Assembly: GCA_003158175.1 (NCBI GenBank)
Contig: PMHJ01000037.1
Location: 713-64,712 of the forward strand
DNA: 64,000 nt
Direction of reading: 5' to 3'
From: Candidatus Cybelea septentrionalis
Lineage (GTDB): Bacteria; Vulcanimicrobiota; Vulcanimicrobiia; Vulcanimicrobiales; Vulcanimicrobiaceae
Part shown: piece by piece, positions 1-64,000 of the stretch
How positions within the stretch are numbered: the stretch's first letter is position 1
Layout: the number at the start of each line of letters is the position of its first letter
Program-made: the position numbers and the translations under genes
Notes under the pieces: model-generated
What the model was told of the DNA's origin: nothing
The model's input: only the letters and a program-made list of their open reading frames with translations
Databases searched by the model: none

Positions 1-1
1 G

Positions 2-1447
2 ATCGCGCTGATGAAGGATCAGCTCGACATGCTGCGCGAGCGGAATATTACCGACGTCGTCGCGCTCAACTCGACGCTTTCGGAGGACCAGGAGCTGCGG
101 ACTCGGGAGCGCATCCGCTCGGGGTCGGTCCGGATCGTGTACACGACCCCCGAAAAGCTGGAAGATCAAGCCTTCCTGGCCCTCCTCAAAGGGCTGCGCA
201 TCCCGCTCTTCGTCGTCGACGAGGCTCACTGCATCAGTCAGTGGGGACACGACTTCCGTCCCGCCTATCTCGCGCTGGGCTCCGTCATCGCGCGGCTGGG
301 CCATCCGACGGTGCTCGCGCTGACGGCGACGGCCACTCCTTCGGTCCGGGAGGACATTCTCCATCAGCTCGGCATCGATCTCGTCAAACCGATCGTGCGC
401 GGTTTCGACCGGCCGAACTTGATCTACGAATCGCGCAAGGCCGACAAGGAAGCCGATAAGCTAAAAATTCTGTCGGCACTTTTCGAAGGTCCCAATCGTC
501 TCAAGGGTACCGGCATCATCTACACGGCGACGATCAAGAACGCATTAGAGGTTCAGAGCTATCTAACGCGCGAGCTCGGCGTACCGGCAGCCGTGTACCA
601 TTCGAAGCTGCATAAAGAGGATCGCACGTCCGTCCATAATCTCTTCATGGAGGAAGAGATCCGCGCGGTCGTGGCGACCAACGCCTTCGGCTTGGGAATC
701 GACAAACCGAACATCCGGTTCGTTTTGCATTACGATCTTCCGGGCTCGCTCGAAGCCTACACGCAAGAGGCCGGCCGTGCCGGCCGCGACGGCCTGCCTT
801 CGCGATGCATCCTGATCTACCGCATGAGCGATACCCGCGTGCAGAACTACTTCCTGACCGGAAAGTATCCCGACGTCGAAGAGGTTCAACGCGTTTTCGG
901 CACAATCGAAGTCTTCGGCGATCAGGCCGAGGGCGTTTCGATGGTCGACCTTCGGAAGATCTTGCAGTTGCCGTTGACCAAGCTCAAAGTGATTCTGGCG
1001 CTTCTGAAAAAGTCGGGCTATATCGAGCACTCCGCAAAGTCGGCCTACGGCTTGACCGAGGCCGTCCGCAAGAACCGCGATCTCATTTTGAACTTAGCCA
1101 ACTACGATACGAAGAAATCGTACGATCAGAGCAAGCTCGCGATGATGTTGCAGTATGCGGAGACGGTATCGTGCCGGCGTCGCTTCATTCTGAACTATTT
1201 CGGCGAAGATTTCAACGCGATGAACTGCGGTGCGTGCGATAACTGCCTTCGAGCACTTCGACGCGGAGTCGACGAGCTTGCCGCTACGGGCGGATTTCGG
1301 ATTACCGACGTCGTGCAGCATTCGAAGTTCGGTGTTGGGACGGTCGAACGTGCCGAGCGAGATTTGGTAACGGTTCTGTTCCCGAGCGTCGGCTATAAGA
1401 CGCTCCTAGCTTCGGCCGTCCGGCGTGCCGAACCGCAAATTGCGTAG
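2..1447 (+). CDS. recQ: ATP-dependent DNA helicase RecQ (5' end missing)
   Basis: A 3'-5' superfamily 2 DNA helicase of recombination and fork repair. The gene is cut by the window edge: the frame is open from base 2 and begins inside motif Ia (IALMKDQ), so the Walker A segment lies outside. Visible in order: motif II with [15 protein letters not shown], motif III ALTATAT, the helicase C domain with [17 protein letters not shown] and the Arg-finger motif [10 protein letters not shown], then the RecQ zinc-binding cysteines (CRRRF..CGACDNC). After a winged-helix region the protein lacks a recognisable HRDC domain. Instead it ends in a short stretch with [18 protein letters not shown] that resembles the Tudor-like tail of UvrD/PcrA helicases. 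Its last 23 bases overlap the next gene. The RecQ identity is very secure; the tail assignment is inference. Confidence 0.95.
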
Positions 1448-3041
1448 GCTGGCCCCTCTCCTTTTCACGTTCGCTGCGCTCTGCGCGTCCGCACGCGCTC
1501 AAACTCCGCCACCCTCGGCCTCACCCTCGCCTTCGGTAGCGCCGGCGCCTTCTGCGAACTCTGTCGCAAGCCCGACGCCGACGCCGCCACCCATCACGAT
1601 CCAACCGCAAGCGGCATCGGTACCGGTGGGCACCGCAGTGAACCTTACCGTTGGTTCCGCTATCGCTCCGCTTACCGCGGTCGTACGCGACCCGTCAATC
1701 GCCTCCGCTGCAATCGACCAGCCGTCGCAGCGGCTGAGTATCATCGGGAAATCGCCGGGTGCAACGATCGTGACGGTTAGCGATGCTCGCGGGCTGCGGG
1801 TCGACGTGCCGGTGCGCGTCGCCTATTACGCCGGGACGATCGCGCCGTACGTCAAACTCGAGGTTACCGGAGACCCGGCATCTAGCGAGTTCGTTCGCGA
1901 GCAGGTAGCGCGCGCGGTACAGAGCGCGGCCGGTCTGCGTCCCGGCGCGCAGGCTCTCGTTACACCCGACGACGTGCCGTTTGCGGGTTCGCTGGACCAA
2001 GACGACGTGGCCGCCTTCAACGTTCCGGTCCTCATTCAGGGCAAAGACGATTTTGAGGTGGACGGAACCACGCGCGTGGAGGTCCGCAATGTCGCCGTTC
2101 CGCGAATCTCCCCCGACTCTCTGATGGTCAGCGATTACCCCGAGCGTTTGACGGAGAACGGCACGCTCTTCACCGCCGACCTCCGCGTGCAGCAACCCTC
2201 GCGCTTTCTATACTTTCATTACAACCCTCCGGGGCAGCCCGATCGCCGAATCGTCCTGCGCGCGCAGAATCTCTCACGCGAGCCGTCGATCGTGCAGGTC
2301 ATCAGCGATCGAGGTGGCCCGTCGACCAACGAGATGGAGGCCGGGCACGTCGCCACCAAGCGTTTTCTGGCAGACGTCGAGCAGAATCAGGGACGACTGC
2401 TCACGCTGGACGGCAACACGTCGGTCAACATCGCACAGCAAGATCTTCCGGCCGGAAGCATCGTTTGCAGCCTGTTGCAGCTTCGCGTGCTCTCTGGAGG
2501 AAACGTCCACCTGACACTCGTCGCGCAAGACGCGTCCGCAGATCCGTCCGATGCGATCGCCGGCAGCGAACTCTTGGAAAGCACCCACAAACACGCTCGC
2601 GGCATCTATCCGATTGCGGAGTTCCATTTTGCGACCCTTTGGAGGGTCGATGCGGATTACTTAGAGCTTCCGATCGGCGAGCTGCCGTTGCCAAACGATC
2701 TGCAGGGGCAGGCGCTTTCGGGTGATTACGGCGTCTTGCAATCCTTTGTGGTAAACGTCGAGAACCCGCTGCCGACCCCGCAAGCGATCGCCATCTACGA
2801 AAACCCGCGCGGCGGCCACGCAACCGGCACCTATATCATCGACGGCGTCCTGGTGCAGTCCCATCAAGTTCCGCCATTCTCTCGATACAAGGTGCGGCAA
2901 TACGTCGTTCCCGCGCACGGCTTCGTTCGAGTGACGATCGCCACGATGCCCGAAGCCGGCTCGAGCCTTCCTCTTCGCCTGATCTTTGCACCCGACGACG
3001 GAAGCGTCGCTCCGAGTGCACCGGGCTCGCCGATTTACTAG
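1425..3041 (+). CDS. Secreted protein with proline-rich linker and Ig-like N-terminal domain, function unknown
   Basis: 538 residues from a GTG start that overlaps the end of recQ by 23 bases. A basic N-terminus and hydrophobic core ending in ASARAQ is a clear Sec signal peptide with signal peptidase I-type site near residue 26. A Pro/Ser/Ala-rich linker (about 27-55) follows, then a domain (about 56-135) whose pattern ([20 protein letters not shown] ... [15 protein letters not shown]) looks like a bacterial Ig-like or BACON-type fold. The remaining 400 residues are beta-rich and not recognised. No lipobox or C-terminal anchor is visible, so a periplasmic or exported protein is likely. I infer no specific function. 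Confidence 0.85.
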
Positions 3042-3045
3042 GCCG

Positions 3046-4074
3046 CTACGCGTTCCCGCAGATCGCTTCGTAGACGCGCTTGAGTTCACGGGCGCTAACG
3101 TCCCACGAGAAGCGAGCGATTGCGCCCGGGCGGACGCGCGCCGCGCGCGGCTCCCAATCTCCGCGTAATGCCGCCTCGAGCATCGAAGTCCACGCGTCGG
3201 CATCGTCGATCGAGGCGATACCTCCGTTGTCGCCGACGATCTCGGGCAGCGACGTCCGATCCGACACGACGCACGGCACTCCGGCGCATAACGCCTGCGC
3301 CGCCGCGTAGCCGAAGCCCTCATACCGCGAGGGAACCGCGACGACGGCAGCCTCGCGGTAGAGCGCGATCAGCTCTTCGCGCGCGACGTACCCGCGCAGT
3401 TCCAATCGCTCCGCCACGCCCAACCGCTCGGCGAGTTCCACGCACTCTCGCGCATACGGCGTTTGCGGCCCGACGCAGACGATTCGCGCCCCTTTCAACT
3501 CCGGCAGCACTCGAATCAGAAGCTCGAGGTTTTTACGGCGTTCGACGGTTCCCACGGCTAGAATCGTGCGGCCGTCGCCGCTATTGCGAGCGACATCGCA
3601 AAACTCTTGTGCGACGCCCGGATAAACGACGCGCACCGCCGCGCGATCGATGCCGGCGAGAACTTCGAGCAATGCGTCGCGCGAAAAGGACGAATCGACG
3701 ACGATGGCGGCCGCATGCCGATACCGCTCGAGTGAGAAGCGCCCAAAATAGTACCGCGCGTACGGCCGAGCGTGCGCCTGTACGTGAAGCCATGCCACGT
3801 CGTGCACCGTGACGACGATCGGCATTCCGGCAAACAGCGGCATCGTTCCCGAAGCGCAGTGCAACAGCTCGGCGCCGCTGGCGCGCGCACGCAACGGTAA
3901 AATCGCCTGATCCCACAGCACGCGCCGATCGAATCGCCAGGGATCCAATCGCGGCTCGCGCAGCTCGACGAGGTCGACCTGTTGGCGGCGCAACGCGCTC
4001 GACAATCCCCTAACATACTCGCCGATTCCCGTTGCCGTGCCGACGCAGAGTTGCGCGTCGAGCGCGACCTTCAC
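3046..4074 (-). CDS. Glycosyltransferase family 4 (GT-B fold)
   Basis: 342 residues, GTG start overlapping the stop of the upstream TPR gene (GTGA). The N-terminus (CVGTATGIGEYVRGL) is the acceptor-domain glycine-rich loop of GT4 enzymes. The C-terminal donor domain has AVGTVERRKNLELL and VPSRYEGFGYAAAQALCAG, the sugar-nucleotide binding region. In the EX7E motif the second Glu is replaced by Gln (EGFGYAAAQ). It is the last gene of the outer-membrane run, so it may add a sugar to LPS core, O-antigen or another surface glycan. Donor and acceptor cannot be read from sequence. Family assignment is firm; role is inference. Confidence 0.88.
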   Translation of the reverse strand: MKVALDAQLCVGTATGIGEYVRGLSSALRRQQVDLVELREPRLDPWRFDRRVLWDQAILPLRARASGAELLHCASGTMPLFAGMPIVVTVHDVAWLHVQAHARPYARYYFGRFSLERYRHAAAIVVDSSFSRDALLEVLAGIDRAAVRVVYPGVAQEFCDVARNSGDGRTILAVGTVERRKNLELLIRVLPELKGARIVCVGPQTPYARECVELAERLGVAERLELRGYVAREELIALYREAAVVAVPSRYEGFGYAAAQALCAGVPCVVSDRTSLPEIVGDNGGIASIDDADAWTSMLEAALRGDWEPRAARVRPGAIARFSWDVSARELKRVYEAICGNA

Positions 4075-4937
4075 CGCAAATCTCGTTCGAGCGCGCGAAC
4101 CATCAACGCGCGGGGATCGAGCGCGCGGGCGCGGTTCAAATACCCCACCGCGGCCGTGCGGTCGCCGTTCTGCAAAGCGACGACGCCCAGACCGGCGATC
4201 GCGTCGGCGCTTCCGGGATCGATCTCGGCCGCTCGCGCAAACAGCGCTTCGGCGCGGCTTCGCTCGGCCAGCAAGTCGGCCTGATTGGCAGCGGCGATCG
4301 CGTACCGTTCGGAGAGGGGCGCCAGCGCGACCGCAGATTCAAAGTCGGAGAGGGCGATGCGGAGCCACGCTCGTTGCGTCTCGCTGCCCGGAACTTTTCT
4401 CCATGCGACTTGGTTGGCGAAGAGACCCATCTGCAATTGCGCTTCGGCCACGGCGTCAGGGTGCGTCGCGCGGCGGCTCAAACGCAGCTCCAGCAATCGC
4501 TCGAGATCATACGCGGCCTTCGGATCCGAAACGGCGAGCCTTTGCGCCGCCGCTTGCACCGCGTCCGAGTCGAACGCAGCAAGAGAATATTCCAGCGCCA
4601 GCTGGGTTTGACCGCGCGCGCCGGCCACGCGCGCCAGCAACTCGTCCCGGCCCGGGGAGGCCGGCAAGCGCACCGCATAGCGCTGCGCGGACGCCACATC
4701 GCCTCGCTCGAGTGCGCGCTCCGCCAAAGTCGACTCGACATAGGATGCGGGTGCGAGAGCATCGAGCACGCCGTAGACCGCGTCGCCAAAGCGAGCGGAA
4801 ATCCGCTGGGGAAACGTTCCGGGTGCAGCGGCGCGGGAATCCAACGAATCCGAGGCCAACTGCACGAAAGCCAGCGCAACGAGCAACGCGCAGCCCGTTG
4901 CGCCGACGGTCGCCCACAAGAAAACGAACCGGCGCAC
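4071..4937 (-). CDS. Membrane-anchored TPR-repeat protein
   Basis: 288 residues from a GTG. A hydrophobic N-terminal segment (about 5-28) serves as a signal anchor or uncleaved signal. The rest is alanine-rich helical repeat. The C-terminal half contains canonical TPR units (RAEALFARAAEIDPGSADAI, then GLGVVALQNGDRTAAVGYLN). TPRs are protein-binding scaffolds, so a periplasmic assembly role is likely but not specified. It sits between a predicted outer-membrane barrel gene and a glycosyltransferase and is coupled to the latter by a GTGA overlap. Confidence 0.82.
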   Translation of the reverse strand: MRRFVFLWATVGATGCALLVALAFVQLASDSLDSRAAAPGTFPQRISARFGDAVYGVLDALAPASYVESTLAERALERGDVASAQRYAVRLPASPGRDELLARVAGARGQTQLALEYSLAAFDSDAVQAAAQRLAVSDPKAAYDLERLLELRLSRRATHPDAVAEAQLQMGLFANQVAWRKVPGSETQRAWLRIALSDFESAVALAPLSERYAIAAANQADLLAERSRAEALFARAAEIDPGSADAIAGLGVVALQNGDRTAAVGYLNRARALDPRALMVRALERDLR

Positions 4938-4974
4938 CTGCAGAGTCTGTCGGGGTGGGATTAGTCGGAGGCTC

Positions 4975-6000
4975 CTAAAACTTGACGGTAAAGTTCAAGT
5001 CGCCGCCATTTTGGGTGTAGCCATTAGCCGGCGGCAGCAGACTGTCGTCAAGATGGCTTTGGTACGCGGAGATCGAGAGCGTGCTCGACAGGTACGGGAT
5101 ATTGTAGGTTAGGCCGCCCACGTATTTGTTGTTCACCGCGTCGAGATTCACGAGGCCGGGAAGGGCGTAGGCACCATATAGACGTTGAGCGTCGTAGTTG
5201 AGGTTCAACGTCAACCCATGGAATACGGGCACGGCGAGGCCCGCGCCTAACGAGAGACTCTTCGAGCCCGTGTAGTCGGGGGCGGTCAGCGCCACGCTCG
5301 CATTGGGAAGCTGCCAGGATGCCGATTCGCCAGGCGAGGGCGCTAAGCCGGCGATGTCGTTGAGCGTCACATGTTCGTACTGGCCGGAAAGAGTAAAGTT
5401 AAGGCTTCGCTTCGGTGCGCGGACGTCGTAACCCAGACCGAACGACGCGTCGTTGGAAGCGTCGTTGACCGTCGGTGCGGGCGTCGTGTCGAACGCCAGT
5501 GTTCCGGGGCCCGGCGAGAACGTGGGCTGGGGAGCTACGGGCTGATATGCGGCCGTGTAGAGGGCTTGCGGTGCACTGAGAAGCCCTGCATGCGGATCGT
5601 GCCATTCCGAAGGCGGGGCGAACGCCGCAGTCGTCGAGAGTAGCCCCGCATCGACCGCGCGTGCCAAGTAGGATGCACCCGCGCCCGAAAGGCTCGACAG
5701 CGCGATGTGAGCTTGCATCAACGCCGGTGACGTCGTCAAGCCGGCGGAGAAGGGTGCGCCCGAACTGGCCGCAGGCAAGCGAAACGCCATGTCTCGCAGC
5801 GGCGATTCGGAGGCCCGGTCTCCGTTCTGAGCCGAAAAAGCTGCGGTCGAATCGGAGGTTTCGCCAAAGAGCGAGAGCATGAGCTGCGAAGCCAGATCCG
5901 CGTTGGGCCGGCCGAAAGAAAGCCCGGCGGCGGGCGCTGAGGCATAAGAAAGCGCCAGCGCTAAAACTGCGCTCGCCATCACGCCGACGATCCGACGCAC
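4975..6000 (-). CDS. Predicted outer-membrane beta-barrel protein
   Basis: 341 residues, GTG start with a strong Shine-Dalgarno (GGAGGG) 3 bases upstream. A signal peptide ends near residue 25 (ASAPAAG). The first ~170 residues are low-complexity Ala/Ser/Pro-rich. The second half shows alternating polar/hydrophobic strands (SLNFTLSGQYEHVTL, KSLSLGAGLAVPVFHGLTLN) and the chain ends in NFTVKF, a C-terminal aromatic of the kind recognised by the BAM complex. No family was recognised. A small outer-membrane barrel is the best reading and fits the surrounding genes. Confidence 0.8.
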   Translation of the reverse strand: MRRIVGVMASAVLALALSYASAPAAGLSFGRPNADLASQLMLSLFGETSDSTAAFSAQNGDRASESPLRDMAFRLPAASSGAPFSAGLTTSPALMQAHIALSSLSGAGASYLARAVDAGLLSTTAAFAPPSEWHDPHAGLLSAPQALYTAAYQPVAPQPTFSPGPGTLAFDTTPAPTVNDASNDASFGLGYDVRAPKRSLNFTLSGQYEHVTLNDIAGLAPSPGESASWQLPNASVALTAPDYTGSKSLSLGAGLAVPVFHGLTLNLNYDAQRLYGAYALPGLVNLDAVNNKYVGGLTYNIPYLSSTLSISAYQSHLDDSLLPPANGYTQNGGDLNFTVKF

Positions 6001-6070
6001 TTGCCCTCCGTTTCTGACGTCCGTCTTCCCCGAAAGGCGCCACGGGTCTGAACGCTTCTCGCGGGCTTGC

Positions 6071-6493
6071 CTAATTTGGAGGCGGAGGGGTCACTCCCCT
6101 TGCTAGAAAGCGGCGAGCGATGACGATTGCGGCATAGTCGTCGACGGGGCCGCTTGGTAACTGAAGGCCAAGCGGGATCAGGCGCCGCCAGCCGCGGGGA
6201 GGATGGTCCACAAAATAAAGGCCTCGCGCGGCGCGGCTGGTCTCGAACTCGTCAACCCAATGAATCGGGAGTCCGAAGCCCTCGAGAAGGCTCCTCACGG
6301 CCCTGCCGTTGGTTCCGCGCCCCAGGGCAATCGCGTCGATCCCGCAGCCGGCCACGACCAGCAACAGACGCCCTTGTAAGGTCTCGATGGTCTCGATGCC
6401 GCGGGCGAGAACGCCTCCATCGGGGCCAACGACGGCGAAGCCGGCCTTGCTGCGGCCCGGATCCACTCCTAGCACGAGGCGTGCCGGGGTCAC
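6071..6493 (-). CDS. RuvC-like/YqgF-type RNase H-fold nuclease
   Basis: 140 residues, GTG start overlapping the stop of the DUF3084 gene (GTGA). The N-terminus LVLGVDPGRSKAGFAVV is the first catalytic strand (DPG..K.G) of the RNase H-fold YqgF/RuvC group, and a later acidic segment (VDDYAAIVIA) supplies a further Asp. YqgF proteins process pre-16S rRNA or act as RuvC-like resolvases, but this copy is divergent. The cargo cannot be decided from sequence. Genes of this kind next to DUF3084 are, from memory, a cyanobacterial arrangement. Confidence 0.75.
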   Translation of the reverse strand: MTPARLVLGVDPGRSKAGFAVVGPDGGVLARGIETIETLQGRLLLVVAGCGIDAIALGRGTNGRAVRSLLEGFGLPIHWVDEFETSRAARGLYFVDHPPRGWRRLIPLGLQLPSGPVDDYAAIVIARRFLARGVTPPPPN

Positions 6494-7431
6494 GGCTGCT
6501 GCGTTAATACGATCACAATCGGTATGCCGCCGATGTGCGGATAAAAATCCTGCGCCGCAAAAGCCGTGAGCAAATAGGTGCCAGGCCGGGAAATGCGCGC
6601 CTGCATCTGCGTTGCGTCGGGAATCAACTGCATCGGTTGCAGAATGTCGGAAAGAAACGGCGGGAGTTGCAGGCGACGGGCCGCGATTGCGACGTAGTTT
6701 TCCAACTGAATGAGGGCGATATTAATGCTGGCCCCGCTCTTACCGGGGATTACGAGCTGCGCGATGACCTGGCCCTTCTGGAAGTACCGAGTGTCGGACG
6801 TGACGTTTATCTCAAAGTGGATCTGGTCGTTTTCGAACATGTTCTGGTCGGAGGTCACGGTCAGCATAACGTTGGATTGCGAGAGCTTGGCGGCCGTGGT
6901 CAAATCGTTGGCCAGCCCGTTCAGTTTTTTGTTCGCATCGACCGGAATCGCGTACGGGCGCAGGCCCAACCGCGGATACGTCGCGTTGACGTATTTAATC
7001 GCAAAGAAGTAATAGTTTCGAATCGTCGCCAGGCGCTGCGACGCCGTAGCCGCCTGATCGATAATGCGGTAAAACGGGACCATCAGCGTATCTACCGGAA
7101 AAACGAGCCGGCCGTTATTGACTTTAGCCTCGAGGTCCCGCTGCCGCGCCTGAAGCTCGGTAATCTGTTCGTTGATCGAATTCATCTTGAAAAACGCCGT
7201 CTTGACCTGCTGCGACGCGAAGATCGCGCCCAACGACACGACCAGCGCGATGAGCACGCCGGTCGCGATCGCCACGATCGTCGACGTGTAACGAGGACGA
7301 ATTCCAAAGAGGCTCAGACGCCGGCGCCCGACTTGATGACCGACGCGGTCTCCGACGTATGCGACCGTACCGGCGACCACCATGACGAACGCAAGGTTTC
7401 CGATGCCGCGTACGATTTCGACGAAGTTCAT
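6490..7431 (-). CDS. DUF3084 family membrane protein
   Basis: About 313 residues from the ATG at 7431, whose ATGA overlaps the stop of lptF/G. The frame is open further upstream inside lptF/G, but that extension reads as shadow sequence. Residues 1-25 are hydrophobic, a second membrane helix lies near 45-68 (STIVAIATGVLIALVVSLGA), then a coiled-coil stretch (INEQITELQARQRDLEAKV) and a soluble beta-rich domain. This matches DUF3084, a family best known from Cyanobacteria. Its position directly after the LPS permease suggests an envelope role, but no function is established. Confidence 0.85.
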   Translation of the reverse strand: MNFVEIVRGIGNLAFVMVVAGTVAYVGDRVGHQVGRRRLSLFGIRPRYTSTIVAIATGVLIALVVSLGAIFASQQVKTAFFKMNSINEQITELQARQRDLEAKVNNGRLVFPVDTLMVPFYRIIDQAATASQRLATIRNYYFFAIKYVNATYPRLGLRPYAIPVDANKKLNGLANDLTTAAKLSQSNVMLTVTSDQNMFENDQIHFEINVTSDTRYFQKGQVIAQLVIPGKSGASINIALIQLENYVAIAARRLQLPPFLSDILQPMQLIPDATQMQARISRPGTYLLTAFAAQDFYPHIGGIPIVIVLTQQP

Positions 7432-8504
7432 ACGACTGCCGCGCGGCGCAAGCGTGCCAATCCGATCGCTGTGAACAAGATGTTCGGCACCCAGGCCCAG
7501 AGCGCGGCAAAGCCCAGAAACGCTTCGCCTGCGAACGAACAGATCGTCATCACGACATAATAGACGAAAACGATTGCCAGCGAGAGCCCGAAACCTAAAC
7601 TGGCACTCCCGCTCGACCGGATCTGGCGCAGTCCGAAAGGAATAGCAATCAAAATAAACACGAAGCACGCAAAAGGCCGAGCGAGCTTTTCCTGATAGGT
7701 CGTTACGTACTTGCGCAGCGCGTTCTGGCTTAGCTGACCCGAGCGGACGATCTCGGCGATTTCGAATCGGCTCATGCTTTCCGGATCGTCGTTGCTCATG
7801 CGCTTAACCAGGTCGGTTGGCTTCTCTCCTATTTGAACCTCCTGCTGCGGGATGTGCGGCTCCGCCGTGGTGGTGCCGTCGGCATTGAATCGATAGAGGC
7901 TGGAGTTCTCGAGCGTCCATTTGTCGGCACTAAACTCGGCCCGGTCGGCGAAGACGATCTGTCTCGCGTCGTTGTGGTTATCGTACTGAATAAGCGTTAC
8001 GTGAAGTAGCGCCCGCGAATGGGGCTCGTACGCCGTTGCGATCGTCACTTGGCGGCCGCCGCCGGGAAGCGGAGCCGAGACGGTCAAGTCGCGGTTGAAG
8101 GCACTAACGTGGTTGATAACGCCGTTTTCGATCTCGGTCAGCTGATCTTCGGCGTACGGCACGACGCCCTCTTGCAAGTAGTACGTCACGAACGACATGA
8201 CGATGCCTACCGCAAGCAGCGGGGTCACGATCCGAGCAAAGGTAATCCCCGCCGCCTTGAGCGCGGTAATTTCGCTCTCACCCGAGAGCCGCTGCATCGC
8301 AAGCAGCGTCCCGAGCAAGAGTGCCATCGGGATGACGAGCACGATATCGCCCGGGAGCGACCACGCGAAGACCAGGACGGCGGCCCAGAGAGGGGCGTGT
8401 TCGTTGCTGACCAGCTTACCGATATTGAGGAGTTCGGTCGCCGCGAAAATCAGAGTGAATGCCGTCAAGCCAAAGCCAAACGGGCCTGCCAGTTCCGTCA
8501 GCAT
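7428..8504 (-). CDS. LptF/LptG family LPS-export permease
   Basis: 358 residues. The YjgP/YjgQ fold is evident: an N-terminal pair of membrane helices, LPGDIVLVIPMALLLGTL (helix 3 region), a periplasmic beta-jellyroll in the middle (about 110-230), and three further helices near the C-terminus (ARPFACFVFILIAIPFGLR). In E. coli LptF and LptG form a heterodimer that extracts LPS from the inner membrane. Only one copy is seen here, so a homodimer or a second copy elsewhere is possible. It lies just downstream of lptB and is followed by DUF3084 with an ATGA overlap. Confidence 0.93.
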   Translation of the reverse strand: MLTELAGPFGFGLTAFTLIFAATELLNIGKLVSNEHAPLWAAVLVFAWSLPGDIVLVIPMALLLGTLLAMQRLSGESEITALKAAGITFARIVTPLLAVGIVMSFVTYYLQEGVVPYAEDQLTEIENGVINHVSAFNRDLTVSAPLPGGGRQVTIATAYEPHSRALLHVTLIQYDNHNDARQIVFADRAEFSADKWTLENSSLYRFNADGTTTAEPHIPQQEVQIGEKPTDLVKRMSNDDPESMSRFEIAEIVRSGQLSQNALRKYVTTYQEKLARPFACFVFILIAIPFGLRQIRSSGSASLGFGLSLAIVFVYYVVMTICSFAGEAFLGFAALWAWVPNILFTAIGLARLRRAAVV

Positions 8505-8527
8505 ATAGCGATCGAGGATCGTGAATT

Positions 8528-9271
8528 TCAGAGCCTAAAGCCTTCGCCCAAATAGAATTGGCGAGCGATCGGCGACTCTAGGACGTCCAGGGCCGAACCC
8601 GACACCTCGATTCGTCCGTTATTCAAGATGTACGCGCGATCGACGATGGCGAGCGTCTCGCGGACCTGGTGATCCGTAATCAGGATTCCCAACCCGCGAT
8701 CGCGCAGTTGGCGAATCATCGCCTGAATGTCGGCCACCGCGATCGGGTCGATTCCGGTAAAGGGCTCGTCGAGCAGCAAGAAGGCCGGCTCGATAGCCAG
8801 CGCACGGGCGATCTCGACGCGCCGGCGCTCGCCGCCCGACAGACTATCGCCCCGTGCGTCCACAAAGGCACGCAGGCCGAACTCCTCGAGCAGTGCCGGG
8901 AGCCGGCGTTCGCGCTCGTCGTGCGGGACGCCGTTCTGTTCCCAGATCAAACGGATATTATCGCCGACCGAAAGCTTACGGAAAATCGAGTTCTCTTGTG
9001 CCAGATATCCGATGCCGTTGCGTGCTCGCGTGTACATCGGCGCGCCGGTGAGATCGGTCTCGCGCGGGCCGTCGGCCAATAAGACCGTCCCCCCATCGGG
9101 CTTGACGAGCCCGACCACCATGTAGAAGGTCGTCGTCTTCCCGGCTCCGTTGGGGCCGAGCAATCCAACGATCTCGCCGGTTTTGACTTCGGCGGTGACG
9201 CCATTGACCACGGTCCGCTCGCCATATCGCTTGACGAGTCCGCGGAGCTTGATTGATGGTGTATGACTCAT
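8528..9271 (-). CDS. lptB: LPS export ABC transporter ATP-binding protein LptB
   Basis: 247 residues from the ATG at 9271 (MSHTPS), which overlaps the lptC stop as ATGA; an earlier in-frame start is less likely. Walker [17 protein letters not shown], signature motif [15 protein letters not shown], Walker [17 protein letters not shown] and the switch His (LITDHQVRE) are all present. This is the ATPase that powers LPS extraction by LptF/G and transfer to LptC. Length and motifs are typical of the family. Confidence 0.95.
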
Positions 9272-9816
9272 CGCATTCGCATATGGGTCAGGGATGTATC
9301 GGAATCGAAGCTCGAACCCGTCGCCCAAAAACCTCGGCGATCCGTAATAACCACGTTACCGTCTCCGTGCAAAGTCGCGGCAGCGCGCCGGTAGACGAGC
9401 CGATCGCAGTGCAGCGTCATCCCCGCAGCGCTGCGGGCGACGACGCCTCCGAGCAGCGTGACCGCGTCCGCCGTCTGGTCAACCACGGCTTCCGGCGCGC
9501 TGGCAGTAATTTTCGATCCGCGCGGGTCGCTAAACGTCACCCGTGCATTGCGGAATATGGAACGCATATCGTTCTGGGGGCCCCTGCTCTCATAGGAGCT
9601 TGCAAGCAGATCGTAATCGACGCGGTTGTGGACTTGCTGAAAGACGTGAATCGGCCGTTCGCTGGTCCCCCTTCCCGTAACCACGAGCGTAAGCGGGCTT
9701 GCGGTGGAGCGGGGACGCGCGCTAGCCCGGGGGGCGGTCGTCGCCTTTGGCGGTTGGGGATTGCAAGCGCAAAGGGCCCAGATAGCCGCCAGCGCCGCGA
9801 GTCGAGTCCTCCGCAT
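9268..9816 (-). CDS. lptC: LptC-like lipoprotein of the LPS bridge
   Basis: 182 residues from the ATG at 9816 (the upstream gene's stop shares one base: TAATG). The N-terminus [18 protein letters not shown] carries a lipobox-like LCAC, so the protein may be lipidated rather than held by the single helix usual for LptC. After a Pro/Thr/Ala linker, the beta-jellyroll pattern of the LptA/LptC/OstA group follows ([51 protein letters not shown]). It lies immediately upstream of lptB. LptC fits better than LptA because of the N-terminal anchor and the family pattern. Confidence 0.82.
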
Positions 9817-11015
9817 TAGTCGAGCGCCTGGTCGGCGCTGCCGCGCGCCGCCGCCAGCGCCAGCGCCATCGTGGGCATCCACAGCCCGAAAATTACCACG
9901 CTCACCGTATCGATCAGGCCTTGCACGGCGACGCCGACCAGTCCCGCTGCTGCTCCGCAGGCCAGCAATGCCGCCTGTGGCGAGGCAGTCGCCAAGCGCC
10001 GGCGCAGTTCGGTCACGAATCGCCAGGTAGTCCACACGACCGCGCAGACGCCTACGATTCCAAACTCTGCAAAGAACGTCAGATAGAGATTGTGCGCGTG
10101 GAAGGCCGTCGGATCGCCGTCCGGAGAGCGCACGAGCGCGTAGAGTCGGGAAAAGTTGAACGGCCCGACGCCAAGGAGAGGGAACCGGTCGATGATCTGC
10201 GTCGCGGCCTGCCAGATCGAAAGCCGCGTGTAGTCTTCGCTCGGGTCGTGATGAGCGTTGAAAAGCAGCACCACGGCGCAAATGCCGGCACCGACGACTG
10301 CGGCTGCGACCGCGGGTCGCCGCGTTCGGACCGCAACCAAGAATGCGGCGGCCGCCGCACATCCCATCCAACCCGCGCGCGAAAACGTAAGAGCAAGTGC
10401 GATTAAGCCGATAGCAAGCGCGCTCCAAGCGATCGCGCTTAAGACGCGCGAGCGCGCTACGCACCCAACGGCATAGGCGATTGGCAAGAGCACGATCAGG
10501 TAGCCGGCGAGCTCACCCGGCAAGATGAACGTGCCGGTCGCGCGCCCGTGTTGGAGCGCGTAGAGGTTGACGGGAGAACGCAGCGCCACCATTGCAACTG
10601 CGATCGCAGCAGCGATCCCGCCGGAGAGCAGAAAGGCTCCGAGAAGCAGCGTCGCTGCGTATCGATCGCCGTAAAAACGCAAGATCGAACAGGCCCATAC
10701 GATGCCAAGACCGCCGATGATCGTAAAGACCAAGCCGGAACGCGGGTCGAATCCCAAGCAGCCCGCGAGCAGCCCGGCGACAAAGACTGCCAGCAGCGGC
10801 GCGAGCAACGGTTGTGAGCCGGCCAGGGGATAACGTGCGAGAATGGCGAGCGCATAAATCGCAAGAATGCAGCAACCCGCAAAGACTGCGACGATCGCCG
10901 CTCCCGGCAGCAGGGAAACCCCCGGAAATGCGACGCCGGTGAAGGTAATGAAACTGGGGAAGAGCGGCACGGCCATATAGATCAGTCCCAGCGCGGCGGG
11001 CATACAACGGCGCAT
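9816..11015 (-). CDS. O-antigen ligase/polymerase-like membrane protein (Wzy_C)
   Basis: 399 residues. The ATG at 11015 overlaps the previous stop (TGATG); a TTG one codon earlier is also possible. At least ten hydrophobic helices are visible, with a large loop near the C-terminus carrying FHAHNLYLTFFAEFGIVG, the His-Asn-containing signature of the Wzy_C/WaaL ligase superfamily. Such proteins either ligate O-antigen to lipid A-core or polymerise glycan repeats in the periplasm. The lipid A/Lpt neighbourhood favours a ligase. Confidence 0.85.
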   Translation of the reverse strand: MRRCMPAALGLIYMAVPLFPSFITFTGVAFPGVSLLPGAAIVAVFAGCCILAIYALAILARYPLAGSQPLLAPLLAVFVAGLLAGCLGFDPRSGLVFTIIGGLGIVWACSILRFYGDRYAATLLLGAFLLSGGIAAAIAVAMVALRSPVNLYALQHGRATGTFILPGELAGYLIVLLPIAYAVGCVARSRVLSAIAWSALAIGLIALALTFSRAGWMGCAAAAAFLVAVRTRRPAVAAAVVGAGICAVVLLFNAHHDPSEDYTRLSIWQAATQIIDRFPLLGVGPFNFSRLYALVRSPDGDPTAFHAHNLYLTFFAEFGIVGVCAVVWTTWRFVTELRRRLATASPQAALLACGAAAGLVGVAVQGLIDTVSVVIFGLWMPTMALALAAARGSADQALD

Positions 11016-12172
11016 CAACTCTGCCTTGTCAGCAACGCGACGCGATCCGCGATGCGTCGTGCGGCGCCGCTGGCACCTAGACGTGCACGCCCGGTTTCAC
11101 TCATCTGCCTCCGGCGCGCCGGATCGTTCAAAATATCGCATACGCCGCACGCGGCCTCGACCGGACTGCCGGCGATCACGGCCAGCGCATCGCCGAGCAG
11201 ACCCTGTTGCCGGCGGCGGTACCAACGTGCTTTCGTATCGCGCGCGAAAGCCACGACGGGAACGCCGGCTGCGGCTGCGCCTTCGTTCGCCGTTCCGGCT
11301 TGGCCGAGAACCAACGTGGCGCCTTTGAGCAACGAAGCCGGGCTCCCCGTCCATGCGCGCACGACCGTGCGCCCCTCCAAAGACAGAGAGAAGGGAATGC
11401 GATCGCCCGATTCGCGGGAGACTTGCCAGCCCGCTCGTTGCGCGTCGGCCGCGAAACGGCCGGCATCGAGACCGCGCGCTATCGAAAGCACCGCGCCGAC
11501 TTGCGGCCGCCACTCGGCGATCGCACGCAGCACCTGCAGCAAGAAGGCGGCATCGTCATACGCGCTCACGCGGCTTCCGGGAAAGAGCGCCAACATCGTC
11601 GCGAATCCGGCTATCGCCGTTTCGACGGCCGGATCGTCGTCAGCCGCGAAGAGATCGACGATCACGTTGGCACTGGGCTCGACGGACAAGCCATGCCCGC
11701 GCAGCGCCTGCGCCGTCGCCTCGTCGCGCACGAAGCATGCTTTCGCGCGCGCGAGAATTCGTTCTTCAAAAGCACCGTAGCGAGCCACGCTAACGCTCTT
11801 GGCGGTACCGACGAAGACGGTGCTCGACCGCGCGCGCAGTGTCATCGCCAGGGCGTAAACGTCGCCGACGGCTACCGCGACATCGTACGATCCGCGAACG
11901 CGCCGTAAGAACCGTCTCTGCGACGCAACGAGCGGCAACAGACCGGCCCGCAGGTCTCGCATAAGGTTCGCGATGTTTCCCATTGCGATCAAACCGCCGC
12001 TGGGCATCGTGCGGCGCGGACCGACTTCTCGCATCGAATCCGAGATCGGCTCGCCAACCAAGCCCAGATGATCGAGCGCCGCATCCGGCATAATCGCGCG
12101 CAGCTCCGCGGCGATGCGATCGGCAATGGCCGCTTCCCCATGACCGTTGGAAACGAAGAGCACACGCTTCAC
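11015..12172 (-). CDS. Lipid-A-disaccharide synthase-related protein
   Basis: 385 residues. The N-terminus RVLFVSNGHGEAAIADRIA and the glycosyltransferase-like C-terminal half (TLVLGQAGTANEGAAAAGVPVVAFARD) match the LpxB-related family known from Cyanobacteria and Deinococcus (TIGR03492 type). It differs from the true LpxB encoded at 12909-14033. The reaction it catalyses is not established; a GT-B-type transfer in lipid or LPS synthesis is inferred. It is coupled to the metallophosphoesterase upstream (4-base overlap) and to the ligase-like gene downstream. Confidence 0.85.
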   Translation of the reverse strand: MKRVLFVSNGHGEAAIADRIAAELRAIMPDAALDHLGLVGEPISDSMREVGPRRTMPSGGLIAMGNIANLMRDLRAGLLPLVASQRRFLRRVRGSYDVAVAVGDVYALAMTLRARSSTVFVGTAKSVSVARYGAFEERILARAKACFVRDEATAQALRGHGLSVEPSANVIVDLFAADDDPAVETAIAGFATMLALFPGSRVSAYDDAAFLLQVLRAIAEWRPQVGAVLSIARGLDAGRFAADAQRAGWQVSRESGDRIPFSLSLEGRTVVRAWTGSPASLLKGATLVLGQAGTANEGAAAAGVPVVAFARDTKARWYRRRQQGLLGDALAVIAGSPVEAACGVCDILNDPARRRQMSETGRARLGASGAARRIADRVALLTRQS

Positions 12173-12912
12173 GAAGCATCCAGCAGCGGAACTAGCGCGA
12201 AGTCCTCGAGGGAGAAGCGGCGACGGTTCGCGTCATAGTTCAGCTCACTGCGCGAGACGAACTTTCCGTACGGACCCGCATGAACGATCGGAACCTCTCC
12301 AACGTATCGCGGGCCAGGCAGCGTATCGTGGCTGTGACCGCCAAGCAGCAAATCGATCCGCGGAACTCGCATCGCTAACTCGCAGTCGAGAGAGAGTCCC
12401 AAATGCGAGAGCACGACGAGGGGCTCTTCCTCGGGGACGGCTGCGGCAAAGGGTCCGATGGCCTCCCAAGGATTGAGAAAGCGCCAGCCAAAGACTCGTT
12501 CCCAGAAGCTCTGTTCGGGATATTGCATGATAAGCAAACCCAGAACGTTCACGCAGATTGGGCTGCCGTTGGAATCTAACGTCTGCAGACGCAATGCCTG
12601 CAAAAAAGGTAAGGGCCGCCCTTTGGTATCTCGCAAATTGGTGCATATCAACGGGTGTCGCATTCGCGAAGCTCGTGCGCGCAGGGCCGCGAAGAGATAA
12701 TGAAACTCGCGATTTCCAATGCCCTGCGCATCGTAACCGGCCTCGTCGAGCTCCGCAACGATCGGCTCGGTGCGGTAATAGAGCGTCTGACTTCCGCGCA
12801 AGGAGTCGCCGCAATCGAAGAGCAAACCGGGGCGCCGTTCGCGCAACGCTTTTAAGCGCCCGGCGAAACCGCGCCGGTCGTGCAGATCGGAGGTGTGATA
12901 GATGCGAATCAT
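12169..12912 (-). CDS. Calcineurin-like metallophosphoesterase, candidate UDP-diacylglucosamine hydrolase
   Basis: 247 residues from the ATG at 12912, overlapping the lpxB stop (ATGA). Metal-binding motifs are intact: HTSDLHD at the N-terminus, FDCGDSLRG, GNREF, VVLSHLG and GGHSHD. The motif set is closest to the 5'-nucleotidase/UshA branch, but it is short and has no signal peptide, so it should be cytoplasmic. LpxH, LpxG and LpxJ, which remove UMP from UDP-diacylglucosamine just before LpxB, are also metallophosphatases, and no other such enzyme is seen in this lipid A cluster. The fold is certain; the lipid A role is inference from coupling to lpxB. Confidence 0.85.
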   Translation of the reverse strand: MIRIYHTSDLHDRRGFAGRLKALRERRPGLLFDCGDSLRGSQTLYYRTEPIVAELDEAGYDAQGIGNREFHYLFAALRARASRMRHPLICTNLRDTKGRPLPFLQALRLQTLDSNGSPICVNVLGLLIMQYPEQSFWERVFGWRFLNPWEAIGPFAAAVPEEEPLVVLSHLGLSLDCELAMRVPRIDLLLGGHSHDTLPGPRYVGEVPIVHAGPYGKFVSRSELNYDANRRRFSLEDFALVPLLDAS

Positions 12913-14033
12913 TGGTCGTGCGAACCGGAGGCTCGCGCCAGCTCGACGGCATACCGCCCGCATCGCTCGAGCGCGTCGGCGGGGCCGAGCGCCTGTCGGA
13001 ACTCGAGGAACGAATCGTACTGCTGCGCCGGGTCGTTCATCAGTCCTTCGAGCGTCGCCGCCAGCTCTTCGGGGTTTGCGCGACCTTGAAGCAACTCCGG
13101 GACTGCCTCCCGGCCCAAGACGAGGTTCGGCAGCGTAATGAAGCGATGTTTGATCATGCGATGACCGTACCAAATCAACGCGGGCGGGATCACGTAGATA
13201 GCTACCGCCGGCACGCCGATCAATGCAGTTTCGAGCACCGCGGTTCCCGAGGCGACCCAAGCGCCGTCCGCATTCTCCAAGGCCGCCGTCACACCCGGCA
13301 CGATTTCCACGCCGGTCAAAGCCTCGCGCGCGATCGCCGCCTCGATCGTTTCCGTTGCGCGTGCATCCGCTGCTCCGACGACGCCGCGAAGACCGGGGCG
13401 CCGCTTTTGCAGCGTACGATACGCCGCGGCAAGCACCGGCAAGTGGCGGCGCAACTCGCCGGCGCGACTGCCGGGCAGCATCGCGACGACGCCGGCAGCC
13501 GGAGGCGGCGGCGGGCGCAGCGGCCTCATTGCATAACGGCTCGTCAGCGGATGTCCGAAGAACTCGATCCGGCAGCCCATACTTCGGTAGAAATCGTACT
13601 GATGCGCAAACGCCGTCACCGGATAAGCGACGGCGCTGACTTGTCGAGCCTTCGCCTCGTTGTCGAGCCACGCGCCAGGCGGAAAGAGGTCCAAGACCGG
13701 ACCCTCGTACCGCAAGCGACGAAGCGTATTTGCCAAGCGCAGGTTAAAGACTCCGAAATCGACGAGGACGACCAGGTCGGGTTTCGACTCGACGATATGA
13801 AATGCGGTGCGAAGCATCGCATAGAGCAGCTTGGGAATACGGGGAATCGCTGCGGCGGGCCCCATGCTTGCCCAACCGGCGTGATCGCGCCATAAAGTAA
13901 AACCGGCCGCTCGCATGGCCGTGCTTCCGATGCCTTCAAACTGCGCGTGCGGGTCGTACGAACGGATCGATTGCGCCAATGCAATCCCACTCGCCTCCCC
14001 CGACGGCTCACCAGTCGATACAAAGTACTTCAT
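12909..14033 (-). CDS. lpxB: Lipid-A-disaccharide synthase LpxB
   Basis: 374 residues, ATG start. The N-terminus KYFVSTGEPSGEASGIALA is the LpxB glycine-rich signature (GE.SGD/E), followed by VDFGVFNLRLA, FPPGAWLDNEAKARQ, EFFGHPL and the donor-binding VASGTAVLETALIGVPAVAIY. LpxB is a GT19 inverting transferase that joins lipid X to UDP-diacylglucosamine, forming the beta-1,6 disaccharide at the inner membrane. The typical Asp of SGD is Glu here. Downstream coupling to a metallophosphoesterase makes that protein a natural partner for the preceding hydrolysis. Confidence 0.92.
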   Translation of the reverse strand: MKYFVSTGEPSGEASGIALAQSIRSYDPHAQFEGIGSTAMRAAGFTLWRDHAGWASMGPAAAIPRIPKLLYAMLRTAFHIVESKPDLVVLVDFGVFNLRLANTLRRLRYEGPVLDLFPPGAWLDNEAKARQVSAVAYPVTAFAHQYDFYRSMGCRIEFFGHPLTSRYAMRPLRPPPPPAAGVVAMLPGSRAGELRRHLPVLAAAYRTLQKRRPGLRGVVGAADARATETIEAAIAREALTGVEIVPGVTAALENADGAWVASGTAVLETALIGVPAVAIYVIPPALIWYGHRMIKHRFITLPNLVLGREAVPELLQGRANPEELAATLEGLMNDPAQQYDSFLEFRQALGPADALERCGRYAVELARASGSHDQ

Positions 14034-14102
14034 GCCAAACGATGCAGCACGGTGCGGAGGCGCGATGAACTACAAAGCGATTCCAGGATCGCGTCTATGC
14101 TA

Positions 14103-14870
14103 TCACTTTAACACGCCACGCTCGGAGGGCGCCTCGAGAAAGGCGATGATTTCCCTCCCGGCGTCGGTCGTAACTTCGGCTTTCATTGCTTCGATTGCTT
14201 GCGAGACGTTGAGCTTCGGATCGTAGAGCAGCTTGTAGAAACGTTTGATCTCCTGGCGTTCCTCCACGGGGAAGGCGGCGCGGCGAAGGCCCACGCTATT
14301 AAGACCGTAGGGTTGGCACGGATTACCCTCGACGAGGAAGAACGGTGGCACGTCTTTCGTCAGTTTGCTCATCCCGCCGACCATGGCGTGACGGCCGACA
14401 CGCGTAAATTGATGAATGCCGGTCTGGCCGCCGATCGTCACGTAATCGCCGACGTTCACGTGGCCCGCGAGTTGCGCGAGATTACTCATCGTGACGCCGT
14501 TGCCGAGAATGCAGTTATGCGCGATGTGAACGTAGGCCAGCAGGAGGCAGTCGTCGCCCACGGCCGTCAGCTCGTCGCGGCCCGTCGCCCGTTGAATGCT
14601 GACGTACTCACGCAGAATCGTGCGGCTTCCAACGCGCGTGAAGGCTCGCTCTCCCGCGTACTTTCGGTCCTGCGAAGCCGCGCCTACGGTCGAAAACGGG
14701 TAGAGCTGACAGTCGTCCCCGATCTGCGTCCAGCCGTTGACGACCACGTGGGCCTGAAGTATCGTGCGCGCTCCGATCGACACATGCTCACCAACGATGC
14801 AGTACGGTCCGATCTCAGTGTGTTTTCCGATCTCTGCGCCAGGATGAACGATCGCCGTGGGATGTAGCAT
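14103..14870 (-). CDS. lpxA: Acyl-ACP:UDP-N-acetylglucosamine O-acyltransferase LpxA
   Basis: 255 residues, ATG start. Left-handed beta-helix hexapeptide repeats fill the first ~190 residues (HPTAIVHPGAEIGKHTEIGP, CIVGEHVSIGA). The LpxA-specific segment VGAASQDRKYAGER and the catalytic region VHIAHNCILGN with its His are present. The C-terminal helices read VGLRRAAFPVEERQEIKRFY, as in LpxA. It performs the first acylation of lipid A synthesis. It follows fabZ and lpxC, its usual companions, and precedes lpxB by 69 bases. Confidence 0.96.
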   Translation of the reverse strand: MLHPTAIVHPGAEIGKHTEIGPYCIVGEHVSIGARTILQAHVVVNGWTQIGDDCQLYPFSTVGAASQDRKYAGERAFTRVGSRTILREYVSIQRATGRDELTAVGDDCLLLAYVHIAHNCILGNGVTMSNLAQLAGHVNVGDYVTIGGQTGIHQFTRVGRHAMVGGMSKLTKDVPPFFLVEGNPCQPYGLNSVGLRRAAFPVEERQEIKRFYKLLYDPKLNVSQAIEAMKAEVTTDAGREIIAFLEAPSERGVLK

Positions 14871-14882
14871 TACGGCCGGTAA

Positions 14883-15356
14883 CTATAGGTGAAGCACGGA
14901 AGAGTCCGCGCCGACAATGCGCGGATTCGAAACGATCGAAAACATGATCTCTGCGGAGCAGGCGAACTGCCCGTCGACCGTCGCCTCGCCGGTCACCCAC
15001 CCGATGTTGCGCTTATGGCGCAGCATCGTTACCACCATGTCGAGGCGATCGCCCGGAACCACGGGGCGCCGGAACTTCGCTTTGTCGATACCGGCTAAAT
15101 AGGGAGTCTTACGCGAAAACTCGCCGGGCTCCAGAATCATCGCGCCGCCCAGCTGAGCCAGCGCCTCGATCATGAAGACCCCCGGCAACACGGGATTCCC
15201 AGGAAAATGCCCCGCGAAGATCTGCTCGTTATAGGTGATGTTCTTATAGCCTCGCGCTCGCACCATGTGCTCGAACTCGAGAATCCGGTCGACGAGCAGC
15301 ATCGGATACCGATGCGGCAATATCTCAAATATCTGGCGTATGTCGAGTTCGGCCAA
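14883..15356 (-). CDS. fabZ: 3-hydroxyacyl-ACP dehydratase FabZ
   Basis: 157 residues. The start is a TTG at 15356 with a strong Shine-Dalgarno (AGGAGAG, 5-base spacer), and the protein then begins AELDIRQIFEILPHRYPMLL as in the family. The active-site His of LPHRYPMLLVDR and the second motif GHFPGNPVLPGVFMIEALAQ with catalytic Glu are intact. FabZ dehydrates hydroxyacyl-ACP and so competes with LpxA and LpxC/D for 3-hydroxyacyl chains. This explains its place between lpxC and lpxA. Confidence 0.96.
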   Translation of the reverse strand: MAELDIRQIFEILPHRYPMLLVDRILEFEHMVRARGYKNITYNEQIFAGHFPGNPVLPGVFMIEALAQLGGAMILEPGEFSRKTPYLAGIDKAKFRRPVVPGDRLDMVVTMLRHKRNIGWVTGEATVDGQFACSAEIMFSIVSNPRIVGADSSVLHL

Positions 15357-15366
15357 GGCTGCTCTC

Positions 15367-16188
15367 CTATGCAGAAGGCACGCGTAATCGCGTACGCAAT
15401 GCGTTCGTTAACGAGGAATGGAGTTGGTGCCCGCTCTTGATGGCGATCAGCTCGCAGCGCGGCCACGCTCCGAGTAATGCGAGATCGCCGATTAAGTCGA
15501 GCACTTTGTGGCGCACGGCTTCGTTGGGCCAGCGCAAGGGCTGCAACGGTCCATCGGCGGTAAAGACGAGCGCGTTCTCCAAGCTTCCGCCACGAGCCAA
15601 GCCGCGAGCAAGAAGCGCCTGTACCTCATGTAAGTAACCGAACGTTCGCGCGCCGGCGATCTCCTTCACGTAGCGCTCGGAATCGATCTCACTGCAAAAG
15701 TATTGCGTTCCGATCGGCGCCGCAAAATCGGCGACGAAACGCACGCTCAGGCTCGGGGCCGGAAAGGCTGCGACGAGCTTGTCGCCGTCGCGGACGATCA
15801 AGGACTCCTCGAGTTCTAGGATCTTCCGCTGCGCGGACTGCTCGCGCAAGCCGCACTCCGCGATCGCCGAAGCAAACTCCGACGCACTTCCGTCCCGCAC
15901 CGGTATCTCGGGGCCGTCGACCACGATATCGGCATTCGCGACGCCCATCGCAAAGAGCGCCGAAAGCAAGTGTTCCGTCGTGGATACGGTTACGCCGTCG
16001 CAACCGAGTACCGTTGCACGCGACGTGTCGACAACGTATTCGGCGGTCGCCGGAACGCGGGTGCTTCCGAGCAGAAAACTCAAGCCGGCGTCGGCCGGCG
16101 CAGGGCGCACCTCGACCCGGCAATGCGCTCCGGTATGCAGTCCGACCCCCTCAAAGCGAAGGCTCTCGCGCAACGTCGTTTGCATCAT
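15367..16188 (-). CDS. lpxC: UDP-3-O-acyl-N-acetylglucosamine deacetylase LpxC
   Basis: 273 residues, ATG-ATG start. The N-terminus QTTLRESLRFEGVGLHTGAH is typical. Zinc ligands appear in STTEHLLSALFAMG (His) and in RHKVLDLIGDLALLG (His and Asp); the general-base Glu lies in the first motif. LpxC catalyses the committed, usually highly regulated step of lipid A synthesis. It is not fused to FabZ as in some Bacteroidetes and Chlamydia-related lineages. The gene lies 6 bases after lpxD and 10 bases before fabZ. Confidence 0.96.
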   Translation of the reverse strand: MMQTTLRESLRFEGVGLHTGAHCRVEVRPAPADAGLSFLLGSTRVPATAEYVVDTSRATVLGCDGVTVSTTEHLLSALFAMGVANADIVVDGPEIPVRDGSASEFASAIAECGLREQSAQRKILELEESLIVRDGDKLVAAFPAPSLSVRFVADFAAPIGTQYFCSEIDSERYVKEIAGARTFGYLHEVQALLARGLARGGSLENALVFTADGPLQPLRWPNEAVRHKVLDLIGDLALLGAWPRCELIAIKSGHQLHSSLTNALRTRLRVPSA

Positions 16189-16194
16189 CGGGCG

Positions 16195-17226
16195 TTACTT
16201 AGGAGCTGTCGGGCGCGACGACGAGCGCTCCAAAGCCTCGACACGATCGAACAACTTGGGCAGCTTACGAATCATGACCTCTCGGCGAAGCTCGTCGCGG
16301 TGATGCTGTGCCGGATTGCCCGAAATTGTCGCACCGTCTTCAACGTTACCCCACACCCCGGATTGGCCGGCAATCGTCACGCCCGACCCAACCGAAACGT
16401 GTCCTTTGAAGCCCACCTGGCCCGCAACGCGTACGTAATCGCCGATGACGGTCGAGCCGGCCAACCCCGTCAGGGAGGCGATCACGCAATGCTTTCCGAT
16501 GCGGCAATTGTGTCCGATCTGGACCAAATTGTCGATCTTTGTGCCGGCGCCGACGATGGTACTCCCCGTCTGGGCGCGGTCGATGCACGTGTTCGCGCCG
16601 ATTTCTACGTCGTCTTCGAGCACCACATTTCCAACCTGCGGAATTCGTTGCGCGCGTCCGTCCACAAAGGCCCAACCAAACCCGTCGCTGCCGATCACGC
16701 AGCCCGGATGCAAGACGACGCGGTCGCCGACGACGCAGCCGGACATAAGGCTCGCGTTCGCCTTGACCCAGACCGAGCGTCCGAGGGAGACGCTTTCGGC
16801 AATATATGCACCGGCGCCGACGACCGTGCCGCCTCCGATCGACGCGAGGCTGCCGATGTATGCGTGCGCCTCAACGTACACGTCCTCGGCAACGCGGGCA
16901 TCCGGCGCGATCACCGCGCTCGGGTGGCGAAAGGGGCCACGCGGTTTTGGTGGACGGAACGCTTCGAGCAGTTCTGCGAGCGCACCGCGCGCGTTACCGA
17001 CGACTAACAATGGCTTGGGCGCAGATCGACTCGCGAGCGACTCGTCGATCAGCACGGCCGCGGCGTTGCTCGAACACGCAGCGACGAAATAGGCTTCACT
17101 CGTTGCGAACGTCAAGGCGTCCTCGCCGGCCTCTTCCACGCTCGCGATCCGAGCGATTGGCACGCTGCCGTCGCCGACTACGCGTCCCCGCACGCGATCG
17201 GCCAGCTCTTTCAGCGTCCCCAGCAT
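16195..17226 (-). CDS. lpxD: UDP-3-O-acylglucosamine N-acyltransferase LpxD
   Basis: 343 residues from the ATG at 17226; the frame extends upstream but without family similarity. The N-terminal uridine-binding domain (LKELADRVRGRVVGDGSVPI, DALTFATSEAYF) is followed by hexapeptide repeats forming a left-handed beta-helix (HPSAVIAPDARVAEDVYVEA, GCVIGSDGFGW), with the His-containing HNCRIGKH. LpxD adds the second acyl chain. It follows the Skp-like genes, the classical skp-lpxD order in Gram-negative bacteria. Confidence 0.95.
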   Translation of the reverse strand: MLGTLKELADRVRGRVVGDGSVPIARIASVEEAGEDALTFATSEAYFVAACSSNAAAVLIDESLASRSAPKPLLVVGNARGALAELLEAFRPPKPRGPFRHPSAVIAPDARVAEDVYVEAHAYIGSLASIGGGTVVGAGAYIAESVSLGRSVWVKANASLMSGCVVGDRVVLHPGCVIGSDGFGWAFVDGRAQRIPQVGNVVLEDDVEIGANTCIDRAQTGSTIVGAGTKIDNLVQIGHNCRIGKHCVIASLTGLAGSTVIGDYVRVAGQVGFKGHVSVGSGVTIAGQSGVWGNVEDGATISGNPAQHHRDELRREVMIRKLPKLFDRVEALERSSSRPTAPK

Positions 17227-17239
17227 ACGTCTAGGGAAC

Positions 17240-17647
17240 CTAGATGCCCGGCGTCGGAGTGGCCTTTTCCGTGATGTTGAGCGCCTTTTCCACCTGACTG
17301 GTGATGTCGACGCCTCCATAGCCGATGCCCTCCCGCGTCAGGACCAGTTTTAGCTGGCTCTGAGAAGCGATCTTGCCGGCGGCGTCGCGAATCTGAGCCG
17401 AGAGCTGGTCGGTGACCTTCGAGTATTTGCGCTCCAGCCCCAGCGCGTCGCGTTGCCTGCGAGTCGCACTCTCCCGCCGCGACGAAATCGAGCGTTCTTC
17501 GGTAAGAAGCTGGTTTTGATAGCCTTGATATTCCGGCCAGTTGCTGACGATCCGCTGCACGTCGACGAGGCCGATCGAGCTGTGCCCCGCGCAACCTGCG
17601 AGCATCGCAGCCGCGCAAATCAGAATGGCTAGCTTGTGGTTTCTCAC
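17240..17647 (-). CDS. Skp/OmpH-like periplasmic chaperone, lipoprotein
   Basis: 135 residues, GTG start coupled to the previous stop (GTGA). The N-terminus ends in the lipobox LAGC. One Skp-like module follows: VDVQRIVSNWPEYQ, a coiled-coil arm (about 45-100), then the strand LKLVLTREGIGYGGVDITSQ. The motif YGGxDITxxV recurs in both neighbouring genes. Skp trimers hold unfolded outer-membrane proteins between Sec and BAM. A lipid anchor would tether this one to a membrane, unlike soluble Skp. Confidence 0.82.
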   Translation of the reverse strand: MRNHKLAILICAAAMLAGCAGHSSIGLVDVQRIVSNWPEYQGYQNQLLTEERSISSRRESATRRQRDALGLERKYSKVTDQLSAQIRDAAGKIASQSQLKLVLTREGIGYGGVDITSQVEKALNITEKATPTPGI

Positions 17648-18954
17648 TCGTGTTGACTTTCAATGTCGCTGATGACTTGGTTGGTCATGTCGTAGCCGCC
17701 CGCCGCGGCCCAAATGTTGACGAAAACGATACTCAGGCCGCGGTCCTTCGCGATGCGCGTGGCGTCGCGCTCGATCTGCGCTACGATCTGTTGGTAGAGA
17801 TCGTCGCGCCGCTTCTGCAGCGAGTCGAGCTCTTTGGCTGCTGCACCCGTAGCGCCCACGTCGGCTCCGTGCAACGCGGCGAATTGCCGATCGAGATCGT
17901 TCTTGGTCGCATTGTAGTCGGCAATCGTCTTGCCCGTGTCGGCCGCAAACGCACCGGCGTACTTCCGCTGAATTTGAGCGATCTGCGCCTGAACCTTCGG
18001 CGAGAGGTGGGCGGCCGGTGCTACCGGCGCGAGGCTGCGGAGCTGCGTGCCCACTTCGTCGCGTCGTTCCGCAAGCTTCGACCTCGTTTGGGCCGAAATC
18101 GCGCCCACTTGCGATCGTATCGCATCGCCCGTCTCGCGATCCAACTGCGCCCGGTATGTCTTCAACGTCGCTGCATCGGCGCTGCGCAGGGCGCCGATCT
18201 GCGCGCTTTCCTTGGCGTTGATGCTTGCGATATCGGATTCGGCCTTCTGGCGCGCGGCCGGGTCCATGGCAAGATTCGAGAGACGCATCTTAATCGCTAA
18301 ACGGGCCCCCGCATCTTGCTGCGTCAGGCGCAGCGTCAAGTCCGTTTCATTCTGCTGCAACTGCTCGGCCTTGGCTCGAAATTTTTGCGCCGCCTGCGTC
18401 TGCAGCTGATTGGCGATTGAGTTGGTCGCCGCATTGTCCTGCGCGACGACGCTTTGCTGGTAAGCCTGTAAATCGGCGTTGGCGGCGCTCGCGGCCTGTT
18501 GCTCCTGGGCGGTTGACGCGCCGCTCATCTGCGCAGCCGCAAGCGCGCCGGCCCCCTGGATTCCGGCTGCCCTCAGCGCTGCAGCGACGGCCTGCTGTTC
18601 GCGCGACGTGTAACTACGCTGTTTTTCGGCCAAGATCTTATTCGCGCGATCTTGCGCGGCGCGCAGCTCGCGATTGAGCTCGGCAGTCTGCGCCGCGATC
18701 TGTTGCGCTCCAAGCGGCACCGCAGGAGCCGACGATTTGAGCGTTATGGCGGCGATGGCATCGTTGAGCTGCGAGAGCTGCGAATAGAGCGGATCCCGCT
18801 TAACCGCTTCGTCGATGCGAACGTAGCCGGCTCCGCGGACGGCCGCCGAATGCACGTCGACGCCGCACGCCGAAAGCGAACCGGCGGCCGCACAGAGCCC
18901 GATTGCCATTCCTAGAAGAGTTCCGGCACTATTTGGCGAGCTCGTTCTGGACAT
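17644..18954 (-). CDS. Long Skp/OmpH-like coiled-coil lipoprotein
   Basis: 436 residues, ATG start inside the 3' end of the upstream gene (26-base overlap). A hydrophobic N-terminus with lipobox LSAC gives a lipoprotein. The long Ala/Gln/Lys-rich middle (about 60-400) is predicted coiled coil, much longer than Skp tentacles. The ends look Skp-like: GYVRIDEAVKRDPLYSQLSQ at the start, and DATRIAKDRGLSIVFVNIWA plus YDMTNQVISDIE at the end. It may be an expanded chaperone with two arms, or an unrelated periplasmic spacer. The family link is moderate. Confidence 0.75.
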   Translation of the reverse strand: MSRTSSPNSAGTLLGMAIGLCAAAGSLSACGVDVHSAAVRGAGYVRIDEAVKRDPLYSQLSQLNDAIAAITLKSSAPAVPLGAQQIAAQTAELNRELRAAQDRANKILAEKQRSYTSREQQAVAAALRAAGIQGAGALAAAQMSGASTAQEQQAASAANADLQAYQQSVVAQDNAATNSIANQLQTQAAQKFRAKAEQLQQNETDLTLRLTQQDAGARLAIKMRLSNLAMDPAARQKAESDIASINAKESAQIGALRSADAATLKTYRAQLDRETGDAIRSQVGAISAQTRSKLAERRDEVGTQLRSLAPVAPAAHLSPKVQAQIAQIQRKYAGAFAADTGKTIADYNATKNDLDRQFAALHGADVGATGAAAKELDSLQKRRDDLYQQIVAQIERDATRIAKDRGLSIVFVNIWAAAGGYDMTNQVISDIESQHE

Positions 18955-19741
18955 CCGTAGTGATGTCCGTGCCTCCGTAAACGATGTCGGCGCGATCGAC
19001 GACTAAAATCAAACTCTTGCGGCGCGCGACGTCCGCCGTTGCAGCCTTCGTCTGGTCCACGAGCGGTTTGAGCAGTTGGTCCTGCTTGTCGGAGATCAGC
19101 TTGTTGTACTCTGCCAAAATTTGTTGCTTGTCGGTCGGACCTTTCGCTTGTGCCAATCTCGCCGCATAGATCTGTCGCTGCGTGGACTCGTACTGGCTCA
19201 TCTCCGCGTTGGCGGACTGGACCTTCGGGACCCCGTCGAGCGCGTTCTGGTCGACGAAGCCGATTTCGGACGGAGGCGGCGTGGCGCTCGGCGGCGCGAT
19301 TGACTGCGGCCCAGCGAAAACCGCTTCAACGTCTTTCGTGATATCCTGGCCGCCATAGATCACGATCCGTTTATCTACGACGACGGAAAGGTTCCGAGTG
19401 GCGCTGACGGCCGCGATCGCGAGCTGTTCCCGTTGAAAGATCGGTCCGGCAATCTCACGTTGCTTATCGTTGAGCTGCGTCTGAAACTGCAAGGTGATTC
19501 GCTGCTTATCCGCATCGTTACCAGCTCGCTTGACCTGCGCGTTGTACTGCGCGTCGAGTTGCGCCTTATAGGCTGCGAGCTGCCGGTTCACGCTCACGAA
19601 GACCGGCAGATTGGCAATGTCCGCCAGATCGACGAACCCAACGTCGCTGATGTCGGCCGCGATGGCACCGGGCGCCAGAGACATCGCCAATAGCGCTGCG
19701 GTCGTACAAAGTATCGTCGATCGAATCTTCACTTTAATCAT
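18929..19741 (-). CDS. Tandem-domain Skp/OmpH-like chaperone
   Basis: 270 residues, ATG start. A signal peptide ends near residue 29 (APGAIAAD). The mature protein is an internal duplication: residues about 31-143 and 158-270 each read xVGFVD/IGFVD, then a coiled-coil arm with DKQRITLQF or DKQQILAEY, then a VVDK/VVDR strand and YGGQDITKDV or YGGTDITTDV. Each half corresponds to one Skp protomer. It is the first of three Skp-like genes and lies 14 bases downstream of bamA, the normal skp position. Confidence 0.85.
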   Translation of the reverse strand: MIKVKIRSTILCTTAALLAMSLAPGAIAADISDVGFVDLADIANLPVFVSVNRQLAAYKAQLDAQYNAQVKRAGNDADKQRITLQFQTQLNDKQREIAGPIFQREQLAIAAVSATRNLSVVVDKRIVIYGGQDITKDVEAVFAGPQSIAPPSATPPPSEIGFVDQNALDGVPKVQSANAEMSQYESTQRQIYAARLAQAKGPTDKQQILAEYNKLISDKQDQLLKPLVDQTKAATADVARRKSLILVVDRADIVYGGTDITTDVQNELAK

Positions 19742-19755
19742 CTCGCGTTTTCGCC

Positions 19756-22008
19756 TTAGAAGCTTTGACCAATCCCAAAGCTCGTGTGCGTACCATTAAC
19801 GCCTTTGGCAAAATCGATGCGGACGGTCCGCAGCCCAAGCTGCGGTACGTCGAACCGTATTCCGAAGCCGGCATCGCCGTACAGTGCCCAATCAGCTGGA
19901 TACCCCGTTATGCGGTTAGTGTACGGATCGAGCAGCGGGTACGCTCCTCGAATTCGATAGTCGAGCTCGTCGACGAACACGGCCAGCGTTATCCGGCGGT
20001 CGAGGGCCACCGGCTGGCGCAGTTCGATCTGCCCTAGGTACGCATTGGTCGCGTAGAAGACCTGGTTATAGCCGCGCATCTGCTGATCCGAGAACGTGAA
20101 GAGCGAACTGGGCGGAATCACTCCCGTCGAGAAGTAGCCGACGCCGTGAAAGCCGATCGTTGCGTCTCTGAGTACCGGGAAAAACCTCGCCAGATCCACC
20201 GTGCTCTGCGTGAACGAGAAGTTCGAGCCCATGGCCGGTGCCGAAAACGTCGTGCTGAGCACCGCCTTGAGCCCCTCGCGCGGATTGAAGGGATCGTCGA
20301 GCGTAATCGACTGCAGGCTCAGCCCGCTTGTTACCAAGTTATAAGGAGCGCCGGTGTTGACGTTGGCGATCGACGAAGCTGCGATGCCGAAGGACCCGCC
20401 GAAGTTTTGCTGCGAGTTGATCGGGCTCGGCGTCGGTCCGATGAAGATGTTGGGCTGATTACCTTGGAAGTAGTACGGCGACGGCACGGTCGTGTCGTAT
20501 TTGATTTTCTCGCCGGTGACCGACAGCGACAAGATCGTATAGTCGCTCAGGCGCCGTCCAACGTTCCCCGTGACTCCGTTCGCGCTCGACGTGCTGGTCG
20601 CGTAGATGTTCGAGAGCTGCTGCGACGTCGAGCTCGGGTAGAGGGTGACGGGAATGGGTATCGCAGCGTTGCTTGCGACCGAGCTTCCGCTGCCGATGAT
20701 GCTGTACACCGGGTAGTAATACGTCGAATGGTTCGTAAAGATCGAGCCGCCGGCCGTGTATTTCTCCCCCTGCGGCGTATCGCCGAGATACGGGATCGAT
20801 CCAGTAATCTGTGCGACTCCCGTTCGCGCGCCTTCCTCGAACTGAATACCGGCGGAGTCGCCGGTACCGTGCAAGTTATTATCGGTAAGACCCAGCGTCG
20901 CGTAGAGGCCGAGGCCCGTTATGCCGCCCGAATAGCCGAACCCAACCGAAGCCGAAGCCGTACGCTGTTCGGTAACGTGCCAAACGAGCGTGACGTCTTG
21001 CGGTTTCTTCGGATCGGGGCCCGGCCTGACGTCGGGCTCGACCTTAGAAAAGAAGTTGAGCGCGTTGAGACGCTGGTAATCGCGTTTGATTGCGTCGGTG
21101 TTGAGCACCATGCCGACGCGCTCGCGCAGCTCCCTGCGGATAACTTTGTCTTTAGTGCGGGTGTTGCCGGTGATTTCCACGACTGCGATCCGTGCGACGT
21201 AGATATTATATTTTACGTCGGCCGTTCCGGCCGTAAGATTGATCGACGAGGGAACGATGCCACCCTCAAAGTTACCGAGCTCGAGGTGGAACTTATCTTC
21301 GTACAACTTTTGGAGTGCCTTATAATCGGCGTCGCGCACGGCGTCGGAATAGACGCTGCCGACTTTGAGGGTGAGCGACGGAAGGATCAGCGGCGGCGGA
21401 AGCAGCGGATCGCCGCCGAGCTCGATCGCCTTTACGATCAAGCCTTCCTGGATCGTGAGCGTTAGGGCTCCGGTTTGAGAGTCCAGGTTGATGTCCTTGA
21501 CGTGGGTCGGTACCTGCCCGCCGTATCCGATGCGCTCGTAATAGTTGTTGATCTTGAGGACGTCCTGGCGGAACGTGTTCGTATTGAACACTTGGCCAAC
21601 CGAAAGATCCATGAGGGCCAGCAGGGTGTCGCTGGGGACCTTCTGGTTCCCCGTGAACACGATTTTGGAGATCACCGGATTTTCCACGACACGGTACGTA
21701 ATCGCTATGCCCCCGGGCCGGGCGCGTACCAGCGGCGGCGCGATATCCGCGAAGTAGCCCAGCGCGTTGATCCGAGCGAGGTCGTCTTGGACCGTCTTCG
21801 GGTTATAGGGCTGCCCCGGCCGCGACGCAACGACCGCCATGATCGTCTGTGTCGGAACGCGCAGGTTTCCCGTTACGTCCACCGACACGATCTTCGGCGT
21901 CGGCGCGGACAATGCCGGAGCAAGACTCAACCGAGCGACCACGACCAGAAGAAGGATGCCCACGAGCAACTTGCCTGCGCCCAAGCAGCGCCCCGGATCA
22001 AAGCTCAT
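19756..22008 (-). CDS. bamA: Outer-membrane protein assembly factor BamA
   Basis: About 750 residues from the ATG at 22008. The frame is open to 22095, but the hydrophobic signal segment (LLVGILLLVVVARLSLAPAL) follows this ATG, and a plausible promoter lies just ahead of it. POTRA repeats occupy roughly residues 40-400 (KIVSVDVTGNLRVPTQTI; ISKIVFTGNQKVPSDTLL; VVEITGNTRTKDKVIRREL). A 16-strand Omp85 barrel follows, ending GIGQSF with the terminal Phe of outer-membrane proteins. BamA is the core insertase for outer-membrane barrels. Omp85 identity is certain; BamA rather than TamA is favoured by the skp-lpxD context. Confidence 0.92.
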   Translation of the reverse strand: MSFDPGRCLGAGKLLVGILLLVVVARLSLAPALSAPTPKIVSVDVTGNLRVPTQTIMAVVASRPGQPYNPKTVQDDLARINALGYFADIAPPLVRARPGGIAITYRVVENPVISKIVFTGNQKVPSDTLLALMDLSVGQVFNTNTFRQDVLKINNYYERIGYGGQVPTHVKDINLDSQTGALTLTIQEGLIVKAIELGGDPLLPPPLILPSLTLKVGSVYSDAVRDADYKALQKLYEDKFHLELGNFEGGIVPSSINLTAGTADVKYNIYVARIAVVEITGNTRTKDKVIRRELRERVGMVLNTDAIKRDYQRLNALNFFSKVEPDVRPGPDPKKPQDVTLVWHVTEQRTASASVGFGYSGGITGLGLYATLGLTDNNLHGTGDSAGIQFEEGARTGVAQITGSIPYLGDTPQGEKYTAGGSIFTNHSTYYYPVYSIIGSGSSVASNAAIPIPVTLYPSSTSQQLSNIYATSTSSANGVTGNVGRRLSDYTILSLSVTGEKIKYDTTVPSPYYFQGNQPNIFIGPTPSPINSQQNFGGSFGIAASSIANVNTGAPYNLVTSGLSLQSITLDDPFNPREGLKAVLSTTFSAPAMGSNFSFTQSTVDLARFFPVLRDATIGFHGVGYFSTGVIPPSSLFTFSDQQMRGYNQVFYATNAYLGQIELRQPVALDRRITLAVFVDELDYRIRGAYPLLDPYTNRITGYPADWALYGDAGFGIRFDVPQLGLRTVRIDFAKGVNGTHTSFGIGQSF

Positions 22009-22024
22009 GTGAAAAAGTCGTTTC

Positions 22025-22053
22025 AATATACTTTCAGACTTAGCGGCGGTCCA
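22025..22053 (-). promoter_or_regulatory. Possible bamA promoter
   Basis: On the minus strand, TGGACC (22053-22048) and TATATT (22030-22025) are separated by 17 bases. The -10 box lies 16 bases before the bamA ATG at 22008. No clear Shine-Dalgarno follows. Box quality is moderate (4/6 and 5/6 to consensus). Confidence 0.4.
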
Positions 22054-22170
22054 TGAATTGCGCCACGAGCAAGCGAAGCGCGCACGGCTCGGCACGCCCT
22101 GTTCCGCCCGGCTTTGCCCGTGTCCTTGCTCGCGGCTGCGGCCCGAACGCTCCTTCTAATCAAAATGCCA

Positions 22171-25100
22171 TCACCAGAAATAATGCTGCAAGGTAAGGCT
22201 GAAGCCGGTATTTCCAATTAGGGGCTGGTTCGTCAGATAACTTGCGCTGTAGCCGACCGGAGAGCCGGGCAACTGCAAGAGCTTCGTGGGGCCGCTTTGG
22301 TAGAAGAAGTTCAACGACGCGGCAGTCGTGGGGCTTGACTGCACGACCAATCCGAACGATTGGATTTGAGGAAGACCGAATGTGACGGCATAGACGGCGC
22401 TAACGGCTTTGCCCAGCAGGCGCGTGGCTGTAAGCCCGACGTTGCCATAATATCCCAGCGTTAGGTTAACGCTGGAGAGTCCGAGGCCTTGTCCGAGCGT
22501 CGTTTCCACGGGAGCCAGCAGGCCTGCGGTAAACTGCGCGTTGAGGATGTTGAAGGCTTCCTGCCCCACCGTGATGTTGCTATTTTGCGGCAACGCGACG
22601 TTCGGAATCGGCGAGAGCGTTCCCAGCGGCGTTATGTTACCGGGTTGTTGGCGTGCAAGCATCGACTGGCGGCTGAACGATATCCCGCTGAAGAACCCGC
22701 CAAAAGGCGCAATTAAGCCGAGAATTTCATCCCGGCTATACCCCGCGGGGCTGGACTGCAGCCCTATTTTGAGCCCCTGGATGGGCCCCTCGACCGTGAT
22801 CGTTACTTCGGCACTGCCGTAAGGATTTCGGACCCGATCGGGATCCGGGTTAACGACGCTCGTGGTGGCGACCGCCTTCAGCGTCGGTAGCACCCCGTCG
22901 GAAGCGTTAAAGTGAACGCTTCCTTGCTGCACCCGGAACGCCCGGTCGAAGTAGGTAAGGGTCCCACCCGTCGATTGGAAGCCGCCCGCCAGCGTCGGAG
23001 CGGCGAGCGTCCCGCCGAGCCGAACGAAGCCGGCGGCCCCGATATCGAGGCCGGCGCCATAGCCGCTGCCGCGTACTCGGACGTTCTTTCCTACCGTGGC
23101 CGAAACGTCGAAGGCCAGCGGGATCTGCGCAGCCTGAGGGGAGCTCGACTGCGTCGCGGCCTTGATAAATGCGGCGAAAGGCAACGTCGCGTCGCTCAGC
23201 GTGGCGTTCCCCGAGAGCATAGCCTCCGTCGAGGGCCGTTTGACGAGGGCAAGCTTCGCATCGAGGGTGCCGCTCCCATAGGCCGGCAGGTCGAGCTGCG
23301 CTTTGCGGGCCGTCCCTTGAATCGAAAAAGAGAGCCCGCCCTGGGAGGGCTCGTCGGGAAACTCCACCTTTCCAGCCCCGTTGAGGCTGCCGTTCCCAGC
23401 CTTGGCCGAAACTCGATCGATCGAGGCCGAGGCGTGATTGAAGGAAAGGTCTGCGACGATTTGAGTGAGCGGAGTGCGCTCGAGATCGCTCACGTACGAG
23501 CCACCCGCAAGCGAGAGGCGTCCTACGACGGCCGGTTGGCGGACGGTTCCCGAAAGACCGATATGACCGTCGAGAAGCCCCTTGAGCTTCGTATTGTTCC
23601 CGAGTGCTTCGTCGAAGATGGAGGGGTCTAGGCCGACCACGTCGACGTCAAAGCTCAGAGGCGAGTTGGGTGCGGCGAAACGCAGGGGTGCCGTTGACAA
23701 AGGAAGTGCCCCCGCCAGGGTCGCCTCGCCACGCGTGAAGGTCACGCCGGCATCCGAAAGCACCAGCTCGTGTCGCCGCAAGCGTACCTCTCCAAAGAGC
23801 GAGGTGATGGGGATGCCATACGCAAGCACGCTCGTAGCGTCGAAGCCGGCCGTAAGGGTGGGCGCTCGATACGTGCCACCAACCGAGAGCGTAGACTCGA
23901 AGGATCCCGTAATCGGGACCCTCCGTCGCGACGCATCGTAGACGAGTTGTGCGAGGTGGTTCGTCTCGGCATGGACTTGCAAATCGAGTGGCTGTGCCGC
24001 GGAAAGCCCCAGCGAACCAGCGGCCGACGCGGAGAGCTCGGGTGTCGTCAGCTCGGCACGATCGATCACGACTCGCTCACCGGACGCGTGCACTGCAAGG
24101 TCGGCGGTGTCGAGGGTGAGGGGCCCCAACGTTCCGCCGATAACGCGAGCATTGCCGCGCACGTCGGTCTGCGGAAATCGGCCATGCACCGTAGCTTCTC
24201 CGGACGCTCGCCCGGTGATCGGCAGCGCCTGCATTCCAAGCGCAGGTAACCAAAGCGCGAGATCTAGGTGATCGACATTGGCTACCAGATCGAAGCGTGA
24301 ATGCTCGAGTGTGGAGAGCCAAGGCCCGGGAGGCGCCAGACCGATCGAGCCGCTTGCGTGAAGCTCGCCTTCGCTTCCTCCGACAGTTAAGGCTCCCTCG
24401 ACAAGGTTACGCGCACTCGACCAGACGGCGCGCGTGTCGCCTATCGGCAGATTCCGGTAGCGAAAACCTCGTACGTTGATATTGCCGCTCGACGTGATGC
24501 GCCCGTTGCGGGAGGCGGCCGCAATTCGAACGCCGCCCTTTCCGGCCAGGGTATCGCCCGTATCGAAAAAGTTATTGAAATCCGAAAGATCGGCGCGCGG
24601 TGCGCTGACGTCCATTGCAACGTCGCGAGGCCGGACCACGGCGCCCAAGCGCGCGGCCGTCGTGCCGACAAGCACGGATCCGTCCGATATGCTGACGCCC
24701 CGCAGATCGGCTGCGATGGCCGCGCGCCCGTCGATGAAGGGCAGACCGTTGACGTCGCCCGCCGGCACGCCGATCGTCCCAACGATCGTTGGCGAAAGGC
24801 TGCGCCCACCGATCAGCAATTGCGCGTTAAAGGAGCCGTCGGTCATGTAGTTTGGAAGACCAAAGGCGCGCAACGCGCGCGCGACCTGGGAGGCCGGCAC
24901 GTTGGCCCGCAGCGCGTAGCTCGGGGCGCCCGACAGAAGCGCTCCAATAGTGCCGTCGGCTCGAGCATACGTGCCTCCGATCTTTCCAACCATTTGCCGC
25001 AGCGCCACGGCATCGCCCGACAAGTCGACGTCTGCTTCGCCGGCGATCGGAAAGTGCGCGATGCGCGCGTTGTTGACGGTAACGCCTCCGGCAAACGCGG

Positions 25101-27417
25101 GCAGCCGCGCTCCGGCGCGCAGCACACCACTGGCATAAATCGTTCCGCCCTCGAGTGGTAATCCGATTCCGTGTAGTTGTGAGGTCCGCAGCCGGTCTGC
25201 GACGAGCGAAAGTGCGTTCGCGCTCGACGCGCCCGCGCTCTTGGATGACAACGAAAGCGTACCCGCCGCGACGACGTCACCCCCGGCCGCGCGCACGTGC
25301 GCAGAGTAAACTCGCAAGCGGTCACCTTCCACCGCCAGCGTAACGCTCGCGCGGTCTATCGGAACTCCCCGCAATGTTGCCCCGGGCATCGAAAGATTCG
25401 AGGCGACGACGACGATGCGGTTCGCTTCGACCGCTATCGCAACGGTACCGCCTAGTCTGCCATGCCCGCTAATTGCGCTGCCGAGAAAAGGTGCGAGACC
25501 CTCGAAACTTCCTCGATAATCTCCGTAGGCAACGAATCGTTGGGTCGAAAATTCGCCACGTCCGCGAAAGGTTCCCCACGGACCTGAGGCGTCGAGCAGA
25601 TTAATCGGCGCTTGCTGCATCGTCCCCGCCAGCGCCGTATCGAGGCTGGTGAACCGCACTCCGGCGATGCTGGTGTCGGCGCCGCTCACGAAGCCGCCCA
25701 AGATAATATGCTTGCCGGAGCCGCCTCCGGCGATCGCGGCGCTGATGACTCCCCCGTCGATCTTCGGCATTTGCGGCAGGTTCAAATTGGGAAACGCCGG
25801 ATACGCCGGCGCCCGCATGCGCAAACGATTCGAGAGTAGCCAAAAGGCGCTCGTGTTGCGCGGCCGGTCCAGCAGATACGACCCGTCGAGATCGCCGCGA
25901 GGGGTGTGCAGCCAAAACGGGTCGACGAGCGCGGTCCCGTCCTCATTCATTTCAAGGAGCGCCGCAACGCGATCGACACCTCGTGCCGAAGCCACGCTGC
26001 CGATAACGTGGAAAAGCAGATCGTCGCCCGTCGCGCTCGCATCGATCACGATCGGTTCCTTTCCGAGCATCTCATCGAGATAAGGCAGGCGATCCGCCGA
26101 GCCCGCAACGTGAACCGCGAGTTGCGAGCGCAGGTGCTTTCCGATATGCAGCGTGCCGCGCACGCCGAGCGCGACGCCGCCGTACGATGCGCGTAGCGGA
26201 GCCAGCGCGACGACGTTTGCGTGATAGACCACGCCCGCAGCGACTCCGTCGAACGGCAGGTTTCGATACAGGGCGTGTGGCGCATTCGCGCGCGCCACGA
26301 TCACCGGGTCGCCGATCGGTCCGGCGACCAGCACTCCGAGCGTCGTTTCTCCCGAAATCGGCTGGTCGCGCGTGAAGCCGAAGGCGTGGCGGAGGCTGGC
26401 GAGATCGCCCACGCCCCGAACCGCGAGACGCAGCTGCGCGCCGCCGGTCACCGCGCCGTTTAAATCGTAAACACCGCCTTGAATATGCAGCGGGATGCCG
26501 GCGAGCGTGGCGCGCGCACCGCTGATGAAGAATGCATTGTCGACGACATGAAGCGTTCCGGCAACATTCTCTATCGGCAGCGAGAGCACGCTAAGCGCCA
26601 GGCGTCCGCCGTCGATATCGAGACGGAGGCTGACGTGATAGGAGGGCACGACGTTGGGTTGGACGTCGAGTGCATAAAGAACCGCGTCGAAGTTTCGCGC
26701 CCCTCCGTGGAGAATGCGCACGTCGGGACTCTGCGCGAAGTAGTTGGCCAGCGCCCGGACGGGGAAGCGTGCCGCCTTCGCATGATGCATCGCGAAACCC
26801 GCGATCGCGTCGATCTTGCCGGCAACGGTAAACGGTTCGTCGCGCCGTTCCTCAAAGACGCCGCCGACGCGATATTGCGTTATTGCCGACGTGTCGATCC
26901 TGGCATCGACGCCGATGCGATTTATTTGCACGTCGCGAGCGCTCTGGTCGTAAGCCGACGGCTCGCGCAACTCGATCCCAGCTCCCCGAACTCGCAGCCG
27001 AAAACGAAGCGGAACGGGGTTGATTCGCTGGGGAGCGGATGGAACCGACGGAGCGGCTGCACCGGGCAAGGGGATATTGAAACTGCCGTCGCGCAAACGG
27101 GTGAGCGTCAGCTTGACGCCGCTAACCTCTATATCGGTTAGGCCGAAGCGGTGACTGCTGCCGGGAAGAAGATCGCGCAGCGAGTAGCCGATCGTGATGC
27201 GTCGCGCCTGCAAGAGTGGCTCTGAGCCACGCTCGACGCGAACCTCGCGGAGCGTGGCGCCGTCGCGGCCGATTTGAATCTGGGCGATGCGAACGTCGTA
27301 TCCCGCAAGCGCGGCACCCGCCTGGATGGCGACACGCAGCAACTCGTGGCGCGAAGCCGCCACGAGCCCGACGACGATCGCGGCGGCCAGCAGGCCGATT
27401 GCAAAGCGCTTGCGCAC
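22171..27417 (-). CDS. tamB: TamB/AsmA-like translocation and assembly protein
   Basis: 1,748 residues, GTG start with Shine-Dalgarno AGAGGA 4 bases upstream. A single N-terminal signal anchor (FAIGLLAAAIVVGLVAAS) is followed by ~1,400 residues of repeating beta-strands typical of the AsmA/TamB lipid-groove superfamily. The C-terminal DUF490/TamB domain holds RVRGSGYGAGLDIGAAGFV and ITVEGPIQGLKIGLQSS, and the chain ends HYFW. Such proteins form periplasm-spanning hydrophobic grooves for phospholipid transport and help TamA. At about 1,750 residues it exceeds E. coli TamB (about 1,260). It lies directly before bamA. Confidence 0.93.
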   Translation of the reverse strand: MRKRFAIGLLAAAIVVGLVAASRHELLRVAIQAGAALAGYDVRIAQIQIGRDGATLREVRVERGSEPLLQARRITIGYSLRDLLPGSSHRFGLTDIEVSGVKLTLTRLRDGSFNIPLPGAAAPSVPSAPQRINPVPLRFRLRVRGAGIELREPSAYDQSARDVQINRIGVDARIDTSAITQYRVGGVFEERRDEPFTVAGKIDAIAGFAMHHAKAARFPVRALANYFAQSPDVRILHGGARNFDAVLYALDVQPNVVPSYHVSLRLDIDGGRLALSVLSLPIENVAGTLHVVDNAFFISGARATLAGIPLHIQGGVYDLNGAVTGGAQLRLAVRGVGDLASLRHAFGFTRDQPISGETTLGVLVAGPIGDPVIVARANAPHALYRNLPFDGVAAGVVYHANVVALAPLRASYGGVALGVRGTLHIGKHLRSQLAVHVAGSADRLPYLDEMLGKEPIVIDASATGDDLLFHVIGSVASARGVDRVAALLEMNEDGTALVDPFWLHTPRGDLDGSYLLDRPRNTSAFWLLSNRLRMRAPAYPAFPNLNLPQMPKIDGGVISAAIAGGGSGKHIILGGFVSGADTSIAGVRFTSLDTALAGTMQQAPINLLDASGPWGTFRGRGEFSTQRFVAYGDYRGSFEGLAPFLGSAISGHGRLGGTVAIAVEANRIVVVASNLSMPGATLRGVPIDRASVTLAVEGDRLRVYSAHVRAAGGDVVAAGTLSLSSKSAGASSANALSLVADRLRTSQLHGIGLPLEGGTIYASGVLRAGARLPAFAGGVTVNNARIAHFPIAGEADVDLSGDAVALRQMVGKIGGTYARADGTIGALLSGAPSYALRANVPASQVARALRAFGLPNYMTDGSFNAQLLIGGRSLSPTIVGTIGVPAGDVNGLPFIDGRAAIAADLRGVSISDGSVLVGTTAARLGAVVRPRDVAMDVSAPRADLSDFNNFFDTGDTLAGKGGVRIAAASRNGRITSSGNINVRGFRYRNLPIGDTRAVWSSARNLVEGALTVGGSEGELHASGSIGLAPPGPWLSTLEHSRFDLVANVDHLDLALWLPALGMQALPITGRASGEATVHGRFPQTDVRGNARVIGGTLGPLTLDTADLAVHASGERVVIDRAELTTPELSASAAGSLGLSAAQPLDLQVHAETNHLAQLVYDASRRRVPITGSFESTLSVGGTYRAPTLTAGFDATSVLAYGIPITSLFGEVRLRRHELVLSDAGVTFTRGEATLAGALPLSTAPLRFAAPNSPLSFDVDVVGLDPSIFDEALGNNTKLKGLLDGHIGLSGTVRQPAVVGRLSLAGGSYVSDLERTPLTQIVADLSFNHASASIDRVSAKAGNGSLNGAGKVEFPDEPSQGGLSFSIQGTARKAQLDLPAYGSGTLDAKLALVKRPSTEAMLSGNATLSDATLPFAAFIKAATQSSSPQAAQIPLAFDVSATVGKNVRVRGSGYGAGLDIGAAGFVRLGGTLAAPTLAGGFQSTGGTLTYFDRAFRVQQGSVHFNASDGVLPTLKAVATTSVVNPDPDRVRNPYGSAEVTITVEGPIQGLKIGLQSSPAGYSRDEILGLIAPFGGFFSGISFSRQSMLARQQPGNITPLGTLSPIPNVALPQNSNITVGQEAFNILNAQFTAGLLAPVETTLGQGLGLSSVNLTLGYYGNVGLTATRLLGKAVSAVYAVTFGLPQIQSFGLVVQSSPTTAASLNFFYQSGPTKLLQLPGSPVGYSASYLTNQPLIGNTGFSLTLQHYFW

Positions 27418-27616
27418 GTGAGTCCTCTTGCTTCTATACCCTTTGAGCTGTGGAGGACCCCGCCTACCTAAGGACCCTTTAACGAAGGGAGCCCCTAATT
27501 TAACTCAGCTCGTTGTCGCCTCGGGCCTCGATTACCACAGTAAACTTCGGCCCTCGGCTCCTAGGTTTGAGCTAAACTAAGCCTCCATCAAAGTATAGAT
27601 CCAGCTATAGAGCGAG
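27418..27616. other. Intergenic region between gyrB and tamB
   Basis: 199 bases with no gene. It is noticeably richer in A+T than its flanks. A TATAGA box (27438-27433, minus strand) lies 15 bases ahead of the tamB GTG, but no matching -35 is seen. A small hairpin (CCCTT/AAGGG, loop TAACG, around 27477-27491) has no T-tract and is not a convincing terminator. Confidence 0.5.
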
Positions 27617-29524
27617 CTAAAGATCGAGGTTTTTGACGCTCTTCGCATAGTCGAAAATGTATTGCTTACGAGGCTCGACCTTATCGCCCATAAGGTCGGT
27701 GAATATCTGCTCGGCTTCGACGGCATCTTCGACCGTAATCTGCTTGAGGCGGCGATGGCCGACTTCCATCGTCGTTTCAGCGAGCTGCTCGGCGTCCATT
27801 TCGCCGAGTCCCTTGTACTGTTGAATGGTGAAATCTTTACCGTCTTCGCCGATGACCGCCTTGAGCTCGGCCTCGGTGAAGGCCCACCACTGCCTCTTGC
27901 CTTTGCGAATGCCGTAGAGCGGCGGCTGCGCGATGAAGACGTGCCCCTCCACGACCAACGGCTTCATTTGCCGATAGAAGAACGTCAGCAGCAACGTGCG
28001 AATGTGCGATCCGTCGACGTCGGCATCGGTCATGATGATGATCTTGTGGTAGCGCAGCTTCTCCACGTTGAACTCGTCGCCGAAACCGGTTCCCAGCGCC
28101 GTGATCATCGTGCGAATCTCTTCGTTGGCAAGCACTTTGTCCAAGCGCGCCTTTTCGACGTTGATGATCTTCCCGCGTAACGGGAGGATGGCTTGATTGT
28201 TCGGATCGCGGCCGCCTTTGGCGGTGCCCCCGGCCGAGTCGCCCTCAACCAGGAAGAGCTCGCACTCGGCGGCGTTTCCGTTCTTGCAATCCACGAGTTT
28301 TCCGGGTAGGCCGGAGCCTTCGAGCGCGTTCTTACGCCGGGAGAGATCGCGGGCTTTCTTCGCAGCGTCGCGTGCGCGTTGGGCCTGCATGCACTTGTCG
28401 ACGATCGCGCGGGCGTATTTTGGATTCTCTTCGAGAAAGAAATCGAGCCGCTCGGAAACGAGGCCGGCAACGATGCTGCGCACTCTCGCGTTGCCCAGTT
28501 TCGTCTTGGTCTGACCTTCGAACTGGGGATCCTGCAGCTTTACGGAAACGACCGCAGTAAGACCCTCGACGATGTCGTCGGTCGAAAGCGAGTTGTCCGA
28601 TTCTTTGAGCATGCCGCGCTTGCGCGCATAACCGTTAACCGCGTTGGTAACGGCTTGCCGAAAGCCTTGGAGGTGCATCCCGCCTTCGATCGTCGCGATG
28701 TTGTTCGCGTACGAAAAGATCTGGTCGGCGTAAGTGTCCGTATACTGCATCGCCACTTCGACGTCCACGCCATCGCGCTCGGCATGAGTCGAAATAATCG
28801 GGTGGAGCGCATCCTTTTTTCCATTGAGCCATTCGACGAACGAGACGATCCCGCCGTCGAACTCGTACGTTCGCTCTCGCACCGGTTCGCCGGACCGGAC
28901 CGGCCGTTCGTCGCGCAGCGTAATCGCGAGCCCGCGGTTCAGGAAGGCAAGCTCTCGCAGGCGTTTTTGTAGAATGTCCCAGTGAAACTCGCTTACCTCG
29001 AAGACCTCCGGATCCGGCTTGAACCACTGCCGCGTGCCCGTGCCCGTTGCCTTTCCGATTTTCTTGAGTTTCTGCACGGTGATTCCGCGTTCGAACTTCA
29101 TCTGCCAGAGAAACCCGTCGCGCTTAACCTCGGTAATCATCCATTCCGAGAGCGCGTTGACGACGGAGATCCCGACGCCGTGAAGGCCGCCGGACACTTT
29201 ATAGCCGCCCTTCCCGAACTTCGCGCCGGCGTGGAGAATCGTCATCACTACTTCCACGGCAGGCACTCGTTCTTCGGCGTGCATGTCGATCGGAATGCCG
29301 CGTCCGTCGTCTTCCACCGAGCACGAGCCGTCGGCCAGCAACACGACCTGTATCGTCCGCGCGTGTCCCGCCATCGCTTCGTCGACGGCGTTGTCTACCG
29401 CCTCGTAGACGAGTTGATGGAGACCGCGCTCCGCCGTGTTGCCGATATACATGCCCGGGCGCTTGCGCACCGCTTCCAGCCCGCGCAAAACCTCGATTTG
29501 CTCACCAGTATAGTTCGTTGACAT
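27617..29524 (-). CDS. gyrB: DNA gyrase subunit B
   Basis: 635 residues. The ATG at 29524 shares its A with the upstream stop (TGATG); a TTG one codon earlier is less likely. N-terminal GHKL ATPase (LEAVRKRPGMYIGN, VDNAVDEAMAGH, DDGRGIP, GGLHGVGISVVNAL), transducer domain, then TOPRIM with LVEGDSAGGTAKGGRD and the DxD motif MTDADVDGSHIRTLLLTF. The C-terminus ends RKQYIFDYAKSVKNLDL. Gyrase B supplies ATP-driven negative supercoiling with GyrA, which is not encoded here. The gene closes a dnaA-dnaN-recF-dciA-gyrB run. Confidence 0.97.
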   Translation of the reverse strand: MSTNYTGEQIEVLRGLEAVRKRPGMYIGNTAERGLHQLVYEAVDNAVDEAMAGHARTIQVVLLADGSCSVEDDGRGIPIDMHAEERVPAVEVVMTILHAGAKFGKGGYKVSGGLHGVGISVVNALSEWMITEVKRDGFLWQMKFERGITVQKLKKIGKATGTGTRQWFKPDPEVFEVSEFHWDILQKRLRELAFLNRGLAITLRDERPVRSGEPVRERTYEFDGGIVSFVEWLNGKKDALHPIISTHAERDGVDVEVAMQYTDTYADQIFSYANNIATIEGGMHLQGFRQAVTNAVNGYARKRGMLKESDNSLSTDDIVEGLTAVVSVKLQDPQFEGQTKTKLGNARVRSIVAGLVSERLDFFLEENPKYARAIVDKCMQAQRARDAAKKARDLSRRKNALEGSGLPGKLVDCKNGNAAECELFLVEGDSAGGTAKGGRDPNNQAILPLRGKIINVEKARLDKVLANEEIRTMITALGTGFGDEFNVEKLRYHKIIIMTDADVDGSHIRTLLLTFFYRQMKPLVVEGHVFIAQPPLYGIRKGKRQWWAFTEAELKAVIGEDGKDFTIQQYKGLGEMDAEQLAETTMEVGHRRLKQITVEDAVEAEQIFTDLMGDKVEPRKQYIFDYAKSVKNLDL

Positions 29525-30402
29525 CAACCTTTTCGTTCATTTTGTTCGCCCGTGCCGCCCGCCGTTTGTAACGGGGAGTCGCCATAGAGCAGCTCGTGCA
29601 GTTCGTCGCCTAAGACATTGCGTACCGTAGCCGGCATGATTTCCTCCGGCGGAAGTTTGCTGCGCAGCAGCACGTACGAGCTTGCCACGAGCCGCTCGCG
29701 ACCGTCACGCGAAAGACGTCCGGCGACTCGCGCCCGCTCAAGGATCCCCCACCAGCGTTTAAGCAGCCGGCTGCGGATTCGTTCGTACTCCCTTTGATTC
29801 AACCCATCTACGAGCTCGGCCGTTCCGGCAAAGCCAAGCCAAGGGGCTTCGAAAAGCAGGCGCGCGGCCGCGAGGGCTCGTCCCTCGCTCCGAGCCGCGC
29901 TGCAGGCTGCGCAGCTTGCCTTTTGGGATGGATCGATCAGCGCGCCGCAGCTATCGCATGCCTTCCAGCCGGCGGAGCGCTTTGCCCGCGTAGCGGCTTC
30001 GACGTGCCGTGCGAACTGCGCCAGCGCCTCCTGGGCGCTGGCCGACGGAACCGGTTCGCCGGGCAAGCGCACGGGATTGGCGGGAGAATCGGCAGCCCGC
30101 GGCGCGTTACGCTTGGGAAGCACCCCTACGCGGAAACGCAGGCGCTCGATGCCGCAGCTGGGCAGCCGCGCCGCAACCGCGCCGAGAACCCGATCCCCAA
30201 GAAAGCTCAACTGGTGACTCCATGCGCTCGAGCGGGTGACGACGACGAGGGTGCCGTCTGCAAGCCGCACGGGCGCCGAGTTCGCGGCGACTTCGGCACC
30301 GACGATATCTGTCCACCCGGCCGCAAGCAGCGTCAAAGGATCTCGTAGGGCACTCTGCTCCGACGGCGCCCACTCGACGATGGCTTGCGCAAGCTTCAAC
30401 AT
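29524..30402 (-). CDS. DciA-like DUF721 protein with C-terminal zinc-ribbon region
   Basis: 292 residues, ATG start overlapping the recF stop. Residues 1-95 carry the DUF721/DciA pattern (LLAAGWTDIVGAEVAANSAP, LADGTLVVVTRSSAWSHQLS), the KH-like domain of the DnaB helicase loader DciA. A Pro-rich linker leads to ACDSCGALIDPSQKASCAAC (about 150-170), two CxxC pairs that could bind zinc, then a helical region (YERIRSRLLKRWWGI). Typical DciA proteins lack this ~190-residue extension. The place between recF and gyrB matches the actinobacterial gene. No DnaC/DnaI loader is seen here. Confidence 0.8.
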   Translation of the reverse strand: MLKLAQAIVEWAPSEQSALRDPLTLLAAGWTDIVGAEVAANSAPVRLADGTLVVVTRSSAWSHQLSFLGDRVLGAVAARLPSCGIERLRFRVGVLPKRNAPRAADSPANPVRLPGEPVPSASAQEALAQFARHVEAATRAKRSAGWKACDSCGALIDPSQKASCAACSAARSEGRALAAARLLFEAPWLGFAGTAELVDGLNQREYERIRSRLLKRWWGILERARVAGRLSRDGRERLVASSYVLLRSKLPPEEIMPATVRNVLGDELHELLYGDSPLQTAGGTGEQNERKG

Positions 30403-31505
30403 GTCGCAAGCGCCTCTACGTGCCCGTGGCGGACGTGCGCCACGTGTGCGCTCGACTGCAACGGGGCCGGCAGATGGGTCGCAGTTACGAAGGACTGCTC
30501 GTAGTCGCCGATCTCGGCTAGAAAAGCAGTGGCGCGCCCTTCGTCAAGCTCCGAGAGCACGTCATCCAAGAGCAGCAAGGGCGCCTCACTAGAACGTTCT
30601 TTCATTACCGCATATTCGGCTATCTTGAGTGCGAGCACCGCGGTGCGTTGCTGCCCCTGCGAGCCATATGCTGCCAATGAAACGTCGTCGAGCGCAAGGC
30701 CAACGTCGTCGCGATGAGGTCCTGCCAGGGCCGTCTTGCGAGCCCGCTCGGCCTCGCGCGTCTGTCGTAACCGTGTTTCGAAGGCAGCTCCGACCGCATC
30801 ACGGGTCGCCGCCTCAAACGGCACGTTCGGCTCGTACGTGAGCGCCAAACGTTCGTTTCCGCCAAAACGCGCGTGGGCTCTGCGCGCCTCTTGCGCGAGC
30901 GCTCTCACGAGATGATCGCGCGCGAGTACAATCTCCGTTCCCGCATCGATCAGCGTACGCTCGTAAATCTCGAGCAGGTCGGCATCGCCGGCCACGGTGC
31001 CACGCAAGATCGCGTTCTTTTGCTGCAGCGCCTTGCGATAGCGCGCCAGTTCGTAGTAGTAGCGCGGTTCGCTTTGCGAGAGCGCGACATTTAAGAATGC
31101 ACGCCGAGCCCCGGGCGTTCCGGCGGCCAGCTGCAAATCCGCCGGTACAAACGTAACGACGCGGATTTTCCCGAGATAGGCCGCGTAGCGTACGGCACCG
31201 CCGTTCACCGTGTAGCTCTTGCGGGTACCCCGCCCGTTCTTTTCGATCGCGCAGACCAACTCTACCCGACCGGTTCGCAGCGATGCTTCGCCGCGCACGA
31301 CCGCTAACTCCACGCCGTTACGCACGGTATCTCCATCTCGAGACGTGCGAAAAGACTTGCCGGTGCCGAGCATTGCGATGCTTTCTAGCAAGTTACTCTT
31401 ACCCTGCGCGTTGGCCCCGACATAAACGTTCAGTCCGGTAGCCGGCTGGAGATCGAGCTGGGGGTAATTACGAAAATTCGATAGCGCTAGATGCCGGAGG
31501 AGCAA
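30396..31505 (-). CDS. recF: DNA replication and repair protein RecF
   Basis: 369 residues. The TTG at 31505 gives MLLRHLALSNFRNYPQLDLQ, the expected RecF start. Walker A GANAQGKSNLLESIAML, signature segment SQGQQRTAVLALKIAEY and Walker B PLLLLDDVLSELDEGR are intact. RecF is an SMC-like ATPase that loads RecA at gaps together with RecO and RecR. It begins one base after the dnaN stop and overlaps the start of the dciA-like gene by 7 bases. Confidence 0.96.
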   Translation of the reverse strand: MLLRHLALSNFRNYPQLDLQPATGLNVYVGANAQGKSNLLESIAMLGTGKSFRTSRDGDTVRNGVELAVVRGEASLRTGRVELVCAIEKNGRGTRKSYTVNGGAVRYAAYLGKIRVVTFVPADLQLAAGTPGARRAFLNVALSQSEPRYYYELARYRKALQQKNAILRGTVAGDADLLEIYERTLIDAGTEIVLARDHLVRALAQEARRAHARFGGNERLALTYEPNVPFEAATRDAVGAAFETRLRQTREAERARKTALAGPHRDDVGLALDDVSLAAYGSQGQQRTAVLALKIAEYAVMKERSSEAPLLLLDDVLSELDEGRATAFLAEIGDYEQSFVTATHLPAPLQSSAHVAHVRHGHVEALATC

Positions 31506-31506
31506 A

Positions 31507-32622
31507 TTATTGCCGCAGCGGCATGAGGACGTAGAGTTGCTGGCCGCTCTCGAGCGGCTCGAGCGGACGAATCGCCGCGGGAGAGAGCGGCCCGAGGAAC
31601 TCCATCACGACCTTCTCGCTCTTAATGTGATTGAGAATCTCGACGAGATACCGTGCGTTGAACGCGATAGCGAGATCCTCGCCGGTTTGCTCAACCTCCA
31701 ACTCTTCGTAAGCGTTGCCGGAGATATCGGAGCTGGCCGTGACGATGAGCGTCTGATTGGCGACCGAGAGCTTAACCATACTGGCGCGGTCTCCGGCGAC
31801 CAACTCTGCCCGCCGCAGACTTCCGATGAAGGCGGCGGTGCTTGCGGTCACCGTCCGGTCGAACTTCGCGGGGATGACCTGTTGATAGTTCGGATATTGT
31901 CCATCGACGAGGCGAACCGTTATCGAGACGTCGCCGCTCGTCATTTGGAGCTGATTACTTTGCGCGCCAAGCGCGCTCACTGAGATCCGCTCGCCCGCCC
32001 CGAGATTACGCGCTACTTCGGCCAGGGCGCGAGACGGCACGATGAACTTTTCGTTGCCGGCCATCCCGTCATCCAAGGTCGTAACGAACTTTGCAAGACG
32101 ATATCCGTCGGTGGCGACCATCGTTAGCGCGTTGCCCTCCACTTCCAAGAGGGTACCCATCAGCACCGCGCCCCGAGCCTCTTCGCTCGACGCGGCAAAG
32201 ATCGTTGCGTCGATTCCGTCGCGGAACCGCTTGCCGGCGATCGTGAAATGCGATCCGCGAACGGCGGCGGGCAGCGGGGGATATTCGTCGGCCGGCAGTG
32301 CGTGGAAATCGTAGTTGCTGCGGTCGCACTTCACGCTGGCCCGAGTCGGCGTGCCCGTTACCTCGAGCCTGCCCGGAGCGAGGTTTCCGAGGTAGCTCGC
32401 AAACAGCTTCGCCGGAACGGTGATGGCGCCGCCCTCCGTCACGTCCGCCGCAAAAGCGTGTTCGAGAGTCAACTCGAGATCCGTCGCTCGAACCGCTATC
32501 TTCTCGCCCTCCGCTTGCAGCAACACGTTCGAGAGGATCGGTACCGTTGTGTGTGCGTTGACAACCTTGCTCGCGGCTCCGACCGCCGCGGCGATGTCCT
32601 TCGTAGTACAGGCGAATCTCAT
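31507..32622 (-). CDS. dnaN: DNA polymerase III beta subunit (sliding clamp)
   Basis: 371 residues from the ATG at 32622, preceded by Shine-Dalgarno GGTGGA at a good distance; a GTG three codons earlier lies within that site. The three-domain clamp fold is recognisable from MRFACTTKDIAAAV, ILSNVLLQAEGEKIAVRATD, DGYRLAKFVTTLDDGM and the C-terminal QQLYVLMPLRQ, close to the usual YV(V/L)MP(M/L)R(L) end. The clamp tethers DNA polymerases and is also the docking site for RecF-pathway and repair proteins. Confidence 0.97.
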   Translation of the reverse strand: MRFACTTKDIAAAVGAASKVVNAHTTVPILSNVLLQAEGEKIAVRATDLELTLEHAFAADVTEGGAITVPAKLFASYLGNLAPGRLEVTGTPTRASVKCDRSNYDFHALPADEYPPLPAAVRGSHFTIAGKRFRDGIDATIFAASSEEARGAVLMGTLLEVEGNALTMVATDGYRLAKFVTTLDDGMAGNEKFIVPSRALAEVARNLGAGERISVSALGAQSNQLQMTSGDVSITVRLVDGQYPNYQQVIPAKFDRTVTASTAAFIGSLRRAELVAGDRASMVKLSVANQTLIVTASSDISGNAYEELEVEQTGEDLAIAFNARYLVEILNHIKSEKVVMEFLGPLSPAAIRPLEPLESGQQLYVLMPLRQ

Positions 32623-32660
32623 TGGTTCCACCGTTGGGCGTGCGAGGGCGTTTTCCTAGT

Positions 32661-32666
32661 AGTATA
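32661..32666 (-). promoter_or_regulatory. Possible dnaN -10 element
   Basis: TATACT on the minus strand, 39 bases ahead of the dnaN ATG. No good -35 is seen at 16-18 bases; TTACTG lies at 19. It sits in a 245-base dnaA-dnaN gap that also has only degenerate DnaA-box-like words. Confidence 0.3.
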
Positions 32667-32867
32667 AAAACAAGAGCAGTAGCAGCAGTAACGCGGTGTA
32701 TTCTGGGGAGAACTCCGGTTTTGCCTTACGGGGCGCGGGTTTGCGCGTCGGATAAAGGTGTGGACGGGCTGCCATAAACCGTGCACTTTTCCACGTCGCG
32801 TAAGCTATGGATGGTTTATCCCTGTGGGCAACCCGAACCTGTGCACGGCTGTCCCCCGCACCCTAGG

Positions 32868-34217
32868 TCAGGGGTTCTGGCACATCGCGATGAGTTGGCG
32901 AATCTTGTTGCGGTAGGCTTCGTCCCGCTGCATCTGGTCCTTAATTTTGTCTCGCGCGTACATCACGGTGGTGTGATCTTTCTTGCCAAAGTCCCGCGCG
33001 ATCTGCGGCAAGGAATAGTTGGTGAGCTCGGTCGCGATATACATGGCGATCTGCCGTGGCGCCGCGAGACGTTGATCGCGCCGGCCGTTGTCCATCTCCT
33101 TGACGGTGAGACCGTGCGCGCTCGAGACCGTCTCCTTAATCTTTGAAATCGTAATCCGGTGCAACGGCGCTTGCGCGACCGCGCTCTTAAGAACGTCGGC
33201 GGCCAGGTCGGTGGTGATCGGAGCCTTGGTGAGCGAGGCGTAGGCGATCACGCGAATCAACGCGCCTTCTAGTTCGCGGATGTTGGACGGAATGACCTTG
33301 GCGATGAACGACGTTACTTCGTCGGGCACCGGAATGTTCTCACTCCCGGCCTTCTTGCGCAGGATCGCCTCGCGCGTCTCGAGATCGGGCGCCTGGATGT
33401 CGGTGAGCAAACCCCATTCGAATCGCGAGCGCAAACGCGCTTCCAGCGTTTGAATTTCTTTGGGAGGACGGTCCGACGAGATAATGAGTTGTCGTCCCGA
33501 TTCGTGCAGCGCGTTAAAAGTGTGGAAGAACTCTTCTTGCGTCGTCTCCTTGCCGGCCAGGAACTGGATGTCGTCGATAAGCAGCACGTCGACCTGACGG
33601 TAACGATTGCGGAACTCCGGCGTCCGGTTGTTCTGCAGCGCGATGATAAACTCGTTCGTGAACTTCTCGCACGTGAGATAGACGACGTTCGAGGCTAAGT
33701 TGTCCTGGATGACGCGATGCCCGATTGCGTGCATCAAATGCGTCTTTCCCAAGCCGACGCCGCCGTATAAAAAGAGCGGATTATATGCGTGGGCCGGGGC
33801 CCCGGCTACGGCCTGAGCGGCGGCATGGGCAAACCGGTTGGAGTTCCCAACGACGAACTCTTCGAAAGTATAGCGCGCATTAAGGTTGGCGGTGCGGAAC
33901 TCTTCAAGCGGATGTGACGGGAAAGGGGCGCCGGGCCGGGCGTTTTCGACGGGATCGGCGACGGAAAGACGCAGCTCGACGCTCGTGCCGAATAGCTCGC
34001 TCAGCACGCCGATCATCTGATGTCGCAGCTTGCTCCCTATCCAGTCTTGAGCAAACTTGCTGTGTACCGCGAGGTGAAGCTCGTTGCCGTGGAACGAGAT
34101 AAACCGAATCGGTTTGATCCACATCTCGAAAACCGGCTTCGAAAAGGTCCGTTCCAACGTATCGAGTGCGGACTGCCATAGCTCGTTGGAGATGTCCGAG
34201 TTGATCGCTAGCGCCAT
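32868..34217 (-). CDS. dnaA: Chromosomal replication initiator protein DnaA
   Basis: 449 residues, ATG start with a purine-rich GAGGGTAGAGG just upstream. Domain I at 1-90 (ELWQSALDTLERTFSKPVFE), short linker, AAA+ domain with Walker A LYGGVGLGKTHLMHAIG, Walker B VLLIDDIQFLAGKE and sensor/Arg-finger region ARLRSRFEWGLLTDIQ. Domain IV has the DNA-binding signature DFGKKDHTTVMYARDKI, which reads DnaA boxes. It heads the dnaA-dnaN-recF-dciA-gyrB series. One perfect DnaA box lies 103 bases upstream of the start, as expected for origin and autoregulation. Confidence 0.98.
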   Translation of the reverse strand: MALAINSDISNELWQSALDTLERTFSKPVFEMWIKPIRFISFHGNELHLAVHSKFAQDWIGSKLRHQMIGVLSELFGTSVELRLSVADPVENARPGAPFPSHPLEEFRTANLNARYTFEEFVVGNSNRFAHAAAQAVAGAPAHAYNPLFLYGGVGLGKTHLMHAIGHRVIQDNLASNVVYLTCEKFTNEFIIALQNNRTPEFRNRYRQVDVLLIDDIQFLAGKETTQEEFFHTFNALHESGRQLIISSDRPPKEIQTLEARLRSRFEWGLLTDIQAPDLETREAILRKKAGSENIPVPDEVTSFIAKVIPSNIRELEGALIRVIAYASLTKAPITTDLAADVLKSAVAQAPLHRITISKIKETVSSAHGLTVKEMDNGRRDQRLAAPRQIAMYIATELTNYSLPQIARDFGKKDHTTVMYARDKIKDQMQRDEAYRNKIRQLIAMCQNP

Positions 34218-34547
34218 CCTCTACCCTCTTTACGTCGTTCTGCGCCACCCCCGTGAGGGCGCAAAGGGTTGGCTTAATCAAGCCGCGCTCCTCTGGAATC
34301 TATGCACGATGTTATGCACTTATCCACAGATCGCCAGCCACGGTCTTTCCGCGTTTTTTCCAAATTATGAACCGGCAAAGTGACGCACGGCCTGAGGCGG
34401 AATAAACCCGATGTCATAAGGCTTCCGCCGGCAGTGAACGACCCCGTGGGAGGGGTTTCTCCACAGCCCTGTCCACAGGTGTGGAGAGGAAGGGTAGTGG
34501 TCCCTTTTGGATCGGGGCGGTTGGAGGATGTTTGATGGACCTAGGGT
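34218..34547. other. Gene-free region upstream of dnaA
   Basis: 330 bases between dnaA and a small membrane-protein gene. Apart from the DnaA boxes at 34300-34328 it holds a T-run (GCGTTTTTTCCAAATTATG near 34351-34369), the only AT-rich stretch seen, and a G/A-rich run near 34483-34496. No RNA gene or coding frame is convincing. Confidence 0.5.
34300..34328 (+). promoter_or_regulatory. DnaA-box cluster upstream of dnaA (candidate oriC)
   Basis: A perfect DnaA box TTATCCACA at 34320-34328 abuts TTATGCACT at 34312-34320 (one mismatch), with a weaker CTATGCACG at 34300-34308. All have the same orientation and roughly 8-12-base spacing. Weaker TCCACA words follow around 34459-34488. The surrounding gap 34218-34547 (330 bases) has no gene. 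This is the best origin candidate, but a DNA-unwinding element is not obvious. Confidence 0.6.
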
Positions 34548-34763
34548 TTAAGGACCGCGGTAACCGAGGGCTCGGGCGATCCGCACGATTAGCTTATCGT
34601 TCGCCAGGATAAGCAGCCCGACAGCCCCGAGTGCGAGGGCAACGGGAATCAACCGGAGGGCTAGCCGCTTGCGTGCCTTATCGAACTCCTCAAGGTCTAT
34701 ACCGTCTTCCTCCATGCGACGGCGAAGGCGAACTCGCCATTCTGGAAGAGGCTTGTCAGGCAT
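34548..34763 (-). CDS. Small single-span membrane protein, unknown
   Basis: 71 residues, ATG start without an obvious Shine-Dalgarno. The first 33 residues are charged (RVRLRRRMEEDGIDLEEFDK), then one hydrophobic helix (RLIPVALALGAVGLLILAND), then a basic tail. The domain layout suggests a cytoplasmic amphipathic N-terminus and a single membrane span. No family recognised. It lies 24 bases downstream of the frame-broken membrane gene and may be co-transcribed with it. Confidence 0.55.
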   Translation of the reverse strand: MPDKPLPEWRVRLRRRMEEDGIDLEEFDKARKRLALRLIPVALALGAVGLLILANDKLIVRIARALGYRGP

Positions 34764-34787
34764 GGTAGTGACTCAGTTTGAGTTGGG

Positions 34788-35110
34788 CTAGAGGGAGCAA
34801 GGAGTGAACTCTGGGCCAAGCAGGTAGCCGATCCCAAGGATCAGGGCTAATATTAGCAGGGCGACCGTTCCGTTCGCGTACTGGTCGAGTCTGAAGCGGA
34901 CGAGATAGCCGATCACGAAGGCACCCAGGAGGATTGGTACTGTTGCGAACCAGTAGCCGAGAATCCCAAGAGGATCGGCACCCAGGCCATAAATGGGGTA
35001 CAGACCGCAGAAGACCGCAATCCCCATCCCAAGAAAAAGGCACAAATGAATACCGCCGCCATCGCTATAGCGATAAAACCGCGCTTCACCGGGCCGCCCC
35101 TCACACGCAT
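34788..35110 (-). pseudogene. Multi-span membrane protein gene with an apparent frameshift
   Basis: The ATG at 35110 has a strong Shine-Dalgarno (AAGGTGAG) and starts MRVRGGPVKRGFIAIAMAAV with a convincing first membrane helix; this frame stops at 34913 after 65 residues. The -1 frame over the same DNA continues with further hydrophobic helices (GILGYWFATVPILLGAFVIG; ALLILALILGIGYLLG) and stops at 34788. A shift near 35025-35035, around the minus-strand run CCTTTTTCTTGGG, would join both into a three-span protein of about 107 residues. It could be a decayed gene, a sequencing error or true frameshifting. The two shorter frames may also be independent. Confidence 0.5.
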
Positions 35111-35147
35111 TTGACTCACCTTCAGGCAGCCATGCAATGATTCTTCC

Positions 35148-35183
35148 ATGCCCAAGCGCTTGCGCAAGCCTCCCTCCGAGTAA
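35148..35183 (+). repeat. Decayed duplicate of the start of the downstream small gene
   Basis: An ATG reading MPKRLRKPPSE then stop. It matches the first 11 codons of the gene at 35262 ([11 protein letters not shown]) at 26 of 33 bases. It looks like a short remnant of tandem duplication 114 bases upstream of the intact copy. It may also be a leader peptide, but no Shine-Dalgarno is seen. Confidence 0.45.
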
Positions 35184-35261
35184 TGTCGCCAAAACCAAGA
35201 TTCCGGCGTGTACACCCGCCGAAGACTGCTCGCGATCATTGGGTTTGTGATATCATGGGCC

Positions 35262-35513
35262 ATGCCTAAGCGCTCTCGCAAAACTCCGTCCGATCCGACC
35301 GAAGCCGCGCATTCGATCCTGGCCCAGCTGACCGGCGAGGAGCCTCGAAGCGTACCGGATGGTAAGGACCCCGCAGCGGTTGCTCTGGGGCGCAAGGGCG
35401 GACTTAAGGGTGGCAAGGCGAGGGCCGATGCACTGACTCCGGAGCAGCGGAAAGTGAGCGCCTTGAAAGCCGCCCATGCCAGATGGTCAAAAAGGACCGC
35501 TACCAACCCTTAG
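35262..35513 (+). CDS. Small basic KGG-motif protein
   Basis: 83 residues from the ATG at 35262, chosen over a longer start at 35208 because the MPKRSRK start is duplicated upstream. The C-terminal part, [20 protein letters not shown] followed by a helix ending AAHARW, matches a widespread family of tiny basic bacterial proteins with GRKGG..GGKAR motifs and unknown function. A TATCAT word ends only 5 bases before the ATG, suggesting a leaderless message. Nucleic-acid binding is plausible from charge alone, not shown. Confidence 0.7.
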
Positions 35514-35529
35514 TCGCGCAGTTCCAGCC

Positions 35530-35557
35530 TTGCTTTTTGGGCTCCCTTTGGTACAAT
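35530..35557 (+). promoter_or_regulatory. rpmA promoter, near-leaderless
   Basis: TTGCTT (35530-35535), 16-base spacer, TACAAT (35552-35557). The rpmA ATG is at 35567, so transcription would begin only 2-4 bases upstream of the start codon. No Shine-Dalgarno fits in that space. Confidence 0.6.
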
Positions 35558-35566
35558 GGCCCGGCT

Positions 35567-35845
35567 ATGTTCGAGTTAGATCTTCAGCTTTTCGCCTCGA
35601 AAAAGGGCGCCGGCTCGACCCGAAACGGGCGCGACTCCAATGCCCAACGCCTCGGCGTCAAGCGCTTCGGCGGGGAGCAGGTAATCGCCGGAAACATCTT
35701 AGTGCGCCAGCGCGGGACGAAGTTCTATCCAGGCGCCAACGTCGGCCTCGGCCGCGACCATACGCTCTTTGCCCTTACTGACGGGATCGTTACGTTCAGC
35801 ACTAGCCGCAACCGTCAGCACGTCTCGGTGCTGCCGGCCGCCTAG
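35567..35845 (+). CDS. rpmA: 50S ribosomal protein bL27 with cleavable-type N-terminal extension
   Basis: 92 residues from the ATG at 35567. The protein begins [18 protein letters not shown]: the core L27 sequence ([22 protein letters not shown]) is preceded by a nine-residue leader ending LQLFA. The same leader motif in Firmicutes L27 (LQFFA) is removed by the cysteine protease Prp. L27's N-terminus reaches the peptidyl-transferase centre, so uncut leader would obstruct it. rplU and prp, the usual neighbours, are not here. The gene stands alone between its own promoter and terminator. Confidence 0.96.
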
Positions 35846-35867
35846 ACCCGTCCGCCCGCCGCGCATT

Positions 35868-35893
35868 GGGGCCGTTAGGCCCCTTTTCTTTTT
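35868..35893 (+). terminator. Rho-independent terminator after rpmA
   Basis: Perfect stem GGGGCC (35868-35873) / GGCCCC (35878-35883) with GTTA loop, followed by TTTTCTTTTT. It separates rpmA from obgE, whose GTG is 19 bases further on. Confidence 0.85.
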
Positions 35894-35911
35894 CCGGCGA
35901 AGGTAGGCGCC

Positions 35912-37177
35912 GTGCAGTTTATCGACGAGGCCGAGATTGAAGTGGCCGCCGGGGACGGCGGCGATGGCATCGTCGCCTGGCGCCGCGAGAAATACGTGCC
36001 GAAGGGCGGCCCAGCGGGCGGGGACGGCGGTCACGGCGGCACCATCTACCTCGAAGCGACCCCCGAGATATCCACCCTCGTAGAGTTCCGGTTCAGACGC
36101 AGCTTCTCGGCCGAAGCCGGCAAGGCCGGCGGAACCTCGAAGAAGTCCGGCCGAAGCGGGGTCGATTTGACGATCGCCGTTCCCGTTGGAACGCTGGTCT
36201 ACCGGCGACTCGGCGAGTCACCCGAAGCCCTGCTCACCGATTTGGCGGAGCCCGGCGCTCGCATCGTGGTGGCAAAAGGCGGTCGGGGCGGCCTGGGCAA
36301 TCAACATTTCGCCACCAGCGTTCGTCAGGCGCCGCGCTTTGCCGAACACGGCGAACCCGGCGAGCGCGCGCATCTGCGCCTCGAGCTGCGACTGCTCGCC
36401 GATTGCGGCATCATTGGCGTCCCCAATGCCGGCAAGTCCACGCTGCTCTCGGTCGTCTCGTCGGCGCGCCCAAAAATTGCGGATTATCCGTTTACGACGC
36501 TCGAACCTCAGCTCGGCGTCGTCCGCGTCTCCGATGAAGAATCGTTCGTAATGGTGGACGTCCCGGGTTTGGTAGAAGGCGCACACCATGGCACGGGCCT
36601 CGGCGATCTCTTCCTCAAACACGTCGAGCGAACGCGTATTTTACTGCACTTGCTCGACGGATCGAAACCGCTCCCCGAGATTCTTGCCGACAAGCAAATC
36701 ATCGAACGAGAGCTAGCCGCGTGGAATCCTCGATTGGCTGACAAGCCGACGCTGGTCGTGCTCAATAAACTCGATCTACCGAACGCGCGCGACTCTTTGC
36801 CGGAGCTGCGCGCACTCTTTCCGGAACTGCGGGCGATCAGCGCTGCGACGCACGCGGGCGTGCGAGAGCTCGTGCTCGATACATGGCGCGCGATCGAATC
36901 GGCGCCGTTGCCGGAGATCGTCGCGCAAGAGCCGGTTCGAATCGAGCTGCGCGATCCCGATGCGTTTTCGATCGAGCGTGGTGCCGACGGCGAGTTCGTC
37001 ATCACCGGCGAGCGCGTCGAACGTCTTGCGGCGATAACGGACTTCGACTCCGATGAAGGTATGGCGCGCTTCGAGCGAGCGTTGGGAAAGATGGGTGTGG
37101 AGAAGCGGCTGGCAGAACTCGGCGCCGTGCCGGGAGACACGGTCCGGATCGGATCGTACGAGTTCACGTATTCATGA
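35912..37177 (+). CDS. obgE: GTPase ObgE/CgtA
   Basis: 421 residues, GTG start with Shine-Dalgarno GAAGGTAGG. The N-terminal Obg fold is Gly-rich (VAAGDGGDGIVAWRREKYVP, GGPAGGDGGHGG). The G domain has G1 GVPNAGKSTLL (near residue 170), G2/G3 with DVPGLVEGA, and G4 NKLD. The C-terminal ~95 residues form an OCT domain (RIELRDPDAFSIERGADGEF) ending in YEFTYS. ObgE is a ribosome-assembly and stress-linked GTPase. The stop overlaps the nadD start (ATGA). Confidence 0.97.
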   Translation: MQFIDEAEIEVAAGDGGDGIVAWRREKYVPKGGPAGGDGGHGGTIYLEATPEISTLVEFRFRRSFSAEAGKAGGTSKKSGRSGVDLTIAVPVGTLVYRRLGESPEALLTDLAEPGARIVVAKGGRGGLGNQHFATSVRQAPRFAEHGEPGERAHLRLELRLLADCGIIGVPNAGKSTLLSVVSSARPKIADYPFTTLEPQLGVVRVSDEESFVMVDVPGLVEGAHHGTGLGDLFLKHVERTRILLHLLDGSKPLPEILADKQIIERELAAWNPRLADKPTLVVLNKLDLPNARDSLPELRALFPELRAISAATHAGVRELVLDTWRAIESAPLPEIVAQEPVRIELRDPDAFSIERGADGEFVITGERVERLAAITDFDSDEGMARFERALGKMGVEKRLAELGAVPGDTVRIGSYEFTYS

Positions 37178-37785
37178 GAATCGGGGTCTTCGGTGGAACG
37201 TTCGATCCAGTTCACAACGCGCATCTCTTCGTCGCCGAGTCGGCGCGGATTCTGGAGCGACTGGATCGCGTGCTGTTCGTCCCAACGAGCAATCATCACT
37301 ACCGCGACGAACCCCAAGCCGATGCGGCGCACCGTTGCGCAATGGTCTTGGGCGCAATAGCGAGCAATGCGGGCTTTGCGCTCGAAGACGCCGATTTGCG
37401 CGAGAGCGCCACCGGTTACACTGCGGATCTGCTGCCGCGCTTGCATGCGAAATACCCCCAGGCCAAGCTAACGTTTATTATCGGAGCCGATTCGCTGGTG
37501 AACGCGCCTTGGATGCGCTTCGACGAAGTGCTGCGGTCCTTAGAGCGGTTCGTCATCGCGCCGCGGCCCGGCGTTCGAGCCGATGCGCTCGCGCGCGTCA
37601 TCGCCGCAGTCCCCGCCCCGCTGCGCGAGCGCTTCAGCAGCTTGAACATTCCCGAGATTCCGGAGTCGGCAACCTTGGTCCGGACGTTGATTTCTCAGGG
37701 CCGCAGCATCCGTTATCTCGTGCCCGAACCCGTTTGGCATTACATCGTGGCACACCGACTGTATGGATTCGATGCCGGTGGGTAG
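37174..37785 (+). CDS. nadD: Nicotinate-nucleotide adenylyltransferase NadD
   Basis: 203 residues, ATG start overlapping the obgE stop. The nucleotidyltransferase signature GGTFDPVHNAHLF is at residues 6-18, with FVPTSNHHYRD and the C-terminal ESATLVRTLISQG (ISST.R-like). It converts nicotinate mononucleotide to deamido-NAD. The obg-nadD order is conserved in many bacteria. The last 23 bases overlap the next gene. Confidence 0.96.
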   Translation: MRIGVFGGTFDPVHNAHLFVAESARILERLDRVLFVPTSNHHYRDEPQADAAHRCAMVLGAIASNAGFALEDADLRESATGYTADLLPRLHAKYPQAKLTFIIGADSLVNAPWMRFDEVLRSLERFVIAPRPGVRADALARVIAAVPAPLRERFSSLNIPEIPESATLVRTLISQGRSIRYLVPEPVWHYIVAHRLYGFDAGG

Positions 37786-38191
37786 CAGTCGCGCGATCCT
37801 CGTCGCGCTTATCGGCGCGTCGCTCGGCGCTTGCGCGGGTTCGCAAGCTCCGGACGATGCAGCCGTCTGCGCGGCATTTTCCGCCCAACGCTCCGGCGTT
37901 GAAGTCGTGGCGCGGGGGAGGGTCACTCGCGTCCTAGGAGTGCAAGCTGGACGTAGCAGTCCGCACGAGGGCTTTCTGTTGCGGCTCGATTCCGGCTGCG
38001 CCCTCGTCGTGCGCGTAGAGGTCAACACCGACTTTACCGGTACGATTCCGCTCTCGATCGGCAGCGTCGTCCTAGTCAAAGGCGACTACGAGTACTATTC
38101 GCGCGGCGGCGTCATCCACTGGACGCACCGCGATCCGCGTGGCCGCCATGAAAACGGATACGTCGACGTAAACGGGACGATGTACTATTAG
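37763..38191 (+). CDS. DUF3465 lipoprotein
   Basis: 142 residues; an ATG three codons later may be the true start. Lipobox LGAC near residue 24 marks a lipoprotein. The domain (VVARGRVTRVLGVQAG, FLLRLDSGCALVVRVE, IHWTHRDPRGRHENGYVDV) matches DUF3465, a small OB-like family of unknown function often found singly in Proteobacteria. Its start lies inside nadD, which suggests co-transcription. No link to NAD or nucleotide metabolism can be read from sequence. Confidence 0.85.
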   Translation: MDSMPVGSSRAILVALIGASLGACAGSQAPDDAAVCAAFSAQRSGVEVVARGRVTRVLGVQAGRSSPHEGFLLRLDSGCALVVRVEVNTDFTGTIPLSIGSVVLVKGDYEYYSRGGVIHWTHRDPRGRHENGYVDVNGTMYY

Positions 38192-38226
38192 TAGTTCTAG
38201 GCTCAAACGTAGCGATTGGATTTAGC

Positions 38227-38826
38227 GTGCGTCTCTCTCGGATCGTCCTCGCCAGCCAATCTCCCCGACGGCTGGAACTGCTGCGTTCACTCGGTTTCAT
38301 CGTCGATGTGGCGGCAAGCGGCTACGCGGAAATGCCGCTGCCCGGCGTTTCGCCAGCCGATCTCGCCTCGTATCACGCGAGGGAAAAACTTCGCGCAACG
38401 CTCGCGACGCATGGCCGGCCGTTCGACGTCCCGGTTCTCGCCGCCGATACCGTAGTAGATCTCGACGGCGCGCCGCTGGGCAAACCGTCCGATTTGGCGG
38501 ACGCCGCGCGAATGCTGGAATCGCTGTCGGGCCGGGAACACGTCGTCCACACGGCGTTTGCGCTGGCGGTCCCGAGCAGCGCGACTTGGACCGAAGAGCG
38601 CTCGTCCACCCGCGTGAGCTTTTATCCGCTGGAGGCCGGCGAGATCGCCGAATACCTGGCTACCGGCGAGTCGCTGGACAAAGCGGGTGCCTACGGCATC
38701 CAAGGGCGCGCCGCGTCGTTGGTGAAGGCGATTGAGGGCGACTTCTACACCGTCATGGGTTTGCCGCTCGGCCGCCTCGTGCGAACGCTGCGGGTGTTGG
38801 GATTTACGCTTCCAATCGCGAAATAG
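38227..38826 (+). CDS. maf: Maf-family nucleoside triphosphate pyrophosphatase
   Basis: 199 residues, GTG start. Maf signatures are present: RIVLASQSPRRLELLRSLGF at the N-terminus, PVLAADTVVDLDGAPLGKP with the catalytic Asp, and YLATGESLDKAGAYGIQGRA. The enzyme hydrolyses non-canonical nucleotides (dTTP/UTP or modified pyrimidines) and in several bacteria is linked to the mre genes. Here mreC follows within 36 bases. Confidence 0.95.
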   Translation: MRLSRIVLASQSPRRLELLRSLGFIVDVAASGYAEMPLPGVSPADLASYHAREKLRATLATHGRPFDVPVLAADTVVDLDGAPLGKPSDLADAARMLESLSGREHVVHTAFALAVPSSATWTEERSSTRVSFYPLEAGEIAEYLATGESLDKAGAYGIQGRAASLVKAIEGDFYTVMGLPLGRLVRTLRVLGFTLPIAK

Positions 38827-38861
38827 CCGTCGCCACAACTTGGTCGGAGAGCGGAGCGGTC

Positions 38862-39665
38862 ATCTTCACGTATAGAGACGAACGAAAACTTTTCGCGCTG
38901 ATTAGCATCATCATCGTCGCGGGGCTGCTCGCCCTGCTTCAGATCGGAGCGCAGCGCGCGGGCGCCGCTAGCCCGATCTCGACGGTCGCGAACTCAGTCT
39001 TTGGCGTTGCCGAAAGCGCGATCGCGGCGGCCGTCGGGGGTGTTCGCGGTTTAGCTGCGGCAATCGTCGCGCTGCCTGGCCTCGAAACCGATGTGACGCG
39101 TCTGCGGGCGCGCAACGAGCGCCTGATCGAAGAGAACGACCGGCTTCACGAGCTCGCTTCGACATATGCCGCACAAAGTGGGCTTCGCTCAATCGTGGAC
39201 CTCTATCGCGGCGTCGAGGCGCGTGTGATCGGGTTTCCGCCCGAGAACGAGTCTCGCGCCGTGACGATCGACAAGGGCTCCCTGGCCGGAGTTCGCGCCG
39301 ATGAAGGGGTGCTCGCGGCCGGCGGCGTGGTTGGCCGTGTCGTTGCAGTGGGTCCGTTGTCGAGTACGGTCGTGCTCGTTACCGATTACACCAGCCGCAT
39401 CCCCGCGGTAGTGCGACGGGGCCGCTGGTGGGGAATTGCGCGCGGAAATCTCACGAGCGTCGTCGTCGACTACATCGAGCAGGACGCGCCGTTGCGTGTC
39501 GGCGACGTCGTGGTGACGGGCGAAGGTCGATCGTTCCATTCCGGCCTTCCAATCGGCACCGTGATCCAAATCGAGCGTGGTAATGCGACGCTCTCTCAAA
39601 CCGTCGTGTTGCGGCCTTCCATCGATCTCGGTGCCCTCGATCGCGTTGTCGTCGTTCCGAAGTAA
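38862..39665 (+). CDS. mreC: Cell-shape protein MreC, apparent AUC start
   Basis: 267 residues if started at the ATC at 38862. No ATG, GTG or TTG exists in frame ahead of the N-terminal helix; the first one, GTG 39093, would delete the membrane span and part of the coiled coil. Upstream of 38862 there is GGAG with a 5-base spacer. The protein reads IFTYRDERKLFALISIIIVA (signal anchor), a coiled coil (TRLRARNERLIEENDRLHEL) and the MreC beta-barrel domain (VIGFPPENESRAVTIDKGSL, VGDVVVTGEGRSFHSGLPIG). MreC scaffolds the elongasome with MreD and PBP2. Identity is firm; the start codon is inference. Confidence 0.9.
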   Translation: MFTYRDERKLFALISIIIVAGLLALLQIGAQRAGAASPISTVANSVFGVAESAIAAAVGGVRGLAAAIVALPGLETDVTRLRARNERLIEENDRLHELASTYAAQSGLRSIVDLYRGVEARVIGFPPENESRAVTIDKGSLAGVRADEGVLAAGGVVGRVVAVGPLSSTVVLVTDYTSRIPAVVRRGRWWGIARGNLTSVVVDYIEQDAPLRVGDVVVTGEGRSFHSGLPIGTVIQIERGNATLSQTVVLRPSIDLGALDRVVVVPK

Positions 39666-40173
39666 GCCTCACGTAGCGCCGTTTGCCGGACCGCGGTGGT
39701 ACGTGGCGGCAGCGTGGCTTTCGTTAGCAATCATCGCTCAAGCCACGCTCGTGCACGCTCTTGCAATTCGCAGCGTCGTGCCGAGCTTCGTCTTGGTGGT
39801 CGTCGTCTGGTACGCAATCCGGGTGGACGCGCGCCGCGCAGCAGTCTACGGTCTGGTCGCGGGGCTCTGCGAAGACGCGCTCTCGGCCGGAACGGGAGCT
39901 GCGTGGATGATTTCGACATGCAGCAGCGCCATCGTCGCGAGTATGCTGTCGCGGGGTTTTTTTTCCGATTCCATTCCGCTAGTCAGCGCGATCACCGTGC
40001 TCGTCACGCTGTTGCGCGCACTGATTTTTTGGGCCGCGATGGCATTGGGCGGATATCCCCCGGGCCTTGGGTCGATGCATCTGCGTGAAGCGCTCTTTGA
40101 GTCTTTGCTCAACGGCGCGGTCGTCGTCGCCGCCATGCTAACCGTTCGCCGTTTCGACGCACTGCGGCGATGA
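39646..40173 (+). CDS. mreD: Cell-shape membrane protein MreD
   Basis: About 175 residues from the TTG at 39646; GTG codons further upstream in mreC are alternatives. It overlaps the mreC end by 20 bases. Five or six hydrophobic helices fill the sequence (WYVAAAWLSLAIIAQATLVH, SVVPSFVLVVVVWYAIR), with the MreD-typical GLVAGLCEDALSAGTGAAWM. MreD is an integral membrane elongasome component. The stop overlaps the mrdA start (ATGA). Confidence 0.9.
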   Translation: MSSFRSKPHVAPFAGPRWYVAAAWLSLAIIAQATLVHALAIRSVVPSFVLVVVVWYAIRVDARRAAVYGLVAGLCEDALSAGTGAAWMISTCSSAIVASMLSRGFFSDSIPLVSAITVLVTLLRALIFWAAMALGGYPPGLGSMHLREALFESLLNGAVVVAAMLTVRRFDALRR

Positions 40174-42026
40174 TGCAGCGGCGCGACTTACGGGTAACGG
40201 CGTGGCGTCTTCCAGCGTGGCGACTGACGGCCTTCGCGGCGACCGTCGTGATCGCGCTCGCCGCCCTGACAGCTCGACTCGTCCAAATACAGCTCTTTGA
40301 GGGCGGTTCGTATCGCGCGCAGGCCCTGGCAAACCAGATCCGTCTCATTCCCGTCGCCGCGCCGCGCGGAATAATTGTCGATCGCCGCGGCACCATTCTC
40401 GCGCGCAGCCGCCCTTCGTTCGTCGTTGCGCTGATTCCATCGGAGGTTAACGACCTCGAGAGCGAGCTTACGTCACTCGCGGGAATCATCCATGTGAGTA
40501 AGGCGTCGCTCACGCGCCGGTTGTTGCATCACCGGGGTATTGATTACCCGAGCTTTGCGGCGGTCGCAGCGAACGAACCCTACGGCCCGGTGGTGCTTGC
40601 AACAAATTTGCCGGTACCGACCGTGGCCCGCCTATCGGAGGTTCTCACGGACCTTCCCGGCGTCGACCTCGAAGTTCAGCCAATTCGCGATTATCCGGAA
40701 GGCGCGCTGGGTTCGCATCTGATCGGTTACGTCGGAGCGATTACTCAGGACGAGTTCGAGCGCCGCAAGTTCGAAGGATACTCGCCCAACGACGTGATCG
40801 GCAAGGACGGCCTGGAGATCACCTACGATGACTATCTGCGCGGCAGGCCCGGTGGCGAACGTGTCGTCGTCGACGCGACGGGCGCCGTCGTTTCGAACGT
40901 TAGGCTCGGAGCGAGACCCGCGGTGCCGGGCGACACGCTGATCACCAACGTCGATTGGAGGCTTCAGCGCATCGTCGAAGTGGCACTTGCGGATGGGTTG
41001 CGCGCGGCCGGGCGGGGGCACAGGCTTTCCGGCGCGGTCGTGGCGGAGGATCCTTGGACCGGCGGGATTCTCGCACTTGCAAGCTATCCAAACTACAATC
41101 CAAACGACTTCGCCGGCGATCGCTGGAAGCGGGTAAGCTTCGACCTGACCGATTCGTCGCAGCCACTTTTCGATCGCGCGATCGCCGCCGCAACTCCGAC
41201 CGGTTCCACGTTCAAAATGGTCACGGGATCCGCAGCGCTGACCGAAGGCGTCGTGAAGGTCGATCAGATCATCGACGACACCGGGGGCTGGAACTGCGGC
41301 GGTTACTACGCGCGCGACATTGCCGCGGGAGGCCTCGGAGATACGACCTTCGTTCCGGCGCTTGCGGCGTCGAGCGACGGTTATTTCTTTCGTTTGGCGT
41401 GGTGGCTGGGTAACGCCCGTTTACGTAAATATGCGCTGGCTTTCGGGCTCGACGCGAAGAGCGGGATCGACCTTCCCGGCGAGAACGAAGGGAACTGGCC
41501 GACGAACGCTTGGGAGCTCCGTGCCTTCGGGGTTCCGATGGAGCCCAGCGAAGCTTGTTTCTTGGGTATTGGGCAAGGCGCGATGCAAGCCACGCCGTTG
41601 CAGATGGTCAACATCGCCTCGGCGGTTATTAATGGAGGCACCCTCTACCGGCCGCAACTCGTTCGCGAGATACGCGATCCAAACGGCGGGCTCATCATTC
41701 GGTTCGCTCCGCGAGTCATTCGCCACGTTCCCGTCACCCCGTCGGCTCTCGGCGCGGTGCGCGAGGGAATGGCGAAGGTAACCGACCCAGGTGGAACTGC
41801 GTACGGGTTGGCGATCGACGGTTTACCGTATTCCGGTAAGACCGGGACGGTCGAAACCGCCGGAGGGAACGGTCCCAACACGACGTGGTTCGTCGCGTGG
41901 GCGCCCACGACTCACCCGCAATTCGCGCTGGCCGTCTTTGTCGATCGCAGCGGGGGCTACGGCGCCACGGTCGCGGCGCCGATCGCGCGTGAGATCTTGG
42001 TGAAGTACTTCAACAAGAAACCGTAA
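40170..42026 (+). CDS. mrdA: Penicillin-binding protein 2 (elongasome transpeptidase)
   Basis: 618 residues, ATG-ATG start. Signal anchor near 17-38, pedestal dimer domain (GIIVDRRGTILARS, YPEGALGSHLIGYVG), then the transpeptidase: active-site S346-T-F-K, SSDGYFF as the SxD-type second motif, and K557-T-G-T. This class B PBP crosslinks peptidoglycan during cell elongation together with RodA. mreB and rodA are not in the window. The gene ends convergently 10 bases from the HEAT-like gene. Confidence 0.96.
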   Translation: MMQRRDLRVTAWRLPAWRLTAFAATVVIALAALTARLVQIQLFEGGSYRAQALANQIRLIPVAAPRGIIVDRRGTILARSRPSFVVALIPSEVNDLESELTSLAGIIHVSKASLTRRLLHHRGIDYPSFAAVAANEPYGPVVLATNLPVPTVARLSEVLTDLPGVDLEVQPIRDYPEGALGSHLIGYVGAITQDEFERRKFEGYSPNDVIGKDGLEITYDDYLRGRPGGERVVVDATGAVVSNVRLGARPAVPGDTLITNVDWRLQRIVEVALADGLRAAGRGHRLSGAVVAEDPWTGGILALASYPNYNPNDFAGDRWKRVSFDLTDSSQPLFDRAIAAATPTGSTFKMVTGSAALTEGVVKVDQIIDDTGGWNCGGYYARDIAAGGLGDTTFVPALAASSDGYFFRLAWWLGNARLRKYALAFGLDAKSGIDLPGENEGNWPTNAWELRAFGVPMEPSEACFLGIGQGAMQATPLQMVNIASAVINGGTLYRPQLVREIRDPNGGLIIRFAPRVIRHVPVTPSALGAVREGMAKVTDPGGTAYGLAIDGLPYSGKTGTVETAGGNGPNTTWFVAWAPTTHPQFALAVFVDRSGGYGATVAAPIAREILVKYFNKKP

Positions 42027-42035
42027 GCGGCGCGA

Positions 42036-42401
42036 TTATGCGAGCAGCTCGAGGCTTGCCGTGATACTGTCGGCGCGGCCGCCCGGGTGTTCCGAAAGGA
42101 AACGTTCGAGCGGTGCGGTTCGTCCGGCCGTGGTTAGCGCGTGAGCTGCAGCCAAAGCAACGGGTTCGCACGGGTCGTCGAGCGCGCGCTCGAGCAAACG
42201 CAGCGAGGAGGGATCGTCGAGCGTCGCAATTGCAAAAATGAACTCGCAACGTTCGGCATTGGAAAGATTACCGAATTCGTCGATCAGCCGATCGGCATCG
42301 CTTTTGCGCCGCGGCCGAGCGAGCGCGTATGCTACCGAGACCGCTGCGATCAGAAGCACGAGAACCAGCGTAACGGCGAGCATCGGGAGCCTAGTGCCCA
42401 C
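42036..42401 (-). CDS. Membrane-anchored HEAT-like helical-repeat protein
   Basis: About 121 residues from a GTG at 42401 that shares a base with the upstream stop (TAGTG); the ATG at 42383 is an alternative. One membrane helix (MLAVTLVLVLLIAAVSVAYA) precedes two to three helical repeats of HEAT/PBS type (LDDPSSLRLLERALDDPCEP, VALAAAHALTTAGRTAPLER). Likely cytoplasmic repeats held at the inner membrane. Translational coupling to the DUF11 protein suggests they work together. Function unknown. Confidence 0.75.
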   Translation of the reverse strand: MGTRLPMLAVTLVLVLLIAAVSVAYALARPRRKSDADRLIDEFGNLSNAERCEFIFAIATLDDPSSLRLLERALDDPCEPVALAAAHALTTAGRTAPLERFLSEHPGGRADSITASLELLA

Positions 42402-45400
42402 TAGGCCATCGAGTGCAGGGAAGCGGCCATTGCCTCGAGTGCGGCATCGAGCCGCGAATCGTCGCGATGCTGCAGTGCATCGATGAACGCGTTGGAGTCG
42501 GAATCCTCGAAGCCGTCTAAGGCCTCGAGCAGCAGCGCGCGGTAATTCGCACAGGCGGACGTTTCGTCGGGCAAAAGCCGCGCGAGCGCTGCCCAAGGAA
42601 GCGCCGTGGCTAGCTGCGCCTGCGCAAATCGCTCGCCGAGATCTCGCAACTCCGTAGGATCGAAACTGCCTCGCAGCGTGAGTGCGGCGGTCGGAGCCTC
42701 CGCCGGCACGCCGCGCGCGGCACCGGCCTCCTGCACGAGGCGTTCGAGCGTGGAACGCAGCGACGGCGTTTCGACGTCGCGCGCCGTAAGAACGTAAAGC
42801 GGCAGCCGAAGCTTGATGAAAAGCCGATCGAGCTCTTCGCGAAGCAGTTCGCGCGTCGCCCCCAGCGCGCTGCAGCGGCCGTCGCCGACGCCTTCTGGAA
42901 GAAAGCCGCGCACTGCAAACAAATGCGTGATCAAGCCGCGAAAGCGCGCCTCGCGCAAGAGACGTAACGTGCGGCCGAGACGATCGGGTGTAAACGCGAC
43001 GATCGTTCCCGTCGCGTCGGTCGTCTCGAAAACCTCGGGTCGTACCTCTTCGACGTCGCCGTCGGGTGCGGCCGAGAGTTGCGCGAGGGGGTGAGAACCA
43101 TTGCTGTCTGCAACCGGAGTTGCCGGCGGGAGCTGCAGGAACCGGTCCTCCGAAAGCGCTCGGGGATGTGCGGCCAGAGCCGGCCCGAGCACTCCGTCGA
43201 GTCCGAAGGGCAAACCCGGAATGGCATTCGCGAAGATCGGCGTCGCGCGGATGCGTAGCTGCGCGGAAGCGATTTCGTCGTCGCGTTCGCCGTCGTAGCG
43301 AATATGCGCCACGTGCGCGATCGACGTGCCGGCGGGCAATGCATTGTGAACGACGCTCCGCCAGCGAATCGTCGCTTCGACGCCGGGATCGACGTCGTTG
43401 AGTACGATGCCCCGCGCACCGGAAAACGGCGGAAGCGCTCCCGAATCGCGTATCGGCACGTCGTTGACCGTCGTCGAGTTGGGAACGTAGATGAGCGATT
43501 CCGGCGCGACGATTGCGATCTGCGCGATGCGAGCCGTGCCGTCCCCACCATTGCGAACGTGCAGTAACCATTCGACGGTTTCGCCGGGATCGACGGTGTC
43601 GGCCGGTTCGCTTTGGAAGCTGCCGGTCGAGAAATCCGGCTCGGCGCTCGTGGCGATGGTCAAAGGTTCCAGCGGCACCGGCAGCATTCCGTCCGCAGTA
43701 AGCAAAGCATCGACGGTAACGGGCCAATCCTTGGCTAGTCCGCGCAATAGGCGCAATCCCAACCGGGCTCGTGCATGTGCGGCCGGAGCGAGTTCTCCGA
43801 AGAGAAGCGACGATTTCTCGCGCGTTGCTCCATCGACGCTTTCGAGCCGCGCCTCCGGCGAGATGTAGCAGCGTAAGGAGACGTTGTGCGCTGTGTCCGT
43901 GCCGATATTGGTCACGATGACGTCGACGTCGGCGAGTTGATTCGGGCGCAACACGGATTGGGCGCCAAGCTCCAGTCGCGACGTTTCACGTTCAAAGGCC
44001 GGATGAGAGTCGACGCGCCAGAGCGCGTTCGGCAGCTGAGTCTCGCCGAGCTCGCGCGTGTGCAGGCTGGCACCAATGCGCAGCTCGCGTGCGTTGGCAA
44101 ACGGTGAAGGCGCACGGGCGCGAATCGTCAGACGGCGCACTTCATATGCTTCGAGGATGCCCAGCTCGACGGTGTCGGGCGAATCGGCGGAGCGGCCCTC
44201 GAGCGCAAGCCGGCGGCCACTTTCGAAAACGGCCACGTCGTCAAGCGCCGGCTCAATATGGAGGTGGAGCACGCCGTCGTTTGCGTCGGCGCTACCGTCG
44301 TTTTCGAGCACGATGGCAGCTTCGAGCGCGCCCCCTGGAACGACGATCGCACTACCCACGCGCGTCAACCCGTTGCGCCGTGGCGAAAAGGCCGGTTTCG
44401 AACGCACTTGGATGCTGCACTCCAGGCGTCGCGACGAGGCCGGGGGGTCGTCCCAATCGAGCACTGCCGCTACACTCACCACGCTCTTATCGACGAGGGG
44501 AGAAGTGAGAACGCCGTCGACGCAGAGCGTCACGCATTGTTCTGCGTCGATCGAGCCGAGTTGGAATCGAAGCGGATCCTTGCGCCGCTCGCGGACCGGG
44601 CGCCCATCGATCGTCGCGCCGCCGCGCACGAAGAAGAGATGGTCGGGAAGCTCGAGGCGCGCGCTCACACGCTGCGCCGCGGCACTTCCGGCGTTAAATG
44701 CGGTTAGCGTAAGCCGTATGCGTTGACCCGGGCGAACGCCCTGCGCCGGGTCGGCCGAGAACGAGGTTCGATCGTCGTCGAAGCCCGGAGCCGATACTAC
44801 GGTCAGCGATGCAGGATCGAGCGAAAAGGCCGCCGTCTCTTGCGATGCCGCCTCGGCTCTCGCGACGATCTGAGTCCCGCCCGGCAAGGGCGCGTCGATC
44901 GCCACCCGGTAGACCAGCGTCGCCGATGCGCGGGCGGGAAGAGAGCGCAGGACAACCGGCGCATACGTGCGGTCGAAGGATGCGCCAAGCTCGCGCTCGA
45001 TCTCGCGCCCGTTGACCCGTGCCGACCCGGCAACGTAGGCGGTGTATTCGGGGATCGGAGAGACCACGACGACGTCGCGTGCGGTCGACTCACCCGCGTT
45101 GTGAATGCGAATCGTTACCTGTGCCTGCGAGCCGGGAACGGCGTCGCGCGCCGCCTCGATCGAGATACAGGTCAGCGCGTTTGCCAGCTGCGGTTTGCTG
45201 CGCGCAACCAACCGCACGACGTTGGAGCCGACGCACGGCAGCTCGAAGGAGGCAACCGCCGCCTGCAACTCGACCGTCGTCCCGTTTTCGATTGCTCCGG
45301 CGACGCTGTATGCGATCTCGATTCGCCGCTCTTCATCCGGAAGCACGTCTCCGACGAGAGCTCCGCCGCGCGAAAGCAGGGGGGAGTTGCCGAGTTCGTC

Positions 45401-45634
45401 GTCGAGCTCGTTGCCGTCGAGCAGGCCACTACCGACAAGATAAACCAGTCCGTCGGGAACGTTGAAGCGAATCTGGACGCCGGTTGCCGGCGCGCCGCCA
45501 TGATTGCGAAAAGTGAACGCGGCTCGCACCGTCATCCCAGGTTCCAACTCGCGCTCGGGCGAAACGACGAGCGTCCTGAGCCGCTCCGGCAACGTCGGCG
45601 CTCCCGGCGCAAAAACCTCGGAGAGAGGTCGCAT
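42401..45634 (-). CDS. Large DUF11-repeat protein without signal peptide
   Basis: 1,077 residues from the ATG at 45634; a GTG at 45685 would add 17 residues. About six Ig-like DUF11 modules run from near residue 25 to 790, each with a pattern such as PG..V....F.N.G...A..V and then a strand naming a constant (LVYLVGSGLLDGNE, TAYVAGSARVNGREI, LIYVPNSTTVNDVP). The last ~250 residues are helical (LREARFRGLITHLFAVRGFL) and unrecognised. DUF11 proteins are normally exported; this one has no signal peptide, membrane helix or sorting motif. It lies divergently from an aminotransferase gene. Confidence 0.82.
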   Translation of the reverse strand: MRPLSEVFAPGAPTLPERLRTLVVSPERELEPGMTVRAAFTFRNHGGAPATGVQIRFNVPDGLVYLVGSGLLDGNELDDELGNSPLLSRGGALVGDVLPDEERRIEIAYSVAGAIENGTTVELQAAVASFELPCVGSNVVRLVARSKPQLANALTCISIEAARDAVPGSQAQVTIRIHNAGESTARDVVVVSPIPEYTAYVAGSARVNGREIERELGASFDRTYAPVVLRSLPARASATLVYRVAIDAPLPGGTQIVARAEAASQETAAFSLDPASLTVVSAPGFDDDRTSFSADPAQGVRPGQRIRLTLTAFNAGSAAAQRVSARLELPDHLFFVRGGATIDGRPVRERRKDPLRFQLGSIDAEQCVTLCVDGVLTSPLVDKSVVSVAAVLDWDDPPASSRRLECSIQVRSKPAFSPRRNGLTRVGSAIVVPGGALEAAIVLENDGSADANDGVLHLHIEPALDDVAVFESGRRLALEGRSADSPDTVELGILEAYEVRRLTIRARAPSPFANARELRIGASLHTRELGETQLPNALWRVDSHPAFERETSRLELGAQSVLRPNQLADVDVIVTNIGTDTAHNVSLRCYISPEARLESVDGATREKSSLLFGELAPAAHARARLGLRLLRGLAKDWPVTVDALLTADGMLPVPLEPLTIATSAEPDFSTGSFQSEPADTVDPGETVEWLLHVRNGGDGTARIAQIAIVAPESLIYVPNSTTVNDVPIRDSGALPPFSGARGIVLNDVDPGVEATIRWRSVVHNALPAGTSIAHVAHIRYDGERDDEIASAQLRIRATPIFANAIPGLPFGLDGVLGPALAAHPRALSEDRFLQLPPATPVADSNGSHPLAQLSAAPDGDVEEVRPEVFETTDATGTIVAFTPDRLGRTLRLLREARFRGLITHLFAVRGFLPEGVGDGRCSALGATRELLREELDRLFIKLRLPLYVLTARDVETPSLRSTLERLVQEAGAARGVPAEAPTAALTLRGSFDPTELRDLGERFAQAQLATALPWAALARLLPDETSACANYRALLLEALDGFEDSDSNAFIDALQHRDDSRLDAALEAMAASLHSMA

Positions 45635-45729
45635 GACGCGGGGACGTTTCGCCGCCGCGCACGAGGCTCCCGCGCTCGCGTGCACGGACGTTTTCGAAGC
45701 CGACTTTTTAAGAAAGAATGAGGATTGGT

Positions 45730-46926
45730 ATGCTCGCAGTTCACGAAGACCGACTCGCCGCCGCCGTTGCGCGGTTGGGCTCGGAAAATGCCTTCGAAAT
45801 CTTAGCCCGCGCGCGTGAGCTCGAGGCCGCCGGCCGGCGAGTCGTTCACATGGAGATTGGGGAGCCCGACTTCGATACGCCCGACGGGATCAAGAAGGCA
45901 GCCGTTGACGCGCTCTACGACAACCACACGCATTACACGCCGTCGGGCGGCCTGCTGTCGTTGCGCGAATCGATCGCCGAGTACGCGAGCCGCTTTCGCA
46001 GAATCACGCCGGCGTGGAACGCGCACAATGTCGTCGTCAGCCCGGGTGCAAAGCCAATCATTTGGAATACCTTGAGCGCGCTGCTCGATCCGGGCGACGA
46101 TTTTATCTATTTCGACCCCGCGTATCCGGCCTACGCATCCTGCGCCACGTATCTGCAGGCGAACGTCCATGCCATTCCGCTTCGAGAGTCGCGCAACTGG
46201 CGGATGGATCTCGACGAGCTGGCACGCATCGTCTCGGAGAAAACCAAAGTTATCGTCATCAACTCGCCCCATAATCCAACGGGCGGCGTCCTGACCAAGA
46301 GCGACTTGGAGTTCATCGCCGAACTGGCCGAGCGCTACGATTTCCTGGTTCTCACCGACGAAATCTACAGCCGGAACTTTTACCTGGATGCCGAGTACCT
46401 GTCGATTGCATCGCTACCCGGAATGCGGGAGCGGACGATCGTCGTCGACGGTTTTTCGAAGGCCTACGCGATGACCGGCTGGCGCCTGGGTTATGCGATC
46501 TTGCCGGAGCGTCTTGCCAAGACGGTGACGCTCTTCAACAACAACACTTTTAGCTGCGTCGCGACCTTCGTGCAGATGGCCGGCATCGCCGCGCTGACCG
46601 GCCCCGACGAACCCGTGCTGCGCATGAACGAGATCTTTCGTCAGCGCCGGGATCGGCTCGTCGAAGGACTCAACGATATTTCGGGCATCTCGTGTCTGCT
46701 CCCCGAAGGCGCGTTCTATGCCTTCCCGAACGTCGCCGCGATTACGCAGGACGACCGCGCGCTGGCGAAGTTCCTTTTGGAGGAGGGCGGCGTGGCGTGC
46801 GGGGGCGGCTCGTCGTTCGGGGCCGCCGGCAAAGGCTATCTGCGCTTTTCCTACGCAGCCTCGCTCGAAGACATCGACTGGGCATTGGACTCCATCGCGA
46901 AGACAATCCCTAAGTTCAAGGAATAA
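45730..46926 (+). CDS. PLP-dependent class I/II aminotransferase
   Basis: 398 residues from the ATG at 45730, which has GAGGA at a 5-6-base spacing; an ATG at 45718 is in frame upstream. Fold type I landmarks: EIGEPDFDTPDGIKKAA, YTPSGGLLSLRESIAEY, NSPHNPTGGVL, LTDEIYSRNFY and the PLP lysine in VDGFSKAYAMTGWRLGYAI. This is the Ib-type aspartate/aromatic aminotransferase group; substrate is not certain. The 3' end overlaps the convergent trpS by 11 bases. Confidence 0.92.
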   Translation: MLAVHEDRLAAAVARLGSENAFEILARARELEAAGRRVVHMEIGEPDFDTPDGIKKAAVDALYDNHTHYTPSGGLLSLRESIAEYASRFRRITPAWNAHNVVVSPGAKPIIWNTLSALLDPGDDFIYFDPAYPAYASCATYLQANVHAIPLRESRNWRMDLDELARIVSEKTKVIVINSPHNPTGGVLTKSDLEFIAELAERYDFLVLTDEIYSRNFYLDAEYLSIASLPGMRERTIVVDGFSKAYAMTGWRLGYAILPERLAKTVTLFNNNTFSCVATFVQMAGIAALTGPDEPVLRMNEIFRQRRDRLVEGLNDISGISCLLPEGAFYAFPNVAAITQDDRALAKFLLEEGGVACGGGSSFGAAGKGYLRFSYAASLEDIDWALDSIAKTIPKFKE

Positions 46927-47941
46927 GCCGCATCGCGCGCTTGACGTCGCGCAACGTCGCCGCGGCGATCTCCCGCGTCGCGGCCGTGCCTTCGGCGATG
47001 ATCCGACGCAGCATTTGGGGATCGCGGCAGTACTGCGTGTAGCGCTCCCGCACGGGGCGGAGATACGCGTTGAGCTGCTCGGCGAAGTCGTTCTTATCTT
47101 GCACGCAGCCCAGCGCTCCCGAACGGCACTCCGTTGCGATGGCGTCGAGCCGCAGCGGATTGACGAATCGCCAGAGGGCGAAGACGGGACAAATCTCCGG
47201 GCGCCCGGGATCGCCGCGGCGGACCTTGAGCGGATCCGTGATCATCGCCCGCACCTTTTTCGTTGTCGTATCTTCGTCGTCAGAGATAAGAATGGCGTTG
47301 CCGTACGACTTGCTCATCTTGCGGCCGTCGATACCTGGAACATCGGGAAACTCCGAGAGCGTCGGTTGCGGCTCGACGAGAATTTCGCGCCCCTCCCCGT
47401 AGAGGTGATTGAAACGGCGCACGATCTCGCGCCCAAGCTCTAAGTGCGCGACTTGGTCGCGCCCGACGGGCACGTACTGGCCGCGCACGACCGCGATATC
47501 GCAGAGCTGCAGTAACGGATAGCCGAGAAAACCGTAGGTCGCGATGTTCGCGCCGAGCGCATCGATCTGTCCTTTGTAGGTCGGCGCGCGCTCGAGCCAC
47601 GAAACGGGAGTTATCATTGCAAGCAGCGCTTGCAGTTCGGCGATCTCTGGGACCCCCGACTGCAGAAAAATCGTCGAACGCTGCGGGTCGACTCCGGCCG
47701 CCAACCAGACTGCCACCATCGCTTCGCGCGCGTCACGCACCATCGAGGGATTTGCAAACTCGGTCGTATACGCGTGCAGATCTGCGATCTCAAAAAAGGC
47801 ATCGTCGTTTTCACAGTAGTCGACCCACTGCGTCAGCACGCCGACGAGGTGTCCGAGGTGAAGGTCGCCCGTGGGCCGCATGCCCGACATCACGCGCCGT
47901 TTGGTCAAGCTCATCCGCCCGTCAATGTTACGTTCGGGCAT
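46916..47941 (-). CDS. trpS: Tryptophan--tRNA ligase
   Basis: 341 residues from the ATG at 47941, which overlaps the thiD stop (TGATG) and has AAGG five bases upstream. An ATG at 47914 (MSLTKRRVMSGMRPTG) is the alternative. Class I motifs: HIGH-like GDLHLGHLVG and KMSKS in GRKMSKSYGNAIL; TrpRS-specific RVMSGMRPTG and FLGYPLLQLCDI are present. It charges tRNA-Trp in the cytoplasm. Confidence 0.95.
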   Translation of the reverse strand: MPERNIDGRMSLTKRRVMSGMRPTGDLHLGHLVGVLTQWVDYCENDDAFFEIADLHAYTTEFANPSMVRDAREAMVAVWLAAGVDPQRSTIFLQSGVPEIAELQALLAMITPVSWLERAPTYKGQIDALGANIATYGFLGYPLLQLCDIAVVRGQYVPVGRDQVAHLELGREIVRRFNHLYGEGREILVEPQPTLSEFPDVPGIDGRKMSKSYGNAILISDDEDTTTKKVRAMITDPLKVRRGDPGRPEICPVFALWRFVNPLRLDAIATECRSGALGCVQDKNDFAEQLNAYLRPVRERYTQYCRDPQMLRRIIAEGTAATREIAAATLRDVKRAMRLIP

Positions 47942-48672
47942 CAATGCCTTGCGATCTCTGCACGTACGAAGGCGCGGGCCGCTCGCACCGCCCCCGGCAA
48001 CGGCCTGCCCGAAGCCAGTTCGCAGGCGAGCGCCATTGCCAGCGTGCAACCCGTGCCGTGCATTGCCCCGGCGATCCTGGCTTCGCTAAACATTTCTACT
48101 CCGTCACTCGTGGCAAGAGCATCCGCCGGGTCGCCCTCGAGGTGACCCCCCGTTAGCAGGACGGCTGCGGCTCCGCGCGCACGCAGTTGAGTCGCCGCTT
48201 CGCCGAGATTACTTCGCTCGATCGCGTCGACGTGCAGCAGCGCTGCGGCTTCGAGGAGGTTCGGCGTCAAAACGACGCTCGAGAGCGTTGCAAGCTCCTC
48301 TTCAAGCGCGTTGCGCGCCGCACCATCAGCGAGTTCGCCGCCGCGACTGGCTGCAAATACCGGATCGACGACGGCCGGCAGCCAGGGACGTGCCCGCAGG
48401 GCGGCGGCGACGGCGCGCACGGCGGCCGACGTTGGGAGCGCGCCGACGCGAACGGCCCCAGCGCTCTCCCAGGGCAATGCGGCGAGCTGAACCGCGAAGA
48501 GTTCCTGTGCAACGGGACCCAGCGCGATCACGCCGGTTGAGTCTTGCGCGCTGACGGCCGCGACGGCGGTGAAGACCCGGCATTCCTTGGCGCAACCGAC
48601 GACGAGATCGCGTCCCACCCCCGCGACGTTCCACGGATGAGTCGTGCCGATCGAGAGAACGATGACTGCCAT
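47941..48672 (-). CDS. thiD: ThiD-like (hydroxymethylpyrimidine/phosphomethylpyrimidine) kinase, divergent N-terminus
   Basis: 243 residues, ATG start. The ribokinase-like fold is clear from AVSAQDSTGVI, VVDPVFAASRGGEL, LTPNLLEAAALL and the C-terminal GAMHGTGCTLAMALACELAS with the catalytic GTGCT. The N-terminal GSDSGGGAG-type loop that binds the pyrimidine is changed to GTTHPWNVAGVGRD. The neighbouring thiE supports thiamine synthesis, but the altered loop may change substrate. Confidence 0.85.
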   Translation of the reverse strand: MAVIVLSIGTTHPWNVAGVGRDLVVGCAKECRVFTAVAAVSAQDSTGVIALGPVAQELFAVQLAALPWESAGAVRVGALPTSAAVRAVAAALRARPWLPAVVDPVFAASRGGELADGAARNALEEELATLSSVVLTPNLLEAAALLHVDAIERSNLGEAATQLRARGAAAVLLTGGHLEGDPADALATSDGVEMFSEARIAGAMHGTGCTLAMALACELASGRPLPGAVRAARAFVRAEIARH

Positions 48673-48685
48673 TGGCGGTGGCCGG

Positions 48686-49342
48686 CTACCCGGCAGCGCT
48701 CCACCCCGAGACGAGCTGCTGTGTGGCCGTGCCGGGCTGCACGGCGGAGGTCACCGCCGAAATAACAGCCGCCATAGCGACTCCGCTGTGGCGTATCTCC
48801 TCGAGGCGAGCGATGGTGATCCCGCCGATTGCGGCCACCGGAAGGCTCGTGCGCCTCACGAGGGTGCGCAGGCCGTCGATGCCCAGCGGCGGTCCGGCGT
48901 CCGATTTCGAGCTCGTCTCGAAAACCGGGCCGATTCCTAAATAATCGATGTCGCTGTCGCCGGCGTCGCGTATCTCATCTGCGGTACCGCACGAGAGACC
49001 GATCAGCCGCTCCTGCATTAAGCCGCGCAGCTGCGCTACCGCTGCGAATCCGTCGTCGTCCGGTCCAAGATGAACGCCGTCACAATCGTGCGCAAGCGCC
49101 GCCCGCCAGTCGTCGTTGAGTATCAAAAGCGCATCGCGTTCCCGGGTGAGCGCGCGTAACGCGCGCGCGCATTCCGGGCGGACTCCGTTCTTTGCACGGT
49201 ATTGAACGATGCGAACTCCCGCATCGAGAACCGCACGCGCTAGGTCGAGCGTCTGCATTTCATCGTTGAGAATCGCGTAGATTCCATGCAAGAGTTCGGC
49301 CCGCGCCGCGCGCGTCACGCGCGCGGGCGCATGCGTTGCCAT
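48686..49342 (-). CDS. thiE: Thiamine-phosphate synthase ThiE
   Basis: 218 residues from the ATG at 49342. The TIM-barrel signatures are present: YAILNDE, IVQYRAKN, LILNDDWRAALAHDCDGVHL, LIGLSCGT, DYLGIGPVFETSSK and the phosphate-binding VAAIGGI. ThiE joins HMP-pyrophosphate and thiazole phosphate into thiamine monophosphate. No thiamine (TPP) riboswitch was recognised upstream. The start overlaps a small membrane-protein gene by 28 bases. Confidence 0.93.
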   Translation of the reverse strand: MATHAPARVTRAARAELLHGIYAILNDEMQTLDLARAVLDAGVRIVQYRAKNGVRPECARALRALTRERDALLILNDDWRAALAHDCDGVHLGPDDDGFAAVAQLRGLMQERLIGLSCGTADEIRDAGDSDIDYLGIGPVFETSSKSDAGPPLGIDGLRTLVRRTSLPVAAIGGITIARLEEIRHSGVAMAAVISAVTSAVQPGTATQQLVSGWSAAG

Positions 49343-49497
49343 AGAATCACGTTTGCAGCGAGATAGGCGATGAAAACGACCGCCGTAAAGACGGCCAGTC
49401 CGATCTTGTGGGCCGCCAGCGACAGCGGCACCAGTATGCCGAAGCAAAGCACGCCTGCCATGACGATTGCGATCACTCGCGAAACCGGTACGAACAC
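49315..49497 (-). CDS. Small two-span membrane protein
   Basis: 60 residues, GTG start. Two hydrophobic helices (VSRVIAIVMAGVLCFGILVP; IGLAVFTAVVFIAYLAANVI) and a basic tail. It lies 12 bases downstream of parB and overlaps thiE. No family recognised; the lack of a good Shine-Dalgarno keeps confidence moderate. Confidence 0.55.
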   Translation of the reverse strand: MFVPVSRVIAIVMAGVLCFGILVPLSLAAHKIGLAVFTAVVFIAYLAANVILWQRMRPRA

Positions 49498-49509
49498 GAA
49501 GACGAAGTC

Positions 49510-50370
49510 CTATCGTTCTTTTTGCAAGAGAAGGTCGCCCAGGCGTAACAGTTCGTCGTCGTTTTGGAAGCGGAACTCGACCCGGCCCCCGCGCCGGTAG
49601 CGGACGAGCGCGACGTGAGTCCCAAAGCGCTCGCGCAGCCGTCTTTCGAAATCGTGCTCGTCAGATGTTAGTGCGCGCGAGGTGGAGGCTTTGGGATGCG
49701 CGCCGACTCCCGCGGCAGCCAACCGCTCCAGTGCGCGAACCGTTAAGCCTTGGCTCGCGGCGCGCTCGGCCAGCGGAACGCGCGCGGACTCGGGCGCGGC
49801 GAGCAGCGCTCGCGCGTGACCTGCGGAGAGCCGAGCGTCGGCGAGCATCGCCTTGATCGAATCGGGCAGTGCGAGTAGGCGCAGCGTATTGGCGATCGCG
49901 GGCCGGCTCTTGCCGAGGCGGCGTGCAACCTCTTCTTGCGTCAGGCCGTGTTCGTCGATGAGATATTGAAAGCCGGCGGCTTCTTCGAGTGCATTCAAAT
50001 CCTCGCGCTGCAGGTTCTCGACGATCGCGAACTCGAGCGTTTGACGGTCGTCGCTGGATCGAACGATGGCCGGAATCGACGGTCGCTGCAAGGCGGCACT
50101 CGCGCGCCAACGCCGTTCACCCGCAATCAGCTCGTATCCATTGCCGCGCCGCCGCACGATAACCGGCACCAAGATACCGTATTCGGCAATGGAGGCCTTC
50201 AGCTCGTCGAGCGCGGCGCCGTCGAAGGTCTTTCGAGGCTGAAACGGATTGGGTGTGATCTCGGTCAACGGAATCTCTCGCACGATGTCTTGAGAGCTCG
50301 AAATCGGCACGACGCTCTCGCCAAGCAACGCCGCCAGTCCTCTGCCCAAACCTCGCTTCGGCGCGCTCAT
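49510..50370 (-). CDS. parB: Chromosome partitioning protein ParB
   Basis: 286 residues. The N-terminal CTPase/ParB domain has ITPNPFQPRKTFD, GYELIAGERRWRASAAL and the ENLQREDLNALEEA motif. A central HTH (TQEEVARRLGKSRPAIANTL) binds parS, and a C-terminal dimer domain ends the chain. ParB loads at parS, slides and recruits ParA and SMC. It follows parA with a 4-base overlap; a parS-like site lies 2.5 kb away at 52897. Confidence 0.96.
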   Translation of the reverse strand: MSAPKRGLGRGLAALLGESVVPISSSQDIVREIPLTEITPNPFQPRKTFDGAALDELKASIAEYGILVPVIVRRRGNGYELIAGERRWRASAALQRPSIPAIVRSSDDRQTLEFAIVENLQREDLNALEEAAGFQYLIDEHGLTQEEVARRLGKSRPAIANTLRLLALPDSIKAMLADARLSAGHARALLAAPESARVPLAERAASQGLTVRALERLAAAGVGAHPKASTSRALTSDEHDFERRLRERFGTHVALVRYRRGGRVEFRFQNDDELLRLGDLLLQKER

Positions 50371-51140
50371 GCCGAGGCTCGGGCCGGTTCGAGCATCTCG
50401 CGCGCGACGGCGAGATAGGCTTGCGCTCCGCGGCTCTTGAGATCGAAGAGCAGCACCGGCTTGCCATACGAGGGCGCCTCGGAGATCCGCACGTTCCGAG
50501 GAATCTGCGTTTTAAAAATTTGCTCCGGAAAGTACTTCTCGAGTTCGCGAATCACTTCGAGTGCCAAACGCGTACGGCCGTCGAACATCGTGACCAGAAC
50601 GCCGCTGACATGGAGCGTCGGATTGAGTGCGTCGCGCACGCGCCAAATCACGCTGGTTAGCTGCGCCAGTCCCTCCAGAGCGTAGAACTCCGCCTGCACG
50701 GGAATCAGACAGTCATCCGCGGCGGTCAGCGCATTGATCGTCAATAAGCCCAGCGATGGCGGTGAATCGATCAGAACGAAATCGTACGCGCTCGCGACCG
50801 GCGCGAGCGCTTGACGAAGCCGCGTCTCTCGCGAAAGCGCGGCCACGAGTTCGACGTCCGCGCCCGCGAGATTGATCGTTGCGGGAGCGAGCATCAGATT
50901 TTCGATCTCGGTTCGCACGATGACGCTCTCGAGCGGAGTCTCTTGCATGAGCGCGTGATAGATGTCGTGCGACAACCGTCCTTTGTCGATGCCTAAGCCG
51001 GTCGTCGTGTTTCCCTGTGGATCGCTGTCGATGACGAGCACGCGACTGCCGAGCATCGCCAATGCCGCGCCGAGATTAACGGCCGTCGTGCTTTTCCCAA
51101 CGCCGCCTTTTTGGTTGACCAGCGCAATGATGCGACCCAG
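50367..51140 (-). CDS. parA: Chromosome partitioning ATPase ParA, apparent CUG start
   Basis: 257 residues if started at CTG 51140. The conserved N-terminus GRIIALVNQKGGVGKSTTAV, with the deviant Walker A K-GG-V-G-KST, would be lost from the first canonical start (TTG 51062). No ATG, GTG or TTG precedes it in frame, and GGAGAG lies seven bases ahead of the CTG. Further motifs: VLVIDSDPQGNTTTGLG, LIDSPPSLGLL and VTMFDGRTRLA. ParA drives ParB-parS segregation on the nucleoid. It lies just after the CCA enzyme gene. Confidence 0.92.
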   Translation of the reverse strand: MGRIIALVNQKGGVGKSTTAVNLGAALAMLGSRVLVIDSDPQGNTTTGLGIDKGRLSHDIYHALMQETPLESVIVRTEIENLMLAPATINLAGADVELVAALSRETRLRQALAPVASAYDFVLIDSPPSLGLLTINALTAADDCLIPVQAEFYALEGLAQLTSVIWRVRDALNPTLHVSGVLVTMFDGRTRLALEVIRELEKYFPEQIFKTQIPRNVRISEAPSYGKPVLLFDLKSRGAQAYLAVAREMLEPARASA

Positions 51141-51160
51141 AGGGTTTCTCTCCGTGCTGT

Positions 51161-52546
51161 CTATGGAGTGCCGACGCGATCGAGATACTGCTCGAGGTTT
51201 TGCAGCAGCAACGTCCGCTCGTTACGTTCGGGCTCGTCGGTGACCTGCTCGAAGAGCCAGCGCAACGCGGCGCCGACGCGCTCGTCGCCTGCAAATCCAG
51301 GCGATACTTCCTCTCGGCGCAGGAGCGCCGCGATGACGTCGTCGCCGTTGACGGCCAGATCGGCGACGGAGAAGGCCGGTTTCTTGGCAAGCTCGGCGTG
51401 GACGCGCGCCTCGAAGCGTTCGTTGCTGTCGTCGCGTTTCGGCAGGCCGCTGCCCCGAACGTCCGCCTGCCGCAATGCGAACAAACGTTCGATATTTTCG
51501 GGTCGAACTCGCCGGATGAAACGGCGCAGCGCCGCGTCCGTAAGCTGCGGATCCCCATTGTACATGTGATGGCGCACCAAGTGTCCGGTCGCGTTGACGA
51601 CCCCGTTGGGGAACCGAAAACGCTCGAGCATCGCTTCGGCCATCTCGGCACCTACGATCTCATGACGGTAAAAATGCGGACCGTCCTTGGTTCGCGGCTT
51701 GCCCACATCGTGAAGCAAGGCTGCCAAGCGGATGGTGAGATCCCCGAGCGGAGAGGCGTCGAGGGTTGCGAGCAAATGGGTCCAGACATCGTAGGCGTGC
51801 CACTCGTTCTGCTCGATGCCGACCCCTTCGAGCAGCTCCGGCCAAAGGAAGGTCAAGACGCCGGTCTCCCGGAGCAGTTCCAAACCGATCGATGGTTTGC
51901 GTGCCTTTACAAAAAGCTTCGCCAGTTCGTCGTGGATTCGCTCGGCCGAAACGCTCGTCACGAGCGGCGCGGACTCGGTCATTGCCGCACGAAGATTTGC
52001 GCTGGTCGAGTATTCGAAACGAGCGGCGAACTGAGCGGCGCGCAGCATCCGCAGCGGGTCTTCACGGAAGCTTTCCGGCGCGAGGATGTCGATGCGGCGT
52101 TCCCGGATGTCGTCCCGACCACCGTACGGGTCGATCAAGAGACCGGACGGAAGCGCCCGCGCGAGCATGTTCATGCGGAAATCGCGGCGGCCGAGGTCCT
52201 CTTCGAGCGTGACGCTCGGGCCCGCCTCAACCTGGAACTCGCGGTGTCCAACGCCAACCGAACGCTCCCGCCGAGGCAGCGCCACGTCGACGGTTTGGGA
52301 ACCAACGGAGAGTTTAACGACCGAGAACGAGGCGCCCACCACGTCGATCCGTCCCAGCGGCCCCAGCGCGCCAACGAGGCTCTCCAGCGGCATCCCGGTC
52401 ACGACATAGTCTAAGTCTTTACTTGTGACCGGCGCCGATTCGAACTTCGCCCGCAACTCGTCGCGCACTCTTCCGCCCACGGCATAGAGGCTTCCGTCAG
52501 GCAGAGCCCCCGCAAGCAGAGCATCGATCGAATGGGCAAACTGCAT
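51161..52546 (-). CDS. CCA tRNA nucleotidyltransferase / poly(A) polymerase family with HD domain
   Basis: 461 residues, ATG start. The class II nucleotidyltransferase head shows AVGGRVRDELR and SKDLDYVVTG, the two-Asp active site, then RRDFRMNMLARAL and RIHDELAKLFVKARKPSIGL. An HD phosphohydrolase domain follows (LAALLHDVGKPRTKDG, NATGHLVRHHM). It adds or repairs the 3' CCA of tRNAs; HD-containing versions also trim. The gene stands between parA and a small membrane protein. Confidence 0.92.
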   Translation of the reverse strand: MQFAHSIDALLAGALPDGSLYAVGGRVRDELRAKFESAPVTSKDLDYVVTGMPLESLVGALGPLGRIDVVGASFSVVKLSVGSQTVDVALPRRERSVGVGHREFQVEAGPSVTLEEDLGRRDFRMNMLARALPSGLLIDPYGGRDDIRERRIDILAPESFREDPLRMLRAAQFAARFEYSTSANLRAAMTESAPLVTSVSAERIHDELAKLFVKARKPSIGLELLRETGVLTFLWPELLEGVGIEQNEWHAYDVWTHLLATLDASPLGDLTIRLAALLHDVGKPRTKDGPHFYRHEIVGAEMAEAMLERFRFPNGVVNATGHLVRHHMYNGDPQLTDAALRRFIRRVRPENIERLFALRQADVRGSGLPKRDDSNERFEARVHAELAKKPAFSVADLAVNGDDVIAALLRREEVSPGFAGDERVGAALRWLFEQVTDEPERNERTLLLQNLEQYLDRVGTP

Positions 52547-52604
52547 TACCGCTATCTTCTACGGAGCCGGCCGGATTCAATCGCCGTTATTGTGCGCGCC
52601 CTGG

Positions 52605-52811
52605 CTATCGTCGCCGGGCGACGATTCCGATGATTAGCGCGACGCCAGCAATGGCTGCGAGGACGTATCTCCCGTACCCGTATCGCCAGAACGCCTGGAT
52701 GAGGTACGGGAATGCGCCGCCTAGCCCGAAAAACAGGACCATAAACAATCCCGAGGCCACGACCAGCGCGCCGGCAACGTAGAGGGCCCAGAGGAATCCG
52801 CCCCGCACCAT
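52605..52811 (-). CDS. Small two-span membrane protein, unknown
   Basis: 68 residues from the ATG at 52811 (a GTG nine codons earlier is possible). Two hydrophobic helices (LYVAGALVVASGLFMVLFFG; YVLAAIAGVALIIGIV) and a basic C-terminus RRR. It sits between the CCA enzyme and the parS-like site. No family recognised. Confidence 0.6.
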   Translation of the reverse strand: MVRGGFLWALYVAGALVVASGLFMVLFFGLGGAFPYLIQAFWRYGYGRYVLAAIAGVALIIGIVARRR

Positions 52812-52896
52812 GCCCCTTGCTTTGCTGCCCTGTCGCACGCTACCCTACCAAGCGGGCGCCGTGTGCGTCTCGCGCCTTTGGGGATAAGCGCGGAAA

Positions 52897-52912
52897 CGTT
52901 TCACGGGAAACA
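52897..52912. promoter_or_regulatory. parS-like site
   Basis: CGTTTCACGGGAAACA matches the 16-base palindromic parS consensus TGTTTCACGTGAAACA at 14 positions. It lies in the gap 17 bases after the rsmG stop, near parA and parB, where parS sites are common. Confidence 0.65.
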
Positions 52913-52928
52913 ATCCGGAAAACGCTGA

Positions 52929-53594
52929 CTACTCGCAGAGCGGGCGTTTCTGCGCCCAGGTGCGGCGAGGAAATCGGGTGGGGGTCGCCCGCTGCTTGCG
53001 CAGGAGAACGATGCGGCGATTGCCGCCGACCTCGTCCTCGCATTCAACGGAAGCTCCCAACATCAACGACGCGTCCTCGAGGGCGCTGCGTTCCCGTTGA
53101 TCGATGCTGCCGCGCTGCAAAACCGCTGCCCCGCCGAGCCCAATTAAGGGCAGAAGGAGTTCCGCGACCGCTGGAGCGCTAGCTACGGCTCGGCAGGTTC
53201 CGGTCGCGAAGTGCTCCCGCAGCTCAGGCCGATGGCCGGCGGATTCGGCCCGTTCGGCGATGACGACCCCTTGGAGCTCGAGCCGCTCCAAGAGCAACTC
53301 GAGCAGGCGCGCCTTCTTCTGCGTGGCCTCGATCAACATGAGCGGCATTCCGGTCACGATTCCGACCGGAATCGCCGGGAAGCCGGCGCCCGATCCGACG
53401 TCCACGTACGGCTCCTTCACGTAGGGAACGACCGAGAGGCTGTCGGCGATATGGCGCGCGATCTCCTCTGGCGTGCGGGCTCCCGTCACGTTGAAGTGCC
53501 GATTGGCTTCGAGAACGAGCCGCCCATAGAGCGCCAGGGCCGCGACGTCGCGTGGTCCGAGCCCCTGCGCAGCCAAAAGCTCTTCGAGGGCCAT
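52929..53594 (-). CDS. rsmG: 16S rRNA (guanine527-N7) methyltransferase RsmG
   Basis: 221 residues from the ATG at 53594; a TTG precedes it by one codon. The Rossmann SAM motif is YVDVGSGAGFPAIPVGIVTG, followed by MLIEATQKKARLLELLLERL. RsmG modifies G527 of 16S rRNA. The mnmG-rsmG neighbourhood is the classical origin-cluster arrangement; the start lies 6 bases after the mnmG stop. Confidence 0.95.
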   Translation of the reverse strand: MALEELLAAQGLGPRDVAALALYGRLVLEANRHFNVTGARTPEEIARHIADSLSVVPYVKEPYVDVGSGAGFPAIPVGIVTGMPLMLIEATQKKARLLELLLERLELQGVVIAERAESAGHRPELREHFATGTCRAVASAPAVAELLLPLIGLGGAAVLQRGSIDQRERSALEDASLMLGASVECEDEVGGNRRIVLLRKQRATPTRFPRRTWAQKRPLCE

Positions 53595-53600
53595 CAACGG

Positions 53601-55463
53601 TCAGGCGCTGGGAACGGAGATGCCTTCGCGACGTCCCTTATGGACGAAGAGGCCGACGATAGCGACGTCCGAGGGCGTGATTCCAGGAATTCGCCCCGCC
53701 GTCCCAAGCGTTCGGGGTCGTTGCGAAGTAAATTTCTCGCGTGCCTCCGCAGAGAGCGCGGCAATCGATCGGTAGTCGAAATCGGCCGGTATCATCGCGT
53801 TTTCGGTCTTCGAGGCCTTCTCGATCGCGAGCTCCTGGCGCCGCACGTAACCCGCGCATTTGAGCTCGATTGCCAGGCGTTCGCCGATCTCGTCATCGAG
53901 TGCCGGGTTAAAGCGGCCGGCGACGTCGCCGAACTCGAGGCTCGGCCGGCGCAGGGCGTCCGCAATCGTACTCCCGGCGTCGAAGCGTTCCTCGCCGATG
54001 CGCCCGTCTGAGATGCGAGTCTTCTCGGCTTGGATGTGCGCGAGTTGGAGCGCTTCGCGCCGCCGCTGGAAGCCCTCCCAGGCCGGATCGTCGATGAGCC
54101 CCATCTCGCGCCCGACTGACGTCAGGCGCAGATCCGCGTTATCATGCCGCAGCAGGACCCGATGTTCGGCGCGTGACGTGAGCATACGATAGGGCTCGTC
54201 GACGCCTTTGGTCACCAAGTCGTCGATCAGCACCCCGATGTAGGCCTGGGCCCGGCTCAGCCGAAGCGCTTCCTCGCCGCGGGCCGCCCGCGCGGCGTTG
54301 ATGCCGGCCACGAGTCCTTGCGCGGCGGCTTCCTCATAGCCGGAGGTCCCGTTGAGCTGTCCGCAGTGGTAGAGTCCAGCGATCCGGCGGGTCTCCAGTG
54401 TCTCGTGGAGCTCCGTGGGAGGCACCATGTCGTATTCCACGGCGTAGCCGGCTCGAAGCATGCTGCACGCCTCCAAGCCGGGCAGCGTGTGAAGCATCTC
54501 GAGCTGGATCTCGGCCGGCAGCGACGTCGAAAAGCCGCCCACGTACAGCGTGGGCTCGTCCCAGCCTTCCGGTTCGATAAAAATTTGATGCGCTGGATTA
54601 TGCGCGAACTTTACAACTTTGTCTTCGATCGACGGACAATATCGCGGGCCGATTCCTCGAATCAAATCGAGTCCGTAGAGCGGCGACCTGCCAAGATTCT
54701 GTCGCACCAACGCATGCGTGCGCGCGTTGGTTTGTGTGAGATAACACGGCAGTTGGGGGCCTGCGAACCTTCTTTCGCTCGCGTAGGAAAACAGCAACGG
54801 ATGCGAGCTCGCCGGCTGCAGCGTCATCGCATCATAGTTCACGGTGCGCCGGTCAATGCGCGGCGGCGTCCCGGTCTTCAGTCGCGCCGTCGGAAAACCC
54901 AGGCGGCGCAACGCAACGGCCAGCCCGCGTGCCGGGGCCTCGCCAAAGCGTCCCTCGGCGCGCACGACGCTCCCGCAAAAGGACTTTCCACCAAGAAACG
55001 TGCCGGTCGCAAGGATAATCCTTCTAGCCCGATAGCGCGCGCCGCCGGCACAGATAACGCCTCGAACCGCGCCGCCCTCGACGATTAGTTCTTCGACGAG
55101 CCCCTGGACGATCGTCAGGTTCGTCTGCGAGTGCAGCAGCGCCGTCGCGAGCTTGCCGTATGCGGGCTTATCCATCTGTTGGCGCAGGGCTCGCACCGCT
55201 GGCCCCTTGCTCTCGTTGAGAAAGCGAGCGTGAACGCTGCAGCGGTCCGCGATGCTGCCCATCGCCCCGCCGAGCGCGTCGATTTCGCGAACCAACTGGC
55301 CTTTAGCACTCCCGCCGATCGACGGGTTGCAGGGCAACGTGCAGATTCTCTGCGGATCGCCCGTCACGAGCATGGTTGGAACGCCAAGTCGCGCCGCCGC
55401 TAATGCCGCCTCGACACCGGCATGGCCGCCGCCCACGACGATCGTGCCCGCGTCGTCGAACAT
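53601..55463 (-). CDS. mnmG: tRNA uridine-5-carboxymethylaminomethyl modification enzyme MnmG
   Basis: 620 residues from the ATG at 55463; the longer frame has no family support. FAD-binding [77 protein letters not shown] and the C-terminal [16 protein letters not shown] are all typical. With MnmE it modifies the wobble uridine of several tRNAs. It lies 5 bases after hdeD. Confidence 0.96.
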
Positions 55464-55468
55464 GGAGG

Positions 55469-56044
55469 TCAGCGCGTCGACTCGACCGTTGAAGCGGCGG
55501 CGTGCCCGCGCAAACGGAGTGAAAAAGCGATCATCAAAATCCCGAAAACGATCGCGTACGCGCTGATCAGCCAAACGAGCGCCAGTGCGCCGGCGAGTGG
55601 ATACCAAATCATCAAAACGCCGAACAGAATCGAAGCGATACCTCCGACGATGAGCCAGAACTCATTGGTTAAGTGCGGACGTAAATGAATTGCCGCCACG
55701 ATCTCTAGAACTCCGGTAATGAAGGCCCACGCTGCAATCGTGAAATAGAGCGCGAACAACGTGATCCGGACATCCCAAAACGTTATCGCAGCGATGAGGA
55801 TTCCCACGATGCCTTCGAGCAAGAGCGGCCACCAGCGCCGATGCGTCTCTGCGGCGCGTATCGTCGCAACGATCGCTAAGATGCCGTCAACGAGCGCGTA
55901 GGCGCCAAAGAGAAGCCCGATCACGACGAGCGTGTCGCCGGGCCAGCGAAGTGCGAGCACGCCGAAGAGAATCGCAACGATCCCGCGGATCAACCATAAC
56001 CACCAGTTTCGCGCAATACCGCCGACCATTTCGATCGAGTGCAT
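55469..56044 (-). CDS. HdeD-family (DUF308) membrane protein
   Basis: 191 residues, ATG start. Six hydrophobic helices arranged as three similar pairs ([60 protein letters not shown]), each with the G....G....A pattern of the DUF308/HdeD repeat. HdeD is linked to acid resistance in enterics, but the wider family is uncharacterised. It is inserted between mnmE and mnmG, genes normally next to each other, so it may be a lineage-specific addition. Confidence 0.9.
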
Positions 56045-56047
56045 GAG

Positions 56048-56146
56048 TTATTGCAACGCTTTCTCGTTAGCGAGAATAACGCGCTGCGCCGCGCACAGCT
56101 TAACATCGGCTGCAGAGATAAGCCCAATTAGAAGAATACGTTGCAT
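56048..56146 (-). CDS. 32-residue small ORF upstream of hdeD
   Basis: ATG at 56146 preceded by AAGGAG with a 6-base spacer, one of the best Shine-Dalgarno sequences in the window. It encodes MQRILLIGLISAADVKLCAA and 12 further residues, and stops 4 bases before the hdeD ATG. The N-terminal half is hydrophobic, like a membrane microprotein or a coupling leader peptide. No family recognised. Confidence 0.45.
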   Translation of the reverse strand: MQRILLIGLISAADVKLCAAQRVILANEKALQ

Positions 56147-56169
56147 ACCGATCTCCTTGGCGTCGTCCG

Positions 56170-57525
56170 TCACTTTCCGATGCAAAAACGGGAGAAGATG
56201 CCGGTGACGATCTCTTCGGCGGCAACCTGCTCGCTTACATGCCCGAGTTGAGAAAACGCGTGTGCCAACTCGGTCGCCACGAAATCGATCGGCTCGGACG
56301 CGTCAAGCGCGCCGCTTGCGCGCCCGAGCGCCGCGATCGCGGCGTAGGCGGCCTCGAACTCGTGAAGCCCTGCCAGGTGAGGCCGAGTCGGGTCAAAGCG
56401 TTCGCCGTTCCAGCCGGTCGTGGCGATCGCGTCTCGAACCCGCTCCAGCGTCTCCGGATCGCGTACGCTTCCAACGATTGCGTCCGGCCACGCTTTCACA
56501 AAGTCCGGGTCCGTTCCCAAGTCGGCCTTGTTCAGAAAAAGTATCCGCGGCCGGTCTCGGGTGCGTTCGAGCAGCCGGCTTGCGGCCGAGTCCGGCGGCT
56601 GAGAGCCGTCGGCGACGACGAGCACGATGGTAGCCGAGTCGAGGGCGCGCTCCGTGCGGGCGATGCCGTGCGCCTCCAGACGGTCCGCGTGAGACCGAAT
56701 GCCTGCCGTATCGATCAGCCGCACCGGTACCCCATCGACTACGACGCTTTCCTCGATCGTATCGCGAGTGGTTCCTGGGATGTCGGATACGATCGCGCGT
56801 TCGGTACCCAGCAGCGCGTTGAGCAGCGACGACTTTCCGGCGTTCGGTGGGCCTACGATTGCGACGCCGAGACCCTCTCGTACGAGGCGCCCGAGCTCGC
56901 CGTCATGCGTAAGACGTTCCAAACGCGCGCGAATCGGCGCCAGCCGCTCCTGGAGTCCGCCACGGCTGGGCTCGGGAACCTCGTCCGGAAAGTCGATCGC
57001 GCCCTCGAGCTCTTGGAGGATCGTCGCTACGGCGCTGCGCACCGCGCGAATCTCCTGCGCCAGGCCGCTCTCAAAGTTCGCGAGCGCCGCCCGCGCCGCG
57101 CAACGCGTCTGCGCGTCGATGATGTCTGCAACCGCGGCCGCAGCATGCAGGGCCATCTTTCCGTTGAGGAATGCGCGACGCGTGAACTCGCCCGGCTCGG
57201 CTAGCCGAGCGCCACACGCGAGCATTGCGCGAACGACTTCGCGGCCGAGCACCGGAGAGCCGTGAATGTGAAGCTCGAGCAAGTCCTCGCCGGTGTAGCT
57301 GTGCGGCGCTTCGAAAAAAATTGCCAGCCCGCGGTCGAGCCGTTCGCCGTTCTCGTCAACAATTGTCGCGTACGTCGCAACACGGCGTCGCAAGCGAGAT
57401 TTCGTTCGAACTAAGCGGCGGACGAGTTCGGGGACGGACGGACCGCTGGCTCGGACGATAGCGATCGCGCCCTTTCCCGGAGGCGTCGCGACGGCGACGA
57501 TGGTCGTCGAAGACCCGTCGAGCAT
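56170..57525 (-). CDS. mnmE: tRNA modification GTPase MnmE
   Basis: 451 residues, ATG start. The N-terminal folate-like domain (TIVAVATPPGKGAIAIVRAS, HGSPVLGREVVRAML), helical middle, and inserted G domain with GPPNAGKSSLLNALLGTERA, the DTAGIR switch and NKAD. The C-terminus ends FSRFCIGK, with the essential Cys of the C(I/L/V)GK motif. MnmE acts with MnmG to make cmnm5U34. It ends 24 bases before the small ORF and starts 12 bases after jag. Confidence 0.96.
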   Translation of the reverse strand: MLDGSSTTIVAVATPPGKGAIAIVRASGPSVPELVRRLVRTKSRLRRRVATYATIVDENGERLDRGLAIFFEAPHSYTGEDLLELHIHGSPVLGREVVRAMLACGARLAEPGEFTRRAFLNGKMALHAAAAVADIIDAQTRCAARAALANFESGLAQEIRAVRSAVATILQELEGAIDFPDEVPEPSRGGLQERLAPIRARLERLTHDGELGRLVREGLGVAIVGPPNAGKSSLLNALLGTERAIVSDIPGTTRDTIEESVVVDGVPVRLIDTAGIRSHADRLEAHGIARTERALDSATIVLVVADGSQPPDSAASRLLERTRDRPRILFLNKADLGTDPDFVKAWPDAIVGSVRDPETLERVRDAIATTGWNGERFDPTRPHLAGLHEFEAAYAAIAALGRASGALDASEPIDFVATELAHAFSQLGHVSEQVAAEEIVTGIFSRFCIGK

Positions 57526-57537
57526 TCGCTCAAGGGC

Positions 57538-58152
57538 TCAACGGGGAAAGATGACGACTCGGCGTTCGGGCTCCTCCCCCTCCGATTCCGTGCGCACCGA
57601 TTCCGAATCGGCGAGTGCGAGATGCACGATCTTCCGTTCGGACGGCAGCATCGGCTCCAGCTTCTGCGGCAAGCGGTCGCGCACGCAGCGCTCGAGCGTT
57701 GCAAGCGCGAGATGTTTTAGCTGGTCGGCACGGCCCGCGCGGTAACCCTCGGCGTCGATCGTATAGTATCGGCGGTTGTTTCGAACGCCTGCGTTGAGCA
57801 CGTTGTTGAACACGAGATTGAGCGCTTCCAACGTGTTGCCGTGGCGACCGATCAACATGCCGAGGTTCGGTCCCGTTACTTCGAGATACTCGCCCTCGGG
57901 GCGCGCGATATACTCGATCTCGATCGGCCCGGCGCCCATTCGCTCGAGTAACTCGGCAAGAAAGTCGTGTGCCGGTTTTGCCTCGTCAGGGAGCTCTTGC
58001 CGATTGCGCGGCGCGCTCTGGCTGGGGCGCGGGTCGCGGCGCTCGCGCCGAACTCCGCCGCCATTTCTTCCGCCTCCCGACTTGCCCGGAATTGGGCGGT
58101 CGCGCACGTCGGCCGGCTGTTCTTCGAACTCGAAATCATCTTCGTAGAGCAT
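57538..58152 (-). CDS. jag: KH-R3H RNA-binding protein Jag/KhpB
   Basis: 204 residues, ATG start. An acidic N-terminus and a Gly/Arg-rich linker precede a KH domain with LGMLIGRHGNTLEALNLVFN and an R3H domain with KLEPMLPSERKIVHLAL. The Jag-N domain of Firmicutes is not visible, so the protein is a shorter type. KhpB binds RNA and affects cell-division and envelope transcripts. It lies directly after yidC, its standard neighbour. Confidence 0.93.
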   Translation of the reverse strand: MLYEDDFEFEEQPADVRDRPIPGKSGGGRNGGGVRRERRDPRPSQSAPRNRQELPDEAKPAHDFLAELLERMGAGPIEIEYIARPEGEYLEVTGPNLGMLIGRHGNTLEALNLVFNNVLNAGVRNNRRYYTIDAEGYRAGRADQLKHLALATLERCVRDRLPQKLEPMLPSERKIVHLALADSESVRTESEGEEPERRVVIFPR

Positions 58153-58153
58153 G

Positions 58154-59086
58154 TTAGTTACCTTTTTTGTTTTTTCGCTTCGATCGCGAGGAGCGCGCCG
58201 CCCGAGGCTGGCTCGACTGTGCGGCGCCGTTGCTGCTCGGCAAAGCCTTTCCGGAGCCTGCCTTGCCGGTCGCGTTGCCGCCTGAAACGCTTTCGGTGAT
58301 GACGTGCTCGCTGTCGATCAACGCCAGCGGCTGATGATAGCGGCGCAGCAGATAGAACTGCTGTCCCATCGTGAAAATGTTGTAGAAGCACCAGTAGAGG
58401 ACCATCGCCGACGGCCAGTGATAGCGCCAGCCGAGAAAGCCGAGCATCAGCGGTGAGAAGACCGCCATCGACCGCTGCATCTGAGCCTGCTGCGGATCGG
58501 TTGCCGGCATGCTCACGTAGCGAACGCTTAGATACATCGACAGTGCATAGACCAGGATGAGGATGAGATCGGGCAACGAGAGATTCGCGGCGAGGATCGG
58601 CCATCCAAACAACGCCGGCACCCAAGAAGCGAACGGCAGGGGCGGCGAATTTGGTGGGGCGTGCGGAAGCGCGTGCATGATGACGCCCGGTATCCACAAC
58701 CACGATTGATTTTCGAAGACCGCTTTGTGATTGAGTACGACGTAGTAGACGCTGATGATGACGGGGTACTGTACGAGCATCGGCCAGCAGCCGGCGAGGG
58801 GATTAACGCCCTGCTCTTTATAGAGCGCCATCGTTTCCTGTTGCTGTTTTTGTTTATCGTCCTTGTAGCGCTCTTGGACGCGTTTGAGCATCGGCGCAAT
58901 CTTCTGCATCTTCAAGAACGCCTTGAACTGCGCCGTATTGAGCGGCCAAAAGACAAGCCTGATTAGAGCCGCCAGAATGATCATGCTCCAGCCGAGGTTT
59001 CCGATCGGCTTGTTGATCGCGAGCACGACCCACCAAATGAAGCTTACGAAGGGGTCGAGCCACGACGTGGCCAGCAAAAGGTGCAC
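58154..59086 (-). CDS. yidC: YidC/Oxa1 membrane protein insertase
   Basis: 310 residues, GTG start. Only the conserved five-helix core is present, without the large periplasmic domain of proteobacterial YidC. Seen: RLVFWPLNTAQFKAFLKMQK with the conserved groove Arg, a cytoplasmic coiled coil with KDDKQKQQQETMALYKEQGV, NPLAGCWPMLVQYPVIISVY, and a late helix pair around WPSAMVLYWCFYNIFTMGQQ. It ends in a basic tail (RSSRSKRKNKKGN) that probably binds ribosomes. Inserts membrane proteins with or without Sec. Confidence 0.95.
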   Translation of the reverse strand: MHLLLATSWLDPFVSFIWWVVLAINKPIGNLGWSMIILAALIRLVFWPLNTAQFKAFLKMQKIAPMLKRVQERYKDDKQKQQQETMALYKEQGVNPLAGCWPMLVQYPVIISVYYVVLNHKAVFENQSWLWIPGVIMHALPHAPPNSPPLPFASWVPALFGWPILAANLSLPDLILILVYALSMYLSVRYVSMPATDPQQAQMQRSMAVFSPLMLGFLGWRYHWPSAMVLYWCFYNIFTMGQQFYLLRRYHQPLALIDSEHVITESVSGGNATGKAGSGKALPSSNGAAQSSQPRAARSSRSKRKNKKGN

Positions 59087-59089
59087 CCG

Positions 59090-59338
59090 CTACCTCGATT
59101 CCAAGTGGCGCGCGCCGGTCGGCGTCGCGGCGGGCACGAAATCGACACCGCCGGGGTGCCACGGATGGCACCGGGCAAGGCGAGAGAGGGCTAGCCAGCC
59201 ACCTCTGGCGATCCCGTGCTCTCTCACCGCGGTCGCGGCATAGGCAGAGCAGCTCGGATAGAAACGGCATGCCGGAGGAAGCAGCGGGGAAATGACGAGC
59301 TGGTAAAGGTGGATGAGTCCCAAGACGACGGCTCGCAT
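59090..59338 (-). CDS. yidD: Membrane protein insertion efficiency factor YidD
   Basis: 82 residues, ATG start. The family signature is complete: [32 protein letters not shown] and [14 protein letters not shown]. YidD is a small amphipathic membrane-associated protein that aids YidC. It lies between rnpA and yidC as in most bacteria. Confidence 0.96.
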
Positions 59339-59346
59339 GCGATCTA

Positions 59347-59673
59347 CTACGCGGGTCCCAGAGCCGAAGTTACTTCGGCTCGTAAATCGGAAAACTGTGC
59401 GTCGGCAGCCACGGGTCGGGCGACGAGGAGCAGCCGCACCGCGGCACGCGACGCGAGCGCTTCCCGAACGATTGCCGACAAGCGCCGGCGCAGCTTGTTG
59501 CGGACCACGGCCTTTCCAATCGATTTGCTGACGGTGATCCCCACGAGGGACCCATCATCCCCGGCCGGCGCATCGCTACGGTAAATGGTCAGACTCTTGG
59601 TCGAAACGCGACGGCCCTGACGGCGCAGCCGGGCAAAATCTACTTGCCGGCGCAGGCTTGCCACCCGGCGCAT
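59347..59673 (-). CDS. rnpA: Ribonuclease P protein component RnpA
   Basis: 108 residues, ATG start sharing a base with the rpmH stop (TGATG). The RNR-type RNA-binding motif appears in [20 protein letters not shown], and the N-terminus ([20 protein letters not shown]) is typical. It is the protein subunit that helps the RNase P RNA cleave pre-tRNA 5' leaders. The rnpB RNA is not in the window. Confidence 0.95.
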
Positions 59674-59807
59674 CAGACCGTGAGACGATGGCGCCCCTTC
59701 TTCCGGCGGCGCGCCAGCACCTTACGCCCGGCCTTGGTGCTCATTCGCTCTAAAAATCCATGCACGCGCTTGCGGCGGCGATTGTGCGGCTGAAAAGTCC
59801 GCTTCAT
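59673..59807 (-). CDS. rpmH: 50S ribosomal protein bL34
   Basis: 44 residues, ATG start with AAGGGA upstream. The sequence begins [20 protein letters not shown] and ends with [10 protein letters not shown], nearly identical to L34 in all bacteria. It leads the rpmH-rnpA-yidD-yidC-jag-mnmE operon and is driven by the promoter at 59865-59893. Confidence 0.97.
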
Positions 59808-59864
59808 AACGTCCCTTCGGTGATCGAGTAGTGCCCCACACCCCTATGCGGCAGACAGCCCCTG

Positions 59865-59893
59865 ATTATATCCGGCGGGCGGGGTCAGCGCAA
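59865..59893 (-). promoter_or_regulatory. rpmH operon promoter
   Basis: On the minus strand TTGCGC (59893-59888), a 17-base spacer and a consensus TATAAT (59870-59865). The -10 lies 57 bases ahead of the rpmH ATG. This is the strongest sigma-70-type promoter seen in the window and fits a ribosomal-protein operon. Confidence 0.75.
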
Positions 59894-59968
59894 GGCGGAG
59901 CTCGGCGAAAGGCAGGGGGAACCACCCCAACGCCGCCGTAACTTGCTGAAGTTTTGAGCCCCTCCAGA

Positions 59969-61231
59969 ATGCAGCCGCCTGCCCGCCGACGAGTCGTCGT
60001 CACGGGTCTGGGGGCGGTTACTCCGGTTGGTAACACGCGTGAGGACTTTTGGAGGCGCCTCATAGCGGGCGAATCTGGAATCGCTCCAATCACCGCTTTT
60101 GACGCCAGCCTCTTCGATACGCGCTTCGCGGGCGAGGTAAAAGACTGGAATCCCGAGCAGCTCATCGGGCGCAAAGAGGCGCGCCGCATGGATCGCTTCA
60201 CGCAGTTCGCGTTCGTCGCCGCGCGGGAAGCGATTGAGGATGCCAAACTGCCCGAGGATCCCGAGTTCAAGCAGCAAGTCGGCGGCATCGTCGGCACCGG
60301 CATCGGCGGTATCATCACCTTCTGGCTCAACTCCGACAAAGCCAACGAAAACGGAACCTGGTCGAAGGTAACGCCCTTCTTCATTCCGATGCTCATGGCC
60401 AACGCGGCGACGGCGCACATCTCGATGGCCTACGGCTTTCAAGGACCGTTCTTCGCAGCGGCCAGCGCTTGCGCGAGCGGCAACGATGCCATCGCCACCG
60501 CATTCAATGCCATCGCGAACGGCGATGCCATCGCCATGATTGCCGGAGGCAGCGAGGCGACGGTATCGCCGCTGGCAATCGGCGGCTTTTGCTCGATGCG
60601 AGCGATGTCGACCCGTAACGACGATCCGGCCAGAGCGAGCCGCCCGTTCGATCGCGAGCGCGACGGATTCGTCCTCGCCGAGGGCGCCGGCATCCTCGTG
60701 CTCGAGGAGTACGAACACGCGCTGGCTCGCGGAGCCAAGATCTATTGCGAGCTGTTCGGCTACGGGCAATCGGCCGATGCTTACGATCTCGTCGCGCCGG
60801 ATCCCGAGGGCAGGGGCGTCCGCTTGGCCTTCGCTCGCGCCTTGGCAAGCGCCGGCATCGCTCCAGAGGACGTGGATTACATCAACGCCCATGGAACGTC
60901 GACGCCAATGGGCGATCCTGCCGAATCGAGTGCGATTGAAAAAACCTTTGGCGAGCATGCCGCCAGAATCGGAGTAAGTTCGACCAAGTCGATGCACGGG
61001 CACGCGCTCGGCGCCGCAGGCGGCATCGAAGGCGTCGCGACGGCGCTGTCCGTGTACTACGACATCATGCCTCCGACGATCAACTACGAGTTCCCCGATC
61101 CAGAGTGCAGGCTCGACTACGTACCCAACGTCGCGCGCCATGCTCCGATCCGAGTTGCGCTCTCGAACTCGTTCGGCTTCGGCGGCCACAACAGCGTCAT
61201 CGTCCTCGGCAAGGTTCGTTCCGGACCCTAG
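59969..61231 (+). CDS. fabF: 3-oxoacyl-ACP synthase II (FabF-type)
   Basis: 420 residues from the ATG at 59969; a TTG at 59954 is in frame. Motifs: RRVVVTGLGAVTPVG, catalytic Cys168 in SACASGNDAI, the two His in NAHGTSTPMGD and KSMHGHALGAAGG, and the C-terminal NSFGFGGHN. It elongates acyl-ACP with malonyl-ACP in the cytoplasm. acpP, its usual neighbour, is absent here. The TAG stop lies inside the left arm of the palindromic element. Confidence 0.95.
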   Translation: MQPPARRRVVVTGLGAVTPVGNTREDFWRRLIAGESGIAPITAFDASLFDTRFAGEVKDWNPEQLIGRKEARRMDRFTQFAFVAAREAIEDAKLPEDPEFKQQVGGIVGTGIGGIITFWLNSDKANENGTWSKVTPFFIPMLMANAATAHISMAYGFQGPFFAAASACASGNDAIATAFNAIANGDAIAMIAGGSEATVSPLAIGGFCSMRAMSTRNDDPARASRPFDRERDGFVLAEGAGILVLEEYEHALARGAKIYCELFGYGQSADAYDLVAPDPEGRGVRLAFARALASAGIAPEDVDYINAHGTSTPMGDPAESSAIEKTFGEHAARIGVSSTKSMHGHALGAAGGIEGVATALSVYYDIMPPTINYEFPDPECRLDYVPNVARHAPIRVALSNSFGFGGHNSVIVLGKVRSGP

Positions 61232-61395
61232 GAGGCTGTAGGGCTATGGCGCATTCCGTATTCGTGCCGTCTTTTGTCCGAATACTTCGTTGCTCTTCGG
61301 TCACGAAGCTACGGCTTCGCTCCCTCATCGCGCCTCGTCTTCGAACAAAATTCGGCGACGAATCCGAAAACGGCCATAGCCCTACAGCCTCCTAG
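61228..61395. repeat. 168-bp palindromic (fold-back) element
   Basis: The outer 23 bases are perfect inverted repeats (61228-61250 and 61373-61395, starting CTAGGAGGCTGTAGGGCTAT). The next 35 bases pair imperfectly, about two thirds identical with no gap. The exact centre is a CGAAGC-TACG-GCTTCG hairpin (61304-61319). Centre and arms share one axis at 61311/61312. The left end holds the fabF stop; the right end is one base from the rnc GTG. It looks like a MITE- or REP-like element, or a large RNA hairpin. Confidence 0.85.
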
Positions 61396-61396
61396 C

Positions 61397-62125
61397 GTGA
61401 GCGGCGAAGCGTACCGGCGGCGATTGCGCGCCCTTCTCCGTCTTGCAGGCATTCGCAAGCGCGACGAATTAAGCGTATTCGAGATGGCGTTCGTTCATCA
61501 GAGCTATGCAAAAGAGCGCGGCGGCAGCTCGAACGACCGAATGGAGTTTCTTGGCGACTCCGTGCTCGGTTGCATCACGGCGGGGTGGCTCTTCGAGCAG
61601 TTCTCCGGCGAGTCCGAGGGATTGCTGACGTTGCGCAAAGCCGCTATCGTCAACGACGCGCAGCTCGCCCGTACGGCGCGTCGGTTACGTTTCTCGGAAC
61701 TCACGCTGCTCGGGACCGGAATGCGGGCCGCGGGCGGGAGCGATAATACGTCGGTGCTGGCCGACGCCTTCGAAGCTTTTGTCGGCGCACTCTACCTCAG
61801 TTACGGGCTCGAAAAGGCCCGTGCGTTCGTCGTTAAATATCACGTCGAACCCTTGGATCACTCCGCGGATGCGTTGCTCGACGCCAAGACGCGCTTGCAG
61901 CACTACGCGCAGGAATATTTGGCGGCTACTCCCGTCTATCGGGAGACCAGTCGCGGCACACCACAACGCCCGGCCTTCCATTCGAGGGTCACCGTCAAGG
62001 GCAAACTCCTGGGCAAGGGGCACGGTCCCTCGAAAAAGACCGCGCAACAAGCGGCGGCCGAGGCCGCACTGCTCTCGCTCACTCCGGCGAGCGACGAAGG
62101 CTTGGCCCGCGCGGTAGGCACGTGA
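61397..62125 (+). CDS. rnc: Ribonuclease III
   Basis: 242 residues from the GTG at 61397; the frame stays open into the palindrome, giving a longer but unlikely start at 61274. RNase III signature NDRMEFLGDSVLGCITAGWL, second acidic motif DAFEAFVGALYLSYG, and a C-terminal dsRNA-binding domain (AFHSRVTVKGKLLGKGHGPS, KKTAQQAAAEAALLSL). It processes rRNA and cleaves double-stranded RNA. No Shine-Dalgarno is visible because the palindrome arm occupies the upstream bases. The stop overlaps smc (GTGA). Confidence 0.95.
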   Translation: MSGEAYRRRLRALLRLAGIRKRDELSVFEMAFVHQSYAKERGGSSNDRMEFLGDSVLGCITAGWLFEQFSGESEGLLTLRKAAIVNDAQLARTARRLRFSELTLLGTGMRAAGGSDNTSVLADAFEAFVGALYLSYGLEKARAFVVKYHVEPLDHSADALLDAKTRLQHYAQEYLAATPVYRETSRGTPQRPAFHSRVTVKGKLLGKGHGPSKKTAQQAAAEAALLSLTPASDEGLARAVGT

Positions 62126-64000
62126 AACTCAAGAAGGTTCGAACGTTCGGCTTCAAAACGTTTGCCGAACCGACGGCGCTGGAGTTCGGCGACGGCGTTA
62201 CGGCGATCGTCGGTCCGAACGGTTCCGGAAAGTCCAACCTCGTCGATGCGTTTCGATGGGTGCTGGGTGAGACGTCGACCAAGAGTATACGATCGGGACG
62301 GTTGGAAGACGTCATCTTCGCCGGCAACGAAAGCCGCAAGCCGCTCGGTCTCGCCGAAGTCTCGATTCTGTTCGACAACTCCGACGGCGCGTTGCCGATC
62401 GACTTCAACGAAGTCGAAATAACCCGGCGCGCCTATCGAGTGGGTGAGAGCGAATACTTCATCAACCGCAGCCAGGTACGTTTACGCGACGTGCTCGACT
62501 TGGTCATGGGCACCGGCCTCGGACCCGGTTCTTATGCCATCGTTTCGCAAGGACAAATCGATGCAATCCTCGTCAGCAAGCCGGCGGAGCGGCGCTCGCT
62601 TTTCGAAGAGACCGCGGGCATCGGCAAGTTTCTTGCGCGCAAACACGAATCGATGCGCCGCCTGGAACGCACCGAGCAGAACGCCATCCGCATCAGCGAC
62701 CTTATTTCGGAGCTGGAACGGCGAATTCCGGAGTTGGAGAGTCAGCTTCGCCGGGCCAAGCGCTACCGGCGCGTCAGCGCGCGTCTTCGCGATCTGGAGA
62801 TCCTCGGTTACCTGCGAGCCGGCGCGTCGCGTCGCGCCGAAAGGCTCTCGTTACGCGACGAGCTAGAGCGAGGCGAGGAGCAGCGCGCGGCGGCCGCCGC
62901 GAAGGCTGCAACGCTAGGCGCGGAACTTACGAGCCTGCGAACGCAGCTCTACCGATGCGAACTGCAGCTCGAAGAGTTGCGCTCGAAGTCACAGAGCGAG
63001 CGTAACGACGTCGCACGTGTCGAAGCAGAGTACGCAGCCGCGCTCGCGCGTCGTGAGGCGCTCGAGCGGCAATCGACGCAAACCTCGGAGGACGCCGCAC
63101 GGGTGCTTGGAGAGCGCGCGTTGCTCGTTACGGCGATGGATCAGCTGGAAGCACGCCTCGCACCGGTATCGCAAGCGTTGGAAGAAGCGCGGGAGCGCGA
63201 ACTCGAGGCGCAAGCGACGCTCTCGCGGGCGCGCGCGCAACTCGAAAAAGTTTTTACCGAGCTGCGCGAGGTCGAAGCCGGCGCGACGGAGCTGGCAACC
63301 CGCAAGGCGGAGCGGCGGGTTCAAGCCCAAACGCGTCGCACTGAGGTCGAGCGTCTCGAACGAGAGGAGCAGACCGCCCGCGAGCGCGCAGAGCAACTCG
63401 AGATTGCCGCGGGCGGGGCGTCACACCGTCACGGCGAAGGGCGGCGCCACATCGCAGCGCTTGAAGCAGAGCTGCTCGATGCGCGGGGTCGCGCGGAGAA
63501 CGCGGAGCTCCAGGCCGCTGCCGCCCAAGAGGAAGTCGTGGCGGCGCAGGGCGCTCATCGCGATCAAACCGGCGACGTCGCAGCGGCGCAATCGCGTCTG
63601 CACACGATCGAAGAGCTGGAAAATTCGCTCGAGGGGCACGTTCCCGGAACGCGAGCAGTCGTCGAAGCGCGGCAACGCGGCGAGCTGCGCGGGATCGAGG
63701 ACATCGTTTCGAATCTCATCACGACGCAAGAACGGTACGCCCGCGCGATGGACGTTGCTTTCGGCGCTCGGCTTTCCAACGTCGTCACGACGACCTCGGA
63801 AGATGCCGAACGTTGCGTCGAATTTCTCAATCGCAAAGAGGCCGGCCGCGCAACTTTTCTACCGCTCGATACCCTTTCCGATCGCCAAGGCCGAAGTCTC
63901 GAAGCTGGGCTGGCCGCGGTCCCCGGAGTACTCGGCTACGCGCACACGCTGCTACAGACGGCGCCGCGCTACGCGAGCATCGTCAACTTCTTGGTTGGCA
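62122..64000 (+). CDS. smc: Chromosome segregation protein SMC (3' end missing)
   Basis: 626 codons visible from a GTG overlapping the rnc stop. The ABC head half has KLKKVRTFGFKTFAEPTALE, Walker A GPNGSGKSNLVDAFRWVLGE, and the EETAGIGKF region. A long coiled coil follows (RLRDLEILGYLRAGASRRAE onward). The visible end reaches the hinge (EGHVPGTRAVVEARQRGELR, RYARAMDVAFGARLSNVVTT). SMC compacts and segregates DNA with ScpAB and is loaded by ParB at parS. The rnc-smc pair is common in Firmicutes and other lineages. Confidence 0.96.
   Translation, partial: MKLKKVRTFGFKTFAEPTALEFGDGVTAIVGPNGSGKSNLVDAFRWVLGETSTKSIRSGRLEDVIFAGNESRKPLGLAEVSILFDNSDGALPIDFNEVEITRRAYRVGESEYFINRSQVRLRDVLDLVMGTGLGPGSYAIVSQGQIDAILVSKPAERRSLFEETAGIGKFLARKHESMRRLERTEQNAIRISDLISELERRIPELESQLRRAKRYRRVSARLRDLEILGYLRAGASRRAERLSLRDELERGEEQRAAAAAKAATLGAELTSLRTQLYRCELQLEELRSKSQSERNDVARVEAEYAAALARREALERQSTQTSEDAARVLGERALLVTAMDQLEARLAPVSQALEEARERELEAQATLSRARAQLEKVFTELREVEAGATELATRKAERRVQAQTRRTEVERLEREEQTARERAEQLEIAAGGASHRHGEGRRHIAALEAELLDARGRAENAELQAAAAQEEVVAAQGAHRDQTGDVAAAQSRLHTIEELENSLEGHVPGTRAVVEARQRGELRGIEDIVSNLITTQERYARAMDVAFGARLSNVVTTTSEDAERCVEFLNRKEAGRATFLPLDTLSDRQGRSLEAGLAAVPGVLGYAHTLLQTAPRYASIVNFLVG

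Follow-up and report, generated by a model that had tools for sequence, protein, structure and literature searches.

The cell-shape gene mreC of a Candidatus Eremiobacterota genome and its apparent AUC start codon, conserved across the class Eremiobacteriia

Where does translation of mreC begin when its reading frame offers no ATG, GTG or TTG ahead of the conserved protein? The question arises in a stretch of 64,000 nucleotides (hereafter the window) from a genome of the Candidatus Eremiobacterota, a lineage of soil bacteria. The window is part of the 371,851-bp contig C23 of the 3.19-Mb genome G000, and most of its relatives that bear a name are likewise metagenome assemblies of Candidatus Eremiobacterota. 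Its genes are ordered obgE, a nucleotidyltransferase gene that we take to be nadD-like, a small ORF, maf (38227..38826, + strand; PF02545, E 2e-52), mreC (38862..39665, +), mreD (39646..40173, +; PF04093, E 2.5e-7) and mrdA, encoding PBP2 (40170..42026, +; PF00905 and PF03717). Both the barrel core (PF04085, E 3e-34) and the gene order mreC-mreD-PBP2 identify the MreC family, solved MreC relatives were found, and an N-terminal membrane anchor was recognised in the translation by eye. The open mreC frame begins at 38736, and its first canonical codon is the GTG at 39093, 77 codons past 38862, which bears out the observation in the initial annotation that no ATG, GTG or TTG precedes the anchor. 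That annotation had placed the start at the AUC at 38862..38864 (+), from which the gene runs for 267 codons to a TAA and which opens the conserved MreC sequence IFTYRDERK. The Shine-Dalgarno (SD) motif GGAG that it had reported five bases ahead of the ATC is indeed found at 38853..38856 (+), with a 5-nt spacer and a duplex energy with the anti-SD of -9.0 kcal/mol. Further down the operon, mreD starts at a TTG that overlaps the end of mreC, 17 nt ahead of its stop, as seen in most relatives among the matches listed, and mrdA starts at an ATG; start strengths in the operon are therefore graded, from AUC in mreC through TTG in mreD to ATG in the PBP2 gene.

We searched all 117 genomes of the class and matched mreC in 114 of them (G039, G045 and G117 gave no match), and in all 114 genes we read the codon homologous to 38862, hereafter codon 0. 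It is ATC in 72, ATT in 18 and another codon in 24, and within the window's genus it is ATC or ATT in 18/18 genomes, the window's own included. Since the same codon is found again in 90/114 mreC genes from separate assemblies, a sequencing error at the ATC, the alternative that had been raised together with the AUC start, is excluded. As to an ATG or GTG elsewhere in the frame of related genomes, 37 of the 114 genes have neither these nor a TTG between the upstream stop and codon 0. Among the 24 exceptions, five carry a canonical codon at the identical position (ATG in L136, GTG in L026 and L089, TTG in L120 and L124), L025 has a GTG at +1, and the remaining 18 have an ATG or GTG at +2. In these 18 genomes codon 0 no longer encodes Ile, and in two of them it is a stop (TAG in L108, TGA in L110); that it was lost, even to a stop codon, where a start arose at +2 argues that it is constrained only while it serves as the start. 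Other candidate starts were rejected: beginning at GTG 39093 would lose conserved codons, and the near codons GTC at -1 and ACG at +2 are not conserved.

The 46 genomes with ATH at codon 0 that have maf upstream and lack the GTG motif described below (group A) locate the beginning of the protein precisely. Conservation of the coding sequence starts exactly at codon 0, which encodes Ile in 46/46, and the sequence upstream is unconserved: the entropy of the encoded residues ranges over 2.97-3.77 bits from codon -12 to codon -1 and drops to 0 at codons 0 and +1. The closest upstream in-frame stops lie 2 codons from codon 0 in L007 and L008, 3 in L011 and 4 in six genomes, and in 37/46 the frame is free of canonical codons from its upstream stop to codon 0. 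One is present in the other nine (L005, L006, L009, L018, L020, L024, L029, L088 and L090), near the start in two of them, as a TTG at -6 in L005 and as a GTG at -2, inside AGGTG, in L018. In the downstream direction, the first canonical codon lies 10 to 77 codons in, and gene callers limited to ATG, GTG and TTG would trim MreC by this much in the 46 genomes unless an upstream codon were chosen. The SD duplex with the anti-SD averages -7.87 over the 46 genomes, a mean reached by 0/10,000 resamples, compared with -3.99 at control positions; L016 has no recognisable SD (-1.3). ATC and ATT occur at codon 0 in a ratio (34:12) resembling that at Ile codons inside these genes (653:173, with 23 ATA), and the ratio by itself is therefore no evidence for initiation. 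Taken together, the conservation of the codon, the SD and the absence of a usable canonical start support the proposal that mreC starts at AUC.

We consider it very probable that mreC is translated from the AUC at 38862. The ordinary fMet-tRNA would initiate weakly there, hold MreC at a low level and leave its synthesis sensitive to IF3. The CAU anticodon of the initiator would pair with AUC or AUU with a mismatch at the third position, leading to weak initiation of a protein that would begin with Met; the weak start would keep the supply of MreC low in relation to MreB and PBP2; and since IF3 discriminates against codons of this kind, abundant IF3 would be expected to lower MreC output, as the AUA start of infC would provide for IF3 itself. 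We infer weak initiation, a low dose of MreC and an IF3-mediated repression from the precedents of infC, sigR and S. aureus reporters. By analogy with sigR, ccpN, cvfC1 and pcnB, it is reasonable to suppose that the AUC start limits MreC dosage, and the sensitivity of mreC to IF3 would follow from the identity of the codon and the analogy with infC and sigR. That an AUC or AUU start is conserved across the class suggests deliberately low production of MreC by the cell.

Binns and Masters are said to have found in 2002 that the AUU start of E. coli pcnB, a chromosomal gene, limits its synthesis, a parallel to what is proposed for mreC in a different gene and phylum. Other precedents are described in two papers. 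infC, which is autoregulated, starts with ATT in E. coli and with ATC in Streptomyces, and the GTC start of Streptomyces sigR is repressed by IF3, a canonical start leading to overproduction (PMC5472188). In S. aureus, infC starts with AUA, cvfC1 with AUU and ccpN with AUA, and reporters for cvfC1, ccpN and citZ yielded ~10% of the output of AUG in poor medium, ccpN reaching up to 30% in rich medium (PMC13009471). Like mreC, infC has a long-conserved AUH start with an SD, and within the class infC itself uses ATA, ATC or ATT; infC controls its own synthesis, however, while mreC serves cell shape and plays no part in initiation. The likeness to sigR is that, of two coupled genes, one carries a non-canonical start, which for sigR was shown to set the stoichiometry with the neighbour; the codon, however, is GTC and not AUC or AUU, the gene and phylum are others, and the sigR start was tested experimentally. 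The starts of ccpN (AUA) and cvfC1 (AUU) resemble that of mreC in being conserved AUH codons preceded by an extended SD, but they belong to other genes, in Firmicutes, and were measured at ~10-30% of AUG. In a literature search for a non-canonical mreC start, judged by titles and the openings of abstracts, none was found among the matches listed. Among the systems cited, conserved AUH starts are described for few bacterial genes, which encode an initiation factor, regulators or enzymes. With no usable canonical start, an SD at normal spacing (L016 excepted) and a codon conserved throughout most of the class, mreC is a further, unusually deeply conserved case of the known non-canonical starts, of the kind that IF3 would discriminate against. 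A class-wide AUH start on a morphogenesis gene suggests that the weakness of a start codon can be a selected setting of elongasome dosage, and the lineage provides a natural series at one position (AUC, AUU, AUG, GUG and UUG) for asking why weak starts persist. One member of the class, Vulcanimicrobium alpinum, has been cultured (PMC9758169).

A different genomic context is found in the 44 genomes of group B (L127-L171 except L136), which belong to the window's own family in part and otherwise to two further families. Here, the gene upstream is mreB (identified by PF06723 in L129 only and in the others by the shared tail), which runs 37-49 nt into mreC in a different frame, and both the mreC start and its SD lie inside the mreB 3' end; one overlapping stretch codes for the end of MreB and also provides the start of mreC. 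The mreB Arg codon that supplies the SD is AGG in 44/44, as compared with 11/822 Arg codons counted in more upstream parts of the same mreB genes. The A of ATH comes from a CAA codon of mreB in 26 genomes, from CGA in 17 and from AAA in one, CGA making up 43/822 of those Arg codons, although the genomes are related and the counts are thus not independent. In a tree of MreC built from codon +3 onward (quick IQ-TREE search, 118 rows), all 70 maf-type genomes fall into a single clade (SH-aLRT 99) that sits within the mreB-type genomes. maf lies upstream of mreC in 69/70 of them, the other being L019, where the contig ends, and it is also found within the sequenced flank of 22/44 mreB-type genomes; G000 has its best mreB match ~60 kb away. 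The presence of maf in both types of genome fits an ancestral order maf-mreB-mreC from which mreB was later lost. The AUH start probably arose inside the mreB/mreC overlap: the mreC start of the ancestor would have lain in the 3' end of mreB, and in one lineage mreB would have left the cluster and the AUH start would have been retained though free to change.

A possible, if clearly less probable, reading is that the AUH start plays no part in regulation, having been frozen by the overlap with mreB and persisting in the maf-type clade through slow reversion. Within the overlap the codon is indeed constrained by mreB, and canonical starts did arise: the maf-type clade shows at least 7 switches between these and ATH. 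Yet in the 46 ATH genomes of that clade the third base has gone from C to T or back on at least 8 occasions, and an ATG occupies codon 0 in just 1/70 maf-type genomes; furthermore, a strong SD stands amid divergent upstream sequence. We lean towards selection for low MreC rather than a relic of the mreB overlap.

The group B genomes also harbour an in-frame GTG at -3, in 44/44, and a GTA, GTG or GTT at -2, which brings up the question of whether the mreB-overlap lineages start mreC at this GTG, with ATC as an ordinary Ile codon, in which case the non-canonical start would have come later, as a lesser event confined to the maf-type clade. We regard this as unlikely. Anti-SD pairing over positions -16..-5 averages -11.15 kcal/mol before ATH but -3.00 before GTG and is stronger for ATH in 44/44 genomes, and the bases of the GTG belong to the SD itself (GAGGTG/AGGTGG) and are shared with a Trp codon of mreB. 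The maf-type clade, without mreB upstream, has no such GTG and yet has ATH in 46 genomes. ATH thus appears to be the start in group B also, which we hold with less confidence than in group A, and the choice between the two codons makes no difference to the window's own clade.

Synthesis of MreC without initiation, by frameshifting or stop readthrough from maf, is highly improbable: in 43 of the 45 group A genomes measured, maf stops 2-45 nt short of mreC, and in 24/69 maf-type genomes the two genes share a frame, but in the other 45/69 their frames differ, no upstream sequence is conserved, an SD precedes ATH, and in group B the upstream gene is mreB, again in another frame. The translation machinery itself looks ordinary. 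An initiator tRNA with a CAU anticodon was found in G000, and a search with an initiator-tRNA pattern gave matches in 96/117 genomes, six of which include one match with another base in place of the C (G009, where it is the only match, G026, G029, G058, G096 and G106); at these six non-CAU loci ARAGORN detected no tRNA gene, while it did detect the CAU control from G010. A 16S 3' end with an intact anti-SD, CCTCC, was recovered from 11/117 genomes, one of them of the window's genus; the 16S sought in G000 was not found, and the anti-SD was therefore taken from these 11 relatives. An altered initiator tRNA or genetic code that reads AUC as a normal start, to which the several G000 genes with non-canonical starts might point, is thus scarcely credible given the CAU initiator tRNA-Met, the six variant loci without a tRNA gene, the standard anti-SD and the canonical starts of most scanned genes.

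Another gene of the same class, infC, also begins with AUH. Across 49 loci its start codon is ATA in 43, ATC in two and ATT in two, the ATT in loci of another family; in L271 and L275 a GCA or AGC is aligned there, directly preceded by ATA or ATT. No canonical codon is found in frame at or before the start codon in 23/47 ATH loci. In G000, infC (L177; C43:125850-126353, -) has its ATA start after GGAG. As ATA is the rarest internal Ile codon in group A mreC (23/849), its fixation in infC is start-specific. We tentatively raise the idea, doubtful as it is, that the AUH starts of the Eremiobacteriia form a small IF3-sensitive regulon of IF3 (AUA), mreC (AUC/AUU) and an MGDG-synthase-like glycosyltransferase (AUU); if so, its members would rise and fall together, and both the elongation of the cell wall and the making of envelope lipids would be coupled to the capacity for translation initiation.

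Finally, we scanned 714 kb of G000 (468 called genes; C23 and parts or all of C1-C20) with a codon model for coding stretches ahead of the first canonical start. On C23 (256 genes, 371,851 bp), mreC has by far the largest gain, 18.4, followed by 6.6, which goes beyond chance, and on the other contigs (212 genes, 342,543 bp) the largest gain is 12.1. Altogether, 13 genes were flagged as having no canonical start ahead of the coding stretch, with mreC first. None of the 11 genes in a further 20 kb of C43 was flagged, infC included, because a stray ATG lies upstream in its frame, and the scan therefore misses such cases. Two of the other flagged genes were compared with their counterparts in relatives. 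A parA gene in the window (50370-51140, -) has no ATG, GTG or TTG before its P-loop and probably starts at the CTG at 51140, after GGAGAG; among 10 loci of the same genus, that codon is CTG in four and ATG or GTG in the other six. The MGDG-synthase-like glycosyltransferase gene (L237:17372-18508, contig C11) probably starts at an ATT after AGGAG, with ATT in seven of nine loci of the genus and GTG and ATG in the other two. On the same contig, a GT2-family glycosyltransferase gene (L237:4283-5029) lacks a canonical start before its conserved N-terminus, where the sequence reads CTA ATC ACT, and a TENA/PqqC-family gene on C10 (L236:9089-9778, -) has none before its conserved region and a stop ~10 codons upstream. 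Lastly, a tRNA-Sec (anticodon TCA) is predicted on C23 at L219:10016-10109, and G000 may therefore make selenoproteins.

Follow-up and report, generated by a model that had tools for sequence, protein, structure and literature searches.

A signal-less DUF11 protein and its TM-HEAT partner: a candidate membrane-tethered cytoplasmic module in Eremiobacterota

The locus and the architecture of the arm protein

The window, by which we mean the whole 64,000-nucleotide stretch of Candidatus Cybelea septentrionalis DNA analysed here, carries on its minus strand two coupled genes (Table 1). The upstream gene encodes a large DUF11 protein, below called the arm protein, and the downstream gene a small protein with a transmembrane (TM) helix and a HEAT-like region, the TM-HEAT partner. 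The coordinates of the two genes and their coupling through TAGTG are exactly those given in the first-pass annotation. The pair sits between the plus-strand genes of PBP2 (40170-42026) and an aminotransferase (45718-46926); the names of the neighbouring genes in the window were assigned by eye from the sequence, together with consistent tblastn synteny. Elsewhere in the window (11015-27417) a lipid A/outer-membrane assembly cluster (LpxA/B/C/D-, FabZ-, OmpH- and BamA-like genes) and, within it, a 1,748-aa TamB-like protein were recognized by eye, in keeping with an envelope of two membranes as has been described for V. alpinus.

Table 1. Features of the arm gene, the partner gene and the encoded proteins
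Feature	Position	Strand	Remarks
Arm protein gene	42401..45634	-	1,077 aa; signal-less, DUF11 arms and CTD; ATG at 45634, TAG at 42403-42401
TM-HEAT partner gene	42036..42401	-	121 aa; GTG at 42401, stop ends at 42036
TAGTG	42399..42403	-	arm stop shares one base with partner start
N-terminal tail, residues 1-22	45569..45634	-	MRPLSEVFAPGAPTLPERLRTL; predicted disordered; candidate interaction motif
Ig-like unit 1, residues ~22-150	45185..45571	-	AlphaFold; lower model confidence
Ig-like/DUF11 unit 2, residues ~155-280	44795..45172	-	Pfam and AlphaFold
Ig-like/DUF11 unit 3, residues ~288-412	44399..44773	-	Pfam and AlphaFold
Ig-like unit 4, residues ~418-542	44009..44383	-	AlphaFold
Ig-like unit 5, residues ~548-662	43649..43993	-	AlphaFold
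Ig-like/DUF11 unit 6, residues ~668-796	43247..43633	-	Pfam and AlphaFold
Linker, residues 797-873	43016..43246	-	disordered, poorly conserved
CTD, residues 874-1077	42404..43015	-	two diverged beta-alpha repeats
Partner transmembrane helix, residues ~5-27	42321..42389	-	single; then RPRRK
Partner HEAT-like region, residues ~39-121	42039..42287	-	HEAT_2 stretch 39-95

Both genes are real. Against two near relatives the dN/dS values were 0.13 and 0.16 for the arm gene, 0.23 and 0.17 for the partner gene, thus both are under purifying selection, and the full-length arm orthologues in the window's family share 55-94% identity with the window protein. The dN/dS values and this conservation rule out that the arm gene is a shadow-ORF artefact.

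The Pfam DUF11 profile (PF01345) matched the arm protein in four separate stretches (79.2 bits, cut-off 24.6, E 3.8e-22), and there were also matches to DUF11-related Ig-like families. AlphaFold modelled six Ig-like units between residues 22 and 796, in line with the earlier estimate of about six Ig-like DUF11 modules. The model, made by AlphaFold2 with 9 sequences, had a mean pLDDT of 73, the domain blocks lying mostly between 75 and 93 and Ig unit 1 lower, and its pTM of 0.36 is as expected for a flexible chain. The N-terminal tail (residues 1-22) is among the best conserved stretches of the protein, with several positions invariant in 24/24 sequences.

The last ~250 residues of the chain had been described as helical and unrecognised. 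This holds for the C-terminal domain (CTD), which is unrecognised and mostly helical, whereas residues 797-873 turned out to be a disordered linker. Modelled alone, the CTD is a compact domain of ~200 residues (pLDDT 88.5, pTM 0.88), in which two short strands accompany the helices, and its two halves, each made up of a strand and helices, align as profiles (P 5.8e-5, probability 65%). Foldseek searches with the CTD gave no match in the PDB (best E 0.78) or among viral models (best E 1.1), Pfam contained no matching family, and a profile search of PDB sequences returned nothing significant.

Relatives encode a second signal-less family (L129, L130, L133, L134, L135, L141, L029), proteins of ~460-540 aa that contain one DUF11 domain each and whose C-terminal region closes with an LQRLFVRxR motif. 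Judged from a profile alignment (hhalign P 0.0015, probability 17%), this region is perhaps distantly related to the CTD. We saw no TM-HEAT partner beside members of this second family and no clear copy of it in the window's genome.

Absence of an export signal and comparison with known proteins

The ATG start of the arm gene is kept among the relatives, and a stop codon precedes it by 3-10 codons in four of them (L050 of G021, L051 of G025, L052 of G039 and L055 of G038), so that a hidden upstream signal peptide is impossible in these genomes. No signal peptide could be found from any start choice of the arm protein or in any orthologue, which agrees with what had been seen for the start choices in the window, and inspection of the relatives revealed no upstream start encoding one. 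A GTG start at 45685, which would add 17 aa, was rejected because the extension is neither conserved nor hydrophobic, and starts beyond it because they would overlap the divergent aminotransferase gene. The arm protein has no conserved cysteines, a point that we count in favour of a cytoplasmic location. In contrast to the arm protein, L131, an unrelated DUF11 protein encoded by a relative, begins with a plain signal peptide.

It is instructive to compare the arm protein with the proteins for which its domain is known. DUF11 was characterised in 2025 as a stalk domain that is typically extracellular and held by an isopeptide bond, and it was renamed CLIPPER, although according to the authors the Lys-Asp-Asn isopeptide bond is lacking in some DUF11 domains (PMC12617251). 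Known proteins with this domain serve as stalks on the cell surface (PMC12617251, PMC9210967). The arm protein shares with these stalks the Ig-like domain family (PF01345) and the tandem repeats, but it has no signal peptide, no sorting domain and no lysine that could form the Lys-Asp-Asn isopeptide bond, and it possesses an unmatched CTD and a HEAT partner. There are 6 lysines in 800 arm residues, none of them conserved near any first strand. The low lysine content is partly due to the G+C-rich genome; a bond-forming lysine would still be conserved. Features of fibrillar adhesins (signal peptide, adhesive domain, cell-wall or membrane sorting domain) were not detected by Pfam, NCBIfam or inspection of the start. 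Because the extracellular and isopeptide features are missing, we classify the arm as DUF11 by fold and not as a CLIPPER stalk.

A role of the arm protein as a surface stalk, reached by non-classical export, seems quite improbable to us. The habit of the known DUF11 proteins and the signal-bearing L131 would speak for such a role, but none of the orthologues has a signal, the isopeptide lysines are absent, and the topology of the partner as well as an arm protein fused to a TM helix (see below) indicate the cytoplasm.

When the whole arm chain was used as a Foldseek query, the top matches were chains of the ciliary central apparatus, followed by complement, PrgB and integrins; all TM-scores were low, and the Ig fold is shared by numerous extracellular proteins as well. 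The ciliary proteins of the ASH/HYDIN type (PDB 9ijj, 7sqc) resemble the arm protein in having tandem Ig-like domains, which in their case are part of an intracellular scaffold, but with ~10% identity and TM-scores below 0.25 the similarity is one of fold only. The Pfam ASH profile (PF15780) matched weakly, in 2/24 members only (best E 0.019). As the top matches are intracellular proteins, we count them in favour of a cytoplasmic arm. The partner, in turn, may be compared with HEAT_2 repeat proteins (PF13646), whose profile its putative cytoplasmic part matches near the cut-off; it differs from them in that a single TM helix precedes its repeats, of which there are one to a few, and in being encoded beside DUF11-CTD genes. 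We found no paper joining DUF11 with Eremiobacterota, or DUF11 with HEAT repeats and the cytoplasm, and papers combining two of DUF11, HEAT repeat and MreB seemed from their titles to be unrelated. The first-pass annotation knew of no described system of this kind, and there was none in the libraries and papers that we searched; we therefore classify the two-gene arm/TM-HEAT module as undescribed.

The TM-HEAT partner, the pairing and its distribution

The partner had been predicted to consist of one membrane helix and helical repeats. A single TM helix was indeed found, followed by a HEAT_2-like stretch whose score (24.7 bits) is just below the Pfam cut-off (27.7). HEAT_2 was matched by Pfam in 8/8 partners tested, from several subfamilies, and the score was above the cut-off in 2 of 8 orthologues/paralogues tested (33.9 and 28.0 bits). 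Lys/Arg residues lie on the C-terminal side of the TM helix in 57/61 partners (2.7 vs 0.4), a positive-inside signal weakened by the very short N-termini, and accordingly the HEAT part should be cytoplasmic.

The two genes are inherited as a pair. Among the arm+CTD genes with enough flanking sequence in the loci in hand, 56/60 were followed directly on the 3' side by an ORF whose product has a TM helix at its N-terminus, compared with 26/150 control genes treated alike (Fisher p 8e-26; the loci share ancestry, hence 56/60 does not stand for 56 independent events). The pair noticed in the window is thus conserved in related genomes. The offset between arm and partner has a median of -3 nt, and 36 of the 56 partners overlap the arm stop. 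Four arm+CTD genes had no TM partner by the automatic criterion: in L005 the HEAT part is kept and the TM helix is missing, in L041 the TM-HEAT frame is present and a standard start codon is missing, and L042 and L025 have no TM partner at all. Evolutionary distances of the CTD and of the partner are strongly correlated (Mantel r 0.85, n=58, 0/2000 permutations), and where the pair occurs as tandem copies A and B, each copy retains its own partner type.

In some relatives the CTD and the TM-HEAT protein are fused or re-sorted. In genus g40 a single protein joins TM-HEAT to the second CTD, which comes after it in the chain (L097, L099), and in genus g19 the second CTD stands alone, with a TM gene beside most copies. 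The CTD-only genes L011, L073 and L076 have a TM partner of their own. A single case, L100, is an arm protein without CTD and without partner, which carries its own N-terminal TM helix followed by RRPRPSRR. That the arm protein and the partner are merely co-transcribed and act separately appears very doubtful to us: coupled genes need not interact in compact bacterial genomes, and a few arm genes do without a partner, but the pairing has been kept in several subfamilies, and also where genes were duplicated in tandem or fused.

The CTD profile was found in 79 of the 149 Eremiobacterota genomes searched, all belonging to families f1 and f2 of one order; it was absent from family f3 and from the other families searched among these 149 genomes of the phylum. 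Spread by plasmids received no support, the CTD being without match in 72,556 plasmid records. Neither PADLOC nor PHROG gave a match for the pair, on which ground we ruled out anti-phage defence and phage origin. The pair is missing from several genomes of the genus to which the window belongs, and it has been lost repeatedly, therefore it is not essential. In five pair-less genomes (L105-L109) relics of the first 20-46 arm codons lie between the aminotransferase and PBP2 genes; because these scraps are in the right place and on the right strand, we conclude that the pair was deleted there. Two further copies are broken and still retain the partner gene: the one in G021 (L050:5851-9085) has a frameshift before the CTD, the one in G016 (L056:7117-8311) a large internal deletion removing most arms. 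These copies reflect either decay or assembly error. The genome G025, a match to the type strain of Vulcanimicrobium alpinus, WC8-2, which is in culture (PMC9758169), carries two pairs (L051 and L090).

Genomic context and proposed mechanism

In family f1 the main locus is convergent to mreC-mreD-PBP2, and in four f2 genomes (L052, L053, L054, L055) a flagellin gene is convergent to the pair. An f2 paralogue with its TM partner (G038:C76; L144:13233-18999, L145:1-9172) adjoins GGDEF, HD and secretin genes as well as a set of genes resembling those of type IV pili or type II secretion (T2SSE twice, T2SSF, PilN). A ParA-like gene was noticed on the same contig. One could suppose from these neighbours that the pair forms a cytoplasmic platform dedicated to a single envelope machine, be it the elongasome, the type IV pilus or the flagellum: the f1 locus converges on the mre genes, the f2 pairs on flagellin, and the paralogue is located within a T2SSE/T2SSF/PilN/secretin cluster. 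We consider this unlikely. The neighbour varies by lineage, the pair is on the strand opposite to mre and flagellin, so the proximity may be a matter of position only, and the pair was lost repeatedly while mre/PBP2 stayed. A functional operon of mre/PBP2 and the pair was not accepted, given the opposite strands and the change of neighbour in f2.

Other neighbours are suggestive of signalling. Distant DUF11-CTD/TM pairs (L086, L087, L089, L090, L092, L093, L103) lie near Crp and GGDEF genes by Pfam; PriA, trigger factor, ClpP and ClpX genes were also recognized by eye near these pairs. For the g9/g20 paralogues, Pfam identified GGDEF and Crp genes nearby, and genes similar to ClpX and PriA were recognized by eye. 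In G025 a PAS-GAF-SpoIIE-HATPase gene lies 12 bp downstream of the pair. These associations, among them the one case with a GGDEF, HD and secretin set, would suit a signalling or regulatory adaptor in which the CTD/HEAT pair relays an envelope or nucleotide signal and the arm is not structural. Such a role seems improbable: neighbours of this kind are absent at the window locus and at most main loci, and no catalytic or ligand-binding domain was recognised in the arm protein or its partner. We take the neighbours as leads, and a tie of the module to envelope machines or to signalling is possible.

The best reading, which we hold to be probable, though by a modest measure, is an inner-membrane-tethered cytoplasmic module of Ig-like arms, with the CTD docking on the HEAT part and the arm and its tail binding a client. 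The single N-terminal helix would anchor the partner in the inner membrane and leave its HEAT-like part facing the cytoplasm, where the 204-residue CTD of the arm protein would dock on that part. Thanks to the flexible linker, the six Ig-like domains could reach out as a stiff arm into the cytoplasm. A putative client would be bound by this arm, chiefly by the conserved unstructured tail at its N-terminus, and would thereby be placed at the membrane. The physical docking of CTD and HEAT, the orientation of the arm and the existence of a client are what we infer from the data described above. The first-pass annotation had pictured the two proteins as an inner-membrane-associated cytoplasmic scaffold. 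The placement is supported by the positive-inside signal in 57/61 partners, by the fusion of CTD and TM-HEAT and by the TM-bearing L100; a scaffold role and a contact between the two proteins are plausible.

A bolder version of this model, which we find tempting but rather doubtful, is that Eremiobacterota have a HYDIN-reminiscent, membrane-anchored intracellular skeleton or platform of Ig-like arms, in which the CTD would be a novel docking domain and TM-HEAT its dedicated receptor, and which would have been duplicated and adapted to several envelope machines. In either case DUF11, a domain described as an extracellular stalk, is apparently used inside the cell by a whole protein family. If the CTD and the HEAT part do bind each other, they would constitute a new bacterial system for docking at the membrane, made of two parts. 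Since the carriers include the match to the cultured V. alpinus WC8-2, localisation, binding and function are directly testable.
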